Below are positions 1 through 64,000 of a DNA stretch of 64,000 nucleotides, piece after piece. Each line of letters opens with the position of its first letter. Position 1 is the first letter of the stretch. Location: contig NZ_JBGUAY010000003.1 in assembly GCF_041821025.1 (NCBI RefSeq), positions 372,001 to 436,000 of the forward strand. The letters run 5' to 3'. Under the pieces are notes generated by a model. The model did no database searches and was not told where the DNA came from. It saw nothing but the letters and a program-made list of their open reading frames with translations. Source of the DNA: Egicoccus sp. AB-alg6-2 (GTDB taxonomy: Bacteria > Actinomycetota > Nitriliruptoria > Nitriliruptorales > Nitriliruptoraceae). A program made the position numbers and the translations under genes.

Positions 1-180
1 CCGCCGAAGTCGAGCAGCTCGTTGGCCAGGGTCCCCGGCAGGCCGGAGACGCGGGCGATGCCGTCACCGGTCTCGAGCACGCGTCCGACCTGCTCGGTGG
101 CGAGGCCCGGCTCGTAGCCCTCGAGCATCTGCTGGATCGCGGAGGTGATGTCCTCCGAGCGGATCGTGAGGTCAGCCATC
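1..180 (-). CDS. atpA: ATP synthase F1 subunit alpha, N-terminal fragment
   Basis: Only the first 60 codons lie in the window; the gene runs off the left edge. The N-terminus begins MADLTIRSEDITSAI and continues through a segment ending GIARVSGLPGTLANELLDF, which is the beta-barrel (crown) start of F1 alpha. Alpha forms the non-catalytic nucleotide-binding positions of the alpha3beta3 head. It is the last visible gene of an operon that reads right to left as atpB-atpE-atpF-atpH-atpA, the usual bacterial order. There are 79 bases between the atpH stop and this ATG. The Walker A region is outside the window, so integrity cannot be judged. Confidence 0.93.
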
Positions 181-259
181 TCGTATGTCCTCTGGGTCGC
201 CCCCACGGGGCGGTGTGTCGGATCCCGATACCCCGTCCCGGGGCCTCGGTGCGTGGCGG

Positions 260-793
260 TCAGCGGCCGACGCGGGTGCGCAGGTCCTGCAGGCGACGGG
301 CGACGGAACCGTCGATCACGGTGTCGCCGATCTTGGCGCGCACCCCGCCGACGACGGTCGGGTCGACGTGCACCTGGACGTCGAGGCGCTTGCCGGTCGT
401 CCGCTCGAGCGCCTCGATGAGCGCCCGCTGGCGTGGCTCGTCGAGCGGCGCCGCGACGTAGACCTCGGCGACCTCGCGGTTGCGGAGCTCCGCGGCCTTC
501 TCGGACACGGCGTCGGCGATCGCGGTCAGCTCGTTCGCGCGGTCGGCGGCGATGATCATCGCCAGCGCGCTGCGCGTGACGGGGTGCGCCGCCTGCAGCA
601 CGTCGGACTCGACGAACTTCAGTCGCTGCCCGACGGGCAGGTGGATGTCGGTGAGTCGTTGCCGCAGGTCGTCGCTGGCATCCACCGCGCTGGCGATGGT
701 GCGCAGCTCGTTGCCGACGGCGTCGAGCGCGCCCTCGCCCTCGGCGAGTGCGACGACGGCCTGCGCGTAGGCGCCCGTCCGTTCGGTCGTCAT
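260..793 (-). CDS. atpH: ATP synthase F1 subunit delta
   Basis: Protein of 177 aa starting MTTERTGAYAQAVVALAEGE; delta/OSCP joins the F1 head to the peripheral stalk b subunits. The helical N-terminal domain and a C-terminal section with DPTVVGGVRAKIGDTVIDGS are characteristic of delta: the GG..ri.d.v.DgSv.rRL pattern is intact at the C-terminus. The frame is open 12 codons further upstream (to 829). I chose the ATG at 793 because a GAGGA lies about 8 bases before it and the protein then starts at the conserved helix. It lies between atpF and atpA in the standard order. Length is close to the family norm of about 180 aa, unlike the long b-delta fusions of mycobacteria. Confidence 0.93.
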   Translation of the reverse strand: MTTERTGAYAQAVVALAEGEGALDAVGNELRTIASAVDASDDLRQRLTDIHLPVGQRLKFVESDVLQAAHPVTRSALAMIIAADRANELTAIADAVSEKAAELRNREVAEVYVAAPLDEPRQRALIEALERTTGKRLDVQVHVDPTVVGGVRAKIGDTVIDGSVARRLQDLRTRVGR

Positions 794-868
794 GTGCCGG
801 TCCTCGTTGGTCCGGTCCGCGTCACCCACCCGTCGAGATGTGTCTTCGACGGGTACGGCGACGGCGGG

Positions 869-1408
869 TCAGTTCTGGCTGGCCAGTCGCTGGATGTAGT
901 CGTCCACCAGCGACTGGTGGGTCGTGGCGTCGAGCTCGCGTTCGACGATGCGCGAGGCGAGTTCGACGGACATGGCACCGACCTGGGTGCGCAGTTCCTG
1001 CAGGGCGCGGTCCCGCTCGGCGTTGATGTCGGCCTGGGCCCGCTCGACGATCGCCGCCGCCTCGGCCTCGGCCTTGGCGACGATGTCACGTCGAAGCGTC
1101 TCGGCCGTCACCTTGGCTTCCTCGATGATGGCGTTGGCCTCACCGCGGGCGTCGGCGATCTGCGCGTCGAAGCTGCGACGGGCCTCCTCGGCCTCGACCA
1201 GCTTCGCGTCGGCCTCCTCCATCTTCCCCTGGATCGCGGCGGAGCGGTCGTCGAGGACCTGGTTCGCCTTGGGGAACACGAACTTGTACATGAAGGCCAG
1301 CAGCAACAGGAACGCGACCGACCCCCAGATCAGCTCCGCCGCATCGGGCAGGAGCTGGAAGCCCTCCGCCTCACCTTCGGCGGCAACCGCGAGGATGGTG
1401 GTCAGCAT
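869..1408 (-). CDS. atpF: ATP synthase Fo subunit b
   Basis: Protein of 179 aa, the dimeric peripheral stalk of the ATP synthase. After a short N-terminal segment there is a single membrane helix at about residues 27-45 (ELIWGSVAFLLLLAFMYKFV), followed by a long charged Ala/Glu-rich helix that should form the right-handed coiled coil down to delta. Two starts are possible, GTG at 1414 and ATG at 1408; the ATG has AGGAG five bases upstream and is preferred. That ribosome site overlaps the TAG stop of atpE, so translation of the two genes is probably coupled. The separate b and delta genes here differ from the fused form in mycobacteria. Confidence 0.93.
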   Translation of the reverse strand: MLTTILAVAAEGEAEGFQLLPDAAELIWGSVAFLLLLAFMYKFVFPKANQVLDDRSAAIQGKMEEADAKLVEAEEARRSFDAQIADARGEANAIIEEAKVTAETLRRDIVAKAEAEAAAIVERAQADINAERDRALQELRTQVGAMSVELASRIVERELDATTHQSLVDDYIQRLASQN

Positions 1409-1416
1409 GGTCACTC

Positions 1417-1668
<252 letters not shown>

Positions 1669-1689
1669 TCACGTCTTGGGACGTGATGG

Positions 1690-2496
1690 TCAGTGCGCCG
1701 GCTCCACGGAAGAGCTGATGTAGACGGCGGTCAACATGGTGAAGATGTAGGCCTGCAGCACGATGATGACGAGCTCGAAGCCGAACACCAGGGGCGAGGC
1801 GACCAGGCCGACGATGCCGATGGGCAGGCCGGGTCGCGGGTACAGGAACACGTGGACCGTCACCAGCGTGATGACCACGAGGATGTGGCCGGCGACCATG
1901 TTGGCGAAGAGTCGTACCGCCAGGGTGAACGGTCGCAGGACGAGGTTGGAGAGCAGCTCCAGCGGGGTGAGGATGAGGTAGAGCGCCTTCGGTACCCCCG
2001 GCGGGAACGCCATCTCCTTGAAGTAGTGCCCCGCGCCCTGCTCCTTGATGCCGGCGCCCACGTAGGTCAGCCAGGCCACGATCGCGAAGAACGCCGGCCA
2101 GGCCATCCGCGAGGTCGGCGGCAGCATGAAGATCGGCGTGATCTTGGCGAGGTTGAGGAACAGGATCGCGAGGAAGAAGGTCGTCAGCAGCGGGACGTAG
2201 GCCGCACCCTTGGGGCCGATGATCTCGAGCGCGATGTTGCGTACGAACTCGATGATGCTCTCGCCCACCGACTGCATCTTGCTGGGCACGATCTTCGGGT
2301 TCTTGAACGCCGCCCACATCAGCAGGCCCGCCACCAGCGTCATGATCCAGGCGATCAGGATGGTGCGGTTGATCGACAGGTCGAGCCCGCCGATGCTGAA
2401 CTCGATCAGCGTGGGCATGTCGAACAGCGCGTTGATGTTGTCGAAGGCGCCGTCGAACTCCCCGCCGTATTCGGCGGCGGCAAGAATCGGTGTCAC
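1690..2496 (-). CDS. atpB: ATP synthase Fo subunit a
   Basis: Protein of 268 aa with five to six membrane helices; it forms the two proton half-channels against the c ring. The essential arginine is Arg195 in RPFTLAVRLFANMVAGH, and the following conserved Asn and Gly/His positions are present. The GTG start immediately follows the TAA stop of the upstream atpI-like gene and has GGAG eight bases before it. The first about 35 residues (an acidic periplasmic tail) are variable in the family. It is the first structural ATP synthase gene of the operon read right to left. Confidence 0.94.
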   Translation of the reverse strand: MTPILAAAEYGGEFDGAFDNINALFDMPTLIEFSIGGLDLSINRTILIAWIMTLVAGLLMWAAFKNPKIVPSKMQSVGESIIEFVRNIALEIIGPKGAAYVPLLTTFFLAILFLNLAKITPIFMLPPTSRMAWPAFFAIVAWLTYVGAGIKEQGAGHYFKEMAFPPGVPKALYLILTPLELLSNLVLRPFTLAVRLFANMVAGHILVVITLVTVHVFLYPRPGLPIGIVGLVASPLVFGFELVIIVLQAYIFTMLTAVYISSSVEPAH

Positions 2497-2949
2497 TTAT
2501 CGACTCCGTGTCGTGTCCAACGCCGCCGTGTGGCTGGCGTCTGCGTCGATCCAGAACAAGCGCGGCATGCGCGACAGTGCCCGCAGCTCGTACGCGAGGG
2601 TGAGCGCGACCGCCACCGCGGTGGCAAGCGCGAGGCTGGTCCGGTGCACCCAGGCCACCTGCGCGAGCACGCTCAGTGCGGCAGCGTAGAGGATCAGGCG
2701 TCCGACCATGGCACCGGCGAGCACACCGAGCGCGCTGCCCGCGCCCCGACGGGCCAGCCAGGCCAGGACGGCGGTGGAGACCCCGAAGAGCACGGCGACG
2801 AATCCGACGCCGATCAGGGCACTCAGTCCGGCGACCGGTCCCGCGAGCAGCGAGGCGGCCGTGACCACGACGACGGCGACGAGGCCCAGCACGCGCAGGG
2901 TGCCGCGCAGCAGGTCGTCGGCGGCGTCGGCCACCGGGGCACCGCTCAC
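2497..2949 (-). CDS. AtpI-like small membrane protein of the ATP synthase operon
   Basis: Protein of 150 aa starting with GTG inside the stop of the preceding gene (GTGA overlap at 2946-2949). Four hydrophobic segments are visible: two in the first half (about residues 20-60), two in the second (about 72-115), then a basic/aromatic tail. Position directly upstream of atpB is that of AtpI/Uncl, a protein involved in c-ring assembly or Mg/Ca handling. Sequence conservation in that family is low, so the assignment rests mainly on context, size and topology. The longer open frame to 3144 encodes an Arg/Pro-rich shadow of the overlapping gene and was not used. Confidence 0.62.
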   Translation of the reverse strand: MSGAPVADAADDLLRGTLRVLGLVAVVVVTAASLLAGPVAGLSALIGVGFVAVLFGVSTAVLAWLARRGAGSALGVLAGAMVGRLILYAAALSVLAQVAWVHRTSLALATAVAVALTLAYELRALSRMPRLFWIDADASHTAALDTTRSR

Positions 2950-3230
2950 TCGGCACCTCCGGTCGGCATCGCCGGACCCCGGCCCGCCGCGAGGGCGCGG
3001 GTGCGCTCCTCCTCGGCGTTCATGCGCTCGCCACGCAGGTAGACCAGGTACAGGCCCGCGAAGTTGCCGATGAGGCCACCGATCACGAGGAACCAGGGCG
3101 GGGTCCCCAGCCACCGGTCGACCAGCCACCCGAGGCCGGCCCACAACAGGATCGCCGAGATGAGTTCGACGCTCATGACGTTGGCATGGTCGAGCCCACG
3201 CAACGAGCGCCGGAAGGAGTCGCTGAGCAC
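2946..3230 (-). CDS. AtpZ/AtpI-family membrane protein
   Basis: Small protein (94 aa from the GTG at 3230; 76 aa if the ATG at 3176 is used) with two membrane helices. The core LLWAGLGWLVDRWLGTPPW followed by FLVIGGLIGNFAGLYLVY is the signature of the AtpZ family (gene 1 of many atp operons), thought to help assembly or divalent cation supply. It is coupled by a 4-base overlap to the AtpI-like gene, so this operon carries two small accessory membrane genes before atpB. The open frame continues upstream to 3401 but those residues look non-conserved and Arg-rich. The start is uncertain. Confidence 0.7.
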   Translation of the reverse strand: MLSDSFRRSLRGLDHANVMSVELISAILLWAGLGWLVDRWLGTPPWFLVIGGLIGNFAGLYLVYLRGERMNAEEERTRALAAGRGPAMPTGGAE

Positions 3231-3464
3231 CCCCTGCGTGGCGACCGTGGGATCACGACGGACCGCCGCGCGCGCATCGGGACGCGCGTCGGCAGCATCG
3301 GAATCGGGGAGGGCCAAGAGACAGGTCCGGGTGTCGTCGAGCGACAGCGCAGGGCGGCGAACAGCAAAGAAGCGCGCTCGACCCCGCGTAGCGGGCCGCA
3401 CGCTACCAATTCGGTCCCTGGACCGCCAACGCCGGGCTGGCGCGCAGGCGGCTTCCGCACCCGT
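3231..3464. other. gap before the atp operon
   Basis: About 230 bases separate the wecA-like stop from the AtpZ start. This is the longest gap in the left core block and the natural place for the atp promoter (reading leftwards). I see no clear -35/-10 pair and no strong hairpin. An open frame covers part of it but its translation is low-complexity and is not supported. Confidence 0.4.
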
Positions 3465-4616
3465 TCACGCGCTCGTGGTGCGCCGCTCCTCGAGTTCGGT
3501 CACCGGCTCCTGCGCCCGGCCGGTCCGGGTGCCGAGGGCGGTCAGGGCGAGGCCGACGCCGGCGGCGACCAGCAGCCAGGGCAGCAGCCGGACCAGCGGC
3601 ACGAAGGTGGGGCCGACGGAGCCGAAGGCGAGCAGCGCCGACCAGTAGTACAGCACCAGCACGGCGCGGCGGTGGGAGTGCCCGAACGCCAGCAGCAGGT
3701 GGTGCAGGTGCCCCCGGTCGCCGACGGCCAGCGGCCGGCGTTGCAGTGCGCGACGCACGATCGCGAACGCGGAGTCCAGGAACGGGATGGCGAGCACGAG
3801 CACCGGGACCAGCAGCGGGATCGAGCCGTAGAAGTCGGTGTTGGACGGCGAGGTCGACCGGGCCGTGTACGACACGCCGGCGGTGCCCAGCAGCAGGCCG
3901 AGCAGCATCGCCCCCGTGTCCCCCATGAAGATGCGGGCGGGATGCCAGTTGTGCACCAGGAAGCCGGCCCCGATGCCGGCGACGGCCGCGGCGACCAGCA
4001 TCGCGGAGGCGGGGACGCCCTCGCGCAGTCCGGAGCCCTCGGTGGCGGCGGCGAACAGGAAGAAGGCGACGGCCGCGATGACGCAGACCCCCGCCGCCAG
4101 GCCGTCGAGTCCGTCGATCAGGTTGACGGCGTTGATCATGGCGACCAGGGCGAGGATGGTCAGCGGCAGCCCGAGGTCCGACGACAGGGCGACGATGTCG
4201 ACCCCGGGGACCCAGACGTAGACCACCTGCACCCCGAAGAGCACCACGCCCAGGGCGGCCACGATCTGGCCGGCCAGCTTGACCGTGGGAGGGAGCCCGA
4301 CGAGGTCGTCGGCGATGCCGACCAGCACGATGACCGCGCATCCGACCAGGACCGCGAGCGGCTCGGAGGTCGAGGCGAACAGTTCGTTGAACGGGTCACC
4401 GAGCAGGGCGGCGACGGCCAGTGCCGCGAGCAGGCCGGCGAACATGGCCAACCCGCCGAGCGTCGGCACCGCCTGACGGTGGACGCGGCGCGCGTCGTTG
4501 GGCGTGTCGATCGCCCCCAGCCGGCGGGCGAGGCGCGCGACGAAGGGGGTCACACCGGCCGTCACCACCGCCGCCGTCAGGGCGACGACGAGATGCGGGA
4601 TGAAGGCCTGGTACAC
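3465..4616 (-). CDS. Undecaprenyl-phosphate N-acetylglucosaminyl 1-phosphate transferase (WecA/TagO family)
   Basis: Integral membrane protein of 383 aa with about ten to eleven helices, which moves a sugar-1-phosphate from a UDP-sugar to undecaprenyl phosphate. This is the first membrane step of a cell-wall glycopolymer or linkage unit. Family motifs in order: VGIADDLVGLP (catalytic Asp-Asp), MINAVNLIDGLDGLAAG (substrate/Mg site), HNWHPARIFMGDTGAM, and the late loop DRGHLHHLLL, whose His-rich form marks the GlcNAc-1-P (WecA/TagO) branch rather than MraY. In many actinobacteria a homologue sits just upstream of the atp operon, and the order here is the same. The sugar specificity is inferred. 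Confidence 0.88.
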   Translation of the reverse strand: MYQAFIPHLVVALTAAVVTAGVTPFVARLARRLGAIDTPNDARRVHRQAVPTLGGLAMFAGLLAALAVAALLGDPFNELFASTSEPLAVLVGCAVIVLVGIADDLVGLPPTVKLAGQIVAALGVVLFGVQVVYVWVPGVDIVALSSDLGLPLTILALVAMINAVNLIDGLDGLAAGVCVIAAVAFFLFAAATEGSGLREGVPASAMLVAAAVAGIGAGFLVHNWHPARIFMGDTGAMLLGLLLGTAGVSYTARSTSPSNTDFYGSIPLLVPVLVLAIPFLDSAFAIVRRALQRRPLAVGDRGHLHHLLLAFGHSHRRAVLVLYYWSALLAFGSVGPTFVPLVRLLPWLLVAAGVGLALTALGTRTGRAQEPVTELEERRTTSA

Positions 4617-4617
4617 G

Positions 4618-5919
4618 TCAGCGCTGCCGCGCCGGCGGCACGGGACCCGCCTGCGGGTAGGCGGGGAACGCGGTGACCAGTTCGGTCACCTCGGCCAGCA
4701 CCCGGCCACGGTCGGCGTCCGAGCCGGTGAGCGCCCGGTCGACGAGATCGGCGATCCTGACCATCTCGTCCGGACCCATGCCCTGCGTGGCGACGCAGGA
4801 GGCGCCGGCGCGGATGCCGGAGGCGACCGCAGGCGGGTTGGTGTCGAACGGGATGGCGTTCTTGTTGAGCACGATCCCGGCCGCGTCGCAACGCGCCTCG
4901 GCCTCGGCACCCGTCAGCCCACGGGGCGTGACGTCGGCGAGGAACAGATGCGTGTCGGTGCCGCCCGAGGTGATCCGGTACCCGCGTTCGACCAGCGCCT
5001 GCGCCAGCGTGCGGGCGTCGTCGAGGATCCGCTGACCGTACTCCTTGAAGCCGGGCTCCATCGCCTCCTTGAGCGCGACGGCCTTGGCGGCGATCACGTG
5101 CTCGAGCGGCCCACCCTGGGTTCCCGGGAAGACGGCCTTGTCGATGGGCTTCGCCCACTGCTCGTTGGTGAGGATGATCGCCCCACGAGGCCCGCGGAGC
5201 GTCTTGTGGGTCGTGAAGGTGACGATGTCGCAGTACGGGACCGGGCTCGGGTGGACGCCGGCAGCGACCAGGCCGATGAAGTGCGCCGCGTCACACATCA
5301 GGACCGCGCCGACCTCGTCGGCGATGGCGCGGAAGCCCTCGAAGTCGAGTTGGCGCGGGTAGGCCGACCAGCCGGCGATGATCAGCTTGGGACGGTGCTC
5401 GAGCGCCAGGCGACGGACCTCGTCCATGTCGATGGTGTGGTCGTCCTCGCGTACGCCGTAGGAGACGACGTCGAACCACTTGCCGGAGAAGTTGATCGCC
5501 ATGCCGTGGGTGAGATGCCCGCCGTGGGGCAGCGACATGGCCAGGACCTTCTCGCCCGGGGCGACCGTGGCGAAGTAGGCCGCGATGTTGGCGCTGGCAC
5601 CCGAGTGCGGCTGGACGTTGGCGTGATCGGCGCCGAACAGCTGCTTCGCGCGGTCGATCGCGAGCTGTTCGAGCGGGTCGACCGCCTCCTCGCAGCCCCC
5701 GTAGTACCGGCGGCCGGGATAACCCTCGGCGTACTTGTTGGTGAGCACCGACGCCTGCGCCGCCATCACGGCGGGCGACGCGAAGTTCTCGCTGGCGATC
5801 AGCTGCAGCTTGCTGCGCTGGCGGTCGAGTTCGGTGAGCAGTCCGTCGGCGACCTCGGGGTCGAGGTCGCGCAACTGGTCGAAGTCCGGACCCCAGAAGG
5901 TGCTCAAGACAGGCTCCAC
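4618..5919 (-). CDS. glyA: Serine hydroxymethyltransferase
   Basis: PLP enzyme that converts serine and tetrahydrofolate to glycine and methylene-THF in the cytoplasm. Recognisable blocks: [39 protein letters not shown], and the Schiff-base lysine Lys239 in [13 protein letters not shown]. Length 433 aa is slightly longer than the usual about 420. The annotated GTG at 5919 lacks a good ribosome site; a TTG at 5907 (MSTFWGPDF...) has GGAG six bases upstream and may be the true start. The stop lies one base before the start of the wecA-like gene, so the two are probably cotranscribed. Confidence 0.95.
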
Positions 5920-6010
5920 GTCGAGGAGAGGTGCGCGACGGCACCGTGGACGGCCGAGCCAATCTACCCCTGCCCGTCCCGGTGGTCACCCCCGGACGAG
6001 GCGGCCCTCG

Positions 6011-6688
6011 TCACGCGTCCCGGTCGTCGGGCATCGTCGCGGCGAAGGGATCGAGTTCGCCGCGCGCCACCTTCAGGACCTCGGCGCTGTCGAGCGGTCC
6101 GTCGCGCAACACGTGCGGTTGCCGGCGGGTGAGGTCGACGACGGTGGATGCGGACCGGCCAGGACGCGCACCGTCGTCGAGGTAGAGCTCGACCGCCTCG
6201 CCGAGCTGGTCGCGGGCCGCTTCGGCGGTGGTGGGCGCCGGCCCACCGCGGCGGCTGGCCGCCGTCGACGCGACCGGACCCACCGCCCGGACGACGGCCA
6301 GGGCCAGGTCGTCGAGCGGCATGCGGACGGCCACGGTGCCCTCGGTGCGACCCAGTTCCCACCGCAGGTTCGGTTCGGCGTGCAGCACGATGGTGAGCGG
6401 CCCGGGCCAGTACGCGGCGACGAGGCGTTCGGCGGCCTCCGGCACGATCGTGGTGAGGCCGGCCAGCTGCTTGGGCGAGCGGACCAGGACCGACAGCGGA
6501 ACGCGCCGGGGCTGCTCGCGTGCGGCGAAGAGCCGGCCGGTGCCCTGGGCGTTGAACGCGTCCGCGGCGACTCCGTAGAACGTGTCGGTCGGCAGCACGA
6601 CGAGCTCGCCGCGGCGCAGCACCTCCGTGGCGCGCAGCACCGCCTCCTCGCGGGCGTCACCGGTGACGTCGAGCAGTTCGCCAGGCAC
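6011..6688 (-). CDS. tsaC: L-threonylcarbamoyladenylate synthase (Sua5/YrdC family)
   Basis: Makes threonylcarbamoyl-AMP, the precursor of t6A at position 37 of ANN-decoding tRNAs. The YrdC fold is shown by GELVVLPTDTFYGVAADAFN near the N-terminus, the basic RVPLSVLVRS block, YWPGPLTIVLHA and VAVRMPLDD. Length 225 aa matches the short TsaC form without the Sua5 C-terminal domain. The frame extends to 6769 inside prmC, but the GTG at 6688 has AGGAG ten bases upstream and starts at the expected place. The neighbouring prmC-prfA pair is the usual actinobacterial context. Confidence 0.9.
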   Translation of the reverse strand: MPGELLDVTGDAREEAVLRATEVLRRGELVVLPTDTFYGVAADAFNAQGTGRLFAAREQPRRVPLSVLVRSPKQLAGLTTIVPEAAERLVAAYWPGPLTIVLHAEPNLRWELGRTEGTVAVRMPLDDLALAVVRAVGPVASTAASRRGGPAPTTAEAARDQLGEAVELYLDDGARPGRSASTVVDLTRRQPHVLRDGPLDSAEVLKVARGELDPFAATMPDDRDA

Positions 6689-6719
6689 GTGGGCCGCACT
6701 CCTGTTTCGTCGGACGACG

Positions 6720-7577
6720 CTACCGCGCGCGGCGGGCCACGACGGCGCGGTCGGCGCCGGTGAGGTCACGCACGACGTCGACGGCCGTCAGGCCCACCGC
6801 GGTCGCGGCGGCGCGGGCGTCCCCGGCCCGGCGGTCGTCGATCTCGAGCACGACCAGGCCTCCCGGCCGCAACCACGCCGTGGCGTCGGCCAGCAGGCGC
6901 TCGACGACCTCGTGGCCGTCGGTGCCCCCGACCAGCGCCCGGTCGGGGTCGTGGTCGGCGACCTCGGGCTGCCAGCTGCCGCGGTCCGACGCCGGGAGGT
7001 AGGGCGGGTTGGCGACCAGGACGTCGATCCGGCCCCGCAGCTCGGGCGCGAGCGGCGCCAGCAGGTCCCCGTCCAGGATCTCGACCTGGTCGGCCACCAG
7101 CGGCGCGCCGGCCTCGCCGGCAAGGACCCGCCCGAGGTTGTCGCGCGCCGTCGCCACGGCCCGTGGGTCGACGTCGGTGGCCACGATCCGGGCACCGGAC
7201 ACCTCGACCGCCACGGACAAGGCGATGGCGCCGGTCCCGGTGCAGGGTTCGGCCACGATCGCCGCGCCGTGGCGGCGCGCCTCGTCGATGGCGACGCCGG
7301 CGACGATCTCCGTCTCGGGTCGCGGGATGAAGACCCCCGGCGCGCAACGCAGCTCGAGTTCGCGGAACCAGGTCCGCCCGAGCACCAGCTGCAGCGGTTC
7401 CCGGTCGGCACGGCGGGACACGAGACCGTCGAGGAGTGCCGCACCGCAGCCGTCGCAGCTGCCGGCGACGGCGACGACGTGTTCGACCAGCAGCCGTGCG
7501 TCGACGCGGGGGCTGGGCACGCCGGCGGCCGCGAGCCGCTCGGTCACCTGCCGAATGCGCTCGTGGTCGCGGCTCAC
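6720..7577 (-). CDS. prmC: Peptide chain release factor N5-glutamine methyltransferase
   Basis: SAM-dependent enzyme that methylates the Gln of the GGQ motif in release factors 1 and 2. The catalytic/substrate motif is intact (VLVANPPYLPAS), and the SAM-binding region reads EPCTGTGAIALSVAVE. The N-terminal helical release-factor binding domain contains SPRVDARLLVEHV. Length 285 aa is normal. The GTG start overlaps the prfA stop by four bases (GTGA at 7574-7577), so modifier and target are translationally coupled. Confidence 0.95.
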   Translation of the reverse strand: MSRDHERIRQVTERLAAAGVPSPRVDARLLVEHVVAVAGSCDGCGAALLDGLVSRRADREPLQLVLGRTWFRELELRCAPGVFIPRPETEIVAGVAIDEARRHGAAIVAEPCTGTGAIALSVAVEVSGARIVATDVDPRAVATARDNLGRVLAGEAGAPLVADQVEILDGDLLAPLAPELRGRIDVLVANPPYLPASDRGSWQPEVADHDPDRALVGGTDGHEVVERLLADATAWLRPGGLVVLEIDDRRAGDARAAATAVGLTAVDVVRDLTGADRAVVARRAR

Positions 7578-8647
7578 CCCTCGTCCTGGATCGACGCCAG
7601 CCGTGACTCACGCTCCGCCTGCCGCAGGGCGCCGACCACCTCGTCGAGGTCGCCGCCGAGGAGATCGGCGAGGTTGTGCACCGTCAGTCCGATCCGGTGG
7701 TCCGTGACGCGGCTCTGAGGGAAGTTGTAGGTCCGGATCTTCTCGGAGCGGTCGCCGGTGCCGATCTGGCCGGACCGGGCGTCGGCGCGTTGCTGCGCCT
7801 GCCGGTCCTGCTCGGCCTGCAACAGGCGCGACCGGAGGATGCGCATCGCCTTGTCCCGGTTCTGGTGCTGCGACTTCTCGTCCTGGCACGAGACGACCAG
7901 GCCGGTCGGGAGATGGGTGATCCGTACGGCGGAGTCGGTGGTGTTGACGCTCTGGCCGCCCGGGCCGGACGAGCGGTAGACGTCGATGCGCAGGTCGTTG
8001 GTGTTGACCTCGACGTCCACTTCCTCGGCGGCGGGCAGCACCGCGACCGAGGCGGTGGAGGTGTGGATGCGCCCCTGCGATTCGGTGGCCGGGACGCGCT
8101 GCACGCGGTGCACCCCCGACTCGTGCTTGAGGTGGGCGTAGGCGCCGCGGCCGACGATCTCCAGGATCGCCTCCTTCACGCCGCCGATACCGGAGGCCGA
8201 CTCGGACAACAACTGTGTCCGCCATCCCTGCCGCTGCGCGTACCGGAGGTACATCTCGCGCAGCTCCGCGGCGAACAACCCCGCTTCGTCGCCGCCCGCG
8301 GCGGCGCGGACCTCGACGATGACGTCCTTGTCGTCGTTTGGGTCGGTGGGGACCAGCAGCAGCTTCAGCTGCTCTTCGAGCGCGGCACGCCTGGCGGCGA
8401 GCTCGTCGAGTTCCGCCTTGGCGAGGTCGGCCTCGTCACCGGCGGACTCGGCCAGCATCTCGGTCGCGGCCTCGACGTCCTCACCGGTCTGACGCCAGTC
8501 GCGGTACGCGGCGACCACCTCGGCGATCTCGGCGTGCTGCTTCGCGATGGTCGTGTAGCGCTGGCCGTCGGAGACCACCTCGGGGTCGGACAACTGCGCT
8601 TCGAGGTCGCGGAACCGGGCCTCGAGCTGCTCGAGCTTGTCGAACAC
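7574..8647 (-). CDS. prfA: Peptide chain release factor 1
   Basis: Protein of 357 aa that reads UAA/UAG and triggers peptide release. The GGQ loop is present in RSSGPGGQSVNTTDSAVR, and the stop-codon-reading tripeptide is PAT (VQRVPATESQGRIHTS), which identifies RF1 rather than RF2 (SPF). The N-terminal coiled region starts MFDKLEQLEARFRDLEAQL. It starts with GTG and lies four bases after the DUF1385 gene. In related genomes prfA follows rho-rpmE closely; here rpmE is 35 kb away because a sugar-use island lies between. Confidence 0.96.
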   Translation of the reverse strand: MFDKLEQLEARFRDLEAQLSDPEVVSDGQRYTTIAKQHAEIAEVVAAYRDWRQTGEDVEAATEMLAESAGDEADLAKAELDELAARRAALEEQLKLLLVPTDPNDDKDVIVEVRAAAGGDEAGLFAAELREMYLRYAQRQGWRTQLLSESASGIGGVKEAILEIVGRGAYAHLKHESGVHRVQRVPATESQGRIHTSTASVAVLPAAEEVDVEVNTNDLRIDVYRSSGPGGQSVNTTDSAVRITHLPTGLVVSCQDEKSQHQNRDKAMRILRSRLLQAEQDRQAQQRADARSGQIGTGDRSEKIRTYNFPQSRVTDHRIGLTVHNLADLLGGDLDEVVGALRQAERESRLASIQDEG

Positions 8648-8650
8648 CGC

Positions 8651-9787
8651 TCAGCCTTCGTCGTCGGACGACTCGGCCGGATCCGCGGGCGCCGGATCCG
8701 GTGAGGGCTCGGGGTCACCGTCGACGCGCACCCGCGCCTCGGTGAGCTGGACCGGCATCCCGTCCCGGGCGAGCGTGATCTGGCTGTCCAGCGTGTGCGG
8801 GACCCGGCCCTCCCGCAACTCCTGCGGCACGACGGCCTCGAACGAGCGGATCGCGACCTCGATCTGGTCGCGGGTCGGCTGCTTGGTGGTGATCAGCTGC
8901 AACCACAGACCGGGCTTCATGAGGGCGCGCACGAAGGGGTTCTCGCCGCGGGAGGCGCCCAGGCGCAGACCCTCGTAGGCGAGGCCGGCGACCACGGGGA
9001 GCAGCACGATGCGCAGCACGACGTGGTAGAGGATCGAACCGAGCAGGCCGATGCCCTCCGGCGGCGGTACCAGGACGCCGGCCAGCGTGTAGACCACGAC
9101 CGCCAGCAGCATCACCATGATCAGGAAGTTGGTACCGCAACGCACGTGCAGGGTCGAGTACGTGTCGACGCGCTCGGGTTCGAGCACCTCGCCGTGCTCC
9201 CAGGCCGCGATCGTCTTGTGCTCCGCACCGTGGTATTGGAACACGCGGCGGATGTCGGCCATGAGCGAGATGGCCCAGAGATAGGCCAGGAAGATGCCGA
9301 TCCGGACGGCGGACTCGACGAGGTGGAACCAGACGCCGTCACCGAGCCGGTGGCCGAACAGCGCGTCCACGCCCTTGGTTCCGGCCGACGGCAGGAAGAT
9401 GAAGATCCCGATGAACATCAGCAGCGCGATCAGCAGCGACGCGCCGACGGCGCCGGAGCCCAGCGGCTCCTCCTCCTCGTCGTCGAACGCCTGCGTCGCC
9501 GAGATGCCGAGCGCCTTCATGCCGATCGCCAGCGAGTCGGCCAGCGCGTAGCACCCACGCACCATCGGCTTGGCCAGGATCGGCCGTCGTCTGGGCAGGT
9601 CGGAGACGGCGTGGCACTCGAGCCAGATGTCGCCGTTCGGGCGGCGGACGGCGACCGCCCACCGGTCGGCACCGCGCATCATCACGCCCTCGATGACGGC
9701 CTGTCCCCCGTAGTAGTGCGGGGCGGCCTGGAGGGGATCGGTGGACGGACCCGAGGATCCAGCGCTCAAATCGGCATCTTTCGGCAC
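8651..9787 (-). CDS. DUF1385 membrane protein (YqhQ-like)
   Basis: Protein of 378 aa with the family's N-terminal signature YYGGQAVIEGVMMRG, followed by several membrane helices (about residues 130-165, 205-240, 250-290) with the polar motif VFQYHGAEHKTI between them. DUF1385/YqhQ proteins have no firmly established function. The tail from about residue 350 is acidic and Pro-rich and probably disordered. The gene precedes prfA by four bases, as in the rpmE-DUF1385-prfA-prmC order of many Gram-positive genomes. It marks the left junction of the carbohydrate island. Confidence 0.85.
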   Translation of the reverse strand: MPKDADLSAGSSGPSTDPLQAAPHYYGGQAVIEGVMMRGADRWAVAVRRPNGDIWLECHAVSDLPRRRPILAKPMVRGCYALADSLAIGMKALGISATQAFDDEEEEPLGSGAVGASLLIALLMFIGIFIFLPSAGTKGVDALFGHRLGDGVWFHLVESAVRIGIFLAYLWAISLMADIRRVFQYHGAEHKTIAAWEHGEVLEPERVDTYSTLHVRCGTNFLIMVMLLAVVVYTLAGVLVPPPEGIGLLGSILYHVVLRIVLLPVVAGLAYEGLRLGASRGENPFVRALMKPGLWLQLITTKQPTRDQIEVAIRSFEAVVPQELREGRVPHTLDSQITLARDGMPVQLTEARVRVDGDPEPSPDPAPADPAESSDDEG

Positions 9788-9833
9788 ATCGGAGACGAGG
9801 AGACGACCGTCACCGTTCAGGGACGACGAACGG

Positions 9834-9850
9834 GACCGTCACGCACGGTC
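9834..9850. terminator. possible weak hairpin downstream of the ABC importer operon
   Basis: GACCGT, five bases, then ACGGTC. This short perfect inverted repeat lies in the 128-base gap between the importer operon and the DUF1385 gene. There is no T-tract, so it is at best a weak or Rho-assisted end signal. Confidence 0.2.
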
Positions 9851-9915
9851 GGGCCACGGTAGCCCGGACCAGTGTGCCGCCCGCACCCCCGACCCGCTGC
9901 CCGTGACCGGCCCCC

Positions 9916-10605
9916 TCACGGCGGGGGTGTCTCGACGGCGTCGGCGATGGGCAGCACGACGTGTGCCGCCAGCAACACGCCCAGCGGCACCAGCAGCAGG
10001 GCGGCGACGACGGTCTGCAGACTCACGGCCGCGAAGACCACGCCGACGGCCAGGGTGGCGAGCACCCGGGCCGGCCGGAGGACGAGCACGGCGACGCCGA
10101 GCCACAGCAGTTCGCGGACGGCTCGTCCGTCGCGCGAAGGATCCAGCAACAGCGGCCAGATCGTGACGGCGCTCGCGGCGACGGCCAGGGCGACGTTCGC
10201 CGACGCGACCGCGGCCAGGACGAGTGCGGTCCGGCCGGTCGCCAGTGCGAGCTCGATGTTGAGCCAGGCCACCAGCCCGACGACCACCTGTGCCAGCGCG
10301 AGCGCGACCTTCGCCCACCAGCGGACCGTGGCACCGGCCGCCAGGTCGCGGAAGCGGGCCCGCCGGTAGCGGACCGTGACGGCGGCCATGCGGCCCAGCC
10401 CCCACGTGAGCGGCAGCAGCAGCAGGAGCGACGCGCTGAGGCCGACGTGCAGCCGGCCGAGCAGCAACCCGAGCATGGCCAGGGCCAGCCAGGCGGCCGA
10501 GACCGCGAAGAACGGCCAGACGTCGTCGACCAGGGCCTCGCCGGCCCGGCGCAGTGCCTGCCAGAGGGAGCGCTCGCCGTCGTCGTCGGTGACCGGCTCG
10601 GTCAC
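9916..10605 (-). CDS. Small integral membrane protein, YesL (DUF624)-like
   Basis: Protein of 229 aa with five to six predicted membrane helices: two near residues 28-65, one pair around 100-150, and the last two about 170-215. It starts with GTG overlapping the FAD oxidoreductase stop (GTGA at 10602-10605) and ends the importer operon. YesL/DUF624 proteins typically accompany carbohydrate ABC importers of this type, and size, topology and position fit. The sequence itself has no motif I can call decisive, so the family name is tentative. The open frame upstream of the GTG is a shadow of the oxidoreductase. Confidence 0.5.
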   Translation of the reverse strand: MTEPVTDDDGERSLWQALRRAGEALVDDVWPFFAVSAAWLALAMLGLLLGRLHVGLSASLLLLLPLTWGLGRMAAVTVRYRRARFRDLAAGATVRWWAKVALALAQVVVGLVAWLNIELALATGRTALVLAAVASANVALAVAASAVTIWPLLLDPSRDGRAVRELLWLGVAVLVLRPARVLATLAVGVVFAAVSLQTVVAALLLVPLGVLLAAHVVLPIADAVETPPP

Positions 10606-12128
10606 GCGCCGCGGGCCTCGAGGATCTGGCCGTCCTCGCGCAGGCAACGCTGCAGTTCGGAGACGTCCACGTCGTGGACGCGGCCGTCGATGCCGCTGGC
10701 CAGTGCCGCGGCCGTGCCTGCGGCCTGCCCGGCGATCATGAACTGGGGCTCCATACGGAACGAGGCGAAGGCCACGTGCGAGGCCGAGACGCACGCGCTG
10801 ACCAGCAGGTTGGTGCACTCGTCCGGCCGGGGCAACATCGTCCGGTACGGGATCGGGTAGGGATCGACCGGCACGCTGAGGTACCCCTCGGTCATGGCCT
10901 CGGGGAACACGTCCGGGAAGCGGTACACCGGCGCGGCGACCCACTGGACCTCGCGGATGTCGATGTTGTAGCCGCCCATGCCGATGGCGTCGTCGACGGG
11001 GCCGGTGCGTCCCTGCAGGTCGTGCTGGGTCAGGACGAACTCGCCGCGCATCCTGCGGGCGTCGCGGACGTACAGCTGCGGCGGCCAGTGGTCGTTGTCG
11101 ACGAACTCGTCACCCGGGAGCCCGTAGGCGGCCATCTGCCGGCGCACGACGGGTGGCACGGACGGGTCGTTGCCCAGGAAGTACAGCAGCCCCTGGGCCC
11201 AGTCGCGGTGGGCGCGCTCGATCTCGCGCCGCCGCTGCGCGTCCGCCCGGGGGTAGTCGAAGCTGCCGCCGAGGAGGCTGGTGGAAACGGGTCCGCCGCT
11301 GTTGATGTCGGCCTTGGCGTTGGGGACCGCGCCGATCCCCATGAAGTGCCGCAGCGTCGCGTCCTCCCCCAGGGCGTCGAGGTAGCGCCGCGCCAGTTCG
11401 AAGGTCGCGGGGTCGTAGCCCTCGGGGGCCGGGATGTCGACGCGCAGGTCGGGATCGTCGGTGAGGCACATGCGGTAGCAGTAGGACTGCAGCTTCCCGT
11501 CGCCCTGGCCGGTGTCGCCGATCTCGTCGTAGGCGTGGATGCCGGGCAGCAGCGCGCCGTCGTCGTCGACGGCGGACACCGGTACCAGGAACTGGTGCGG
11601 GTTGGGCAGCAGCTCGATCCTCCCGGCGAGCGACTCGCCGTAGCGGTCACGACCGTCGCGGCCGATGTCGTGGCTGACGCCGGCCATCGCGAGCAGATCG
11701 CCTTCGTAGGAGGCGTCGACGTACGTCGTCGCCCGGAAGCTGCGGCCGTCGGCGCCGACCACCTCGTCGATCCCACCGTTCCGACCGACCACGTCGGCGA
11801 GCCGCCATGACGGCACGAGTTCGATCTCCGGCACGTCGAGCCACGAGCGCAGCAGTTCGTCGGCTGCCGAGGGCTCGAAGCGCCACCGGTGCTCGTCGCC
11901 GTAGCGGGCACCGACCTCGACGAAGAAGTCGCGGGCGAAGCCACCGATGACGTGTTCCTGGCGCTCGACGTCGCTGCGCGTCAGGCCGCCCGTCACCATC
12001 CCGCCGACGTGCGTGGTGGGATCGGTCAGGACCACCCGGGCCCCGCGGCGCGCGGCGGCGACCGCCGCGACGACCCCGCCGGCGGTCGCGCCATGGACGA
12101 GCACGTCCACGGGGGCGCCGCCCGTCAC
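10602..12128 (-). CDS. FAD-dependent oxidoreductase (FAD_oxidored family)
   Basis: Protein of 508 aa. The N-terminal Rossmann motif VLVHGATAGGVVAAVAAARRGARVV and the block TDPTTHVGGMVTGGLTRSD are those of the FAD_oxidored (PF12831-type) group found in polysaccharide-use loci. Further family hallmarks are TYVDASYEGDLLAMAGV, and near the C-terminus MLPRPDECTNLLVSACVSASH and MIAGQAAGTAAALA. No signal peptide is visible, so it should act in the cytoplasm. It is coupled to the upstream permease gene by a GTGA overlap. The substrate is unknown; oxidation of a sugar or sugar acid delivered by the importer is the plausible guess. Confidence 0.78.
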   Translation of the reverse strand: MTGGAPVDVLVHGATAGGVVAAVAAARRGARVVLTDPTTHVGGMVTGGLTRSDVERQEHVIGGFARDFFVEVGARYGDEHRWRFEPSAADELLRSWLDVPEIELVPSWRLADVVGRNGGIDEVVGADGRSFRATTYVDASYEGDLLAMAGVSHDIGRDGRDRYGESLAGRIELLPNPHQFLVPVSAVDDDGALLPGIHAYDEIGDTGQGDGKLQSYCYRMCLTDDPDLRVDIPAPEGYDPATFELARRYLDALGEDATLRHFMGIGAVPNAKADINSGGPVSTSLLGGSFDYPRADAQRRREIERAHRDWAQGLLYFLGNDPSVPPVVRRQMAAYGLPGDEFVDNDHWPPQLYVRDARRMRGEFVLTQHDLQGRTGPVDDAIGMGGYNIDIREVQWVAAPVYRFPDVFPEAMTEGYLSVPVDPYPIPYRTMLPRPDECTNLLVSACVSASHVAFASFRMEPQFMIAGQAAGTAAALASGIDGRVHDVDVSELQRCLREDGQILEARGA

Positions 12129-13060
12129 TTGCCGGTGATCCCGGTGGTCGCGATTCCCTCGACGAAGTGGCGCTGGAACACGAAGAAGATGACGACCATG
12201 GGGAACGTGACGATCACACTGCCCGCCGCCAACAGCTCCCAGCGTTGCTCGAGCCCGATCGAGGGGTTGTCGATGATCGCCTTCAGTCCACGCGCGAGCG
12301 TGAACAGCTCCGAGTCACGCAGGAAGATCAGCGGCCGGACCAGGTCCGTCCACGCGACCTTGAGCTCCAGCAGGAAGACGACCACCAGCGCGGGCTTGGT
12401 CAGTGGCAGCGCCACCGACCACCACAGGCGCGGATAGGACGCGCCGTCGATCTGGGCCGCCTCGAACAACTCCCCGGGCAGCGTCAGGAAGAACTGGCGC
12501 AGCATGAAGATGTAGAACGCCGAACCGAACAGGTTGCCGGCCCACAGCGGGTAGAGCGTGTTGTTGAATCCGAGCGCGTCCCAGATCAGGAACTGGGGGA
12601 TGAACAGCACGGCGCCCGGCAGCATCATCGTCGCGAGCACCGAGTAGAACAGCGGATCGCGGAACCGGAACTTGAAGTAGGAGAACGCGAAGGCGACCAT
12701 CGCCGAGGAGATGGTCACCGAGATGGCGGCCAACGTCGCCACCAGCACGCTGTTCCAGGTCCACCGCATGATCGGTGCGATGGCGAACAGGCGCGAATAG
12801 TTGCTCCAGCGGATCTCGGAACCGATGAGCGCCGCGCTGAACACCTCCGACGGCGGCTTCAGCGACGCGGACAGCAGCCAGATCAACGGGTAGATGAACA
12901 GCACCGTGAAGAACAGCAGCGTGGCGATGAAGACGACGCGCGAAGCGATGTAGCCGGGCGTGCGCTCGGGCCTGGCGCCGACGTCCTGGGGGGCGAGCTC
13001 ACGCTTGGGAGGCTCGACGACCTCGACGCCGTCGTCCTCCAGCGGCATGGTGTCGCTCAT
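12125..13060 (-). CDS. Carbohydrate ABC transporter permease (MalG type)
   Basis: Protein of 311 aa with a charged cytoplasmic N-terminus of about 40 residues, then six membrane helices. The EAA loop that docks the ATPase is EAAQIDGASYPRLWWSVALP near residue 215. The C-terminal end FVEGIATTGITGK (RHFVEGI..G..KG type) is typical for the CUT1 MalG-like subunit. It follows the MalF-type gene by three bases. No ATPase gene is encoded in the cluster or elsewhere in the window, so a shared MsiK-like ATPase encoded elsewhere is likely. Confidence 0.92.
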   Translation of the reverse strand: MSDTMPLEDDGVEVVEPPKRELAPQDVGARPERTPGYIASRVVFIATLLFFTVLFIYPLIWLLSASLKPPSEVFSAALIGSEIRWSNYSRLFAIAPIMRWTWNSVLVATLAAISVTISSAMVAFAFSYFKFRFRDPLFYSVLATMMLPGAVLFIPQFLIWDALGFNNTLYPLWAGNLFGSAFYIFMLRQFFLTLPGELFEAAQIDGASYPRLWWSVALPLTKPALVVVFLLELKVAWTDLVRPLIFLRDSELFTLARGLKAIIDNPSIGLEQRWELLAAGSVIVTFPMVVIFFVFQRHFVEGIATTGITGK

Positions 13061-13063
13061 GGC

Positions 13064-14005
13064 TCACCCTCCCTCGTAGTACACCCAGCGCTTGCTGGTG
13101 ACGACCTGCACGACCGTGACGATGCCGATGACCACGAACAGCAGCCAGGCGAGCGCGGAGGCGTAGCCCATGTTGAAGAACTGGAACGCCTGCTGGAACA
13201 GGTAGATCACGTAGAACAGGGCGGCCTGCGACCCGGCGCCGGTCGGCTGCTGGCCGAAGAACATCGCATACACCTCGGTGAACAACTGCAGCGAGGCGAT
13301 GGTGTTGATGACGAGCACGAAGAACAGCGCGCCGCTGATCATCGGCACGGTGACCGAACGGAACCGCTGCCAGGGGCCGGCACCGTCGACCAGCGCCGCC
13401 TCGTAGAGGCCCGCCGGCACGTTGCGCAGCGCCGCGAACAGGATGATGACGGTGGTACCCACGCTCCACAGCATCATCATGATGATGCCCGGCTTGACCC
13501 AGGTGGGGTCGTTGAGCCAACTGGGGCCGGGAAGGCCGAGCGCCCGCAGACCCTGGTTGACCAGGCCGTTGTGGCCGTTGAGCAGGAGCAGGAACAGCGC
13601 CCCGACCGCGACGGCGGGGGCGACGTTGGGGACGTAGAACGCGGTGCGGAAGAACCCGCCGGCCCGGCCGACGCGGTTGAGCATCATCGCCAGTCCGAGG
13701 CCGCTGAGCAGGGTCCCGGGGACGTAGAAGACCGTGAAGTAGAGCGTGTTCCAGAGGCTGATGCGCACCCGTGGGTCGGCGATGGCCCGCTGGTAGTTCT
13801 CCATCCCGAGGAACTGGGTGTCGGGAACCAGTGGGTCGTAGTTGGTCAGCGACAGCCACAGGCTCCAGAGCATCGGCCCGATCATGAAGACCACGAAGCC
13901 GATGAGCCAGGGGGAGAGGAAGACGAACGCCCAGATGGTCTGACGTCGTTTGTGGGTCATCTTCGACCCGCCACGACCCTCGTCCACCTCTGTGCGAGCG
14001 TCCAT
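13064..14005 (-). CDS. Carbohydrate ABC transporter permease (MalF type)
   Basis: Protein of 313 aa with six membrane helices; the first begins at about residue 25. The EAA loop is YEAALVDGAGPWQRFRSVTVP near residue 205. N-terminal residues FLSPWLIGFVVFMIGPMLWS are typical of the UgpA/MalF-like CUT1 subunit. The ATG at 14005 is preceded by a strong GGGGGAGG ribosome site. The gene lies 33 bases after the binding-protein gene. With the MalG-type partner it forms the translocation pore for an oligosaccharide. Confidence 0.92.
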   Translation of the reverse strand: MDARTEVDEGRGGSKMTHKRRQTIWAFVFLSPWLIGFVVFMIGPMLWSLWLSLTNYDPLVPDTQFLGMENYQRAIADPRVRISLWNTLYFTVFYVPGTLLSGLGLAMMLNRVGRAGGFFRTAFYVPNVAPAVAVGALFLLLLNGHNGLVNQGLRALGLPGPSWLNDPTWVKPGIIMMMLWSVGTTVIILFAALRNVPAGLYEAALVDGAGPWQRFRSVTVPMISGALFFVLVINTIASLQLFTEVYAMFFGQQPTGAGSQAALFYVIYLFQQAFQFFNMGYASALAWLLFVVIGIVTVVQVVTSKRWVYYEGG

Positions 14006-14038
14006 TTCCTCCCCCTCTCCCCCGGGCAGATTACGCGC

Positions 14039-15469
14039 TCATCGGGCCGCGTCGATGGCCGCCTGGGCCTCCTGCTGGGCGGTCGCCATGGCCGACGCCG
14101 GGTCGGCGCCGGTCAGCACCGCGTTGACCGCGTCCTCCCACGCCGCCTTGAAGGCCGCGGAGGCGGGCGACGGCGGCAGGCCGAACGCGTTCTCCTGGTT
14201 CTCGACCACCGTCTGGACCGCCTGCTCGAACGACGGCATGTCCGACAGGTCGACGATCTCGCTGAAGATCACGTCGTCGGCCTCACGGTTGCCGGTGTAG
14301 ACACCGGTGTTGGGTGCGCCCTCCTCGGCGCGGGTGTCCGCACGGGCCTGCGCGGCCTCGATCCAGGTGTCGGCCTCGGTCATGGTCTTGGCGAAGGTGC
14401 ACGCCGCCTCGGGGTTCTGTGCCGAGGCCGTGACGGCCCAGCTGTTGCCGTCCGCCCACGTGATCGGCTGCCCGTCGGGACCCTCGAAGGGACGCACGGT
14501 GACCTCGGCGTCCGGCGAGGAGCCGGCGAGCACGTTGAGGTACCACTGCTCCATCGGCATGCCGCCGAGCTGGTCTGCCGCGTACTGGTTGTCGCCGCCG
14601 AAGAAGTCCCAGGTGTCACGGAAGTCGAGGAACGTGGTGCGGCCGCCGGCCGGCTCGTGGAAGGGCACCGTGAGCTCGAGCGCCTCGATGACACCCGGGT
14701 CGTCGAGGTTGGCCTCGAGGCCGTCCTCGCTGATCATCGGCGCGCCGTTGGCCCAGGCCCACAGGGGCAGGAACTCGGGCAGCTTGGGGTCGAGGCCGAT
14801 TCGTTCCAGCCGGCCGCCCTCGTTGCGTGTGAGCTGCTCGTTGACCTCGGCCAGCGCCTCCCAGTCGGAGAGGTCGACGGTCTCGGGGTCGAGTCCGGCG
14901 TCCTCGAACGCCGCGTTGTTCAGGATCCAGACGCGGGAGTTGAAGAACTCCGGGAACGCGTACACGGTGCCGTCGACCGTCACCTGGTTGATCGCACCGT
15001 CGTAGTAGACACTGGTGTCGACGTCGTGCTGCGCGATGCACTCGTCGAGCGGAGCGAGCACGCCGCGGGCGATGTAGGTCCCGATCTCGTTGCGCGGGAT
15101 GTTGACGAGGTCCGGCGGATCGTCGCTGGCCAGCGCCGACAGGAACCCCTGCTCGTCGAACCCGCTCTCGCTGAATTCGAGGTTGACGTCGGGGTACAGC
15201 TCGCGGAAGCGGTCGACACGGACCTGGGCGATCTGGTCGCCGGTCTCGTAGCCGAAGCCGAAGGCGAACAGGTCGCCGCTGACGTCGCCGGCCGCCGCGT
15301 CGCCGTCGGTGGTCTCACCGTCGGTCTCGCCGCCGTTGCCGTCGTCGCCGCTGTCGATGACATCGTTGTCATCCGGGGCCGCAGTACCATCGCCATCGTC
15401 GGAGCCACATGCCGCTCCGAGGACCGCGATGGCGAAGATCAGGGACAGAAACCGTGAACGCCTCGCCAT
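14039..15469 (-). CDS. Extracellular sugar-binding lipoprotein of an ABC importer
   Basis: Protein of 476 aa. The start is a lipoprotein signal peptide, MARRSRFLSLIFAIAVLGAAC, with lipobox LGAAC and the lipidated Cys21. A very acidic Asp/Gly/Thr-rich linker follows (about residues 22-65), then a class I (MalE-like) binding protein fold with many Trp/Tyr residues suited to sugar stacking. The frame is open eleven codons further upstream, but the ATG at 15469 has GAGGG close before it and starts the signal peptide properly. It is the first gene of the importer operon. The C-terminus (PASAMATAQQEAQAAID) is the usual end of this family. Ligand is unknown. Confidence 0.92.
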   Translation of the reverse strand: MARRSRFLSLIFAIAVLGAACGSDDGDGTAAPDDNDVIDSGDDGNGGETDGETTDGDAAAGDVSGDLFAFGFGYETGDQIAQVRVDRFRELYPDVNLEFSESGFDEQGFLSALASDDPPDLVNIPRNEIGTYIARGVLAPLDECIAQHDVDTSVYYDGAINQVTVDGTVYAFPEFFNSRVWILNNAAFEDAGLDPETVDLSDWEALAEVNEQLTRNEGGRLERIGLDPKLPEFLPLWAWANGAPMISEDGLEANLDDPGVIEALELTVPFHEPAGGRTTFLDFRDTWDFFGGDNQYAADQLGGMPMEQWYLNVLAGSSPDAEVTVRPFEGPDGQPITWADGNSWAVTASAQNPEAACTFAKTMTEADTWIEAAQARADTRAEEGAPNTGVYTGNREADDVIFSEIVDLSDMPSFEQAVQTVVENQENAFGLPPSPASAAFKAAWEDAVNAVLTGADPASAMATAQQEAQAAIDAAR

Positions 15470-15630
15470 GACACCCTCTTTCGAAGATTGCGGTCTCCCC
15501 ATTCGCTCTCCCGCGAGGGGACGACCGTCGCCGAACCCTACCCGCGCAACGACCGTTGTGGTAGACCCCTTGTCGGATCGGTGGCGGTGACCCCCGCGAC
15601 GCTGCCGCCGCGACGTCCGGAGTACCCCTC
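15470..15630. promoter_or_regulatory. divergent promoter region, importer operon / racemase-like gene
   Basis: 160 bases between two divergent genes. It contains the inverted repeat CAACG-AC-CGTTG at 15547-15558, a possible operator half as strong as the LacI palindromes at 29211 and 41886. No exact copy of those palindromes is present, so importer control may be separate. Confidence 0.35.
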
Positions 15631-16293
15631 TTGGCCCCCACGATCGCCCTGGTCCACACCGTCCCGGCCCTGGCCGAGCACTTCGAGGCCCTGCTCGCCC
15701 AGCGTCTGCCGGATGCCCACCTGCACCACGCCGTGCACGAGCAGTTGCTGCAGCGCACGATCTCGGACGGCCACCTCTCCGAGGCGACCGCGCACGAGTT
15801 GGCCGAGGTCGTCGGCGACGTCGGGGCGGGGGCCGACCTGGTGCTGGTCACCTGCTCGACGCTCGGTCCCGCAGTGGACGCGCTCGCCGGTGGCGACGGG
15901 CCCCGGGTGGTCCGCGTCGACGAGGCGATGGGCCGCGAGGCGCTGCGACTGGGCGGACGGATCGGGGTCCTGGCGACGCTCACCAGCACCCTCGAGCCGA
16001 CGGTAGGGCTGCTGGAGCGTCTCGCCGCCGAGGAGGGGCAGGACGTCGAGGTGGTGGCACAGCTGTGCGAGGGCGCCTTCGAGGCCGTCCGCGAGGGGGA
16101 CGGCGAACGTCACGACGAACTCGTGCGTGCCGGCCTCGACCGACTGCTGGACCACGACGTCGAGGTGGTGGTGCTGGCCCAGGCCTCGATGGCCCGGGTG
16201 CTGGACACGCTCGACGAGCCGCCCTCCGTCCCGGTGTTGTCGAGCCCCGAACTCGCTGCCGACCACGTGGCGTCAGTCGTCGCCGGGTCCTAG
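15631..16293 (+). CDS. Asp/Glu/hydantoin racemase-superfamily protein with one catalytic Cys missing
   Basis: Protein of 220 aa starting at TTG with GGAG eight bases upstream. The two-domain racemase fold is suggested by LVLVTCSTLGPAVD (first catalytic Cys, about residue 73) and by GGRIGVLATLTSTLEPTV. The second catalytic position reads VLAQASMARVLD, with Ala where racemases have Cys, so a standard two-base racemization is unlikely. One-Cys relatives catalyse decarboxylation or isomerisation. It is the only plus-strand gene in this part and is divergent from the importer operon. Its last 21 bases overlap the end of the convergent isomerase gene. A role in handling a chiral sugar acid is only a guess. 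Confidence 0.75.
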   Translation: MAPTIALVHTVPALAEHFEALLAQRLPDAHLHHAVHEQLLQRTISDGHLSEATAHELAEVVGDVGAGADLVLVTCSTLGPAVDALAGGDGPRVVRVDEAMGREALRLGGRIGVLATLTSTLEPTVGLLERLAAEEGQDVEVVAQLCEGAFEAVREGDGERHDELVRAGLDRLLDHDVEVVVLAQASMARVLDTLDEPPSVPVLSSPELAADHVASVVAGS

Positions 16294-17091
16294 CGCCGAC
16301 AGGTCGGTCACCACGCCCGACCGCAACGCGCGCGGCAACCAGTCGAGCGCACCGTGCGTTTCGACCGAGGGGACGTACTCGAGCGCGACGGCCCCGGTGT
16401 AGCCGGAGGTCGCGAGCTGCCGGAGCAGCGCGAACAGCGGTGCCGCACCGGTCCCCGGCTCGCCCCTGCCCGGGGTGTCCGCCAGCTGGACGTGGGCCAC
16501 GAGCTCGGCGACCGAGCGGTACGCGTCGAGCAGGTCCGGTTCGACCCGCGCCACGTGGTAGGCGTCGAACTGCAGCCGCAGTCCCGGATCGTCGAACGCG
16601 CGAACCAGCGCCGCCGCCGGCGCCAGGCGCGTGAAGAGGTAGTCGGCGACGTCGTGGTGGTTGAGCACCTCGATCAGCAACCGGATGCCGCTGCCGCGCG
16701 CGCGCGACAACGCCCAGGCGAGGTTGGTCTCGAGGGTTCGCTGCTGCACGGCGGGCGGGACGCCTCCGACGGCACGTCCGGCGAGCACGTTGATGACGGG
16801 GCATCCGAGGTCGGTCGCCAACTGCAGGGCCTCGTCGAGGGCACGGCGGAACGCCTCGATCCGCTGCGGGTCGTTGGCGTAGCCCCGGTCGCCTGCGGAC
16901 AGGTCCCCCCCATGGACGTTGAGCAGGACGACGTCGACGCCGGCGGCGGCGACGGCGGCGATCACGTCACGCGGCGGGTGGTCGGGCCAGGGGAACTCGA
17001 CCGCGCCGAAACCGGCCTCGGCCGCCGCCTCGAAGCGGCGCAACCAGGGCTGTTCGGTGAACAGGAACGCGACGTTCGCGGCGAACCTCAT
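16273..17091 (-). CDS. Hydroxypyruvate isomerase family protein (Hyi/OtnI type)
   Basis: TIM-barrel protein of 272 aa. The start MRFAANVAFLFTEQPWLRRF, with EAGFGAVEFPWP after it, is the hallmark of Hyi/OtnI. Metal and catalytic positions appear in LLIEVLNHHDVADYLF (Glu), LQFDAYHVARVE (Asp, His) and VALEYVPS (Glu). OtnI interconverts 2-oxo- and 3-oxo-tetronates; Hyi acts on hydroxypyruvate. Because the preceding gene is an OtnK-type kinase (ATGA overlap at 17088-17091), the OtnI role is favoured. It is the last gene of the long catabolic operon. The open frame upstream of the ATG is a shadow. Confidence 0.85.
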   Translation of the reverse strand: MRFAANVAFLFTEQPWLRRFEAAAEAGFGAVEFPWPDHPPRDVIAAVAAAGVDVVLLNVHGGDLSAGDRGYANDPQRIEAFRRALDEALQLATDLGCPVINVLAGRAVGGVPPAVQQRTLETNLAWALSRARGSGIRLLIEVLNHHDVADYLFTRLAPAAALVRAFDDPGLRLQFDAYHVARVEPDLLDAYRSVAELVAHVQLADTPGRGEPGTGAAPLFALLRQLATSGYTGAVALEYVPSVETHGALDWLPRALRSGVVTDLSALGPGDD

Positions 17092-18395
17092 GCACGCGCC
17101 GCCGGAGGGGCGAGCAGCGCGTCGACCAGGTCCACCAGCAGGCGGTCGTCGCCGACGTTGCCCGGCACGACGAGGCAGCTCATCGACCTGCCGGCACCGG
17201 TGATGACGTCCCATCGGCCCACCCCGGGAGCGACCGGTCCGACGACGTCCGCGGCGAGGGCACCGAGCCCGGCCGCGATGGTCACCGCGGACGTGACGCC
17301 GCCCTTGGTGACCAGGGTCGCGGGTGCGACCGGCAGGGACGCCACCACCCGGGCCATCCGGTCGGCGACCCGCTCCTGGTCCTCGCGACCACCCGGGGCG
17401 GCGATGTCGGGCCGCGGCGTGGCCAGGACCGCGAACCCCGTCGCGGCCAGACGGGCGGCCACCGCCGCCGCGCAGCGTTGCACCTCGCGCAACGAGGGGT
17501 CGACGAGGGCGGCCAGGTCCGGCTCGACCACGGTGTCGGGATGGGCACGGGCGACGGCGGCCAGCTGTCGCGTCGTCGTCGGCACGAACGAGCCGCAGAC
17601 GAGCAGGACACCACCAGGACCAGGAGGCGGCAGTGCGGCGGGACCGTCGGCGGTGGCGCCGCTGAGGATGCCGGCGAGGGTGGGGGCGCAGCGGAGGACG
17701 ACCGGAAGATCTTCGGCGCGGGCGGCCAGAAAGGCGTCCGCGACCGCCCGCAGGTCCTCGACCGTCTCGGCGTCCGTGGCGCACACGGCGGCGCCGCTCG
17801 CAGCCAGACGTCGGAGCCGCTCCAGCACCGCGTCGGTCCCGTCGGCACGCAGGTCGGCGAGCGGGACGTGCAGGCCGTCGGCGGCGGCGAACCGGCCCGC
17901 GGAACGATGCTCCGCCCAGCGCAGCAGGTGCGCGTCGGGGTAGCCGAGCGCGGGATCGCGGGCGTACTCGGTGTCGTGCAGTGGCTGGCGTGCGCCGTCA
18001 CGGGCCAGCAGGTGGACCCCGTCGACGGTGATCCGGCCGGCCTCGGGCAGGGCGGGGGCGAGCAGCAGCACCGGTTCCCGGCCCGGAAACCGGATTTCGC
18101 GGACGGCGTCGTACTCCTCGACGAGGTGGCCGCGAAGGGTGCTGTCGCCGCGCAGGACGTACTCGGCGTCCGGCCAGAACGCAGCCGCCGCCTCGCAGGC
18201 GTCGCGAACCAGGCGTTTCGCGACCTCGGGAGCCGCCGCTCGGCTGTTGGTCATGAGGTGCACGGCCGGCCAGGGTCGCGACGCCGCCGCCTGCAGGACC
18301 TCGCGGTCCAGCCCGAGCAGTACCCGGACGCCGGCCATGGTCTGCGTGCCCGTCGGGTCGTCGTCGACGACCACGAACGGCGTCGTGGCGCTCAC
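17088..18395 (-). CDS. Four-carbon acid sugar kinase family protein (OtnK/DUF1537)
   Basis: Protein of 435 aa. N-terminal signature VVVDDDPTGTQTMAGVRVLL, then YVLRGDSTLRGHL, and in the C-terminal nucleotide domain LLVCGSFVPTTTRQL, LVTKGGVTSA and the ATP loop VITGAGRSMSCLVVPGNVG. Members phosphorylate 3-oxo-tetronate, threonate, erythronate or related acids. The DDDPTGTQ form of the first motif belongs to a sub-branch whose substrates are less well known. GTG start overlaps the GH84 stop (GTGA). With the OtnI-like isomerase downstream and a class II aldolase upstream, a phosphorylated keto-acid or keto-sugar route is likely; the matching OtnC decarboxylase is absent. Confidence 0.85.
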   Translation of the reverse strand: MSATTPFVVVDDDPTGTQTMAGVRVLLGLDREVLQAAASRPWPAVHLMTNSRAAAPEVAKRLVRDACEAAAAFWPDAEYVLRGDSTLRGHLVEEYDAVREIRFPGREPVLLLAPALPEAGRITVDGVHLLARDGARQPLHDTEYARDPALGYPDAHLLRWAEHRSAGRFAAADGLHVPLADLRADGTDAVLERLRRLAASGAAVCATDAETVEDLRAVADAFLAARAEDLPVVLRCAPTLAGILSGATADGPAALPPPGPGGVLLVCGSFVPTTTRQLAAVARAHPDTVVEPDLAALVDPSLREVQRCAAAVAARLAATGFAVLATPRPDIAAPGGREDQERVADRMARVVASLPVAPATLVTKGGVTSAVTIAAGLGALAADVVGPVAPGVGRWDVITGAGRSMSCLVVPGNVGDDRLLVDLVDALLAPPAARA

Positions 18396-19753
18396 GATGC
18401 CATGGCTTCGGCCTGACGGAGGCACCAGCGTGCGAAGACCTCGAGCTGGTCACCCGCGACCCAGTGGAAGCTCGCCCGTGCCCGCTCCAGCGCGTCGAGC
18501 ACCTCCACGGTGCCGGGGGCGTCCCCGGCGCCGGTGTCGACGGCACGACGCAGGACCTCGAGGGCGAGTCGTGCGGCGCGGGACTGGTGGACGAGTTTTG
18601 CGCTCCAGGGGGCGAGGTCGCGACGCAACCGGACGTTGCGGAGCCCGCTCGCGAGGTGGTCGGCCGTCTCCGCGAGTTCGCCCAGCAGCGCGCCGACCTC
18701 GTCCAGGGGTTTCCGCCGGTCGCCGGCCGCGGCCTCGAATCCCGTGATGCAGCGCCGCAGCGGCTCCGCCAGGCGGTTGTCGAGCCGGTAGTCCCCGCGC
18801 CGGAGCGGGGTCCGGCGCGCGAGGTCGGCGAGCGCCGCGACGTCGCGGGCGTCACGCTCGTCTCCGGTCACCTCGTGCAGTGCCGCCCACCAGGCCCGAT
18901 CCGCCTCGTAACCGGCGGGATCGGTCGCGTACGCCATGGCGGTGGCGACCGCGATCAGTGACGCCTCGGGCTGGATCGCCACGTTCGCGAGCAGACCGAG
19001 GGTCTCGGTGCCACCGAGGCGCGGGTCGCGGCCGGTCAGCGCGTTGAGGTGCGGGTCGTGCCGCATCTCGCCGTCGTTGACCGGGTGGTTGTCCCAGTAC
19101 AGCACCGGCCGCCGGAGGCTGGCGGCCACCTGCCGAGTGTGCTCCAGGGTGAGGAATTGCGAGCAGACCTCGGGACCGGTCCACATGATCGGGACGTCGC
19201 GGTCGATCCCGGCGCCGATCTCGCGGACGTAGGCGTCGTCGGGATCCCCGTGGTAGTGCAGCGGGACGAACCAAAGTCGCCGATCGGGGCCGCGCTCGCG
19301 CAGGAAGCTCCGGACCAGGTCGACGAGGTGCACGTGGGCCGCCGCCAGCGTGGAGAAGCGTTCGGCGTCACCGCTGGAGGCGAAGTCCTCGGGCATGTCG
19401 TCGACCAGGAGACAGATCCGGTGCAGCCCGGCATCGTCGGCCGCCGCCAGCTTCGCGCGCAGCGCGGCGACGTCGTCGTCCTCGGTGAGACGCAGGCCGA
19501 GCGGGCTGAGCCCGAACCAGACGTCGACGCCGACCTGGGCGCCGGCCTCGGCCAGTTCGGCGAATCGGCGCCACTCCTCGGCGAGGTAGGGCTCCTGCCA
19601 GCGGTCACGGTGCAGCGGGTCGTTCTTGGGGGCATAGACATAGGTGTTGGCCCCGCAGCCGCCGAGGAACTGCACCATGCGGTGCCGGTCCTCCCAGGTG
19701 TAGGGCCGGCCGTAGAAACCCTCGACGACGCCTCGGACGGCGAGGGCACTCAT
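18392..19753 (-). CDS. GH84 family beta-N-acetylglucosaminidase (O-GlcNAcase-like)
   Basis: Protein of 453 aa. The N-terminal GVVEGFYGRPYTWEDR is the entry motif of GH84, and the catalytic Asp pair is Asp118-Asp119 in ICLLVDDMPEDF. Other conserved parts are NTYVYAPKNDPLHRDRW, IMWTGPEVCSQ and VLYWDNHPVND. The family cleaves terminal beta-GlcNAc by substrate-assisted catalysis. Only the barrel and a helical C-terminal part are present. The long accessory domains and signal peptide of secreted clostridial enzymes are missing, so it should work in the cytoplasm. It overlaps the MBL gene by four bases (ATGA). The open frame extends to 20050 but that part is a shadow. Confidence 0.9.
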   Translation of the reverse strand: MSALAVRGVVEGFYGRPYTWEDRHRMVQFLGGCGANTYVYAPKNDPLHRDRWQEPYLAEEWRRFAELAEAGAQVGVDVWFGLSPLGLRLTEDDDVAALRAKLAAADDAGLHRICLLVDDMPEDFASSGDAERFSTLAAAHVHLVDLVRSFLRERGPDRRLWFVPLHYHGDPDDAYVREIGAGIDRDVPIMWTGPEVCSQFLTLEHTRQVAASLRRPVLYWDNHPVNDGEMRHDPHLNALTGRDPRLGGTETLGLLANVAIQPEASLIAVATAMAYATDPAGYEADRAWWAALHEVTGDERDARDVAALADLARRTPLRRGDYRLDNRLAEPLRRCITGFEAAAGDRRKPLDEVGALLGELAETADHLASGLRNVRLRRDLAPWSAKLVHQSRAARLALEVLRRAVDTGAGDAPGTVEVLDALERARASFHWVAGDQLEVFARWCLRQAEAMAS

Positions 19754-21549
19754 CGGACGTGCACCAGTGCCTCGGCGATCTGGCCGTAGCGGCGGTGGGC
19801 GACGGTCAGGTCGGCGGCGACCACCACGCGTGGGTCCGGCTCGCCCGCCGGGGAGGTCAGCCAGAACCCCGTGAAACCGTGCTCCCCGGGTTCCAGCTCG
19901 AGCTGAGCGCGGGGCGGCTTCACCTGCCAGCCGTCGGGAACGACGAGCGCGACCTCGACCTCCTCGGCCTCGGGCGCCGGGTTGCGGACCTCGACCTCGA
20001 GTTCGAACGACTGTCCGGCGACGATGTCGGTGTGGTACGGGCGCACCCACAGGCCACGACCCTCGGCGTCGAAGTCGGTGTCGTCGAGGGGCAGCAGGTC
20101 GCGGTGCAACCGCTCGAGGTCACGGCCGCGCTCCTTGAGGGTCGTGACGAGCCTGTCGTCACAGGGGATCGCGCCCCAGTGGCCGGTCAGCAGCAGGTCG
20201 GGACGGATGCGTTCGAACAGGTCCGCCGTGACCCGGTAGTCGCTGGCGCTGAAACGATTCTGGTAGACGTAGTTGAGGCGGCCGTGGTCGTCGATCTGGT
20301 CACCGGTGGCCACCACGCGGCGCCCGTCCACCTCGATCTCGATCGCCACGGCGTAGAGCGTGTGCCCCGGCAACGGGTGCAGGACGATCTCGTACTCCTC
20401 CCAGGTCAGCGGCTGCTCGAGGGGCACGACGCGGTCGACCTCGATCGGGTCGTACCACAGGCAGGGAAGGTCGTAGGCGCGGGGACGTTGCAGGACGTCG
20501 ACGAAGTTCTCGGGTCCCCAGACCTCGGTCCCCTCGACGCGGCGCAACAGCTCGAACCCGGCGACGTGGTCGTCGTGGTAGTGGGTCGGGATCGCCACGT
20601 CGATCGAGGTGACGCCGAACTGCCGCTTCAGCGCCGGAACGGTGTACAGCCACGGCCTGCGGGCGGCGCGATCGGTCCCGGCGGGCAGCCCCGCCTCGAA
20701 GTCGTAGCCGAAGTCGACCACGAGGGCCTTGCCGGACTCCGACAGCAGGACGTACGAGCGCGCGTGCGACGAGCGGTTGTAGAGCAGGTGCGGGCTCAGC
20801 GACTCGAACGGCTCGTCGCGGCGGCCGGTGAGCCCGAGGTGCTGGTTGCGCAGGTCGAGCAGCTCGCGGACCCGGGCGGCGGTGTCCTCCAGCGCGGCGA
20901 CGGGATCGTCCATGACGGGGCCGTGCGAGGGCAGCAGCACGTCGGGCGCACGGTCGCGTACGTCCATCAGCGACAGCCACGTCATGGCCAGCCCCTCGGG
21001 GCCGGCGTAGGACCATTGGGTCGCGGCCAGGGACCACACCTTGCCGTGGCCGGCCAGCAGGTCGCCGGTGAAGGCGACGTCGACCCCGTCGACGGTGGCG
21101 AGGAAGCCGACGGAGCCGACCGTGTGCCCCGGCAGCGGGATGGCGGTCACGGTGATCTCGCCGTAGCTGGTGGGGACGTACTCGACGAAGGTCCCGTCGA
21201 TCGGGATCGAGGTGACGAGCGAGAACCGGTCCTCGCGCGTGTTGTAGTTGTTGGCGACGTCGCGCGCGAGCCAGCGCTGTTCGGCACGGTCGAACAGTTC
21301 CTGCTCGGCGTGCGGCACCCAGATCCTGGCGCCGGCGGCCGTGGCGAGCGGCAAGCCCTGCCCCTGGTCACGGTGGTGGTGGGTCATGAGCACGTCGGTG
21401 ACCCGGCTCACCCCGATCTCGGGCAACTCCTGCAACACCGCGCCGGACCCGAAGTCGATCAGCACGGCGTCGGTGCCGGCCCGGATCACGTACACGTTGC
21501 ACGTGTCCTCGAACCGGTACAGGTGTTCGGACAACTGCTGGATCTGCAC
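19750..21549 (-). CDS. Tandem metallo-beta-lactamase-fold protein with C-terminal NEW3-like domain
   Basis: Protein of 599 aa with two MBL folds in one chain. Domain 1 (about 1-240) has H57-x-H59-x-D61 but Gln62 instead of the next metal His, with His142 (PGHT), Asp163 (TGD) and His209 (SHG). Domain 2 (about 265-465) has the full set: THYHDDH at 322-328, His396 (PGHT), Asp417 (TGD), His457 (GHWG). Residues about 500-599 form a beta domain resembling NEW3 (PDGWQVKPP, ELEPGEHGF). No signal peptide is seen. MBL enzymes in sugar loci can be lactonases or other hydrolases, but I do not recognise this architecture. It lies 18 bases after the parvulin-like gene and is coupled to GH84. Confidence 0.8.
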   Translation of the reverse strand: MQIQQLSEHLYRFEDTCNVYVIRAGTDAVLIDFGSGAVLQELPEIGVSRVTDVLMTHHHRDQGQGLPLATAAGARIWVPHAEQELFDRAEQRWLARDVANNYNTREDRFSLVTSIPIDGTFVEYVPTSYGEITVTAIPLPGHTVGSVGFLATVDGVDVAFTGDLLAGHGKVWSLAATQWSYAGPEGLAMTWLSLMDVRDRAPDVLLPSHGPVMDDPVAALEDTAARVRELLDLRNQHLGLTGRRDEPFESLSPHLLYNRSSHARSYVLLSESGKALVVDFGYDFEAGLPAGTDRAARRPWLYTVPALKRQFGVTSIDVAIPTHYHDDHVAGFELLRRVEGTEVWGPENFVDVLQRPRAYDLPCLWYDPIEVDRVVPLEQPLTWEEYEIVLHPLPGHTLYAVAIEIEVDGRRVVATGDQIDDHGRLNYVYQNRFSASDYRVTADLFERIRPDLLLTGHWGAIPCDDRLVTTLKERGRDLERLHRDLLPLDDTDFDAEGRGLWVRPYHTDIVAGQSFELEVEVRNPAPEAEEVEVALVVPDGWQVKPPRAQLELEPGEHGFTGFWLTSPAGEPDPRVVVAADLTVAHRRYGQIAEALVHVR

Positions 21550-21567
21550 GAGATTCCCTTGTACTGC

Positions 21568-22392
21568 TCAGTGACGGTGCATGCGCTCGGGCACGCGTGG
21601 GTCCCCCGGGTGTTCGCTTCCCGGCATCAGCCGGACGTCGCGCCGACGCCGTTGCGCCAGCCATTGGTCGAAGCGTCGGCCGCGCTTCGCAGCCCACAAG
21701 TCCGAAGCGATCGCTTCGCTGACCTCCGCCAGCGGTGTCGTCCGTCGCGGACGCACGCGCAGCAGCTCGGCGACGAGCCAGCCCAGCGGTCCGGCCAACG
21801 GCCCGACCACGTCGCCGGCGGCGGCGCCGAAGACGGCGGACTCGGTGGCGGCCCCCCGCTGGCCTCTGATCACGTCGTGGTGTTCGACCACGGCCCCGGG
21901 GACGGCTGCCCCGGCCTCGCGCAGCCCGACCTCGTGGGCGTGTGCCGCCAGCCGGGCCGCGCATCCGTGATCGGCGAGGACGACCTGCGCGAGGGTACGG
22001 GTCTCGGCGCGCACGAAGCGGTCGAGGTTGCGTCGGTAGTGCGACTCGATCTCGTCCTCGGTGACCGCGACGTCGGCCGTGACCGTCTCGAAGACCCGGC
22101 GCACCACGTCGGGGGCGAGCGGCGCCGCCGGGTCGGTGCGACGCGGCGTCCCCGAGCTGGCGGCCTCCGCCTCGACGATCGCCTCCTCGACCAGGGTGTG
22201 GACGAGCCAACGGCGCAGGCGGCGTGCCTCGGGGCTGCCCGGGGCGGGCAGGTTGGACGCGCCGGCCTCGATGCCGACGAGGAGCTCGCGTGCGTCGACG
22301 TCGCGTCCGGTCAGCACGAGATCACCGACGACGGCCACCACCGCGGCGGCGCTCGCGTCCCGATGGGCCCGGGGACTCGTGGTCGGACTCAC
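21568..22392 (-). CDS. Cytoplasmic parvulin (PpiC)-like peptidyl-prolyl isomerase domain protein
   Basis: Protein of 274 aa. A helical N-terminal part resembling SurA/PrsA chaperone regions (about 20-120) ends in VTEDEIESHYRRNLDRFVR. A short parvulin-like domain follows: ETRTLAQVVLADHGCA ... ATESAVFGAAAGDVVGPL ... GPLGWLVAELLRVRP. Typical parvulins of this kind are exported, but no signal peptide or lipobox is visible here. The ATG overlaps the stop of the GH38 gene (ATGA at 22389-22392), so it is made together with a 1459-residue enzyme. It may assist folding of this enzyme, or the fold may have been recruited for another task. The active-site Cys/His pattern of parvulins is not clear. Confidence 0.65.
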   Translation of the reverse strand: MSPTTSPRAHRDASAAAVVAVVGDLVLTGRDVDARELLVGIEAGASNLPAPGSPEARRLRRWLVHTLVEEAIVEAEAASSGTPRRTDPAAPLAPDVVRRVFETVTADVAVTEDEIESHYRRNLDRFVRAETRTLAQVVLADHGCAARLAAHAHEVGLREAGAAVPGAVVEHHDVIRGQRGAATESAVFGAAAGDVVGPLAGPLGWLVAELLRVRPRRTTPLAEVSEAIASDLWAAKRGRRFDQWLAQRRRRDVRLMPGSEHPGDPRVPERMHRH

Positions 22393-25300
22393 CGGTCCCC
22401 CGCTTCGTCGCCCTCACGCGGGCCGAACACGACCGGGACGCTGCGCGTGTAGAGCACGCGCCCGAAGTACATGACCTTGACCAACGCCCAGGACGTGACG
22501 CCGGACGCTCCGACGGGGCACGTCAGCGTGAAGCGCACGGTGGAGCGCCCACCCCCCGCGACCGCGAACCCGGTGGTCCACGGCCCCAGTTCGTCCCAGG
22601 TCCCCCATGGACTCACGACCTGCACCTCGCCGCGGACGTCGCCCGCGACGTGGTTGTGCAGGTCGACGAGGAGTTCGCCGGGGTGACCCTCGGTGGCGTG
22701 CACCCGCTCGGTCAGCACCTCGGCGGTCAGTTCACCGCCGATGGCCGCGACCCGGTCCACGTCGGTGGGCTGCTCGACGATCGCCGCCTTGCGCGTGGAC
22801 CGTTCCAGGTAGAGCACCCGGGCTTGCCCGTCCGCGGGTGCACGAGACCGGTGCCCCAGATCGACCGTGAGCACGTCCTCGTGGACCTGGCCGGCGTCGT
22901 CCCCGATTCGTGCGGCGACGAACCAGCGGCCGGGAGCGGCGTGCGCGGCCGGCTCGACCCGGACGCGGAAGACGTCGTGGGCGCCGGGCGCGAGGTGGAA
23001 GGAACGCTGCGGAGGGGACGCCTCCCAGCCGTCGGGCGGTCGCAGCTCGACCATGCCGGCGACCTCGGCGTCCGTGCGCTGGGACGCGACGACGACGTCG
23101 AGTTCGAACGGCCCGTCGGCGAGGACGGCACGGTCGACGATGCGGACCGTCACCGGTTGGTAGCCGATCGGGGCCGCGCCCTTGTTGTGGAGCCAGTAGT
23201 CACCGAACACCGGCTGCGCCGGTTCCCGGCGGCGCCCGAGTTGCGGGCCGGACGCGGCCGGCAGCGGGTCCGTCGCGAGCCGGAAGGTGGCGATCTCGTA
23301 GGGTGAGAAGTCGTGGACGAGCGCGCCGTCCACCACCTCGGCGCCGGTCAGCGGTACCTCGAGCAGGTCGGCGGTCTGCGCCGAACGGATCGGCCGGAAC
23401 AGCGCGACCGAGGCGCGTCCCCCGCGACCGTTGGACTCGTAGGCCCGCACCGTGATGGCGTGCGTCGGGTCCATCCGTGGATCGGCCATGACCGCCATGG
23501 GATTGCCGGCCGGCTTCAGGGTCGTCACGACGACGTCGTCGCCCTCGACCAGCAGGAAGGCCTGCGCGGCCGGCAACCCACCGTCGTGGACGCCGGTGGT
23601 GCGCGCCAGCAGCGGCTCGTTGTGCTGGGCGGCGGCGCGAACGAGACCGAGATCGCGCCAGTCACCGGCACCGGCCGCGATGGCGTACTCGAAGCGGTGC
23701 GTCCAGTGCTGGAACTGGAAGCTGGAGCCGTCGGGAACCGTGCGGCGTGGTGGATCGAGCCACACACCGGACGGCCACCCGCTGCACGAGCGCATCAGTG
23801 ACAGGTACAAGCTGCCGTCGACGTCGACGTTGCAACCGGGCAGGCCCCGGTTGACGACGACGACGGTCCGGTCGGCGGCCGTCCCCTCGTCGGCGTGGAG
23901 GGCGGCCGGCTGGGGCACCGTGACGCGGGCGGTCCCGGCGAGCTGCGTCGTCACCTCGGCCAGTTCGAGGTGGGTGGCCCGTGGGTCGACGCCGGCGACG
24001 ACCAGCACCGGCAGGTCACGGACGCCGCGCAGGTCGGCGTCGGGCGACCAGACCTCCCGCAGCGGGGTGGCGGCCGGCACCCAGAGCCGGGCACGGCCAC
24101 GGTCGTGGAGTTGCTGCTTCAGCCGGGCCGCGTAGGCCGGGTCGGCGGCGGCCAGCAGCTGCGCGACGAAGGCGTTGTCCTGTGGACCCCCGACGGCGAA
24201 TCGCACGTCGGGCAGGTTGGAGTCGGTGTCCATGCTCCCGTAGCGCGGCCCGTCGCCGCGCGAGACCGTGGACGTGACGCCGCGACGGACCAGCGCCACG
24301 ACCAGGTCGCGGACGCCCTCGGACTGCCCGTCGTGGTCGGGAGCGACGACCTCGGCGACGGCGATCGCGCGCGACGCCGGCGGGGCGTCGTCGTCGACGA
24401 GGTCGACCGCGGCGGTCGTCCCGACGCCGAACCAGTTGTACGCGGGGTTGTCCAGCGTGTACGGGCTGTCCGCCACGTCGATGGCGGGGAAGCCGGCTCC
24501 TCGTCCGACGACGGCGTTGCCCACCTCGGACAACGGCAGACCGCCCGGCACGTCGGCGGCCACCCGCATGCGCAGCAGCACGTCCTGGTCGGCGAAGCCG
24601 TCGAGGTCGGTGCGGCAGCACAACCGGTCGACGCCGGGGTGGAGCGTCATGGTCTGCACGAGGTCGCAGCCGGCGATCCCGCCCCGGACGACCAGGCGTT
24701 GCCCGACCGCGCTGTGCTCGCGGACGACCTGGGCCGGGCGCTCGGAGCTCGCCGTGACCTCGCCGGTCGGCGTCAGGTGCCAGGGCCCCTCGCCGTGTTC
24801 GGGATGGGTGGGGTACTCGCGGTACGCCAGGATCTCGTTGGCCAGCCCTTGCGGGCGCAGGACCTCGGTGCCGTCGCGCAGGTCGCGGAGCGAGCTGATC
24901 GCACCGCCACGTCGCGGGTCGACGGTGACCTGCAGCACGTCGTTGGTGATGACCAGGCCGTCGTCGCGCGACCACTGGGCGTCTGGCGGCAGATCGGGTG
25001 CCGGCACCAGACGGTAGGTCCGGTAGCCGAGCGACGGCACGGCGTCGGCCAGCAGGGTGAGCGTGCAGGCGCGCAGGTGCCCGTCCGAGGACCGGTCGAT
25101 CGCCTCGACGACGAACGGCACGTCTTCGCCGGCGTCGTCGAGCACCCGCAGCCCGCGCGCCGGCCGGTGCAGGGACACCCGGGCGGTGACCGGGTCCCTC
25201 CGCGTCCACCCGAGCGGGTTGAAGACGACCAGTGGCTGCCCCTCGCCGCGCGTGTCGATGCAGGAGCCGATGTGGTCGAGCGCGTCGTCGAGCGCCTCAC

Positions 25301-26768
25301 CGGCCAGCTCGTAGGTGTCGCGCCATCCCCCCAGCAGGTCGAGGTAGACCTGGTCGGACTCGGTGCCCGTGATCCCGTCGTGGTGGGCGCCGTACAGCAG
25401 TTGCCGCCACGCCTTGTCCAGCGCCTCGGCCGGATAGCGGGCGCCCAGCAGTGCGGCGACGGTGCCGAAGCGCTCGGCGGCCAGAACGCGGTTCTCCCCG
25501 GCTCGCTGCGCCTGCTTGGTGTCGATGTAGGACACGTCCTTGCCGGTGTAGATCGGGTTCATGTCGCGGGTCTGGGGGCTCGGGCCGACGCCCGACGCCA
25601 ACTCCTGGCGGACCGCGGCGAAGAACTCGCGCGGCAGCGCGACCTGGAACCGGGGCCACACGTACCGCGCGTTCCATGCCCTGGCGATCTCGGTCATCCA
25701 GCGGTTGGGTGGCGTGTAGTCCGAGCCGACGGGCAGCAGCACGTTGCGGGTGGCCGCCACCTGCGCGAGTTCGCGGAAGAGCCGGTCGGCCTCGTCCATC
25801 GCGTGTTCGAGGTCGGTGGCGTGGTCGAGCTCCCAGCCGGCGGAGTAGTGGTTGGCCATGTAGCTGGTCAACAGCCCGACGCCGCTGGGCGCGACCCAGT
25901 CGAACTCGCTGGAGAACTGCATCGAGGCATTGCCACCGGGCGAGCGCGACGGGCCCCACTGGTGGAACGGGCCGCGCGCGCACGAACTGGAGGTCAGCCC
26001 GGCCGCGGCCATCATGCCCGGGAACTGCGGGTCGTGACCGAACGCGTCCAACTGCCACGCCGACCCTGGATCGCCCCCGAGCACGTCGCGTTGGTAGCCG
26101 ATGCCGTACACCGCGTTGCGGGCGGTGCTCTCGGCGCTGGTCAGGTTGGTGTTCGGTTCGTTGTAGGTACCACCCATCAGCTCGAGGCGTCCGTCGGCCA
26201 GCAACTGCCGCAGTTCGTCACGGCGCCAGGGGAAGGTGTCCCAGTACGGCTTGAGGTAGTCCAGTTCGGCGAGCACGAAGCGGTAGTCGGGGTCGCGGCG
26301 GGCCATGTCGAGGTGGGCGTCGATCAGGGTGAACGCCGGCTGCTGGCGACGGCCCTCCCACGGTCGTTCCTCGCGGGGGAGCTTCTCCCACGTCTCGGTG
26401 TAGAAGGCCTGCGTGTTCCACCACACCGGGTCGTAGTGGAAGTGCGCCACCATGAACATGCGCCAGCCCGGTTCGGCGACCTCGAACGCCAGCGGCAGCT
26501 CGGGCCGTTGGTCGTCGCCGCCGGCCTCGAGGATGACGGTCGCGTCCGCGCGGTGGCCCGCCGACAGGCCGGCGCCGACGGTGACCGGGACCTCGACCGC
26601 CTGCTCGCCACCGTCGGCGAGGGTGACGGCCGCGGCGCCGGTCACCCCGTCGCCGCGCACACGGACGGTGCCCGTGCCGCGCCCGGCGAGGCGGACCCGC
26701 ACGACCTGGCGCGGTCCGTCGTCGGAGGCGACGAACCGCGGCAGCGTGGTGGCGTCGAGCAGTCTCAT
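22389..26768 (-). CDS. GH38 family alpha-mannosidase, large, with C-terminal NEW3 and Ig-like domains
   Basis: Protein of 1459 aa. An extra beta domain (1-100) precedes the GH38 barrel. Zinc ligands His111 and Asp113 lie in VAHFHYDPVWWN, the nucleophile Asp241 in WQLDAFGHDPQF, and a further zinc His in LLYGAHHDGITGTE, the form found in Golgi mannosidase II-like enzymes. A long beta-rich C-terminal half follows. A NEW3-like module (about 1195-1302, with RPPDGWEASPPQ) and a last Ig-like domain (about 1335-1450) end the protein. No signal peptide is present. It is coupled by ATGA to the FGGY kinase upstream and the parvulin-like gene downstream. Substrate linkage cannot be read from sequence. 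Confidence 0.9.
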   Translation of the reverse strand: MRLLDATTLPRFVASDDGPRQVVRVRLAGRGTGTVRVRGDGVTGAAAVTLADGGEQAVEVPVTVGAGLSAGHRADATVILEAGGDDQRPELPLAFEVAEPGWRMFMVAHFHYDPVWWNTQAFYTETWEKLPREERPWEGRRQQPAFTLIDAHLDMARRDPDYRFVLAELDYLKPYWDTFPWRRDELRQLLADGRLELMGGTYNEPNTNLTSAESTARNAVYGIGYQRDVLGGDPGSAWQLDAFGHDPQFPGMMAAAGLTSSSCARGPFHQWGPSRSPGGNASMQFSSEFDWVAPSGVGLLTSYMANHYSAGWELDHATDLEHAMDEADRLFRELAQVAATRNVLLPVGSDYTPPNRWMTEIARAWNARYVWPRFQVALPREFFAAVRQELASGVGPSPQTRDMNPIYTGKDVSYIDTKQAQRAGENRVLAAERFGTVAALLGARYPAEALDKAWRQLLYGAHHDGITGTESDQVYLDLLGGWRDTYELAGEALDDALDHIGSCIDTRGEGQPLVVFNPLGWTRRDPVTARVSLHRPARGLRVLDDAGEDVPFVVEAIDRSSDGHLRACTLTLLADAVPSLGYRTYRLVPAPDLPPDAQWSRDDGLVITNDVLQVTVDPRRGGAISSLRDLRDGTEVLRPQGLANEILAYREYPTHPEHGEGPWHLTPTGEVTASSERPAQVVREHSAVGQRLVVRGGIAGCDLVQTMTLHPGVDRLCCRTDLDGFADQDVLLRMRVAADVPGGLPLSEVGNAVVGRGAGFPAIDVADSPYTLDNPAYNWFGVGTTAAVDLVDDDAPPASRAIAVAEVVAPDHDGQSEGVRDLVVALVRRGVTSTVSRGDGPRYGSMDTDSNLPDVRFAVGGPQDNAFVAQLLAAADPAYAARLKQQLHDRGRARLWVPAATPLREVWSPDADLRGVRDLPVLVVAGVDPRATHLELAEVTTQLAGTARVTVPQPAALHADEGTAADRTVVVVNRGLPGCNVDVDGSLYLSLMRSCSGWPSGVWLDPPRRTVPDGSSFQFQHWTHRFEYAIAAGAGDWRDLGLVRAAAQHNEPLLARTTGVHDGGLPAAQAFLLVEGDDVVVTTLKPAGNPMAVMADPRMDPTHAITVRAYESNGRGGRASVALFRPIRSAQTADLLEVPLTGAEVVDGALVHDFSPYEIATFRLATDPLPAASGPQLGRRREPAQPVFGDYWLHNKGAAPIGYQPVTVRIVDRAVLADGPFELDVVVASQRTDAEVAGMVELRPPDGWEASPPQRSFHLAPGAHDVFRVRVEPAAHAAPGRWFVAARIGDDAGQVHEDVLTVDLGHRSRAPADGQARVLYLERSTRKAAIVEQPTDVDRVAAIGGELTAEVLTERVHATEGHPGELLVDLHNHVAGDVRGEVQVVSPWGTWDELGPWTTGFAVAGGGRSTVRFTLTCPVGASGVTSWALVKVMYFGRVLYTRSVPVVFGPREGDEAGDR

Positions 26769-28123
26769 GATCGGCCTTCCGGCCCGGCGCTCCCGCCCCG
26801 TGGCCGCAGCGCCGCGGCGTCCGCGACGTCGACGCCGGCGGCCACCGCGGCGAACAGTGCGGCGCCCCGTGCGGCCGCCTGGGAGACCGGTCGGTGCTCG
26901 AGTCCGGGGAGGTGCCGTTGGCGGGCTTCGGCGACCAGTGCGTCGCGGCTCGAGCCGCCGGTGGTGATCACCCGCCGTGCCGGACCGGTCAACTCGATCA
27001 GCGTGGCATGGCGCTCGGCCGCCTTCGCCGCGATGCTCTCGACCGCGGCGCGCCACATCTGTCCGGCCGACGCGGCGTCGGGCGGCGGCCCGGTCACCGT
27101 CAGCTCGTCGATCCACTGGTCGAGTCGTTCGGCGTCGACGGGCGGTGCCGACGGCGACCCGAGCCACGCGTTGCGGTCGGCGCCCCGTGGATCGGCGAAC
27201 CCCAGCAACGCGGCGAGGCGACGCAGGCGCGCGCCGGACGGGAAGCCGCCGATCAGGGCCAGCTGCCCGGCGACGACGTGACGGCCGGTGGTGAAGCCCA
27301 ACGCCGCCGCCCACCGTCGCCGAGGGCGCGGAAGCGGCGGGGCCACGGCGCGCAGCAGCACCTCGGCGCTGCCGCAGGAGTCGACGACGTCGTCGGCGGT
27401 GACGGCGCCGACGCCCACGGCGGCGCAGAGGTGGTCGTGACCCGCGACGGTCAGCGCGGCCCCCTCGAGCCCGGGGATGCCGTCGACGACGCCGAGCGGA
27501 CTGCCCGCGGTTCGCAGCGGCGGGAGGAAGGTGGCGTCCACGCCCGACCAGGCGAGCGCATCCGGCCACCAGTCGAGGCGCTCGACGTCGAGCCAGCCGG
27601 TCCGCGACGCGAGCGAGGGTTCGGCCACCCGCTCGCCACCGAGGAGGTGGACGACGTACTCGGCGACGTTCGACCAGCCGACGGAGCGGGCGAGGGCAGG
27701 GTCGGTGTCGACCAGCCAACGGTGCTTGACGAGGCTCGGCTTGGCCGAGACGGGAAGGCCGGTCATGGCCGTGAAGTCCGGGAGGTCCTCGGCCAGGCTC
27801 GGGACCAGTTCGGCGGCGCGTGCGTCACCCCAGGTCAGGGCAGGAGCGAGCGCCGCCCCGTCGACGTCCAGCAGGAAGCCCGCCTCGGCCATGCTCGCGA
27901 CGCCGATCCCCACGATCGGACCCCCGATGCCGTACTGGGCGGCCGCGCACGTCTCGAGCGTCGTCGCCAGCAGGTCGCGCGCATCCAGGGTCGGCGAGCG
28001 GGACGTCGTCGACCAGGGGGTCGGACGTTCGGCGCCGCCGTACTCGGCACCGTCGGCCCCCAGCACCACCGCCTTGCAGCTGCTGGTGCCGATGTCGATG
28101 CCGAGCAGGAAACCGTCGGTCAC
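26765..28123 (-). CDS. FGGY-family carbohydrate kinase
   Basis: Protein of 452 aa. The phosphate-1 motif is FLLGIDIGTSSCKAVVLGADG and the adenosine region includes VITTGGSSRDALVAEARQ. Middle motifs are AGHDHLCAAVGVGAV and SCGSAEVLLRAV. The SGQMHG signature of xylulokinases is absent, so the substrate is another sugar or sugar alcohol. I chose the GTG at 28123 because an AGGT stands before it and the protein then begins at the kinase core. It follows lacI by 46 bases and overlaps the large GH38 gene. A second FGGY kinase of xylulokinase type lies at 42031. Confidence 0.85.
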   Translation of the reverse strand: MTDGFLLGIDIGTSSCKAVVLGADGAEYGGAERPTPWSTTSRSPTLDARDLLATTLETCAAAQYGIGGPIVGIGVASMAEAGFLLDVDGAALAPALTWGDARAAELVPSLAEDLPDFTAMTGLPVSAKPSLVKHRWLVDTDPALARSVGWSNVAEYVVHLLGGERVAEPSLASRTGWLDVERLDWWPDALAWSGVDATFLPPLRTAGSPLGVVDGIPGLEGAALTVAGHDHLCAAVGVGAVTADDVVDSCGSAEVLLRAVAPPLPRPRRRWAAALGFTTGRHVVAGQLALIGGFPSGARLRRLAALLGFADPRGADRNAWLGSPSAPPVDAERLDQWIDELTVTGPPPDAASAGQMWRAAVESIAAKAAERHATLIELTGPARRVITTGGSSRDALVAEARQRHLPGLEHRPVSQAAARGAALFAAVAAGVDVADAAALRPRGGSAGPEGRS

Positions 28124-28169
28124 CGCGTGACCTGGCACGTGACGGCAACGGAAGGACGCCGGGCCGCCG

Positions 28170-29198
28170 TCATGGCTTGACCTCGCCCGACCCACGGATG
28201 CGCAGGGTGGTCGGAAGCACGATCTCGCGGACGGGCTGGTGGTCGCCGTCGAGCCGCTCGAACATGACCTCGGCGGCGCGGCGGCCCATCGCCTGGGGGT
28301 CGTGCGCGACCACCGTCACCGGCGTGCGCAACATGTCGGCGTACTCGAGCTCGTCGAATCCGACGAGCGCGATCACGCGGTCCGGCCGGTCGTGCAGGGC
28401 GCGCAGCGCTCCGAGGCTCATGCGGTTGTTGACCGCGAAGATGGCGGTCGGCGGTTCGTCAAGCTCGAGCAACTGCGCGGCCTCGTCACGCGCGGCGACC
28501 ACGTCGGAGCAGCCCAGGCGCAGCAGCGTCGGGTCCACCGTCAGCCCGGCCGCGGCGATCGCGTCGTGGTAGCCACGGATGCGTTCGCGCGCGGTGTAGA
28601 TGTCCGGGTCGTCGGCGAGCAGACCGATCCGGCGGTGTCCCTGGGCGATCAGGTGTTCGACACCGCGCCTGGCTCCGCCGAGGTTGTCGAGCAGCACCGC
28701 ATCGGCGTCCACGTTCACCGGGGGGCGGTCGACGAACACGACGTGGAGGCCGCGGGCGATCTCGGGCGCGAGGAAGCTGTGGTCGCCGGCTGCGGGGACC
28801 ACGAGGATGCCGTCGACCCGGCGGGCGTACAGCGTCGCGAGCAGCTCGCGTTCGTGGCGAGGATCCTCCCCGGAACTGCCCGCGACGAGCAGGTGGTCGT
28901 GCTCACGCGCCACGTCCTCGACGGCACGCGCGATGCCCGAGAAGAACGGGTTGCCGACGTCACCGATCACGAGTCCGATGGTCGAGGAGGTCTGACCGGG
29001 GCGCAGGCTGCGGGCCAGGTCGTTGCGCTGGAAGCCCAGTGCGGTGATGGCGTCGTTGACCCGCTCCAAGGTGGCGGTCCGCACGGTGGGCTCTTTGTTG
29101 ACCACCCGGGACACGGTCTTGAGGCTGACGCCGGCCAACTTGGCGACGTCGTGCATGGTCGGCCGCGAGGTGACGGGCCGGGTCGCTGACGGCTTCAC
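28170..29198 (-). CDS. LacI-family transcriptional regulator of the glycan operon
   Basis: Protein of 342 aa from the GTG at 29198. The N-terminal HTH and hinge read TMHDVAKLAGVSLKTVSRVVN, then the periplasmic-binding-like core begins at SSTIGLVIGDVGNPFF and ends with GFDELEYADMLRTPVTVVAHDP. The frame is open to an ATG at 29294 overlapping the aldolase stop, but that would add about 30 unusual residues and put the operator inside the gene; AGG precedes the GTG at 29198. A perfect palindrome GACAACGTTGTC lies 13 bases upstream of this GTG, which suggests autoregulation. Another copy lies before the sulfatase gene, the head of the operon. Confidence 0.9.
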   Translation of the reverse strand: MKPSATRPVTSRPTMHDVAKLAGVSLKTVSRVVNKEPTVRTATLERVNDAITALGFQRNDLARSLRPGQTSSTIGLVIGDVGNPFFSGIARAVEDVAREHDHLLVAGSSGEDPRHERELLATLYARRVDGILVVPAAGDHSFLAPEIARGLHVVFVDRPPVNVDADAVLLDNLGGARRGVEHLIAQGHRRIGLLADDPDIYTARERIRGYHDAIAAAGLTVDPTLLRLGCSDVVAARDEAAQLLELDEPPTAIFAVNNRMSLGALRALHDRPDRVIALVGFDELEYADMLRTPVTVVAHDPQAMGRRAAEVMFERLDGDHQPVREIVLPTTLRIRGSGEVKP

Positions 29199-29210
29199 GT
29201 GGGAACCTGG

Positions 29211-29222
29211 GACAACGTTGTC
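29211..29222. promoter_or_regulatory. LacI-type operator upstream of lacI
   Basis: Perfect 12-base palindrome GACAACGTTGTC with central CG, the usual form of LacI-family sites. It lies in the 92-base gap between aldolase stop and lacI start. The same 12 bases occur at 41886-41897. Confidence 0.7.
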
Positions 29223-29290
29223 AACACGATCGATCCCCGCCGGTCCCATCCTGCCAGCTTCTGGGCCGGCAGCGCCACTTCCCGGCCGAC

Positions 29291-30199
29291 TCATCCGTGC
29301 CCCCCGGCGAGCAGGAGCCGGATCTTGTCGCGGGCGACCTGCTTGACGGCGGCCCGGCCCTGCGCGAGCACCTCGTCGGGCAGCGCGGCGAGCTCCGCCG
29401 AGGTGCGGCGCTCGCCGCCGACCGCCGCGAGCAGGGCCTCCTCGAAGTCGGTGGCGATGTTCATCTTCGAGATGCCGCCGCCGGGCAGCTCGATCGCCTG
29501 CTGCACCATCGCGGCCGGGAGCCCGGACCCCCCGTGCAGCACGAGCGGGACGTCGCCGACCGCGGCACGGATCGCGGCCAGGCGCGCGAAGTCGATCGTC
29601 GCGCCGGAGGGCGGATAGGCACCGTGGGCCGTCCCCACCGAGATCGCCAGCGCGTCACAGCCGGTCGTCTCGACGAACCGCGCCGCCTCGTCGGGGTCGG
29701 TGTAGCTGTCGGGGCCGCCTTCGGTCGCCATCAGCGCGGTCGTGGTCAGCTTCCCGAGCTCGGTCTCGACGCTGACCCCGCGCGCGTGCGCCTCTTCGAC
29801 GACCGCCCGGCTGCGCGTCGCGTTCTCGTCGTAGGGCTGCTGCGACGCGTCGAACATCACGGAGGTGAACCCGGCGTCCATGGCCTGCCGGATGCGGTCC
29901 TCCTCCCAGGTGTGGTCGAGGTGCAGGGCGTACGGCACGTCGACCGCCAGGTCACGAACGACGCGGTCGACCTCGTCACGGAAGGCGGCGGGGGTCAGCG
30001 CGAACCAGCCGAGCTCGCGTTGGCTGATCTCGACGATGAACGGGGCCCGTAGTTCGACGGCGGCCTCGATGACCGGCTGCACGCAGGCGAGGTAGCGCGG
30101 GGAGAAGGCGGGCACGGCGTAGCCGGCCCGTTGCGCGGCCGGGAGCAGTTCGCCGAGCGTGGACGCGCCCGGTGGTGGCGGCAGCTGGCGCGGCGTCAT
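29291..30199 (-). CDS. Class II fructose-bisphosphate aldolase family protein (GatY/KbaY-like)
   Basis: Protein of 302 aa. The zinc-binding His residues stand in YALHLDHTWEEDRI, ISVGTAHGAYPP and LVLHGGSGLP, and the conserved Glu in VSVETELGKL. The DHAP-phosphate loop region is GISKMNIATDFEEALL. Class II aldolases of this group split fructose- or tagatose-1,6-bisphosphate or related ketose phosphates to DHAP plus an aldehyde. Start ATG overlaps the stop of the preceding glycosidase-like gene (ATGA at 30196-30199). In this operon it probably acts after one of the kinases. The stop is followed by the lacI leader. Confidence 0.88.
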   Translation of the reverse strand: MTPRQLPPPPGASTLGELLPAAQRAGYAVPAFSPRYLACVQPVIEAAVELRAPFIVEISQRELGWFALTPAAFRDEVDRVVRDLAVDVPYALHLDHTWEEDRIRQAMDAGFTSVMFDASQQPYDENATRSRAVVEEAHARGVSVETELGKLTTTALMATEGGPDSYTDPDEAARFVETTGCDALAISVGTAHGAYPPSGATIDFARLAAIRAAVGDVPLVLHGGSGLPAAMVQQAIELPGGGISKMNIATDFEEALLAAVGGERRTSAELAALPDEVLAQGRAAVKQVARDKIRLLLAGGHG

Positions 30200-32052
30200 G
30201 GTCGCTCCTGGGGACGTCGGGACCGCGCCCACGCCGACCGGATGGCGGCGTAGTCGCGGTCGGTCATGGGGACGGGCTGCCCGGCAGGGCGCTCGCCGGG
30301 GGCACCGTCGTCGGCGCGGGCCGCGACGAAACCGTCGATGGCGACGTGCCCACGGCCCTTGGTCCACGGCGGCAGGTCGTCGAGGTGCGTGGCGTAGTAC
30401 AGCGAGGGCACGCCCAGCGCCGGCTGCACCTCGAGGTAGTCGTGGAAGCTCTGGGGGTCGGGCATCGGCCAGTTGTCGGTGTCGATGAGCAGGGACGGGC
30501 AGGCGGCCTCGGCCACCCGGGCGCGGTGCACCATCTGGCTGACCACCGGCGCACGGGTGTTGATGTCGTTGAGCCGGATCATGTCGGTCACGTCGGCGAA
30601 GTAGGCGTGGGGCGTGTGGGTCATCACGAGCGCGTCCGGCTTCACCCGCTTGGTCTCGTCGTAGAGGATCCACAGCAGCAGGTGCAGCAACTCCATGCCC
30701 CATGCCTCACCGTGACGCTCGAGACCAGGGCCGGACGGGGTGCGGGCGCTGAAGTCGACCTTGAACCCGTCGGCGTCGTAGCCGTCGGGACCCAGCATGC
30801 GTCGCACGGTCTGGCGCAGGTGGGCCTCATAGTGGGGATTGGAGGGGTCGACCCCCATCGGCTCGCCGGCGCGGTTGCGCACGCACCACGCCTCGGGGAG
30901 TCCCTCGGGATCCCAGGCCTTCCACCACAACAACACGCGTTGACCGTCGGCGTGGCGGCCGTCGATCCAGCTGCGCAGGTCGGGCCACTTGTCGAGGTCC
31001 GCCTCCCAACCGCCGTAGGTGCGCTGCCACTTGTCGTCGAGCACGACGGTGCCCGGCCGCAGGTCGTTGGCGGCGAGGGCGGCGAGGAAGTGGTCGTAGT
31101 TGGCCTGGGTGGCATGGTCCTGCGGGCCGCCTCCCACCTCGCTGCTGCGCACGCACTGCGATCCCCAACCGCAGAAGATCGGCTCACGCCACCAGGCCGG
31201 CGGGGTCTTCGGGCCGGTGGCCCGAGGCACCCAGCCGCGTTCCTGCAGCGCCGCCCGTTGGCGCGCGATCGCCTCGTAGGGGTCGTCCGCGCCGAACCGC
31301 AGGCTGAGGGTCGGGGTGGTGAACGTCCCGTCCACCCGGGTCTGGGCCTCGTACGCCAACCGGAACGAGAACGCCCCCTCCACCGCGTCGTAGTGCAGCG
31401 CGGTGAAGTTGTGCCGTTCGGGGGCGGCCTCGATCCCGATGCCCAGGATCGGTCCGTCCGGCAGGTCGTCGGTGTCACCGGCGACCGGCTCGCGTGCGAC
31501 CGCCAGACACAGCGGCGGCGGGGTGAACAGCCAGTGCTCCTTGCCGGGTACCGAGCTGCCGAGCACGTCGAGGATGGTGCTCTCGCCGGCCGCGAGCACC
31601 CGGCGTTCGCTCCCCCACGGCTCGGGGTTGCAGATGCTGCGGAAATCGGCGCCGCTGTGGTGGAAGCCGCTGCCGTGGCGGCGGTCGCCGCTGTAGTAGC
31701 CGCCCAGCAGGTGCACGTCGGTCAACAGGCCCGTGCCCTCGACGACCAGCGCGAACTGCACCTCGGTGTCGCGGAGGTCGACGACCAGCCGCTTGTCGTC
31801 CCACGCCGTCGACACCATGCCGATCGTGATGCGCTGACCGTTGTCGACCTGCTCGATCTCGGGCGGGTGCAGTTGCAGGGTGTCATCGAGCTCGCCGGCG
31901 GTGTGCACGCTCCACGGCAGCAGCACCTCGACCCAGGGCTCGCCCTCGGTGTCGGTGATCATCGCGTAGGGCCGCTCGTCGGGCAGCCACAGCAGGTAGG
32001 CATCGGCGCGCAGGTACACCCCGTCGGGGCGTCGGTCGACATGGACACTCAT
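30196..32052 (-). CDS. Putative glycoside hydrolase, clan GH-D (GH36/GH31)-like barrel
   Basis: Protein of 618 aa. The N-terminal half is a beta-sandwich, and from about residue 300 there is a TIM barrel. VVLDDKWQRTYGGWEAD resembles the IDDGWF entry of GH36, and RVLLWWKAWDP and YDADGFKVDFSART match the strand carrying the catalytic nucleophile (Asp in KVDF). A later LLIDTDNWPMPD may carry the acid/base. I cannot place it in a defined GH family, and the second catalytic residue is unproven. No signal peptide is present. It is coupled on both sides by ATGA overlaps, to the 662-aa protein and to the aldolase. An alpha-galactosidase- or alpha-glucosidase-like activity is an inference. Confidence 0.7.
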   Translation of the reverse strand: MSVHVDRRPDGVYLRADAYLLWLPDERPYAMITDTEGEPWVEVLLPWSVHTAGELDDTLQLHPPEIEQVDNGQRITIGMVSTAWDDKRLVVDLRDTEVQFALVVEGTGLLTDVHLLGGYYSGDRRHGSGFHHSGADFRSICNPEPWGSERRVLAAGESTILDVLGSSVPGKEHWLFTPPPLCLAVAREPVAGDTDDLPDGPILGIGIEAAPERHNFTALHYDAVEGAFSFRLAYEAQTRVDGTFTTPTLSLRFGADDPYEAIARQRAALQERGWVPRATGPKTPPAWWREPIFCGWGSQCVRSSEVGGGPQDHATQANYDHFLAALAANDLRPGTVVLDDKWQRTYGGWEADLDKWPDLRSWIDGRHADGQRVLLWWKAWDPEGLPEAWCVRNRAGEPMGVDPSNPHYEAHLRQTVRRMLGPDGYDADGFKVDFSARTPSGPGLERHGEAWGMELLHLLLWILYDETKRVKPDALVMTHTPHAYFADVTDMIRLNDINTRAPVVSQMVHRARVAEAACPSLLIDTDNWPMPDPQSFHDYLEVQPALGVPSLYYATHLDDLPPWTKGRGHVAIDGFVAARADDGAPGERPAGQPVPMTDRDYAAIRSAWARSRRPQERP

Positions 32053-34037
32053 GCGGGGAGCAACTCCGGGTCGTCGAGGGCGGCCTGGCACCCCATCAGC
32101 GTCACGCCGACGCACCAGGCGTGGGACAGCGTGAGGATGGAGCCCTTCGGCTGGAAGCAGTCGGTGTGGTAGTAGCGCTCGGTGACCATGCCCCGCCGGG
32201 CGTTGAAGTCGCCGTCCTCGCGGGCGATCAGCTGGAGGAAGCAGGCCAGGTTGTCCTGGGCGCGCTGGTGGAAGTAGTCGTCGCCGGTGGCACGCCACAG
32301 GTACATCAGCTCGGGCAGGACGATGAGCCCGTAGGCGTGCAGGTGCTGGTTGGGCGGCGAGGCGTTGTCGGCGCCACGGGTGCGGAAGTCGTAGGCCCGC
32401 AGGATCGTGTGGGCGCCGAACTCGATGTTGTAGCTCCACCGGAACGTCATGGTCCAGTCGGCGGCGAGTCGTGCGAGGCCGAGCCAGCGCTGGTCGCCGG
32501 TCGCGCGGTGCAGGGCGACGTAGGCGAGCACGGCGTTGTAGGCGTCCTCGCTGGTCGGGGCGAGGTGGACGTCCTCGGGCGCGCCGTGGACGAAGGCCTC
32601 CTCGACGTGGTGGGCATAGTGTCCGCCCGCCCGTTCGGCGACAGCCAGCAGTTCGGGGCGACCGAGCACGTCGGCGCCCTCGACCAGGGCGGCGACCCAC
32701 AGCAGCCCGGCGGCGCCGCGCCGGTCGACCACCTCGCCGGTCGCCTGGTGGTAGTACGAACCGAGGTTGCCGGTCTCGTCCGCGCTGGCGACGGCTCGGT
32801 CGAGGTTGCTCGCGGCGGCGGCGATCCAGTCGGGATGCTCCATGCCGTCGGCGCGCTCGGCGCGGACGGCCCGCAGCGTGAACAGGGTCGCCTCGGCCAG
32901 CGTGCGTGCGTGCAGGCGATCGGGATCGCGGTTCCAGCCACACCCCCAGCCACGGTCGCGTCGCCACTCGCCCCAGAACGTTCCCGCGGGGGTGAGATTG
33001 GCGCAGATGTGGTCGATGACCCGCGTCCCGGCTTCGACGTAGCGATGGTCGTCGCCGCGCCGTCCGTACGCCAGCAGCGTCTGCGCCCAGGGGATCCCGC
33101 TGACCCAGGCGACGTGCATCGAGGGGCGGTCGAGGTCGGGATGCGCGCGGTCGAACGCGGCCGTCTCGAACAGCGCGTCGTGCTCGGGACGCCAGTGCCA
33201 GGCGTGCAGCCCGTGGGCCGTGAGCTCGGCACCGGCGGCGGCATCCATCCATGGCGCGAGCGGATGGGCGGCGCGGTCGCGGGCGTAGCCGGCCCGCAGC
33301 AGCGGCACGTAGGCGTGCGGGTCGGGCGGTCCGACCCACAACAACAACGCGAAGCGGTGCCGTTGGCCGGGCTCCCAGCGGTGGTGGGCGACGTTGGGAG
33401 GTGACGGGTCGGGGTCGCCGCGGTAGACGACCGGCTCCTCGCGGAAGGGCAGGTCGACCCAGATCCGCGGAGCCGGTTCCGCGGCGAAGCCGATCCCGCT
33501 CATGCCCACGGGGGTCGCATGCGTCGCTGCGATCCCGCCGCAGGTGGTGTCGCTCCAGCCGAACACGGCCGGGGTGGCGGCGCGGTCGGCCCGGAACGAC
33601 CACCACGAGGAGTCGAACGCCTCGGGCCGGCCGCCCTGCACGACGGCGCGTGGATAGGCCCCGGCCGTGCCCTTGGGGCGGTTCTCGCGGTAGAAGCAGG
33701 CGGGCACGAGCCAGCGTGGTGCGGTGACCCCACCGTCGAGGTGCGCCTGCACCCGCAGCCCGGCCGTCGCGGCGGGGCCGTGCCAGCTCACCTCGAGGGT
33801 GGCGGTGACGACGCCACCGTCGACACGAAGCCGCAGACCGGCGTCGAGGCGGTCGGTGGTGGCGGAGGCGAGGACGCCGTCGGCGTCGGACTCCACGGCG
33901 GCGATGGGGACGGTGGTGACGGTGCCGTCCTCGTCACGCAACTCGAGCAGCTCGCGCACGTGCAGCCGGGCGTCGCCGTCGGAGACGGTGATGCGGTCGC
34001 GGTCGACGTGGATCTGCGGCACGGAGTCAACCGACAT
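32049..34037 (-). CDS. Unassigned protein with beta-sandwich and (alpha/alpha) toroid, candidate glycan-active enzyme
   Basis: Protein of 662 aa. Residues 1 to about 250 look like a beta-sandwich. From about 270 there is an alternating helix pattern with repeated Trp/His/Asp positions (HVAWVSGIPWAQTLLAYGRR, GTFWGEWRRDRGWGCGWNRD, PTSEDAYNAVLAYVALHRAT, NQHLHAYGLIVLPELMYLWR), as in (alpha/alpha)6 toroids of glycosidases, lyases and epimerases. I do not recognise the family. There is no signal peptide. The ATG lies inside the end of the GH2 gene (11-base overlap) and the stop overlaps the clan GH-D-like gene, so it is part of the same translational chain and should act on the same glycan. Confidence 0.65.
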   Translation of the reverse strand: MSVDSVPQIHVDRDRITVSDGDARLHVRELLELRDEDGTVTTVPIAAVESDADGVLASATTDRLDAGLRLRVDGGVVTATLEVSWHGPAATAGLRVQAHLDGGVTAPRWLVPACFYRENRPKGTAGAYPRAVVQGGRPEAFDSSWWSFRADRAATPAVFGWSDTTCGGIAATHATPVGMSGIGFAAEPAPRIWVDLPFREEPVVYRGDPDPSPPNVAHHRWEPGQRHRFALLLWVGPPDPHAYVPLLRAGYARDRAAHPLAPWMDAAAGAELTAHGLHAWHWRPEHDALFETAAFDRAHPDLDRPSMHVAWVSGIPWAQTLLAYGRRGDDHRYVEAGTRVIDHICANLTPAGTFWGEWRRDRGWGCGWNRDPDRLHARTLAEATLFTLRAVRAERADGMEHPDWIAAAASNLDRAVASADETGNLGSYYHQATGEVVDRRGAAGLLWVAALVEGADVLGRPELLAVAERAGGHYAHHVEEAFVHGAPEDVHLAPTSEDAYNAVLAYVALHRATGDQRWLGLARLAADWTMTFRWSYNIEFGAHTILRAYDFRTRGADNASPPNQHLHAYGLIVLPELMYLWRATGDDYFHQRAQDNLACFLQLIAREDGDFNARRGMVTERYYHTDCFQPKGSILTLSHAWCVGVTLMGCQAALDDPELLPA

Positions 34038-36606
34038 GCCGGCTCGCGGTGTTCCAGGCGTCGACGCGGAGGGACGGAGGGGCGTCGAGGCCGATCCAGT
34101 CCACCGCGATGGATGCGGACTCGCCGGGCAGCAGGGTGAGGTGCCCGCCGCGGAAACGGACGTGACCCGCGGCGGTCACGGCACGCGCGTCCCTGGCGGT
34201 CACGCCGACGGCCACCGTGTCGCCGGCGTTGCGAACCGTGACCCGGCGTCCGCTGGCGTCGCGCTGTACCTCGAGTCGTGCGGCCGGCAGGCTGCGCATC
34301 GACCGGAGGTCGTCACCGGTGGCGAAGAGCGAGCGGTTGGTCGCCCGCACCGCCCCATCGGCATCGCACAGGACGAGGTCGAGCCAGAACAGCGTGTCGG
34401 CCGCGTCCGGCAGCGGCCAACGAAGCGCCGCCACCTCGGTGGTCGCCGCGCCGGCGACGTCGACGACGACGTCGTGCCGGGCGAGCATCCGGCCGTCGAC
34501 CGCGTGCATCGAGGCTCGGACCCACCCGCCCGGAAGTGCCTCGAGGCGGCTGCTGACCCAGACCTCGGCCGTGAAGGCGTCGTAGCCGGCCCACACCTGG
34601 GTCGGGGAGGTGGCAGCCACCAGGAACGGGGCGTAGACCGCGGCGGCGGCGTGGTAGGCGGCCTTGGGGCGACCGGCGTAGTCCACCGCGCTGGTGCAGA
34701 AGACGTTCGGGAACGGCTCGTTGAACTGCCACGGGATCGAGCCGCTCTGCCGCCACTGCCGCCGCCGGTTGGCCTCGAGGGCGTAGCGCAGCCCGTCGGC
34801 CTGCAGGAACTGGCTCGCCTCGACCAGGCTGCGCAGGTCGTCGAAGGGGCCGAAGACCTGCTCGAGCAACGGCGTGTTGACCCAGAAGTCGCCGCGGTGC
34901 ACGACGTCGGGGTTGGACCGGTCGGCCGGCCATCGGCGTGCCTCGTCCAGGTACGCCTCGATGGTGGTCAGGTCGGCCATCCCCTCGACGCCGAACTCGC
35001 TGTGCAGCAACGAGGTCGACCGGTTGTACAGCCGCCGGTGCGCGGCCGGCCCCTGGTGCTCCCACGGGCCGTGGACGTCGTGCAGCGCGTCCGGGTCCTG
35101 CTCGAGCGCGGCCGCGGTGAGCGTCGCCGTCGGCCCCGTCGGGGAGGTCGGCAACCAGGGCCGGCCGAGGTCGAGTTCGGCCACCACGGCCGCCAGCGCC
35201 GCGAGGACGGGCTGACCGCCGTCCGCGGGCCGGCCGTCCCGGCCGTCGAGCTCGTTGCCGCCACACCACAGCGCCAGGCTGGGATGGTTGCGACGGCGGA
35301 CGACGATCTCCCGGGCGTCGTCGACCACGGTTCGCACGTAGTCCTCGGCCTCGGACGGCACGCTGCCGTGCATCGAGCTCGACAGCGGGAACTCCTGCCA
35401 CACCAGGATGCCGAGCCGGTCGCAGGTGGCGTAGAAGTCGGCCTTCTCGATCAGGCCGCCGCCCCAGACGCGCAGCAGGTTCGTGCCGGCGTCGGCCGCC
35501 ATCTCGAGCAGGTGGGTCAGGCGTTGCGGGTCCTCGACCCCGTGGTGGATGTCCATCGGGACCCAGTTCCAGCCCTGCAGGTAGATCCGCCGACCGTTGA
35601 CCTCGAGCGTGTAGCCACGCGCGTCCGCGGGTGCGTCCTCGTTGTCGACCAGTCGCACCCGACGGAAGCCCGTCGTGACGCGCCGGACGTCCTCGGCGTC
35701 GCCGACCACGACGCGTGCCTGCACCTCGTACAGCGGCTGCGCGCCAGAGCCGTTGGGCCACCAGTGCTCCACGTCGGCCACCTCGAGGGTGCCTCGGACG
35801 CGCGATCCGGACCCGGGCTCCGCGACCTCGACGCCGTCGCGTGCGACCACGGCGTCGTCGCGAAGCAGCACGACCTCGACCCGCGCCGCGCCGGCTTCGT
35901 CCCGGTCGAAGTCGAGTTGCCAGTCCAGCGTGCCGCCGCTCGGTCCGGCCACGTCGGCGCGCACGGCGAGGTCGGTGATCCGCACCGGACCGGGCAGGTG
36001 CAGCCGGACCCGGTCCCAGATCCCGAGGTGGACCAGCCGCGGGCAGAAGTCCCAGCCGTAGGTCATCCGGCTCTTCATGGTGCGCACCAGCTCGGTGCGT
36101 CCGATGTGCGGCTGCCCGTCCGGCGCGGGGGCCAGCACGACCGCGACCAGGTTGCGCCCGGGCACCAGCGCGGCGGCGACGTCGAACCGCGCGACGGTGA
36201 ACGGTCCGGTGTGCTCGCCCACTTCGATGCCGTTGACGAAGATCCTGGCGGCGTGGTCGATGCCGTCGAACTCGAGAACGGCGCGCTCGACGTCGGCCGG
36301 CACCTCGAACGTGCGCCGGTGGACCCAGGTGCGTTGCGCCACCCACTCGCTGGCGAGCGAGTTGCGGTCGACCAGCGGGTCGGGCACCTGCCCCGCACGC
36401 ACGAGGTCGGCGACGACGCTGCCGGGCACACGCGCGGGCACCCAGCCGTGCACGTCCCCCGTGTCAGGGGTGTGGGCACGGCGAAGCAGCCACTCCTCGC
36501 CGACGTAGCCCTTGCTTGACCACTCGTCCCCGTCGAGGGGGATCGACGGGCTGGTCCCGGCGAGCGCGGACGGCGCGGTCGGAGGCAGGGTCGGGGTGGT
36601 GGTCAC
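34027..36606 (-). CDS. GH2 family glycosidase, beta-mannosidase type
   Basis: Protein of 859 aa. Jelly-roll, Ig-like and barrel domains are in GH2 order. WVPARVPGSVVADLVRAG, GWDFCPRLVHLGIWD and LQGWNWVPMDIHHG are typical of the beta-mannosidase/exo-glucosaminidase group. The acid/base is Glu452 in LALWCGGNELDG and the nucleophile Glu537 in SLLHSEFGVEGM. No signal peptide is present. The GTG start overlaps the GH38 stop (GTGA at 36603-36606). Together with the two GH38 enzymes and GH84 it would allow removal of the beta-linked mannose of an N-glycan core. Exo-beta-glucosaminidase is an alternative. Confidence 0.88.
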   Translation of the reverse strand: MTTTPTLPPTAPSALAGTSPSIPLDGDEWSSKGYVGEEWLLRRAHTPDTGDVHGWVPARVPGSVVADLVRAGQVPDPLVDRNSLASEWVAQRTWVHRRTFEVPADVERAVLEFDGIDHAARIFVNGIEVGEHTGPFTVARFDVAAALVPGRNLVAVVLAPAPDGQPHIGRTELVRTMKSRMTYGWDFCPRLVHLGIWDRVRLHLPGPVRITDLAVRADVAGPSGGTLDWQLDFDRDEAGAARVEVVLLRDDAVVARDGVEVAEPGSGSRVRGTLEVADVEHWWPNGSGAQPLYEVQARVVVGDAEDVRRVTTGFRRVRLVDNEDAPADARGYTLEVNGRRIYLQGWNWVPMDIHHGVEDPQRLTHLLEMAADAGTNLLRVWGGGLIEKADFYATCDRLGILVWQEFPLSSSMHGSVPSEAEDYVRTVVDDAREIVVRRRNHPSLALWCGGNELDGRDGRPADGGQPVLAALAAVVAELDLGRPWLPTSPTGPTATLTAAALEQDPDALHDVHGPWEHQGPAAHRRLYNRSTSLLHSEFGVEGMADLTTIEAYLDEARRWPADRSNPDVVHRGDFWVNTPLLEQVFGPFDDLRSLVEASQFLQADGLRYALEANRRRQWRQSGSIPWQFNEPFPNVFCTSAVDYAGRPKAAYHAAAAVYAPFLVAATSPTQVWAGYDAFTAEVWVSSRLEALPGGWVRASMHAVDGRMLARHDVVVDVAGAATTEVAALRWPLPDAADTLFWLDLVLCDADGAVRATNRSLFATGDDLRSMRSLPAARLEVQRDASGRRVTVRNAGDTVAVGVTARDARAVTAAGHVRFRGGHLTLLPGESASIAVDWIGLDAPPSLRVDAWNTASRHVG

Positions 36607-39048
36607 GCCGCGGCGCCCGGCGGTGGCTGCTGCGGGTCCCACTCGAGCAGGTCGACCTCGGTGACCAGTTCGGCGGCGTCGTCGGGCAGACGGAACGTCT
36701 TGATCTCGTTCGGCCCGAACCCGGTCTCGATGGTGCGCTGCCAGCGGTCGAGCGTGATGACGGCGTCGGTCTGTCGGCCGGCGGTCTCGTAGCAGCGCAG
36801 GACCGCCGCCCCACCGTCCTCGGCCTCCTTGAGCGCACTGACGACGACGTTGCGGACGTCGACGTCCACGAACGAGTCGGACTGCGGGAGCGGGCCTGGA
36901 TGCGGGGACTCCATCAGCGGCACGACCGGCAGGTCCAGCTCGGCGGCGCGACGGACGGCGTCTGCCTCGACCCAGCCGCCGGCGTGCGGGACGAGCCGCA
37001 GCGCGAAGTCGTGGGGCCCCTGGTCGTGGAAGGCGTACTTCTCGTCCGCGGAGGGGACCTTGGGATCGTGGTGGGCGTAGATCGGGCTGCGCAGGATCGT
37101 CACGCCGAGGTCGTTGCCCCGGACGTCGAACCCGTGCTTGGCGTCGTTGGCCACCGTCAGGCCGTAGATGGAGCCGACCCCACGCACCCGCCCGGACAGG
37201 TCCGCCCACCGCTGGCCCGGGACCTCCTGACCTTCGGTGGCACGCTCGATCGTGCCGAAGGGGATCTCGAAGGTCGCCTTGGGGGACTGCATCGCCACGG
37301 GGAAGCGCAGCTTGAGGACCCGGAACTGTTCGTGCCAGTCGACGGTCGCTCGGACGTCGACGTAGTCGAGGTCGTCGTAGAGGATCACGTCCTGCACCAG
37401 CTGCGAGGTGCCGTGGCTGGCGTGGATGCGCATGACGGCACGGACCGGACCCGACTCCACGAGCTGGACGCGGGTCACCTCGAAGTGGTCCAGGGTGTCG
37501 GTGTAGGCGACGACGCCGTGGGACCAGGTGTCGCTCTCGTCGCGCAGCACCTCGGCGCGCAGGAACCCCGGCGCGACGACCTCGACGTCGTGACGCTGGT
37601 CGTGGACGCGGGTCAGACCGACGCCGGGTTCGAACTCGAGCCGCAGCCGGCCGTTGTCGAGGCTGAGGTCGGTCGTGTGCAGGTTCGGGTCGGCGACCGT
37701 GTGGCCCTCGCCGGGCACCACGAGGTAGGTGCGGTAGCCCAGCGGCGGCAGGTCGGCGAGGAAGCAGATCCGGGCACGACCACCCTCGACCGTCGCCAGC
37801 GACTGCACCGACTGCACCGGCTGCGCGACCCCGTCGTCGTCGAGCACGACGGCCGCCTCGGGCAGCTTGCCGGTCTCGAGCTCGACCGGGACCCGGGCCC
37901 GCCACGAGTGCGGGTTGAACACGACCACCGGGATCGTGCCGTCCTGCTGGGGGATGTCGATGTTCCACGAGATCGACTGCAGGCCGTCCTGGATGGCGCG
38001 GCCGGCGATGGCGGCGGACTCACCGAGTTCGTCGCGCGCGTCGGTGTAGGCCGGCTCGATCGCCGTGCCCGGCAGGATGTCGTGGAACTGGTTGAACAGC
38101 ACGTTCTTCCAGGCGCGCTGCAGGTCCTGGGTCGGGCGGAAGTCCGTGACCCGGGCGGCGATGGTGCCGATGCGCTCGGCGGTCAGGAGCAGGCGCTCGG
38201 CGCGACGGTTCCACAGCTTGATGCCGGCGTGGGCGGAGTAGCACCCGCGGGCGTGGTTCTGCAGTTCGGTGTGGACCACCGGAACCGCGACGCCGGAGGC
38301 GCGGACCGCGGCGAAGAAGCGGTCCGGATCGGAGAAGGCCAGCTCGGGCAGGTCGTCCTTCTCGCGCAGCCGGTGGATCGACTCGATGTTCTCGCGCGTC
38401 GGTCCCCCGCCGTGGTTGCCGACGCCGTAGAAGCACATGATGTGGGACTGGGGCGGCTTGATCTCGGCGGCGCACCGTGCCACGTGGGCGTCGATCTCCT
38501 TGCCCCACGTCAGGTACTCGTAGGGGATCCGGTAGGTCAGCACGCGCGAACCGTCGTCGGACTCCCACCAGAAGGTGCGGGCGGGCAGGCCCAGTTCGTG
38601 GTCACCGGGGCGCATGAAGACGTAGGAGTCCAGCCGGCTCTTGGCCAGGATCTGCGGCAGCATGGCGTGGTGGCCGAAGCTGTCCGGGTTGAATCCCACC
38701 GTGGCGATGACGCCGAGGTGCTCGTGGAACCAGCGCTGGCCGACCAGTGCCTGACGGACGAACGATTCCCCGTTCGGCACGTTGCAGTCCGGTTCGCACC
38801 ACCAGCCGCCGACGACGCGCCAGCGCCCGTCGGCGACCCGCTGGCGGATCTCGTCGAACATCTCCGGTTCGTTGCGCTGGACCCACTCGTAGAAGGCGGC
38901 CGACGAGGCCGTGAACACGAACTCGGGGTCCTCGTCGGTGCGATCGAGCGCGGAACGGAAGGTCGCCTTGATCTCCTGGTAGCCCTCGGGCCACTGCCAC
39001 AACCACACGGGGTCGATGTGGGCGTGGCCGATCAGGTGCAGCGTGCCG

Positions 39049-39056
<8 letters not shown>
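36603..39056 (-). CDS. GH38 family alpha-mannosidase (817 aa)
   Basis: Zinc ligands His13 and Asp15 lie in LIGHAHIDPVWLWQW, the nucleophile Asp125 in GFNPDSFGHHAMLPQ, and the later zinc His in NVLFNQFHDILPGT. These forms belong to the cytosolic/lysosomal-like bacterial branch (HIDxxWLW), different from the second GH38 in the same operon. The C-terminal beta domains are of normal length; no signal peptide is seen. The ATG overlaps the GH1 stop by eight bases. Two unlike GH38 enzymes in one operon suggest different alpha-mannosyl linkages or different oligosaccharide sizes. Confidence 0.93.
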
Positions 39057-40425
<1,369 letters not shown>

Positions 40426-40433
40426 GGGGTTCC

Positions 40434-41861
40434 TCACAGCTGCTGGGGGTCGGGCAGCGGGGCGCAGTCGACGTCGCCGATCTCGCGCTGCAGGCGTCTC
40501 AGTTCGGCGGTCAGTTCGGCCCGGATCTCGGCGTAGGCGGGGTCGTCGAACACGCTGCGCAGTTCCTGGGGATCGGTGTGCAGGTCGAACAACTCCCACT
40601 CGGGGGGACGACGTCGTTCGCTGGCGCCCGAGGTGCCACACGGCTCGGCGTAGAAGTAGATCAGCTTGTGACGCGCGGTCCGGACGCCGTAGTGGGACCA
40701 GACGTTGTGCATCACGTCCTGGTGCACCCAGTAGCGGTAGTACATCGAGCGGCGCCAGTCCGCCGGCGTCCGTCCCGCCAGGAGTGGACGGATCGAGCGG
40801 CCCTGCATGGTCGGCGGCACCTCGACCCGGGCGTAGTCGAGGAAGGTGGGCGCGAAGTCCACGTTGAGGGCGAGGTCGTCGCTGGTACTGCCGGGCGCGA
40901 TCTCGCGGGGATACCGCACCAGCGTCGGCATCTTGAGCGATTCCTCGTACATGAACCGCTTGTCGTACCACCCGTGGTCGCCGAGGAAGAAGCCCTGGTC
41001 GGAGGTGTAGACCACCACGGTGTCCTCGGCGCTGCCGTCGGCGTCGAGGTGATCCAACAGGCGCCCGACGTTCTCGTCGAGCGAGGCCACGGTGCGCAGA
41101 TAGTCCTTGATGTAGCGCTGGTACTTCCAACGCAGCCGCTCGTCGTCGTCGAGGCCTCCGGGCACGGGCTCCTTGAAGTCCTCCTCGGGCATGTGGTCGA
41201 CGATGCGCATCGTGGCTTCACGCGCCGGGGTGGCCCGGCCCTCGTAGTCGTCGCGCAGGGTCTCGGGCTCGGCGATCTCGTCGTCGCGGAACAGTGCGAG
41301 GTGGCGCGGCGCCGGCTCCCATGCCTCGTGCGGGGCCTTGTGGCCGACGATGGCGCAGAACGGCCGGTCCCGGTCGCGTCGGTCGAGCCAGTCGATGGTG
41401 AGGTCGGTGATGAGGTCGGTGACGTACCCCGGACGTCGGGTGCGGGTGCCGTCCGACTCGAGGAACTCGGGGTCGTGGTAGGTGCCCTGGTCGGGCAGCA
41501 CGGTCCAGTGGTCGAAGCCGACGGGGTCGTGGATACCGCCGTGCCCGAGGTGCCACTTGCCGATCATCGCCGTCTGGTAGCCCGCGCCCTGCAACAACGA
41601 CACGAAGGTCTGCTGACGGGCATCGAAGAGCGACGAGTTGGACGTGACCCCGTTGACGTGGTTGTAGGTGCCGGTGAGGATGGCCGCCCGGCTCGGCGAG
41701 CACAACGAGTTGGTGCAGAAGCAGGCATCGAGCCGCATGCCCTCGGCGGCGATGCGGTCCATGCCCGGCGTGGTGTTGATGCGACTGCCATAGGCGCTGA
41801 TGGCATGGGCGGCGTGGTCATCCGCGATGACCAGGAGGATGTTGGGCCGACGGCCGGTCAT
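40434..41861 (-). CDS. Type I sulfatase (formylglycine-dependent)
   Basis: Protein of 475 aa. The start PNILLVIADDHAAHAI supplies the metal Asp pair (14-15). The catalytic Cys54 lies in LCSPSRAAILTG, a perfect C-x-P-S-R site that must be oxidised to formylglycine. Further: MIGKWHLGHGG, VVVYTSDQGFFLGDHGWYDK. There is no signal peptide, unusual for sulfatases of glycan loci, so it would act on imported sulfated sugars. No maturation enzyme is encoded in the window. A TTG start at 41915 would place the operator inside the gene; the ATG at 41861 gives the family N-terminus. It is first in the long operon. Confidence 0.92.
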   Translation of the reverse strand: MTGRRPNILLVIADDHAAHAISAYGSRINTTPGMDRIAAEGMRLDACFCTNSLCSPSRAAILTGTYNHVNGVTSNSSLFDARQQTFVSLLQGAGYQTAMIGKWHLGHGGIHDPVGFDHWTVLPDQGTYHDPEFLESDGTRTRRPGYVTDLITDLTIDWLDRRDRDRPFCAIVGHKAPHEAWEPAPRHLALFRDDEIAEPETLRDDYEGRATPAREATMRIVDHMPEEDFKEPVPGGLDDDERLRWKYQRYIKDYLRTVASLDENVGRLLDHLDADGSAEDTVVVYTSDQGFFLGDHGWYDKRFMYEESLKMPTLVRYPREIAPGSTSDDLALNVDFAPTFLDYARVEVPPTMQGRSIRPLLAGRTPADWRRSMYYRYWVHQDVMHNVWSHYGVRTARHKLIYFYAEPCGTSGASERRRPPEWELFDLHTDPQELRSVFDDPAYAEIRAELTAELRRLQREIGDVDCAPLPDPQQL

Positions 41862-41885
41862 CGCTGCACACCGGCGACTGCGAAT

Positions 41886-41897
41886 GACAACGTTGTC
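41886..41897. promoter_or_regulatory. LacI-type operator between sulfatase and xylulokinase genes
   Basis: Perfect palindrome GACAACGTTGTC, identical to the site before lacI (29211-29222). It lies 24 bases upstream of the sulfatase start and in the 5' region of the divergent kinase, so one bound repressor could control both directions. Confidence 0.72.
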
Positions 41898-41922
41898 TTG
41901 CCGGAACGTCGGCAAGTAGGCT
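41893..41922 (+). promoter_or_regulatory. possible promoter of the xylulokinase gene
   Basis: TTGTCT at 41893-41898 and TAGGCT at 41917-41922 with 18 bases between them. The -35 overlaps the LacI operator and the spacer holds the second inverted repeat at 41897-41916. This would leave a leader of about 100 bases. Weak match; context is the main support. Confidence 0.35.
41897..41916. promoter_or_regulatory. second inverted repeat beside the LacI operator
   Basis: CTTGCCG-GAACGT-CGGCAAG, 7-base perfect arms and a 6-base centre. It starts on the last base of the LacI palindrome. It could be a site for another regulator or a leader hairpin of the kinase transcript. Confidence 0.4.
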
Positions 41923-42030
41923 GGCTGATACCGGCACCTCCCAGGGACCGCGTCCGACCCTAGTCACCGCCTGCGCCGAGCGCCACAGACCGGGCCGCGT
42001 GCCAGCCGTCCAACGAGTCGAGGAGCGCGC

Positions 42031-43485
42031 GTGTCCGACGTCACCTACCTCGGCCTCGACCTCGGCACGAGTTCGGTCAAGGCGGTCCTCACCGACGGCG
42101 CGGGACGGCTGCTCGGCCAGGCGGGCGCCGGCTACGCGCTCGCCAGTCCCCAGCCCGGCCACGCCGACATCGACCCGGAGCAGTGGTGGACGGCCACGGT
42201 CGCCGCCGTGTCCGAACTCTCCCCCAGCGCGGCGGCGCCGCCACGCGCCATCGGCCTGTCCGGTCAGATGCACGGCGTCGTGCTCACCGACCCGGCCGGG
42301 CGGGCCACCCGCCCCGCCGTGCTGTGGCCCGACACCCGGGCGGTCGAGCACCTCGAGCGGTACGCCGAACTCCCGGCGGCCATGCGCGAGCGGCAGCGCA
42401 ACCCCCTGTCCCCCGGCATGGCCGGCCCGATCCTGAGCTGGCTGCAGGAACACGAACCCGCGACGCTCGCAGCCGCCCGCTGGGCGCTGCAACCGAAGGA
42501 CTGGTTGCGGTTGCGCCTGACGGGTGACGTCGCCGGCGACCCGAGCGACGCGTCGGCCACCCTGCTCTACGACGTTCCCGGCGAGCAGTGGGACCGGGAG
42601 CTGTGCCGGGCACTGGGCATCGACGACGGCCTGCTCCCGCCGCTGGCGCCGTCGGCGGCCGTCGGCGGCGCCCTGCTCCCGGCGGCGGCCGCGGCCCTGG
42701 GGCTGCCGGTGGGTACCCCGGTCGCGATCGGCGCGGCGGACACGGCAGCGGCGGCACTCGGCAGCGGGTTGCGTGACCCCGGACAGGTGCAGTTGACGCT
42801 CGGAACCGGCGGCCAGCTCGTGGCGCCGTCGTCGCAGGCCCGCGGCCGACCGGAGTCGGGCACACACCTGTACCGGGCCGCAACCTCCGCCGGCTGGTAC
42901 GCCATGGCGGCGACGCTGAACGCCGGCCTCGTCCTCGACTGGGTGCGCAGCAGCCTCGCAGCGAGCTGGGACGAGCTGTACGCCGCAGCGGGCGTTCGCC
43001 CCGACGACCCGTACTTCGTCCCGCACCTCGCCGGTGAACGGACCCCCTACCTCGATCCCGGGCTACGCGCCGGCTGGGTCGGCCTCGGACTCGACCACGA
43101 CCGGCAGACCATGCTTCGCGTCACCCTCGAAGGGGTCGCCCACGCCGTCCGCGACGCCTTCGACGCGTTGCCCGACGCGCACGACGTCGAGACCATCCGC
43201 ATCGCCGGTGGCGGCAGCCGCCACCCCGGCTTCCGTCAGCTGCTCGCCGACGTCCTCGAACGGTCGCTGCACGCCGTCGACACGCCGGCCGCGTCGGCCC
43301 GCGGAGCCGCGCTCCTCGCCGCCGTCGCCGTCGGCGACCTGACCGAGGACGACGTCTTCGGACCGCTCGCGCCGCACGTCACGCCGGCGGCACAGCCACG
43401 TCCCGGCACCGCCGAGCTCCACCGCCGACGCCTCGGGCGCTTCCGCGAACTCGTTGCACGCGGGGCGACGGTTGCGCCCCAATGA
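42031..43485 (+). CDS. xylB: Xylulokinase (FGGY family)
   Basis: Protein of 484 aa. The start VTYLGLDLGTSSVKAVLTDG is the phosphate-binding motif, and IGLSGQMHGVVL is the characteristic xylulokinase block. Further: VLWPDTRA, VAIGAADTAAAALGSG, LGTGGQLV and the C-terminal RIAGGGSRHPGFRQLLADVL. It should phosphorylate D-xylulose or a close ketose. The GTG start follows GAGGAG by about six bases. It is divergent from the sulfatase-led operon and shares its LacI operator. No xylose isomerase is in the window, so the ketose may come from another route. A strong hairpin follows the stop. Confidence 0.85.
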   Translation: MSDVTYLGLDLGTSSVKAVLTDGAGRLLGQAGAGYALASPQPGHADIDPEQWWTATVAAVSELSPSAAAPPRAIGLSGQMHGVVLTDPAGRATRPAVLWPDTRAVEHLERYAELPAAMRERQRNPLSPGMAGPILSWLQEHEPATLAAARWALQPKDWLRLRLTGDVAGDPSDASATLLYDVPGEQWDRELCRALGIDDGLLPPLAPSAAVGGALLPAAAAALGLPVGTPVAIGAADTAAAALGSGLRDPGQVQLTLGTGGQLVAPSSQARGRPESGTHLYRAATSAGWYAMAATLNAGLVLDWVRSSLAASWDELYAAAGVRPDDPYFVPHLAGERTPYLDPGLRAGWVGLGLDHDRQTMLRVTLEGVAHAVRDAFDALPDAHDVETIRIAGGGSRHPGFRQLLADVLERSLHAVDTPAASARGAALLAAVAVGDLTEDDVFGPLAPHVTPAAQPRPGTAELHRRRLGRFRELVARGATVAPQ

Positions 43486-43487
43486 CG

Positions 43488-43513
43488 ACGCCGCCGGCAC
43501 CAGCCGGCGGCGT
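43488..43513. terminator. bidirectional terminator-like hairpin between xylB and rpmE
   Basis: An 11-base perfect stem (ACGCCGCCGGC / GCCGGCGGCGT) with loop ACCA, starting three bases after the xylB stop. There is no long T-run on either side. Located between convergent genes, so it can serve both. Confidence 0.6.
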
Positions 43514-43531
43514 GTCGAGATTGTGGCAGGT

Positions 43532-43581
43532 GGTCAGCCCTGCGCCTTCTCCAGGCGGTCAGCCCTGCGCCTTCTCCAGGC
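43532..43581. repeat. 25-base tandem duplication covering the rpmE 3' end
   Basis: Two identical 25-base copies (43532-43556 and 43557-43581). The copy at 43557-43581 encodes the last residues and stop of rpmE on the minus strand; the other lies just beyond the stop. The unit length is not a multiple of three. Confidence 0.9.
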
Positions 43582-43765
43582 GACGCTTGAACCGGTCCAC
43601 GCGGCCACCGGTGTCGACCAGCTTCTGCTTGCCGGTGTAGAACGGGTGGCACTGGTTGCACAGCTCGACGCTGATCTTGTCGACGGTGGCGCGGGTCTCG
43701 AACGAGTTGCCGCACGAGCACGTGACGGTCGCGAGCGAGTACTCGGGGTGGATGCCCTGCTTCAT
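43559..43765 (-). CDS. rpmE: Ribosomal protein bL31, zinc-binding type
   Basis: Protein of 68 aa: [19 protein letters not shown] and later [19 protein letters not shown]. Cys16 and Cys18 together with the CNQC pair make the zinc site of the C+ form (RpmE), as opposed to the zinc-free YtiA type. GGAGGA lies five bases before the ATG. In most actinobacteria rpmE sits directly next to rho and near prfA; here about 5.4 kb of accessory genes separates it from rho and 34 kb from the DUF1385-prfA group. The last codons are tandemly duplicated past the stop. Confidence 0.97.
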
Positions 43766-43953
43766 GGGTTCCTCCGTGCGGCTGGCACCGCGGGAGTGGA
43801 CGGCGTTGGTCGGCGTGTGGGGACGCGCGGAAACGCGGCTGGTCTCGCGAGTCGGGACGGTGCGGGGTCCCGGGATGCGATGTCGCCCGCTCACACGACA
43901 GCGCGCCACCGACGGCGCGCACCTGATGATGGTAGCACCTGACGCGCGGCCCG

Positions 43954-44745
43954 CTAGGGCGTGAAGCCGGCGACGGCCACCACCTGCCTCGCGAGGTCCA
44001 GATCGCCAGCCAGGTCGAGCTCCGCAGCCGCGGGTGCGTCCGAGCGTCCGCAGGTGAGCGCAAGGAACTGGCGCGTCGTACACGTCAGCGTCGCGTCGGG
44101 TGTGGCCTCCGACGGGGGCAGCAGGGCACCCGTGGCCGCGTCGATCGCCACCGGTTCCGCACCGTCGACGGTCACGGCGACGACGCCTGCCGCGTCGGGC
44201 AATCGTCGTGGCAGGACCGCGGCCAGCGACCGCGTGGCCGTCACGACCGCGATCTCGACGTGCGGCCCGCTCGCGACCGGCAGCCCGAGGGCCCGGCGCA
44301 CGTCCTCCTCGTGACAGGTGAGGTCGAACAGCCGCATCCGCAGGCCGCGGCGCGCGGGCATACGCCCGAGCGGGGTCTCGAGGTCGGCGTCGAGATCGGC
44401 ATCGACGAGCGCCTCCAGCTTGGCCTGCCGACGGACGAAGGTCACCTCGGCCTCCTCGCGCAGGAACACGGCGGCGACGTTGCGTCTGGCCTCGACATCG
44501 CGCTCGACCTGCCGGCCGAAGTCCGAACGCAGGTGCGGGAGGTCGGGAACCTCGACGTCGGCGAGCGGATGTCCGAGCATCAGGCGTTCCGTCCCGATGC
44601 AGTGCGCCAACTGGTCGTGCACGCTCCAGCCGGGGCACCCGGTCGGCATGCGCCAGGCCGGGTCGTCGAGTCCGTCGGTGGCGGCCAGGAGCCCGTCGTA
44701 GACGGCGCGATGCCCCGCCACCAGTCCCGTCAGGACCTCAGACAC
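43954..44745 (-). CDS. Maleylpyruvate isomerase family mycothiol-dependent enzyme (DinB-like)
   Basis: Protein of 263 aa from a GTG at 44745. The N-terminal four-helix DinB/MDMPI domain is shown by [23 protein letters not shown], where the His residues bind the metal. A second half contains [21 protein letters not shown] and a C-terminal beta/alpha domain of SCP2-like type ending [16 protein letters not shown]. Members use mycothiol, the low-molecular-weight thiol of actinobacteria, which supports the taxonomic guess. Substrate unknown. It is divergent from the Bax-inhibitor-like gene. The frame is open much further upstream but that part is a shadow. Confidence 0.82.
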
Positions 44746-44859
44746 CGTCGCACCGTTTCCGCCACCTCGCACAAGGCGCAGACGGTAGCCTCTGCACCGG
44801 CCACCGCGACGGTTTTTCGCGGTTCCCGGGCCGCCATCGACGAGGAGCATCGACCGACC

Positions 44860-45594
44860 ATGAGCCAGGCCTTCACGCCTCCCCCACCGCCCAGCGCGCC
44901 GGTCAACGCCCCCATCGCGCAGCAACCGGTCGCCGTCCGCGAGAGCTACATGCGCGGGGTCTACACCAATCTCGTCCTCGGCATCGTCGCCTTCATCGGC
45001 ATCGAGTTCGTGCTGCTGAGCGAGACCCTGTTCGCGACGCCGCCGGCCGCCTACATCTTCGAGCTGGCGCGCAGCACCAACTGGCTGCTGATCCTGGGCG
45101 GCTTCATGCTGGTGTCGTGGATGGCCAGCCGGCTCAGCGTCAACGCCCGCACGCCGGCCCAGCAATGGGGCGGCTACGGCCTGCTGATCTTCGCCAACGC
45201 CCTGCTGTTCGCGATCCCGCTGTACATGGCGACCCAGGTCCCCGAGCTCGAGGGCACCGTCGGGACGGCCGCGCTGATCTCGGTCGTGGCGTTCGTCGGC
45301 CTGTCGCTGGTGGCGATCCGGAGCTCGAAGGACTTCAGCTTCCTCGGCACGTTGCTGAAGTGGGGTGGCATCCTCGCCCTGGTCGCGATCGTGGTCGGCG
45401 TCCTGACGGGCAACGGACTCGGCACGCTGTTCATCGTGGCGATGATCGGCTTCGCGGGTGGCGCCATCCTCTACGACACGCAGAAGATCTATCGGGCGTT
45501 CCCGCCGGGCACCGAGGTCATCGCCGCGATGCACCTCTTCAGTTCGATCGCGCTGCTGTTCTGGTACGTCCTGCAGCTGCTGATGCGTCGCTGA
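44860..45594 (+). CDS. Bax inhibitor-1/YccA family membrane protein
   Basis: Protein of 244 aa. A Pro-rich cytoplasmic N-terminus of about 25 residues is followed by seven membrane helices. Family features are SYMRGVYTNLVLGIVAFIG in the first helix, and near the C-terminus IGFAGGAILYDTQKIYR followed by AAMHLFSSIALLFWYVLQLL, whose Asp forms part of the proposed pH-sensing di-Asp site. BI-1 proteins behave as pH-dependent calcium leak channels in studied cases. A GAGGAG about twelve bases before the ATG is somewhat far. An imperfect 21-base hairpin follows the stop. Unrelated to its neighbours by function. Confidence 0.88.
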   Translation: MSQAFTPPPPPSAPVNAPIAQQPVAVRESYMRGVYTNLVLGIVAFIGIEFVLLSETLFATPPAAYIFELARSTNWLLILGGFMLVSWMASRLSVNARTPAQQWGGYGLLIFANALLFAIPLYMATQVPELEGTVGTAALISVVAFVGLSLVAIRSSKDFSFLGTLLKWGGILALVAIVVGVLTGNGLGTLFIVAMIGFAGGAILYDTQKIYRAFPPGTEVIAAMHLFSSIALLFWYVLQLLMRR

Positions 45595-45623
45595 GCTCCG
45601 ACGGCGACGTCGGGCCAGCAACG

Positions 45624-45669
45624 CCATGTCGCGGCGTTTCCGCATTCGTGCGGGAATGCCGCGACATTG
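45624..45669 (+). terminator. long hairpin with TTCG tetraloop after the BI-1 gene
   Basis: Arms 45624-45644 and 45649-45669 pair at 18 of 21 positions around a TTCG loop. GTGTTTTCG follows, giving a short T-tract. Likely terminator of the BI-1 gene; a REP-like dispersed element is the alternative. Confidence 0.6.
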
Positions 45670-45689
45670 GTGTTTTCGCGTGACATCGT

Positions 45690-45711
45690 GGTCCCTCGAC
45701 ACGGAGGGACC
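45690..45711 (+). promoter_or_regulatory. hairpin masking the ribosome site of the RibD-like gene
   Basis: GGTCCCTC at 45690-45697, six-base loop, GAGGGACC at 45704-45711; the right arm contains the Shine-Dalgarno sequence (GGAGGG) of the ATG at 45714. If formed in the mRNA it would hide the ribosome site. Confidence 0.45.
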
Positions 45712-45713
45712 GG

Positions 45714-46274
45714 ATGAGCTTGACCACGTACTACACCGCGACCAGCCTCGACGGCTTCATCGCCGACGAGCGGCACTCGCTGGACTGGCTGTTGCGCCAG
45801 GAGCACGACGCGTCCGGGCCGCTCAACTACGACGACTTCTCGGCGCGCATCGGCGCCATGGTGATGGGCTCCACGACCTACGAGTGGGTCCTGCGCCACG
45901 AGGACGGCCGGTGGCCCTACGAGCTGCCGACCTGGGTGATGACCACCCGCGACCTGCCTGCCGCCGGGGACCAGGTCCGGTTCGCCCGTGGCGACGTCCG
46001 TGCCGTGCACGAGCAGATGACCGCGGCGGCGGCGGGCAGCGACCTCTGGATCATCGGCGGCGGCGACCTGGCCGGTCAGTTCGCCGACGCCGGCCTCCTC
46101 GACGAGATCATCGTCTACATCGCGCCGGTGACGCTGGGCGGTGGGGCGCCGCTGCTGCCGCGCAAGCTCGACCTCCGGCTCGAGGAGCTGGCGCGCAACG
46201 AGGCGTTCGCCTGCGCGCGTTACGCCGTGGTGGATCCGTTCGAGCGCGCCGACGAGGGCGGTGACCCCGCGTAG
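45714..46274 (+). CDS. Dihydrofolate reductase family protein (RibD C-terminal domain type)
   Basis: Protein of 186 aa. It starts TYYTATSLDGFIADERHSLDWL, with the DGFIA motif of the DHFR/RibD-C fold, then MVMGSTTYEWV, and the NADPH-binding GSDLWIIGGGDLAGQFADAGLLDE; the part IYIAPVTLGGGAPLLP is also typical. Such stand-alone proteins are NADPH-dependent reductases of unknown substrate and are not true folate reductases. The ribosome site GGAGGG lies in a small hairpin just before the ATG. The gene stands alone between the BI-1 gene and a convergent monooxygenase. Confidence 0.87.
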   Translation: MSLTTYYTATSLDGFIADERHSLDWLLRQEHDASGPLNYDDFSARIGAMVMGSTTYEWVLRHEDGRWPYELPTWVMTTRDLPAAGDQVRFARGDVRAVHEQMTAAAAGSDLWIIGGGDLAGQFADAGLLDEIIVYIAPVTLGGGAPLLPRKLDLRLEELARNEAFACARYAVVDPFERADEGGDPA

Positions 46275-46353
46275 GGCACCGAGCGGGGGCGGGTATGGCG
46301 CGGTTCCAGAGGGCTACCGGGCCGGCGCTCCGATGAGCTGAGCAGTCCGAAAC

Positions 46354-47619
46354 TCACGCCCGCCGAGCGTTACGGCCGACGCCGTGGCGCCCGGCGAGGT
46401 GTTCACCGACGTATCGCACGTCCTCCTCGGCGCCGCGGATGAAGGCGGACCGCAGGCGGTGCAGCCAGTGGAGTCCAACGAAATAGAGCCCGGGGTGATC
46501 CGTCACCCCACGCCGGTGGATCGGCTCGCCCCGGTCGTCGAGCACCGGCAGCCGCACCCACGCATCGAACGTCGGACGGAAACCGGTGGCCCAGATCACG
46601 GCGCCGATGCCTTCGCCTCGGAGGTGCAGCTCCCGCCTCGGCTCCGCGACCTCGGGCGGGTCCGGGTAGCGCACCGGCGGGACGGCATCGTCGACGGGAA
46701 CACCCGGCAGTTCGAGGCGGGCCTCGACCCAATCGACGAATTCCTGGTAGGCGCGATCGCCCTTGACGAGGCTGTCGGCGAGGTCCGAAGCGAGCAGGAG
46801 CCGCGCTCCGTCCACGGCCTCGACCCGGCCGAGCAGGACGGCCCCATCCGCAGCCAGACCGCGCAGGTCGAGGTCGTAGCCGCCGCCCCTGCTCCCCGTG
46901 AGCGCCGGCGATGCTGCCCCGCGGCGCACCGCCTCCGGGACGTCGGCGACCGTCTTGTCGTAGAACCCCGTGTTCTCCAGCCACCAGTAGTAGTCGCGCC
47001 CACGGTAACGGCGTGGCACGCGCTTGTGGTTGCCGACGGAGACGAACACCCGACGTCCCGCGGCGACGAGCTCGTGCGCGATCTGCTGACCGGAAGCGCC
47101 CGTTCCCACGACCAGCACGGCGCCTGGCGGCAGCTCGTCCGGGTTCCGGTAACGGCTCGAGTGCAGTTGGTGGACATCGGCCGGCAACCGGCCCGCCACG
47201 GCCGGCAGACGTGGGGCCTGAAACGCTCCCGTGGCGACGACCACGCTGCGGGCCTCGAGATCGCCCGCGTCGGTCCTGACCAGGAGCCGGTCGCCGGCGG
47301 TCGTCGCCTCGAGCGACTGGACGTCGATGCCGGTACGGACGGGCGCGCCGGAGGCGTCCGCATAGGCCTCGAGATACGCGGCGACCTCCTGGCGATCCAT
47401 GAAACCGTCCGGCTCGGAACCGGTGTAGCGCCAGCCGGGCAGCCCGGTCGCCCAGTTCGGTGTGAGCAGGCGCAGCGAGTCCCAGCGTTCCGACCGCCAA
47501 CGCTCGGCGATGCGCCCGCGCTCGAGGACGACGTGAGCGAGGTCGTACTCGGTCAGGACGTGGCTCATGGCCAGCCCCGCGTGACCCGCGCCGATGACGG
47601 CGACGTCGACGTCCGCCAT
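46354..47619 (-). CDS. Flavin-containing monooxygenase / NAD(P)-binding oxidoreductase
   Basis: Protein of 421 aa. FAD site VDVAVIGAGHAGLAMSHVL, then WRSERWDSLRLLTPNW, the NADPH site AVLVVGTGASGQQIAHELV, and VIWATGFRPTFDAWV near the C-terminus. These are features of FMO/CzcO-like proteins, which hydroxylate small molecules or oxidise N/S atoms; substrate is unknown. I chose the ATG at 47619 because GAGGG precedes it by five bases; an ATG at 47631 is possible. A 16-base palindrome lies just upstream, so the gene appears specifically regulated. Confidence 0.85.
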   Translation of the reverse strand: MADVDVAVIGAGHAGLAMSHVLTEYDLAHVVLERGRIAERWRSERWDSLRLLTPNWATGLPGWRYTGSEPDGFMDRQEVAAYLEAYADASGAPVRTGIDVQSLEATTAGDRLLVRTDAGDLEARSVVVATGAFQAPRLPAVAGRLPADVHQLHSSRYRNPDELPPGAVLVVGTGASGQQIAHELVAAGRRVFVSVGNHKRVPRRYRGRDYYWWLENTGFYDKTVADVPEAVRRGAASPALTGSRGGGYDLDLRGLAADGAVLLGRVEAVDGARLLLASDLADSLVKGDRAYQEFVDWVEARLELPGVPVDDAVPPVRYPDPPEVAEPRRELHLRGEGIGAVIWATGFRPTFDAWVRLPVLDDRGEPIHRRGVTDHPGLYFVGLHWLHRLRSAFIRGAEEDVRYVGEHLAGRHGVGRNARRA

Positions 47620-47635
47620 TGCGTCCCTCATGGAG

Positions 47636-47651
47636 TTGCAATCGATTACAA
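47636..47651. promoter_or_regulatory. operator-like palindrome upstream of the monooxygenase gene
   Basis: TTGCAATCGATTACAA; the halves pair at 7 of 8 positions around a central CG. It lies 16 bases before the likely start, next to a possible -10 (TACACT, minus strand). The sequence differs from the LacI palindromes of the island. Confidence 0.55.
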
Positions 47652-47723
47652 CCAGTGTACTCAGCGACGCGCCGGCTGGAGCCCGTCGGATCCGCCGATC
47701 GGGCACGCATTCGCGACCGCTGC

Positions 47724-48467
47724 TCACACCGCTCGAACTTCGGCGAGCCGCCTGAGCGCGTCGTCGTCGTCCCAGCAGACGGCGGCTTCCCATGCGGCCG
47801 ACGCTTGCGCGGCGATGTCGTGGGCGCCGTGGTCGAGACCCGCGGCGTTGTACGGCAGCACCAGGTCGAGGTCCGGGACGTCGACGTGCGATTCGTCCCA
47901 ATCGATCAGCGCAACCCCTTCCGTGGTCACGCGGACGTTGCCGGGGTTGTTGGGGTTGCCGTGGACGACGCATGTCCGACGTCCGCTGAGCCGCGCCCAC
48001 GCTGCTCGGCATCGAGCCACGCCCTCGGGCGGCATGGCGCGGAGGTCGATCTTGGTCCCGGTCGCGGCGTGCAGGAGGTCGGTCGACGAACGCCAGCCCG
48101 GGCGCTGCGGCCAGTCCTGCGTCAACCGATGCAACTGGCGGAGCGTGTCGGCTACGCGACGCCAGTCGGCATCTGTCTCGGGCGGTCCGCCATGCACGTA
48201 GGTCATCATCACCAGGCCATCGGCGAACAACCGTCCGTCGTTCGCCGGGATCGGCACCGGCACGCTCAGACCCTCACGGTCGAGGTGTTGCAGGAGCTCG
48301 GTTTCCCACGCGAGGTCAGCGTCGCTCCTGGCACCGAGACGAGCGACCGCGAGGTGCCCGCTGATTCGCACGCGCCACACGTCGTTGGCGACCCCGCCAG
48401 CGAGCCGTTCGATTCGGGCGGCGTCGTCGCCCCACCGCGCGAGTGCCTCCCATCCCACTGGCCACAT
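47724..48467 (-). CDS. Aminoglycoside-phosphotransferase (APH) family protein with altered catalytic loop
   Basis: Protein of 247 aa from the ATG at 48467 (a GTG at 48512 is also open). The kinase-like fold is seen in ERLAGGVANDVWRVRI (nucleotide loop), the catalytic loop CVVHGNPNNPGNVRV and the metal Asp in ALIDWDESHVDVPDLDL. The usual H-x-D-x4-N Brenner motif here has Asn in place of the catalytic Asp and one extra residue. The acidic WDESHVD block is intact. I believe this variant recurs in a small-molecule kinase subgroup, but cannot check. No evidence that it gives drug resistance. Confidence 0.75.
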   Translation of the reverse strand: MWPVGWEALARWGDDAARIERLAGGVANDVWRVRISGHLAVARLGARSDADLAWETELLQHLDREGLSVPVPIPANDGRLFADGLVMMTYVHGGPPETDADWRRVADTLRQLHRLTQDWPQRPGWRSSTDLLHAATGTKIDLRAMPPEGVARCRAAWARLSGRRTCVVHGNPNNPGNVRVTTEGVALIDWDESHVDVPDLDLVLPYNAAGLDHGAHDIAAQASAAWEAAVCWDDDDALRRLAEVRAV

Positions 48468-48713
48468 CCTCACGGGGTTCCGAACGGCCGACCGTCGCGG
48501 ACCAGGAGTCACCCAATCGTGTGAACGGCGATCATCATCGGCTCGCGCCGCACGGTAACTGATCGCCGAGACCAGCCCCGATGCGGCCTTGCCCCCGATC
48601 GCGGACGCGGCCAGCTCGAACGGGCCCTCGCAGGCGGCCCACTCGTACGCCTACCGGTCCGCACCTTCCACCTCGTTGCGGCACGCTGCTCGCGCGACCC
48701 GGATGGAGACACC

Positions 48714-49118
48714 GTGACCGTTGATGCCGCTGCTGCACTCGTCTGCCGGCTCTACCAGGCGTTCGAAGACGGTGACCACGAGGCGATCCGAGCCTGCCTC
48801 GCGTCGGACGTGCAGTGGCGACAGGCAGACGCTGCCGTGCCGGCCGCCGGCCAGACGGCGACCGGCGCAGACGCCCTCATCGACCGAGTCGTCGTCCCGC
48901 TCGAACGCGAATGGGAGGGCTTCACCGAGGAGGTCGACGAGCTCATCGCCGCCGGTGGTCGCGTGATCGCAACGGGCACCTACCGCGGCACCTACCGCGC
49001 CACCGGCCGGAGCATCGAGGCCGAGTTCTGCCACCTGTGGTGGGTGGAGAACGACGAGATCCGTCGGTTCCGTCAGTTCACCGACACCGCCGCCTTCGCC
49101 GTGGCGACCGCGCCATAG
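48714..49118 (+). CDS. SnoaL-like / nuclear transport factor 2-fold protein
   Basis: Protein of 134 aa from a GTG with GGAG seven bases upstream. The pattern VCRLYQAFEDGDHEAIRACL ... SDVQWRQ ... FTEEVDELIAAGGRVIATGTY ... IEAEFCHLWWVENDEIRRFRQFTDT is the SnoaL/ketosteroid-isomerase cone fold. Such proteins are small cytoplasmic isomerases, hydrolases or binding proteins, and function cannot be read from the fold. It converges on rho: 11 bases separate the two stops. Gene order gives no partner. Confidence 0.82.
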   Translation: MTVDAAAALVCRLYQAFEDGDHEAIRACLASDVQWRQADAAVPAAGQTATGADALIDRVVVPLEREWEGFTEEVDELIAAGGRVIATGTYRGTYRATGRSIEAEFCHLWWVENDEIRRFRQFTDTAAFAVATAP

Positions 49119-49129
49119 CGCCCAGCGGG

Positions 49130-50845
<1,716 letters not shown>

Positions 50846-50921
50846 GTGTCTCCCTGTGTTCGGGCGTGGCGACGCCGAGAACCGGCGCCGGGCTGCCGTC
50901 GTGCTCAGCAGCGGCGGTCGG

Positions 50922-51575
50922 TCAGCGCATCGCCTGCTGGTAGGCGTCCCAGTCGGCCAGGAAGCGCTCGAGCCCGGCGTCGGTCAGCGGGTGCTTGATC
51001 ATCTGGTGGAAGACCTTGGCGGGCAGCGTCGCGATGTCGGCACCGGCGAGGGCGGACTGCGCGACGTGCTGCGGGCTGCGCAGCGACGCGGCCAGGACCT
51101 CGGTCTCGTAGCCCTGCACGCGGAAGATCTCGCAGATCTCGGTCAGCAGCGCGATGCCGTCGTTGGCCAGGTCGTCCATGCGCCCGAGGAACGGCGACAC
51201 GTAGGTCGCCCCTGCCTTCGCCGCGAGGATGGCCTGGGTCGGCGAGAAGCACAGCGTGACGTTGGTCCGGATGCCCTCGCTGGAGAGCTGCGAGCAGGCG
51301 GCCAGCCCCTCGGGCGTCAGCGGCAGCTTGATCACGACGTTGTCGGCGATCCCGGCCAGCTTGTGGGCTTCGTCGAGCATGCCCTGCGTGTCGGTGGAGA
51401 CCACCTCGGCGCTGACGTCGCCCGCGACCTCGGCGCAGATCTCCTTGATCATCGACGCGAAGTCCTTGCCCTCCTTCGCGGCCAGGGTCGGATTGGTCGT
51501 CACCCCGTCGAGGACGCCCCACCGGTTGATCTCGGTGATCTCGTCGAGGTTTGCGGTGTCGAGGAACAGCTTCAC
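50922..51575 (-). CDS. Transaldolase / fructose-6-phosphate aldolase type (small form)
   Basis: Protein of 217 aa. MKLFLDTANLDEITEINRWG and GVTTNPTLAAKEGKDF open the barrel; the Schiff-base Lys is in NVVIKLPLTPEGL. ATYVSPFLGRMDDLANDG and LAASLRSPQHVAQSALAGAD are also conserved. The short form includes both TalB-like transaldolases and fructose-6-phosphate aldolase (FSA); the two cannot be separated safely by eye. The GTG start has GGGAG eight bases upstream. It lies between thrB and rho and may supply pentose-phosphate flux; no sugar-island operator is seen before it. Confidence 0.9.
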   Translation of the reverse strand: MKLFLDTANLDEITEINRWGVLDGVTTNPTLAAKEGKDFASMIKEICAEVAGDVSAEVVSTDTQGMLDEAHKLAGIADNVVIKLPLTPEGLAACSQLSSEGIRTNVTLCFSPTQAILAAKAGATYVSPFLGRMDDLANDGIALLTEICEIFRVQGYETEVLAASLRSPQHVAQSALAGADIATLPAKVFHQMIKHPLTDAGLERFLADWDAYQQAMR

Positions 51576-51751
51576 GAGTGCGCTCCCGAGGAGGTGACGC
51601 CGGACGTCGCCCCCTCACCCGGGGGACGTGCCGACACGTGGCACCGCACGACGGCGGTGGATGCAAGGACGCTCGCCGCATGACGACCGGCGGAGGGAGA
51701 GCCCCAGAACAACGAGTTCGACCCGCGACCGATCGGCGCGGCGAGGCCGCA

Positions 51752-52720
51752 TCATATCCGCTGGCGTGGACACTGCGCGCAGGTCTCGGCCGTGCCGGAG
51801 AACGCGCACCCGCCGTCGAGGCAGGCGACCGCGCCGCCGAGGTCCACCCGTAGGTCGCGGACGTCGAAGCCGTGGGTGTCCGCGAGGCGCTGCACCTCGT
51901 CGCGTTCGCCGTCCGGGCCGTCGGCGAGCATGGCCGCGGCGCTCGGCCCCGCGCCCGACAGCCAGGCGTGGATGCCGAGCGCCCGCATCCCCGCGACGAC
52001 CGCTCCGGTCGCTCCCATCACCTGCAGGCGGGCGGGTTCGTGCAGGCGGTCGCCGGAAGCGGTGGCATCCGCCGGCCACGCACCGACCAGCGCCCCGAGC
52101 ACGTGCCCGGCCCGGCCGGCCTGCACCGCGACGTCCTCGCGGGGCAGGCACGCCGGCAGGACCGCACGCGCCGCCGTGGTCGCCTGGCGTGTCGTCGGGA
52201 CGAGGACCACCGGCCGCAGGTGCGGTGCCGGGTTCACGCGACGCACGACGAGCCGGCCGTCGTCGCCGAGCGCGCAGGCGACCAGGCCGCCGAGCAACGC
52301 CGGCGCCACGTTGTCGGGGTGGCCCTCCAAGCGGTCGGCGAGCTCGACGAGGTGCCGGTCACCGACCACGACCCCGGTCAGCGCGCGCGCCATGACCAGC
52401 CCGGCGACGATCGCCGAGGACGAGGAGCCGAGGCCGCGCTCCAGCGGGATGTCGTTGACGACCTCGAGATGCACGTCCGGTGTCGGCGCGTCGTAGGTGT
52501 CACAGAAGGCGACCACGCTGCGCCAGAGCAGGTTGTCGTCGCCGGTCGCGACCTCGCCCGCGCCGTCACCGCGGGTGGCCACGCGATCGGCGGATGCCGA
52601 TCGGGGGTGCGAACGCACGACGAGGTAGCGGCTGAGCGCGAGCCCGAAGGCGTCGAAACCGGGGCCGAGGTTGGCGCTGGTCGCCGGCACCCGGACCGTC
52701 GCGTGCCGGACGTCGGTCAC
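51752..52720 (-). CDS. thrB: Homoserine kinase with Cys-rich C-terminal tail
   Basis: GHMP kinase of 322 aa that makes O-phosphohomoserine. VRVPATSANLGPGFDAFGLAL is motif 1, LERGLGSSSSAIVAGLVMA the ATP loop, and HAWLSGAGPSAAAMLAD motif 3. The last about 25 residues (CLDGGCAFSGTAETCAQC) carry four Cys in a C-x4-C and C-x2-C arrangement that ordinary ThrB lacks and that could bind zinc. The GTG start lies after an intergenic block of 18-base repeats. In most relatives thrB directly follows thrC; here an E1 gene lies between. Confidence 0.92.
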   Translation of the reverse strand: MTDVRHATVRVPATSANLGPGFDAFGLALSRYLVVRSHPRSASADRVATRGDGAGEVATGDDNLLWRSVVAFCDTYDAPTPDVHLEVVNDIPLERGLGSSSSAIVAGLVMARALTGVVVGDRHLVELADRLEGHPDNVAPALLGGLVACALGDDGRLVVRRVNPAPHLRPVVLVPTTRQATTAARAVLPACLPREDVAVQAGRAGHVLGALVGAWPADATASGDRLHEPARLQVMGATGAVVAGMRALGIHAWLSGAGPSAAAMLADGPDGERDEVQRLADTHGFDVRDLRVDLGGAVACLDGGCAFSGTAETCAQCPRQRI

Positions 52721-52800
52721 TGGGCAGCCCTCGTCGCGCGTGCGGACACCGCCTCGCCAGCGGCCGCGCGCAGGCTAGCGGTCTGCCCCCGCCGGGTCCG

Positions 52801-52872
52801 CGACGCGCCCGGACTCGGCGACGCGCCCGGACTCGGCAACGCACCCGGAGTCGGCGACGCGCCCGGCGTCAG
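52801..52872. repeat. four tandem 18-base repeats between the E1 gene and thrB
   Basis: Units at 52801, 52819, 52837 and 52855. The first two are identical (CGACGCGCCCGGACTCGG), the third differs at three positions and the fourth in its last bases. The array runs into the stop codon of the E1 gene. Confidence 0.88.
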
Positions 52873-55103
52873 GGGCGCGTCAGCCGCAGGGCCGCATCGA
52901 CGATGTCCTGCTCGGACAGCAGCACCAGGTCGGCGGCCGGCCCGAGCGGCACGTAGCTGTCCTCGGCGCGGACGGTGCCGAGACGCCCGTCGTAGCCGTA
53001 CTCGGCGAGGTCGGCGACCACGGCGTCGGCGATGCCTCCACCGGTGCGGCGGCACTCGTCGGCGACCAGCACCGCCCCGCACTCGGACGCATGTGCCCGG
53101 AGGGCATCGAACGGGAGCGGGGACAGCCACCGCAGGTCCAGGACCCGTGCACGCACGCCGCGGTCGGCCAGTCGGCGCCCGGCACGCAACGACATCCGAA
53201 CGCCGTTGCCATACGTCACGACGAGGACGTCGGTGGCATCCGTTCCCCGGACGCCGACCTCACCGGGCAGCAGCGCCTCACCCGGCGGTGGGTAGTCGGC
53301 GAGCCAGCCGCCGTCGCCCGGCTCGTACAGGTCGCGCTCGTGGTAGAGCGCGATGGGTTCGAGGAAGGCCGACACCCGACCGTCCACCTCGGCCATCGCG
53401 AGGCAGCCGCGCAGCATCCGCACCGCGTCGTCGCCTCGGCTCGGGACCGCGAGGACGAGACCGGGGATGTCCCGCAACGCGCCGATCGCGTTGTCGTTGT
53501 GGAAGTGCCCCCCGAACCCCTTCTGGTAGGCGAGCCCGGCGATGCGCACCACCATCGGGGTGCGGTACCGGCCGGCCGAGAAGAACTGGGTCGAGGCCGC
53601 TTCACCGCGCAACTGGTCCAGCGCGTTGTGGACGTAGGCGAGGTACTGGATCTCCGGCACGGGCAGCAGCCCGAGCAGCCCGAGCCCCTGGGCCAGCCCC
53701 AGGATCGAGGTCTCGTCGAGCAGGGTGTCGAACACCCGCCCGGTGCCGAAGGCGGCCTGCAGTCCCGCCGTGACGCCGTAGACCCCACCCTTGCGGCCGA
53801 CGTCCTCGCCGAACACGACGGCACCGGGCCGCCGGACGAGTTCGTCGCGCAGCGCGGCGTTGAGCAACCCGGCCAGCGTGCGCTCGCCGGCGGTCACCGC
53901 CGCCTCCGGCAACCGCCGGCCGTGCACCGTCCGTCGCGCTGCCTCGTCGAGCGGACGGCCGGCGTCGGCACGGACCGCCTCGGGGTCGTGCGGCGCGAGG
54001 GGGGCCACGACCTCGGCGCGGTCGCGCAACGTTCCGGTCGCGACGGCGGCGTCGACGCGGGACCTCGTCGCTTCCCGGACGCGGGCGACGAGGTCGACCA
54101 GCCCGGCACGGTCCACGGCGCCCAGTGCGAGCAGCCGCCTCGCGGCGCGGGCCAGCGGATCCGCCGCTTCGGCCGCCTCGATCTCGTTCCGTCCCCGGTA
54201 GGCGGCCTCGAGGTCGCTGCCGGCGTGCCCCCACAGCCGCACGGTCGGCAGGTGCAAGAACACCGGCGCCCGCCGGGAGCGGACCAGGCCGACGGCCTCG
54301 GCGACGCGGTCCCAGACCTCGTCGATCTCGCCCTCCGCCCGGACGTAGCTGCAACCCGGCAGGGCCGAGGCGGTGTTCTCGACCCAGCCCGGCGGGGTGG
54401 GCACCGAGATGCCGATGCCGTTGTCCTCGCAGACGAACAGGATCGGGACCGGGCTGCCGACGCGCCGCGCCCAACGGGCGGCGTTCAGACCCGCCAGGGC
54501 GGTGGCGTGGTTGAGGGAGGCGTCCCCGAACGAGCACACCACCAGCGCATCGGCCGGCAGTTCGCCTTCGGCCACCACGCCGGCGCCCAGCCGGCGGGAA
54601 CGTCCGACGGCGAAGGCCGCGCCGACCGCCTTCGGGAGGTGGGAGGCGATGGTCGAGGTCTGCGGCACGATCCAGCTGTTCGGGCTCCCCCACACCTTGT
54701 GACGGCCCTGCGAGACCGGGTCCTCGCGCGACGCCGCGAGGGAGAGCAGGGTGTCCCAGGTCACGTCCGTACCAGCGCGTCGCGCCCGGGCTGCCACGAA
54801 GCCACCGTCGCGGTAGTGCAGGAACGCCGGATCCGTGGTCCGGGTGAGCGCCCCGACGACGGCGGTGTGTTCGTGCCCCGCCGACGAGATCGTGTAGTAG
54901 CCGTGTCCCTGCGCCTTCATCTCGCGCGCGACCACGTCCAGGGACCGCGACCGCACCATGTCCTCGAACAGCGCCAGCGCGGCGGCGACGGTCAGCGACG
55001 TGCCGGGATGCAGCGGCGCGTCCCCCGGGAGCGTGTCGGCCGGAGCCGTTCCTTCGGCGATGGCGCGATCGAGCGCCGCCTCGACGATGGCAACGCGATC
55101 CAT
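52869..55103 (-). CDS. 2-oxoacid dehydrogenase E1 component, alpha and beta fused
   Basis: Protein of 744 aa. The N-terminal half is an E1 alpha with the thiamine diphosphate motif VVCSFGDASLNHATALAGLN ... CEDNGIGIS. The C-terminal half (from about 400) is an E1 beta: AALRDELVRRPGAVVFGEDVGRKGGVYG, EIQYLAYVHNALDQLRGE, RIAGLAYQKGFGGHFHND and a transketolase C-terminal domain. The fused form resembles branched-chain-type E1 rather than AceE. No E2 or E3 gene is nearby, so it must use subunits encoded elsewhere or act as a decarboxylase. It sits between thrC (1-base gap) and thrB, an unusual place; a link to 2-oxobutyrate/isoleucine metabolism is possible but unproven. Confidence 0.88.
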   Translation of the reverse strand: MDRVAIVEAALDRAIAEGTAPADTLPGDAPLHPGTSLTVAAALALFEDMVRSRSLDVVAREMKAQGHGYYTISSAGHEHTAVVGALTRTTDPAFLHYRDGGFVAARARRAGTDVTWDTLLSLAASREDPVSQGRHKVWGSPNSWIVPQTSTIASHLPKAVGAAFAVGRSRRLGAGVVAEGELPADALVVCSFGDASLNHATALAGLNAARWARRVGSPVPILFVCEDNGIGISVPTPPGWVENTASALPGCSYVRAEGEIDEVWDRVAEAVGLVRSRRAPVFLHLPTVRLWGHAGSDLEAAYRGRNEIEAAEAADPLARAARRLLALGAVDRAGLVDLVARVREATRSRVDAAVATGTLRDRAEVVAPLAPHDPEAVRADAGRPLDEAARRTVHGRRLPEAAVTAGERTLAGLLNAALRDELVRRPGAVVFGEDVGRKGGVYGVTAGLQAAFGTGRVFDTLLDETSILGLAQGLGLLGLLPVPEIQYLAYVHNALDQLRGEAASTQFFSAGRYRTPMVVRIAGLAYQKGFGGHFHNDNAIGALRDIPGLVLAVPSRGDDAVRMLRGCLAMAEVDGRVSAFLEPIALYHERDLYEPGDGGWLADYPPPGEALLPGEVGVRGTDATDVLVVTYGNGVRMSLRAGRRLADRGVRARVLDLRWLSPLPFDALRAHASECGAVLVADECRRTGGGIADAVVADLAEYGYDGRLGTVRAEDSYVPLGPAADLVLLSEQDIVDAALRLTRP

Positions 55104-55104
55104 C

Positions 55105-56211
55105 TCAGGTGAGCGCGAGCGCGTGGGCGGCCGCGTCCAGCTCGGCCGGGATGGTGATGGGGTCGGCCGCCCCGGCGATCGCCCACTCGGGGTCCTTGAG
55201 GCCGTGCCCGGTCAGGACGCAGACGACGACCGAGCCCTTCTCCAGCTCGCCGGCGGCGTGCAGTTGCAGCAGACCCGCCACCGAGGAGGCCGACGCCATC
55301 TCCGCGAACACGCCATGGGCGGCGAGCTCGCGGAAGGCCGCGATGATCTCGCGGTCGGTCACCGAGCGGATCGAGCCGCCGGACTCGTCGGCCGCCGCGA
55401 CCGCCTGCTCCCAGGACGCCGGATTGCCGATGCGGATCGCCGTCGCGATGGTCTGCGGCTTCTCCACCGGGTGGCCGAGCACGATCGGCGCGGCGCCGGC
55501 AGCCTGGTAGCCGCGCATGACCGGCAGCACGTCGCTGTGCCCGTCGGCGGAGTACTCGCGGTACCCACGCCAGTACGCGAAGATGTTGCCGGCGTTGCCG
55601 ACCGGCATGCAGTGGACGTCGGGGGCGCGACCGAGCTGGTCGACGATCTCCCAGGCGCCGGAGCGCTGGCCGTCGATGCGGTAGGGGTTGACCGAGTTGA
55701 CCAGTTCGACCGGGTAGGTGTCGGCGAGCTGCCGGCACAGCGTGAGCGCCTGGTCGAAGTTGCCCTCGATCTGCAGCACCTTGGCGCCGTGGACCAGCGC
55801 CTGCGCCAGCTTGCCCATCGCGATCTTGCCCTTGGGGATGATCACCCCGCAGGTCATCCCGGCCTTGCCGGCGTACGCGGCCGCCGACGCCGACGTGTTG
55901 CCGGTGGAGGCGCAGATGACCGCCTCGGCGCCCTTCTCCTTGGCCTTGGTGATCGCCATCGTCATGCCGCGGTCCTTGAAGGACCCGGTGGGGTTGGAAC
56001 CATCGAACTTGAGATGGACCTCGCACCCGGTCAGCTCCGACAACCGCTCGGAGGCGATCAGGGGCGTGCCTCCCTCGCGCAGCGTCACGACCGGGGTCGT
56101 GTCCGTGACCGGCATCCGGTCGCGGTATTCCTCGATGATGCCGCGCCACACGTGGGGTCCACGCCGGTGTCCGGCGGCGTCCGGAGCGGTGGTGTCGGCG
56201 CCGTCGCTCAC
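55105..56211 (-). CDS. thrC: Threonine synthase
   Basis: PLP enzyme of 368 aa converting O-phosphohomoserine to threonine. [20 protein letters not shown] holds the PLP lysine (in SFKDRG); [39 protein letters not shown] and the late [16 protein letters not shown] are typical. The N-terminal [15 protein letters not shown] is the usual start of the short actinobacterial/class I-like form. The GTG start overlaps the hom stop (GTGA at 56208-56211), so the two are coupled. Confidence 0.95.
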
Positions 56212-57509
56212 GAGGAGAAGACCTCGGACTCGACCCGCATCACGCTGGCGACGCTGCGCACGTTGGCCATCGCGGCCAGCGACCGGACCGTGTCCTGCAG
56301 GTCGCCCTCACGGGCGCGGTGGGTGATGAGCACCAGCTGCGCCGAGTCGCCGGCGCCCTCCTGCCAGACCTGGGCGATGGAGACCTCGTGGTCGCCGAAC
56401 GTGCGCGCCACGTCGGCGAGCACGCCGGCCTGGTCGTCGACGTCGAGCAGGACGTAGTACTGGGTCTGCAGGTCCTCGATGGGGCGCAGCGGCTTGGCCC
56501 GGTGCACCGACTCGGCCGCGCCCCGCGCGGTCTGCAGCAGGTTGCGTGCCACGTCGATGACGTCGCCCACCACCGCGGAGGCGGTCGGCATGGCGCCCGC
56601 GCCCCGTCCGTAGAACATCAGCTGGCCGGCCGCCTCCGCCTCGACGTAGACCGCGTTGAAGGCGTCACGGACGCTGGCCAGGGGGTGCTCCTTGGGCAGG
56701 AACACCGGATGGACGCGCGCCCCGACCTTGTCGTCGACCTCGCTGGCGATCCCGACGAGCTTGATCACGTACCCGAGCCGGTCGGCGACCCGCAGGTCGG
56801 TCGAGGTGACGCCCTCGATCCCCTCGCGGAAGACGTCGGAGCCGTGGACGACGGTGTCGAACGCGAGCGACGCGAGGATGGCGCACTTGCTCGCGGCATC
56901 GTGCCCGCCCACGTCGGCGGTGGGGTCGGCCTCGGCATAACCCAGTGCCTGCGCGTCGGCGAGGACCTCGGCGTAGTCGGCGCCTTCCTCGGCCATCTTG
57001 GTGAGGATGTAGTTGGTGGTGCCGTTGAGGATCCCGACGACGCGGGTCACGCGGTCGCCGGCCAGCGATTCCTTCAGCGGGCGGATGATCGGGATGGCGC
57101 CGGCGACCGCCGCCTCGTAGGCGAGGTCAACGCCGGCGGCACGGGCGGCTTCGTACAGCTCCGGACCGGCGTGCGCCACCAGTTCCTTGTTCGCCGTCAC
57201 CACCGGCTTCTTGAGCTCGAGCGCCCGCCGGATCAGCCGGTCGGACGGGTCGAGGCCACCCATGACCTCGACGATCACGTCGACGTCGGGGTCCTCGACG
57301 ATCGCGGCGAGGTCGTCGCCGAAGACGTCGTCGGCCACGGGTAACCCACGCCCGCGGGCCTTGCCGAGGTCGCGCACCCCGATGCGGGTCACCTCGAGGC
57401 GGGCGCCGGTGCGGGCCGTGATGTCGACGGACTCGCGGTCGAGCAGCGTCACCACCCCACCGCCGACCGTGCCGCAACCCAGCAGGCCGATGCGCAGGAC
57501 GCGGTCCAA
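56208..57509 (-). CDS. hom: Homoserine dehydrogenase
   Basis: Protein of 433 aa from a TTG at 57509 with GAGGA about eight bases upstream. NAD(P) motif [15 protein letters not shown], then [14 protein letters not shown], the catalytic region [14 protein letters not shown] and [18 protein letters not shown] (substrate-binding Glu/Asp). A C-terminal ACT domain (about 355-430, [18 protein letters not shown]) should give threonine feedback control. It reduces aspartate semialdehyde to homoserine. The frame is open upstream to 57581, but those residues are not conserved. Confidence 0.95.
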
Positions 57510-57559
57510 GAGCGGTTCCTCGCGGTGGGACGACAGACGGGCGCCGAGCCTACCGCCGC

Positions 57560-58435
57560 TCAGACCCGCCGGGCGGTCCACACCGTGGCGTGCGGAGCGA
57601 AGCCCAGGCGCCGGTAGAGCCGGTCCGCCGGACCGCCTGGCTCGGCGGCGATGCCGACGCGTGTCGACGGCGCCACGTGCAGGTGCGCGGCGACGGCGGT
57701 GTGCGTCAGGGCGGCGGCGATTCCGAGACGCCGGTGCACCGGGTGGACGATCACGTCCTCGACGGCGGCCAGCCCCTGCCGGTCGTGGACCAGCGTCGCC
57801 CGGGCGACCGGCGCGCCGTGCCGCTGCGCGACCCAGACCTGCGCCCGTTCGGCCGCGGCCAGCTCACGTTGGACGTCGACGCTCCAGGCGACGAACTCCT
57901 CGTTCCACGTGCGCCAGACCTCGGGATCGTCGCGGTCGGGAGCGTCGTAGCGGTACAGCACCGTGGCCGCGTGCCAGCGGCGGTCGGTGGGCTGGGGGTC
58001 GACCGCCGACGGCGGCGGCACCGGCGCGATCGCCACGGGTGCCGGGGGCGGCACGACGGGGGCGTCGAGCAGCAGCACCGTCAGCGGAGCGAGCTCCAGG
58101 CCCTGGGCCCGCGCCGCGTCCCCGAGGGCGGCGTCGGCCACCGGAGGCTCGGGCGGCGCATCGGGCGCCAGCGGCAGCTCCCACCGCAGCTGCACGTGGG
58201 GGACGCCCAGTACCCCGATCGTGTCGTGGAACCGTGCGATCCAGCGGGCGACGTCCGCCGCATCGGGCGGGTCGATCAGATCCAGGGTGTTGCCGTCGCG
58301 GAAGTCGGGCCGCGAGGGGGTGCGGACGGTGACGTGGTCGCGGGCGTAGGTCACGAGCGAACGTCCCGAGAGCGACACGCGACACACGGCCAGTCCCAGC
58401 CGTTCGTCGACCCGCCGCAGGCCGCCGCCGGTCAC
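57560..58435 (-). CDS. GNAT-family acetyltransferase with extra N-terminal domain
   Basis: Protein of 291 aa. The GNAT core lies in the C-terminal third: acetyl-CoA loop AVEDVIVHPVHRRLGIAAAL with the R-R-x-G-x-A pattern, and the end ADRLYRRLGFAPHATVWTA. The first about 130 residues may be a degenerate second GNAT domain, and a Pro-rich linker (about 125-145, VVPPPAPVAIAPVPPP) separates the two. Substrate unknown. It lies between lysA and hom in the same direction, 34 bases after the lysA stop. Confidence 0.78.
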   Translation of the reverse strand: MTGGGLRRVDERLGLAVCRVSLSGRSLVTYARDHVTVRTPSRPDFRDGNTLDLIDPPDAADVARWIARFHDTIGVLGVPHVQLRWELPLAPDAPPEPPVADAALGDAARAQGLELAPLTVLLLDAPVVPPPAPVAIAPVPPPSAVDPQPTDRRWHAATVLYRYDAPDRDDPEVWRTWNEEFVAWSVDVQRELAAAERAQVWVAQRHGAPVARATLVHDRQGLAAVEDVIVHPVHRRLGIAAALTHTAVAAHLHVAPSTRVGIAAEPGGPADRLYRRLGFAPHATVWTARRV

Positions 58436-58469
58436 GTCGTCGCCCGAACGTCAGCGCCGCGGCGCCCGC

Positions 58470-59777
58470 TCATGGAAGGGGGACGTCGCGGGCGACGAGG
58501 TCGTCGAGGGTCTCGCGCCGGATGATGGTGCGCACCTCGCCGTCGCGTACCAGGACGGCGGCGGGGCGTGGCAGCCGGTTGTAGTTGGACGCCATCGACT
58601 CCGTGTACGCGCCGGTGGCCGCAACGGCGAGGAGGTCGCCGACCGCCACGTCGCTGGGCAGTGCCGCGTGCTCGCGTACGAGGTCGCCCGATTCGCAGTG
58701 CTTGCCGACCACCGTGGTCGAGATCGGTTCGTCGGCACCGGAACGGTTGGCGAGCGCCACCTCGTGCTGGGCGTCGTAGAGCGCGGGACGGATGTTGTCG
58801 GACATGCCCCCGTCGACGCTGACGTAGGTGCGCAGGCCCGGCAGGACCTTGATCGTGCCGACCTCGTAGAGGGTGAGCGTGGAGGGACCCACGATGGCGC
58901 GGCCGGGCTCGACGACCAGCCGCGGCCGCGGGAGGTCCAGACGCGCGCAGCGGTCGTCGACGGCGCGCAGCACCGCCTCGCCGTAGCGGGCCACCTCGAC
59001 GGGGTGGTCCTCGTGGGTGTAGCGGATGCCCATGCCGCCCCCGAGGTTGAGCTCGGTGAGCGTGATGCCGAGTTCGTCGCGCCACCGGGCCAGCAGGTCG
59101 AGTGCGACCTCGGCGTTGGCGACGAACGGGTCGGTTCCGAAGATCTGCGACCCGATGTGGGCGTGGATGCCGACCACGTCGACGTGCGCCAGGTCACGGG
59201 CGGTGATCACGGCACGGTCGGCAAGGCCGAGCGACAGCGTGAACCCGAACTTCGAGTCGTCGTGGCCGGTGCGCACGTAGTCGTGGGTGTGGGCGTCGAT
59301 GCCGGGCGTGATGCGTAGCCACACGGTCGCGACGGTGTCCCGGTCGGCCGCGAGCTTCTCGAGCCGTTCGAGCTCCTCGAACGAGTCGACGACGATCCGG
59401 CCGACCCCGACCTCGAGCGCCCGGTCGAGCTCGTCCAGCGACTTGTTGTTGCCGTGTAGGACGATGTTGGCGGGATCGACGCCAGCGACCAGCGCGGTGT
59501 GCAGCTCGCCGCCGGACACCACGTCGATGAGCAGCCCCTCCTGGTCGACGACCTGGAGGACGCCGATCGTGCACCACGCCTTCGATGCGTAGGCCACCTC
59601 GACACCGGGGAACCCGTCCCGGTAGCGGCGGCACCGCTCGCGCAGGTCCGCCTCGTCGACCACCCACAGCGGGGTGCCGTGTGATCGGGCGAGCTCGGTC
59701 ATCGCGACCCCGCCGACGCGCAGCACGCCACCATCGTCGCGTTCAGCGGTCAGCGGCCAGGGGCCAGGGGAAGTCAT
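58470..59777 (-). CDS. lysA: Diaminopimelate decarboxylase
   Basis: PLP enzyme of 435 aa, last step of lysine synthesis. PLP lysine in VEVAYASKAWCTIGV, VDSFEELERLEKLAAD, the phosphate-binding HAHIGSQIFGTDPF, NLGGGMGIRYTHEDHP, VEPGRAIVGPS and the substrate/dimer Cys in VVGKHCESGDLV followed by DLLAVAATGAYTESMASNYN. The ATG lies three bases after the argS stop, the argS-lysA-hom order being classical in actinobacteria. Confidence 0.95.
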   Translation of the reverse strand: MTSPGPWPLTAERDDGGVLRVGGVAMTELARSHGTPLWVVDEADLRERCRRYRDGFPGVEVAYASKAWCTIGVLQVVDQEGLLIDVVSGGELHTALVAGVDPANIVLHGNNKSLDELDRALEVGVGRIVVDSFEELERLEKLAADRDTVATVWLRITPGIDAHTHDYVRTGHDDSKFGFTLSLGLADRAVITARDLAHVDVVGIHAHIGSQIFGTDPFVANAEVALDLLARWRDELGITLTELNLGGGMGIRYTHEDHPVEVARYGEAVLRAVDDRCARLDLPRPRLVVEPGRAIVGPSTLTLYEVGTIKVLPGLRTYVSVDGGMSDNIRPALYDAQHEVALANRSGADEPISTTVVGKHCESGDLVREHAALPSDVAVGDLLAVAATGAYTESMASNYNRLPRPAAVLVRDGEVRTIIRRETLDDLVARDVPLP

Positions 59778-59780
59778 GGC

Positions 59781-61562
59781 TCACATCCGTTCGGGTGCGC
59801 TCACGCGCAGCAGCGCCAGCGCGTTCGCCAGCACCTGCTTGGCCGCGACCGCGAGCCAGTAGCGGGCCTGCCCCAGCGGCTCGTCGCCCTCGACGAGCAC
59901 GCGGCACTCGGCGTAGAAGCGGTGGAAGGTGCCGGCCAACTCCTCGGCGTAGCGGGCCAGGCGCTGGGTGGCGCGCAGGTCGGCGGCGTCGTCGACGACC
60001 AGGGGGAGCTGTGCCATCGCGGTCAGCAACTCGAGTTCGGCGGGATGGGTCAGCCGGGACAGGTCGGCCGACTCGAGGCTGCCGTGGTCGAAGTTGCGCT
60101 CGTCCGCGGTGCGGATCAGCGAGTTGATGCGTGCGTGGGCGTACTGGACGTAGTAGACCGGGTTCTCCATGGACTGCTGCGCGACGACGTCGAGGTCGAA
60201 GTCCACGGTCGTGTCGAGGCCCTGCCGCAGGAAGTGGTAGCGGGTGACGTCGGGGCCGACCTCCTCGACCACCTCGTCGAGCGCCACCATCTCGCCGGTG
60301 CGCTTGGACATGCGCACCGGTTCGCCGCCCCGCTGCAGGTTCACCATCTGGCCGATGCGGACCTCGACCCGGTCGCGGGGGATGCCGAGGCACTCGGCGG
60401 CCGCGAGCAGACGTCCGACGTAGCCGTGGTGGTCCGCACCGAGCAGGTAGTACAGCCTCGCCCCGCCACCGGCTCCGCTGGCGCTCGCCCGCGTCCACTT
60501 GTCCCGCATGTAGGCGCAGTCGGCGGCGAAGTAGGTGGGACGCCCGTCGGAGCGGACGATGACCCGGTCCTTGTCGTCGCCGAAGTCCCCAGTGCGCAGG
60601 AAGGTGGCGCCGTCCTGCTCGTAGGTACGGCCGTCGGCCTTCAGCTGACCGATCGTGGCCTCGATGGCGCCGCGGTCGTGCAGGGTGCGCTCGGAGAACC
60701 AGACGTCGAAGTCGACCCCGAGCTGATGCATCTGGGCCGCGATGCGCCGCCGCATCGCCTCGACCGCCAGCACCCCGACCCGGGCGCCGATGCGCGGGTC
60801 GACCCGCGGATCGGCGCTGGCGGCCGCGTCCTCGACCAGCTCGCCGCCTGCTCCGCCCTCGTGCTCGACCCCACCACCGAACGCGATGTCGACGTCGGGA
60901 ATCTCCTCGAAGACCGCCTCGCCGTGCTGTTCGCGCAGCTCGGCGGCGAGCTCGGGGATGTAGCTGCCCCGGTAGTGGTCGTCGCCGAGGGGCAGTCCGC
61001 GTGCGGTCAGGACCACGCTCTCGCCGAAGCGACGGATCTGTTCGCCGGCGTCGTTCACGTAGTACTCGCGCACCACCTCGTGGCCGTCCGCTTCCAGCAG
61101 TGCGGCGATCGCGTCGCCGGTGGCCGCCCACCGGCCGGCGCCGACGTGCAAGGGGCCGGTCGGGTTGGCGGAGACGAACTCGACGTTGACGGACTCGCGC
61201 TCCTCCGGCGCACGCTGGCGGCGCCCGAACGTGTCGCCGGCGGCGACCACGCGCCGGACGAGGTCTTCGTGGTAGCGGTGCGCGAGCCGGAAGTTGACGA
61301 AGCCGGGTCCGGCGATGTCCACCGAGGCGACGGCGTCCGGGAGCTCGAGGTGGTCGACCAGTGCCTGGGCGATCTCGCGCGGCGGACGCTTCGCCGGCTT
61401 GGCGAGCCGCAGCGGCGCGGTCGTCGCCCAGTCGCCGTGCTCGGCCTGGCGGGGGCGCTCGAGTTCGGCGTCCGTCTCGGGCAGTCCCGCGGCCAGGAGC
61501 GCGGCACGGATGCGTGCGCCGAGATCGGCGAGGACGGGATCGAGGAGTTCAGGACGGGCCAT
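59781..61562 (-). CDS. argS: Arginyl-tRNA synthetase
   Basis: Class I synthetase of 593 aa. The HIGH-type motif is in ANPTGPLHVGAGRWAATGD (HVGA), and the KMSKS loop equivalent is PVRMSKRTGEMVALDE. The N-terminal Add-1 domain and the C-terminal DALR domain (NPVYYVQYAHARINSLIR ... YAEELAGTFHRFYAECRVL, ending LLRVSAPERM) are complete. An insertion of about 45 residues after EEIPDVDIAFGG, rich in Gly/Glu/Ala, is longer than in most relatives. A tRNA-Arg(CCG) gene lies 0.6 kb away on the other strand. Confidence 0.96.
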   Translation of the reverse strand: MARPELLDPVLADLGARIRAALLAAGLPETDAELERPRQAEHGDWATTAPLRLAKPAKRPPREIAQALVDHLELPDAVASVDIAGPGFVNFRLAHRYHEDLVRRVVAAGDTFGRRQRAPEERESVNVEFVSANPTGPLHVGAGRWAATGDAIAALLEADGHEVVREYYVNDAGEQIRRFGESVVLTARGLPLGDDHYRGSYIPELAAELREQHGEAVFEEIPDVDIAFGGGVEHEGGAGGELVEDAAASADPRVDPRIGARVGVLAVEAMRRRIAAQMHQLGVDFDVWFSERTLHDRGAIEATIGQLKADGRTYEQDGATFLRTGDFGDDKDRVIVRSDGRPTYFAADCAYMRDKWTRASASGAGGGARLYYLLGADHHGYVGRLLAAAECLGIPRDRVEVRIGQMVNLQRGGEPVRMSKRTGEMVALDEVVEEVGPDVTRYHFLRQGLDTTVDFDLDVVAQQSMENPVYYVQYAHARINSLIRTADERNFDHGSLESADLSRLTHPAELELLTAMAQLPLVVDDAADLRATQRLARYAEELAGTFHRFYAECRVLVEGDEPLGQARYWLAVAAKQVLANALALLRVSAPERM

Positions 61563-61611
61563 GCGCGGGCTTTCGGGAACGCCGGATCGGAAGGCCGACG
61601 CTACCCGAGCG

Positions 61612-62034
61612 TCAGGGGCGTCCGGCCGCGAGGCGTTCGATCGTCTCGATCAGGTCGATGGGATCGAACGGCTTGGTGATGTAGGCATCGCCGCCGATCG
61701 CGAACCCGCGCGCGAGATCGGCCTGCTGAGCACGGGCGGAGACGAAGACGATCGGCGTGTGCGCGATGTCGGGGTCGGCGCGCACGGCTTCGCACACCTG
61801 GAAGCCGTCGAGCTCGGGCATCATGACGTCGAGGAGCACCACCTCGGGCCGTTCGGCGCGAATCGTCGCGAGCGCCGCGTTGCCGTTCTCGGCGGTCAGG
61901 ACGTCGTGCCCTTCCATCTCGAGGTTGAGTTGGAGCAACCGCAGGATCGTGGGGTCGTCATCGACCGCGAGCACCCGAGCCACGTCGTCCACCTCCATCG
62001 CATCGGACGCTATCCCCTTCGGTTCGCGGAACAT
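61612..62034 (-). CDS. Single-domain response regulator (CheY-like)
   Basis: Protein of 140 aa consisting only of a receiver domain. Acid pocket in RVLAVDDDPTILRLL, phosphoacceptor Asp in EVVLLDVMMPELDGFQVCE, the conserved Ser in IVFVSARAQQAD, and Lys in DAYITKPFDPIDLIETI. No output domain is present, so it acts through a partner; no histidine kinase gene is in the window. The ATG at 62034 has AGGTGAAGGA before it; ATG 61998 is an alternative. 49 bases separate its stop from argS. Confidence 0.9.
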   Translation of the reverse strand: MFREPKGIASDAMEVDDVARVLAVDDDPTILRLLQLNLEMEGHDVLTAENGNAALATIRAERPEVVLLDVMMPELDGFQVCEAVRADPDIAHTPIVFVSARAQQADLARGFAIGGDAYITKPFDPIDLIETIERLAAGRP

Positions 62035-62077
62035 CTTCCTTCACCTGCGGTTCTTCCGTACGCGCTCGGGCCGCGCG

Positions 62078-62106
62078 TTCGGGCCGATCGGCGCGCGTGC
62101 TACCTT
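62078..62106 (+). promoter_or_regulatory. possible tRNA promoter
   Basis: TTCGGG (62078-62083) and TACCTT (62101-62106), 17 bases apart, about 50 bases before the tRNA. The -35 match is poor. Confidence 0.3.
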
Positions 62107-62157
62107 CGGTGGCCGCGTCCGCGACCCACCGACCGGTGGCGCCACGACGCCTTGCAC

Positions 62158-62229
62158 GCCCCCGTAGCTCAGTGGATAGAGCACTGGCCTCCGGAGCCAG
62201 AAGCGTAGGTTCGATTCCTACCGGGGGTA
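62158..62229 (+). tRNA. tRNA-Arg (anticodon CCG)
   Basis: Full cloverleaf: acceptor GCCCCCG / CGGGGGT, D-stem GCTC/GAGC, anticodon stem CTGGC/GCCAG with loop CTCCGGA (anticodon CCG, reads CGG), four-base variable loop, T-stem GTAGG/CCTAC with TTCGATT. The first pair is G-U rather than G-C. CCA is not encoded: the discriminator A is followed by CCC. Confidence 0.95.
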
Positions 62230-62566
62230 CCCGTACGACCCGAGCCGCCGAGCGCCCCGTTCCCGGTGAGCCCGGCGGCTCTCGTCGTTCGCCGCGCATC
62301 ATGCCGCACCATCGACGTGTTCGGCCGGCATCGCCGGCACCGCACCGTCACGGTGGACGCCGACCTGCCGCCGACGGGCAGGCACCGGCTGGCAGCGCGC
62401 TAGACGGCCACCTGGCGCCGAATGCCTGAAGTGCGCAGCGTGCGTCACGATCGACGGGTTCACTTTCGTCGAGGATTCCGCTCATGCGCTCGGTGAACGG
62501 GATGCGCCGCTCCCGTCCGGGTGCGCGGTGCCGCTTCACGCTTCAGCCCGCGAGGTGGGAAGCGCC
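62230..62566. other. 337-base gap without a recognised gene
   Basis: Holds a nine-base stem with a 22-base loop (GAGCCGCCG at 62242-62250 and CGGCGGCTC at 62273-62281), which could end the tRNA transcript. Short open frames here have no recognisable features. Nothing else is visible; I see no repeat of the tRNA 3' end that would mark an integrated element. Confidence 0.4.
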
Positions 62567-63226
62567 TCAGCCCATCCTGGCGGCGAGCCACTTGGGGTCC
62601 AGGCGGCGCCGACGGCGCAGCCCGGCCGCCGCCAGCTCCGTGTCGAGTTGCGTCTCGTCGAGCAGCTCTGCCGTGAAGGCCTGCGTCCACGCGCGCCCGT
62701 CCAGTTCGTAGGTCACGGACGCGTCGAACACCCGCCCCCGCTGGGCCAGGACCCGGAACCTGACCATCACGTCGCCGATCGGGCCGTCACCGTCGGCGAG
62801 GCCGCCGATCACGTCCGGGCTCCAGTGCTCGATGTAGGCCGTCCCCTCGACCGCCAGATGCCGGGCGACCGCGTCGAGGAACGCGCGACGCTGGACCGGA
62901 TCGGCCACGTTCACGAGATGGCTGGCCAGCACCACGGCGTCGAAGCGACGGCCGAGGCGCAGCTCCTCGATGCTGGCCTCGACGGCCGCCACCGCGTCGT
63001 CGAGGTGCGCCAGCATCCCCTGCGACTCGTCGACGCCGACGACCTCGTGCCCGCGCGCGGCGAGTGCGTTGGCGAGCCGCCCCACACCGCAGCCGAGGTC
63101 GAGCACCGACGCCCCGGCAGCGAGGTGGTCCAGGACCGGACCGAACCCGCGCTCCGCGGGGATCGCGAGGTACACCGGCACCGGCGAGCCGTCCGGGGCG
63201 ACCTCGCCTCCGCCTGTCCGGGGCAC
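62567..63226 (-). CDS. Class I SAM-dependent methyltransferase
   Basis: Protein of 219 aa from a GTG at 63226, directly after the DUF1206 stop. Motif I is ASVLDLGCGVGRLANALAARG, motif II VVGVDESQGMLAHLDDA, and FDAVVLASHLVNVADP is motif IV. The second half (TAYIEHWSPDVIGGL, FDASVTYELDGRAWTQAFTA) is a beta-rich extension resembling small-molecule methyltransferases. Substrate unknown. The frame is open to 63271 but overlaps the upstream gene. Confidence 0.85.
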   Translation of the reverse strand: MPRTGGGEVAPDGSPVPVYLAIPAERGFGPVLDHLAAGASVLDLGCGVGRLANALAARGHEVVGVDESQGMLAHLDDAVAAVEASIEELRLGRRFDAVVLASHLVNVADPVQRRAFLDAVARHLAVEGTAYIEHWSPDVIGGLADGDGPIGDVMVRFRVLAQRGRVFDASVTYELDGRAWTQAFTAELLDETQLDTELAAAGLRRRRRLDPKWLAARMG

Positions 63227-63227
63227 G

Positions 63228-64000
63228 TCAGTCCGCGCGGGCGGGCCGGACGAACCGGGCTTCGACCCCACAGAAGCAGCCGTACAGGACCAGTCCGAGT
63301 CCGAGAAGGATGAGCGCCACGGTCCCGTAGGGCGCCGCGGCCACCTCCTGCAGGGCGGCGTCGAGGCCGACGCCCGTCTCCGGGTCGTGGCGCCAGGCGG
63401 CGATGGCCACGAACCCGCCGGCCACCAGGAACACCACGCCCCGGGCCAGGTGTCCGATGCGCCCCAGCCACTCCAGGCGCCGACGGGTGCCGCCGCTGAC
63501 GCCGTGGAAGTCGAGGTGGTCGCGGAACCCGCACGTCCAGCCCTCGCGCAACTGCACGATGCCGACGATCACGATGACGACGCCGACCGCCATGACCGCC
63601 CACGTCCCACCGGGTGCGGCCAGCACCGTGGCCGTCAGGCTCTCCTCCGTCCCACCGCCCTCGTCCCCGACACCGAAGGCCTCGCGCCAGGCCAGGACGG
63701 ACAGCAACCCGTACAGGACCGCCCGGACCGCGAACGTGATCCTGGCGAGCCAGTCGGGCAGCGAACTGTTCGCGGCGGCCGTGCCACGGAAGGTCTGGAC
63801 CGCCCGGAACAGCGCGTACCCCGTGAGTCCCAGGGCCAGGGCGAACACCAGGATGCGCCCGAACGGCTGCTGCGACACGGCGTTGATGGCGCCCTGCTGG
63901 CTCGCGTCCTCCCCGCCACCTCCGCCGAGGGCCAACTGCACCGCGAGGACGCCGACGACGCTGTAGAGCACGCCCTTCGCCGCGAACCCCGCTCGCGCGA
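63228..64000 (-). CDS. DUF1206 membrane protein, 5' end outside the window
   Basis: The reading frame enters at the right edge with ARAGFAAKGVLYSVVGVLA, the DUF1206 repeat start, so the gene begins beyond 64000. Three such units of two helices each are expected: the second starts around LARITFAVRAVLYGLLSVLA, the third around LGRIGHLARGVVFLVAGGFVA. The protein is an integral membrane protein of unknown function, common in actinobacteria. An ATG at 63971 lies within the first repeat and is not the true start. One base separates its stop from the methyltransferase GTG. Confidence 0.85.
   Translation of the reverse strand, partial: ARAGFAAKGVLYSVVGVLAVQLALGGGGGEDASQQGAINAVSQQPFGRILVFALALGLTGYALFRAVQTFRGTAAANSSLPDWLARITFAVRAVLYGLLSVLAWREAFGVGDEGGGTEESLTATVLAAPGGTWAVMAVGVVIVIVGIVQLREGWTCGFRDHLDFHGVSGGTRRRLEWLGRIGHLARGVVFLVAGGFVAIAAWRHDPETGVGLDAALQEVAAAPYGTVALILLGLGLVLYGCFCGVEARFVRPARAD

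Follow-up and report, generated by a model that had tools for sequence, protein, structure and literature searches.

Genomic context and architecture of the tandem MBL protein

The window analyzed here is the whole 64,000-nucleotide stretch of Egicoccus sp. AB-alg6-2 DNA. It contains a gene for a tandem metallo-β-lactamase (MBL)-fold protein, which is part of a closely spaced operon that also comprises two GH38 genes, a GH84 gene, GH31/36-like, GH2 and GH1 genes, an ABC importer and acid-sugar kinase and aldolase genes (Table 1), in line with the glycan-locus setting given in a preliminary description of this DNA. No more than 20 kb separates the MBL gene from either GH38 gene or from the sole GH84 gene in the genome (3.7 Mb). 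The cluster putatively breaks down a mannose-containing sugar chain.

Table 1. Features of the operon and of the tandem MBL gene (positions in the window)
Feature	Position	Strand	Remarks
FAD-dependent oxidoreductase (PF12831)	10602..12128	-	recurrent in related loci
ABC sugar importer: two permeases and solute-binding protein	12125..15502	-	Pfam, locus comparison
Asp/Glu racemase-like	15631..16293	+	conserved neighbor on opposite strand; locus comparison
Hydroxypyruvate/2-oxo-tetronate isomerase-like (Hyi/OtnI)	16273..17092	-	start approximate; Pfam and NCBIfam
Four-carbon acid-sugar kinase-like (DUF1537/OtnK-like)	17088..18425	-	Pfam and NCBIfam
GH84 β-N-acetylglucosaminidase-like	18392..19753	-	ATGA overlap with MBL stop; only GH84 in genome
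Tandem MBL-fold protein	19750..21549	-	599 aa, GTG start; ORF, Pfam, AlphaFold model
C-terminal β-sandwich, NEW3/NPCBM_assoc-like, residues 491-599	19753..20079	-	Pfam, model, GH38 likeness
MBL domain 2, residues 246-490, proposed catalytic	20080..20814	-	Pfam and ligand alignment
Domain 2 motif H323-x-H325-D326-D327-H328	20566..20583	-	sequence and family alignment
MBL domain 1, residues 1-245	20815..21549	-	Pfam Lactamase_B 15-209; aligns with domain 2
Domain 1 motif H57-H58-H59-R60-D61-Q62	21364..21381	-	Gln at fourth position of motif; H142, D163 and H209 are also ligands
Ribosome-binding-site-like AAGGGA	21555..21560	-	upstream of GTG; direct reading
PPIC-type peptidyl-prolyl isomerase	21568..22392	-	immediately upstream of MBL gene
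GH38 with NEW3 module	22389..26780	-	start approximate; Pfam
FGGY sugar kinase	26765..28195	-	Pfam
LacI-type regulator	28170..29294	-	Pfam
Class II FBP/tagatose-type aldolase	29291..30180	-	start approximate; Pfam and NCBIfam
GH31/GH36-like glycosidase family	30196..32049	-	without Pfam match
GH2-type glycosidase	34027..36519	-	
Second GH38, canonical short form, as in related loci	36603..39056	-	
GH1 glycosidase	39049..41130	-	start approximate

Judged by its sequence, AAGGGA at 21560-21555 is a good candidate ribosome-binding site for the 599-aa protein. Pfam matched Lactamase_B to residues 15-209 (E = 1.4e-24, above the cut-off) and Lactamase_B_2 to residues 305-417 (E = 5e-8), the AlphaFold model was confident (pLDDT 94.5), and its fold matched MBLs in Foldseek. 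Because the two halves aligned over 217 columns with a probability of 99% (hhalign), they represent a real tandem duplication. The tandem layout had been proposed in the preliminary description, with domain profile searches and structure prediction as checks, and both bore it out. No signal peptide was apparent by eye. Full-length homologues with 46-61% identity, among them an Egibacteraceae orthologue at 61%, were found across phyla, which excludes chance, and the tandem-MBL family ranges over Actinomycetota, Bacillota, Chloroflexota, Pseudomonadota and haloarchaea. Viral fold matches and phage DNA yielded no relative worth following. The protein is best explained as an uncharacterized and presumably intracellular hydrolase belonging to a widespread tandem-MBL family.

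The C-terminal tail matched NPCBM_assoc/NEW3 (PF10633) at residues 511-569 with E = 9e-5 and 23.0 bits, just under the Pfam gathering cut-off of 24.4, and folds as a β-sandwich in the AlphaFold model. It is 39% identical over 57 aa to residues 1212-1268 of the large GH38 of the operon, so that the likeness to this module noticed earlier holds. The mean pairwise identity within the family was 40% in the tail, and 55% and 59% in MBL domains 1 and 2, respectively; only 14 of 78 homologues reached the NEW3 model at E ≤ 1e-3. A recent exchange of modules between the tail and the operon GH38 was considered and rejected, since the tail also occurs in a locus (L068) where the operon GH38 shows no NEW3 match. 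For the same reason, the tail is regarded as an old part of the tandem-MBL family.

The operon recurs in Actinomycetota, Bacillota, Chloroflexota and Deinococcota, and its cultured carriers include Neobacillus, Cohnella and Microbacterium. Among 81 loci, a GH38 gene was found within about 10 kb of the MBL gene in 59, an FGGY or ROK kinase gene within the same distance in 59, and a GH84 gene nearby in 27, many loci having the MBL gene without GH84. L014 also has a PPIC-type isomerase upstream of the MBL gene, as does L015 judging from the sequence. No operon gene lies near seven of the MBL copies, from Paenibacillus and one Anaerolineae, and therefore the substrate need not be specific to the operon. 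A heptose pathway, made up of GH38, a ROK kinase and a GmhA-like SIS isomerase in which the catalytic Glu and His are present, was attractive for the actinobacterial and Bacillus loci, but mannose fits equally well; SIS and ROK genes were not found near the MBL gene in the window.

Conservation and loss of the two metal sites

The metal ligand set of domain 2 is complete, as previously described (H323, H325, D327, H328, H396, D417 and H457). Its HxHxDH core, D417 and H457 were kept in every member covered by the alignment, including those of 27-33% identity, and the non-ligand residue D326 was replaced by N in one fragment among the family members aligned. The sole varying ligand was H396, which is Gln in sister clades, in haloarchaea (for example Haladaptatus) and in rhizobia, where domain 1 is intact.

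In domain 1, the canonical HxHxDH motif is absent and HHHRDQ stands in its place, with all other ligands present. The first homologue set had been gathered partly with the peptide MTHHHRDQ, which made its 100% Gln62 circular; the finding of Gln62 in all of the first 80 loci was therefore disregarded, and the residue was rechecked by profile searches independent of the motif. In these searches, HHHRDQ was present even in relatives of 27-33% identity, haloarchaea included. Gln62 and the retention of the other ligands are as given in the preliminary description, but the first site is not altered in the Egicoccus protein: HHHRDQ is the ancestral signature of the tandem-MBL family and no defect. 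His58 was discarded as an extra catalytic residue, as the orthologue in L137 has Tyr at that position.

All orthologues of at least 38% identity, except those of Deinococcus (42-44%), keep every ligand of domain 1, the bridging Asp163 and also His209 among them, and so do haloarchaea and rhizobia. The motif-independent searches nevertheless revealed no fewer than three independent losses of the site, on the starred branches of the tree: Deinococcus proteins have HHHRDV with H142 and D163 gone, a Chloroflexota clade has QHRRPN, and a Paenibacillus paralogue has NHHRDV. The Deinococcus proteins with a dead domain 1 belong to the same operon type, with genes for GH38, Asp/Glu racemase, FBP aldolase, GH84, OtnC and OtnK, so that this pathway apparently works with no metal site in domain 1. 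Three independent losses with domain 2 kept argue for an accessory role of domain 1, which the preliminary description had anticipated. On the other hand, the invariance of the domain 1 ligands in most orthologues argues that the site does something there.

Comparison with known systems

The best Foldseek matches of the model were subclass B3 MBLs such as L1 (E = 2.4e-12, TM 0.66 on target), BJP-1 and FEZ-1, with which the protein shares the MBL fold and the HxHxDH metal site of domain 2. It differs from them in being a tandem protein without an apparent signal peptide, in its glycan operon, in its low identity (13-22%) and in its bridging Asp417, which is of the glyoxalase II type. Gln62 of domain 1 corresponds to Gln121, at the fourth motif position of the B3-RQK enzymes (SPR-1, CSR-1 and SER-1; PDB 6dqh, 6nc5). 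These enzymes bind metal weakly, and restoring both β-site His residues restored the binding (PMC7381538, PMC10318434). In contrast to their Arg118 and Lys263, domain 1 has His at the corresponding positions (H59 and H209), as well as a bridging Asp163, and is part of a tandem protein. Because Gln62 replaces a His of the Zn2 site, a second metal should be bound weakly by domain 1, if it is bound at all, and by analogy with B3-RQK it is plausible that this domain holds a single metal or binds metal weakly.

Long-form tRNase Z (ELAC2, yeast Trz1) is likewise a tandem MBL that arose by duplication and keeps its metal site in the C-terminal half only (PMC11649783). In the present family, however, the N-terminal half is metal-competent by its ligands in most members and its site was lost only sometimes, the setting is bacterial and archaeal catabolism rather than tRNA, and RNase Z models in NCBIfam scored far below their cut-offs. 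By sequence, domain 1 came nearest in the PDB to MBL-fold lactonases and organophosphorus hydrolases (4le6, E = 2.3e-8 with the profile; 4o98, MPH, AidB), which differ in being single-domain proteins and in lacking the Gln62 of domain 1; the model of AidB, an acyl-homoserine lactonase, gave 44.7 bits against an equivalog cut-off of 360. The tail resembles NEW3 (PF10633) as a C-terminal β-sandwich, but it is attached to an MBL rather than to a glycosidase. As the preliminary description had supposed, no enzyme with a tandem MBL and NEW3-like layout was described in the literature searched, where coverage of subscription journals was thin, and nothing relevant emerged there on glycan-locus tandem MBLs or on an α-mannosidase with a tetronate kinase. 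The closest known relative is the subclass B3 fold, with Gln121 of B3-RQK as a precedent.

Discussion

Our joint best explanation, to which we assign a probability of roughly 0.5, is that domain 2 is a catalytic dinuclear site, that domain 1 is accessory and that the substrate, at a guess, is a lactone or ester of a hydroxy-acid or sugar derivative. We infer that domain 2 is the catalyst and that domain 1 holds metal weakly. Domain 2 would bind Zn1 through H323, H325 and H396 and Zn2 through D327, H328 and H457, with D417 bridging, and a metal-bound hydroxide would open an acyl or ester-type bond by the usual MBL chemistry. In domain 1, the Zn1 triad (H57, H59 and H142) is intact and the Zn2 site is predicted to be weak or empty owing to Gln62; most likely, this domain shapes the active-site cleft or has a stabilizing part, as does the N-terminal half of long-form tRNase Z, which is free of metal. 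The tail may be a structural or sugar-contacting module. In the pathway, the ABC importer would bring an oligosaccharide in, GH38, GH84 and their partners would trim it, and the tandem MBL would, as our best guess, hydrolyze a lactone or ester to give a hydroxy-acid or unmodified sugar for the neighboring kinases.

The matches of domain 1 to organophosphorus hydrolases of the lactonase group favor a lactone or ester, as does a haloarchaeal relative whose neighbors are acid-sugar-type genes, one of them for an SMP-30 lactonase. Against a lactone, this SMP-30 protein could itself be the lactonase there, and no dehydrogenase was recognized as the expected lactone maker. Tetronolactone as the specific substrate, suggested by the nearby OtnK and OtnC, is not favored, because OtnK is absent from most of the actinobacterial loci that have the MBL.

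Both domains could instead be catalytic, with domain 1, either mononuclear or dinuclear with the help of Gln, attacking a second bond or carrying out a second step that Deinococcus and the other lineages have lost. The retention of domain 1 ligands described above, the similar conservation of the two domains, the activity possible in Gln variants such as the B3-Q and B3-RQK enzymes, and the H396Q change of haloarchaea and rhizobia beside an intact domain 1 all fit this possibility, which we consider doubtful because the three independent ligand losses, one of them inside the same operon, fell on domain 1 and none on the core of domain 2. Arg294, Arg297 and Arg298, in the loop before the HxHxDH strand, were invariant in the 78-member alignment and might bind the anion of a charged glycan substituent, so that the protein would be a phosphodiesterase or a phosphomonoester or sulfate-ester hydrolase; domain 2 is also weakly similar to PhnP and RNase Z models, and a distant relative (L156) adjoins a sulfatase gene. 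We regard this as unlikely: NCBIfam scores were all far below their cut-offs (PhnP, 37 versus 272), an Arg cluster is equally suited to a carboxylate, Arg297 is lost in rhizobial relatives and Arg294 in one Deinococcus, and a single sulfatase neighbor of a protein with 27% identity is too little to favor sulfates.

An amidase or deacylase that removes, for example, an acyl group from a hexosaminide and so prepares the substrate of GH84 or of the GH31/36-like enzyme would be in keeping with the ATGA overlap of the MBL gene with the only GH84 gene, with the amide-cleaving activity of the B3 MBLs that are nearest in fold, and with the nearest fold of the GH31/36-like protein, a Flavonifractor α-galactosaminidase acting on a deacetylated sugar. 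The absence of GH84 from most loci and the 14% identity of that fold match, which leaves its substrate unfixed, make such an activity quite improbable. Finally, the best PDB fold matches would suggest a β-lactamase or antibiotic-resistance enzyme, but the scores were far below the curated NCBIfam cut-offs (52.5 versus 240 bits for bla_subclass_B3 and 55.4 versus 100 for the core model) and the surrounding genes belong to sugar catabolism; the shared fold accounts for the B3 match, and a resistance function is barely credible.

Returning to domain 2 as the catalyst, we tentatively suggest, as a reading less probable than not, a new family of carbohydrate-active zinc hydrolases, in which domain 2 would act on an undescribed group (ester, lactone or acyl) and remove it within a GH38/GH84 pathway conserved in four bacterial phyla, and the Gln-substituted site of domain 1 would sense metal or substrate and tune domain 2. 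Because no described substrate was found for this recurring operon, naming the MBL reaction would probably unlock the pathway. The tandem MBL proteins form a natural series, with domain 1 either metal-competent or metal-dead and domain 2 with either His or Gln at one ligand position, so that what duplicated and partly decayed metal sites do can be tested directly in a bacterial enzyme.

Layout and distribution of the tandem metallo-beta-lactamase

Pfam assigned two metallo-beta-lactamase (MBL) domains and a NEW3-like tail to the tandem-MBL protein, and the N- and C-terminal MBL halves could be aligned to one another by profile comparison. An AlphaFold2 model built with 78 homologues (pLDDT 94.5, pTM 0.91) showed both MBL domains, with a beta-sandwich spanning residues 500-598. 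The preliminary description of this protein was right, and every metal ligand it named was correct. In the sequence, AAGGGA precedes the GTG start, and the stop codon overlaps the start of the GH84 gene (ATGA).

Features of the window around the tandem-MBL gene
Feature	Coordinates	Strand	Remarks
Asp/Glu racemase-like gene	15631-16293	+	Opposite to operon run
Tandem-MBL protein, 599 aa	19750-21549	-	ORF, GTG start
PPIC-type peptidyl-prolyl isomerase	21568-22392	-	Directly upstream of MBL gene
Glycosidase-like protein, 617 aa	30196-32049	-	No Pfam match; conserved in 41/81 related loci
662-aa ORF	32049-34037	-	Within operon; no Pfam match

Full-length homologues at 46-61% identity were found in Actinomycetota, Bacillota, Chloroflexota and one member of Pseudomonadota, the closest being from Egibacteraceae and Euzebyaceae. 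Homologues from Deinococcus, haloarchaea and rhizobia were more distant. The gene is patchily distributed: one of 296 genomes sampled across the source phylum carried it, and none of the three congeneric genomes sampled did. The family is real and conserved, belongs within the MBL superfamily as a variant and, as far as searchable papers show, is uncharacterised. Hyperionvirus, a giant virus, encodes a protein with an MBL-fold annotation (BFVD A0A3G5AD66) that aligned over 554 columns at 13% identity and may therefore be another tandem MBL.

The first metal site is lost repeatedly and the core of the second is kept

The domain 1 motif HHHRDQ (H57-Q62) was invariant in the first 83 sequences, an invariance biased by the use of that peptide among the baits. 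Because of this bait, a whole-protein profile search was run against 297 Paenibacillaceae, 250 Microbacteriaceae and 249 Chloroflexota-class genomes. All orthologues at 38% identity or more from this search kept HHHRDQ, H142, D163 and H209 wherever the alignment covered them (that of L144, an incomplete fragment, ends at the motif), and the non-ligand His58 was Tyr in one. Relatives at 27-33% identity were divided: some from Chloroflexota, haloarchaea and rhizobia retained HHHRDQ, and a Chloroflexota clade had QHRRPN. A Paenibacillus paralogue, long-branched and unsure in its tree position, had NHHRDV with Asp in place of H142. Deinococcus proteins, 42-44% identical and placed inside the main clade, had HHHRDV and had lost H142 and D163. 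Well-supported branches of the maximum-likelihood tree required at least three separate first-site changes. The simplest reading of this motif distribution and these tree-forced changes is that the family started out with Gln62; by this sequence comparison, the metal site surrounding that residue is dispensable. The Gln that the preliminary description reported is present, but its term "altered" was wrong, since the family has a Gln-type first site that was lost repeatedly.

In domain 2, H323, H325, D327, H328, D417 and H457 were unchanged in all members whose sequence covers them. H396 was His throughout the main clade, including Deinococcus, and Gln in most sister clades.

Gene neighbourhood

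The MBL gene lies in a same-strand run encoding GH1, GH38, GH2, the 662-aa protein, a GH31/36-like protein, class II aldolase, LacI, FGGY kinase, GH38 with NEW3, PPIC-type isomerase, MBL, GH84, OtnK-like kinase, Hyi/OtnI-like isomerase, a solute-binding protein, two permeases and an FAD oxidoreductase. The GH31/36-like protein, which is the 617-aa protein of the table, matched GH31 alpha-galactosidases by profile search (E 5e-9) and, by Foldseek, a Flavonifractor alpha-galactosaminidase and other GH31/GH36 folds; its KxD and DxDxW motifs are conserved. For the Asp/Glu racemase-like protein, no relative of known structure was found by sequence. The PPIC-type isomerase, possibly a dedicated foldase, also precedes the MBL gene in Egibacteraceae (L014) and apparently in Euzebyaceae (L015).

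GH38 was near the MBL gene in 59 of 81 loci, along with ROK (46), a GH31/36-like gene (41), FGGY (31), SIS (31), GH84 (27), the Asp/Glu racemase-like gene (27) and OtnK (19). This genome has no more than two GH38 genes and a single GH84 gene, and all three lie within 20 kb of the MBL gene. Because ten carrier genomes (3.7-7.7 Mb) have 2-16 GH38 genes each, this closeness is beyond chance expectation. Deinococcus plasmids carry a nearly identical gene set in a single operon. Seven MBL copies, mostly from Paenibacillus, had none of these operon genes nearby; stand-alone Paenibacillus copies (L030, L035) directly follow a gene resembling, by its sequence, a 2-oxoglutarate-dependent prolyl hydroxylase. 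In haloarchaea and rhizobia the relatives are instead found close to acid-catabolism genes, and the family is therefore broader than glycan operons. In Sinorhizobium terangae (L162), a 32% identical relative adjoins L-carnitine catabolism-like genes (carnitine dehydrogenase, thioesterase, BKACE).

One SIS-domain protein (L056:7970-8626) is close to phosphoheptose isomerase GmhA, with the aligned catalytic Glu and His kept; with ROK kinase and GH38 in related loci, it could point to mannose or manno-heptose use. OtnK-like proteins at L019, L021, L027 and L049 have 592-625 aa versus the usual ~430 aa, and are perhaps OtnK-OtnC fusions.

Proposed mechanism and substrate

Domain 2 is predicted to bind a pair of zinc ions with a hydroxide bridging them, the arrangement established for the MBL superfamily. 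In domain 1 the Zn1 triad is complete and the Zn2 site has Gln. B3-RQK beta-lactamases have a Gln at the position matching Gln62; acting jointly with Lys263 and Arg118, it makes metal binding weaker, and binding was regained once the His residues were restored; the effect is given for the residues jointly, not for Gln singly (PMC7381538, PMC10318434). Among known tandem MBLs, long-form tRNase Z has one half that is metal-free, and its active site lies in a channel between the halves; domain 1 may likewise shape the cleft of the active site here. The main argument for domain 2 as the probable site of the essential chemistry in the glycan-operon clade is the contrast between its retained core ligands and the repeatedly lost domain 1 site. 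As substrate we favour, on weak grounds, a lactone or ester, because by sequence the PDB entries closest to domain 1 belong to the lactonase/organophosphatase group, the pathway includes acid-sugar enzymes and relatives occur in acid-catabolism clusters.
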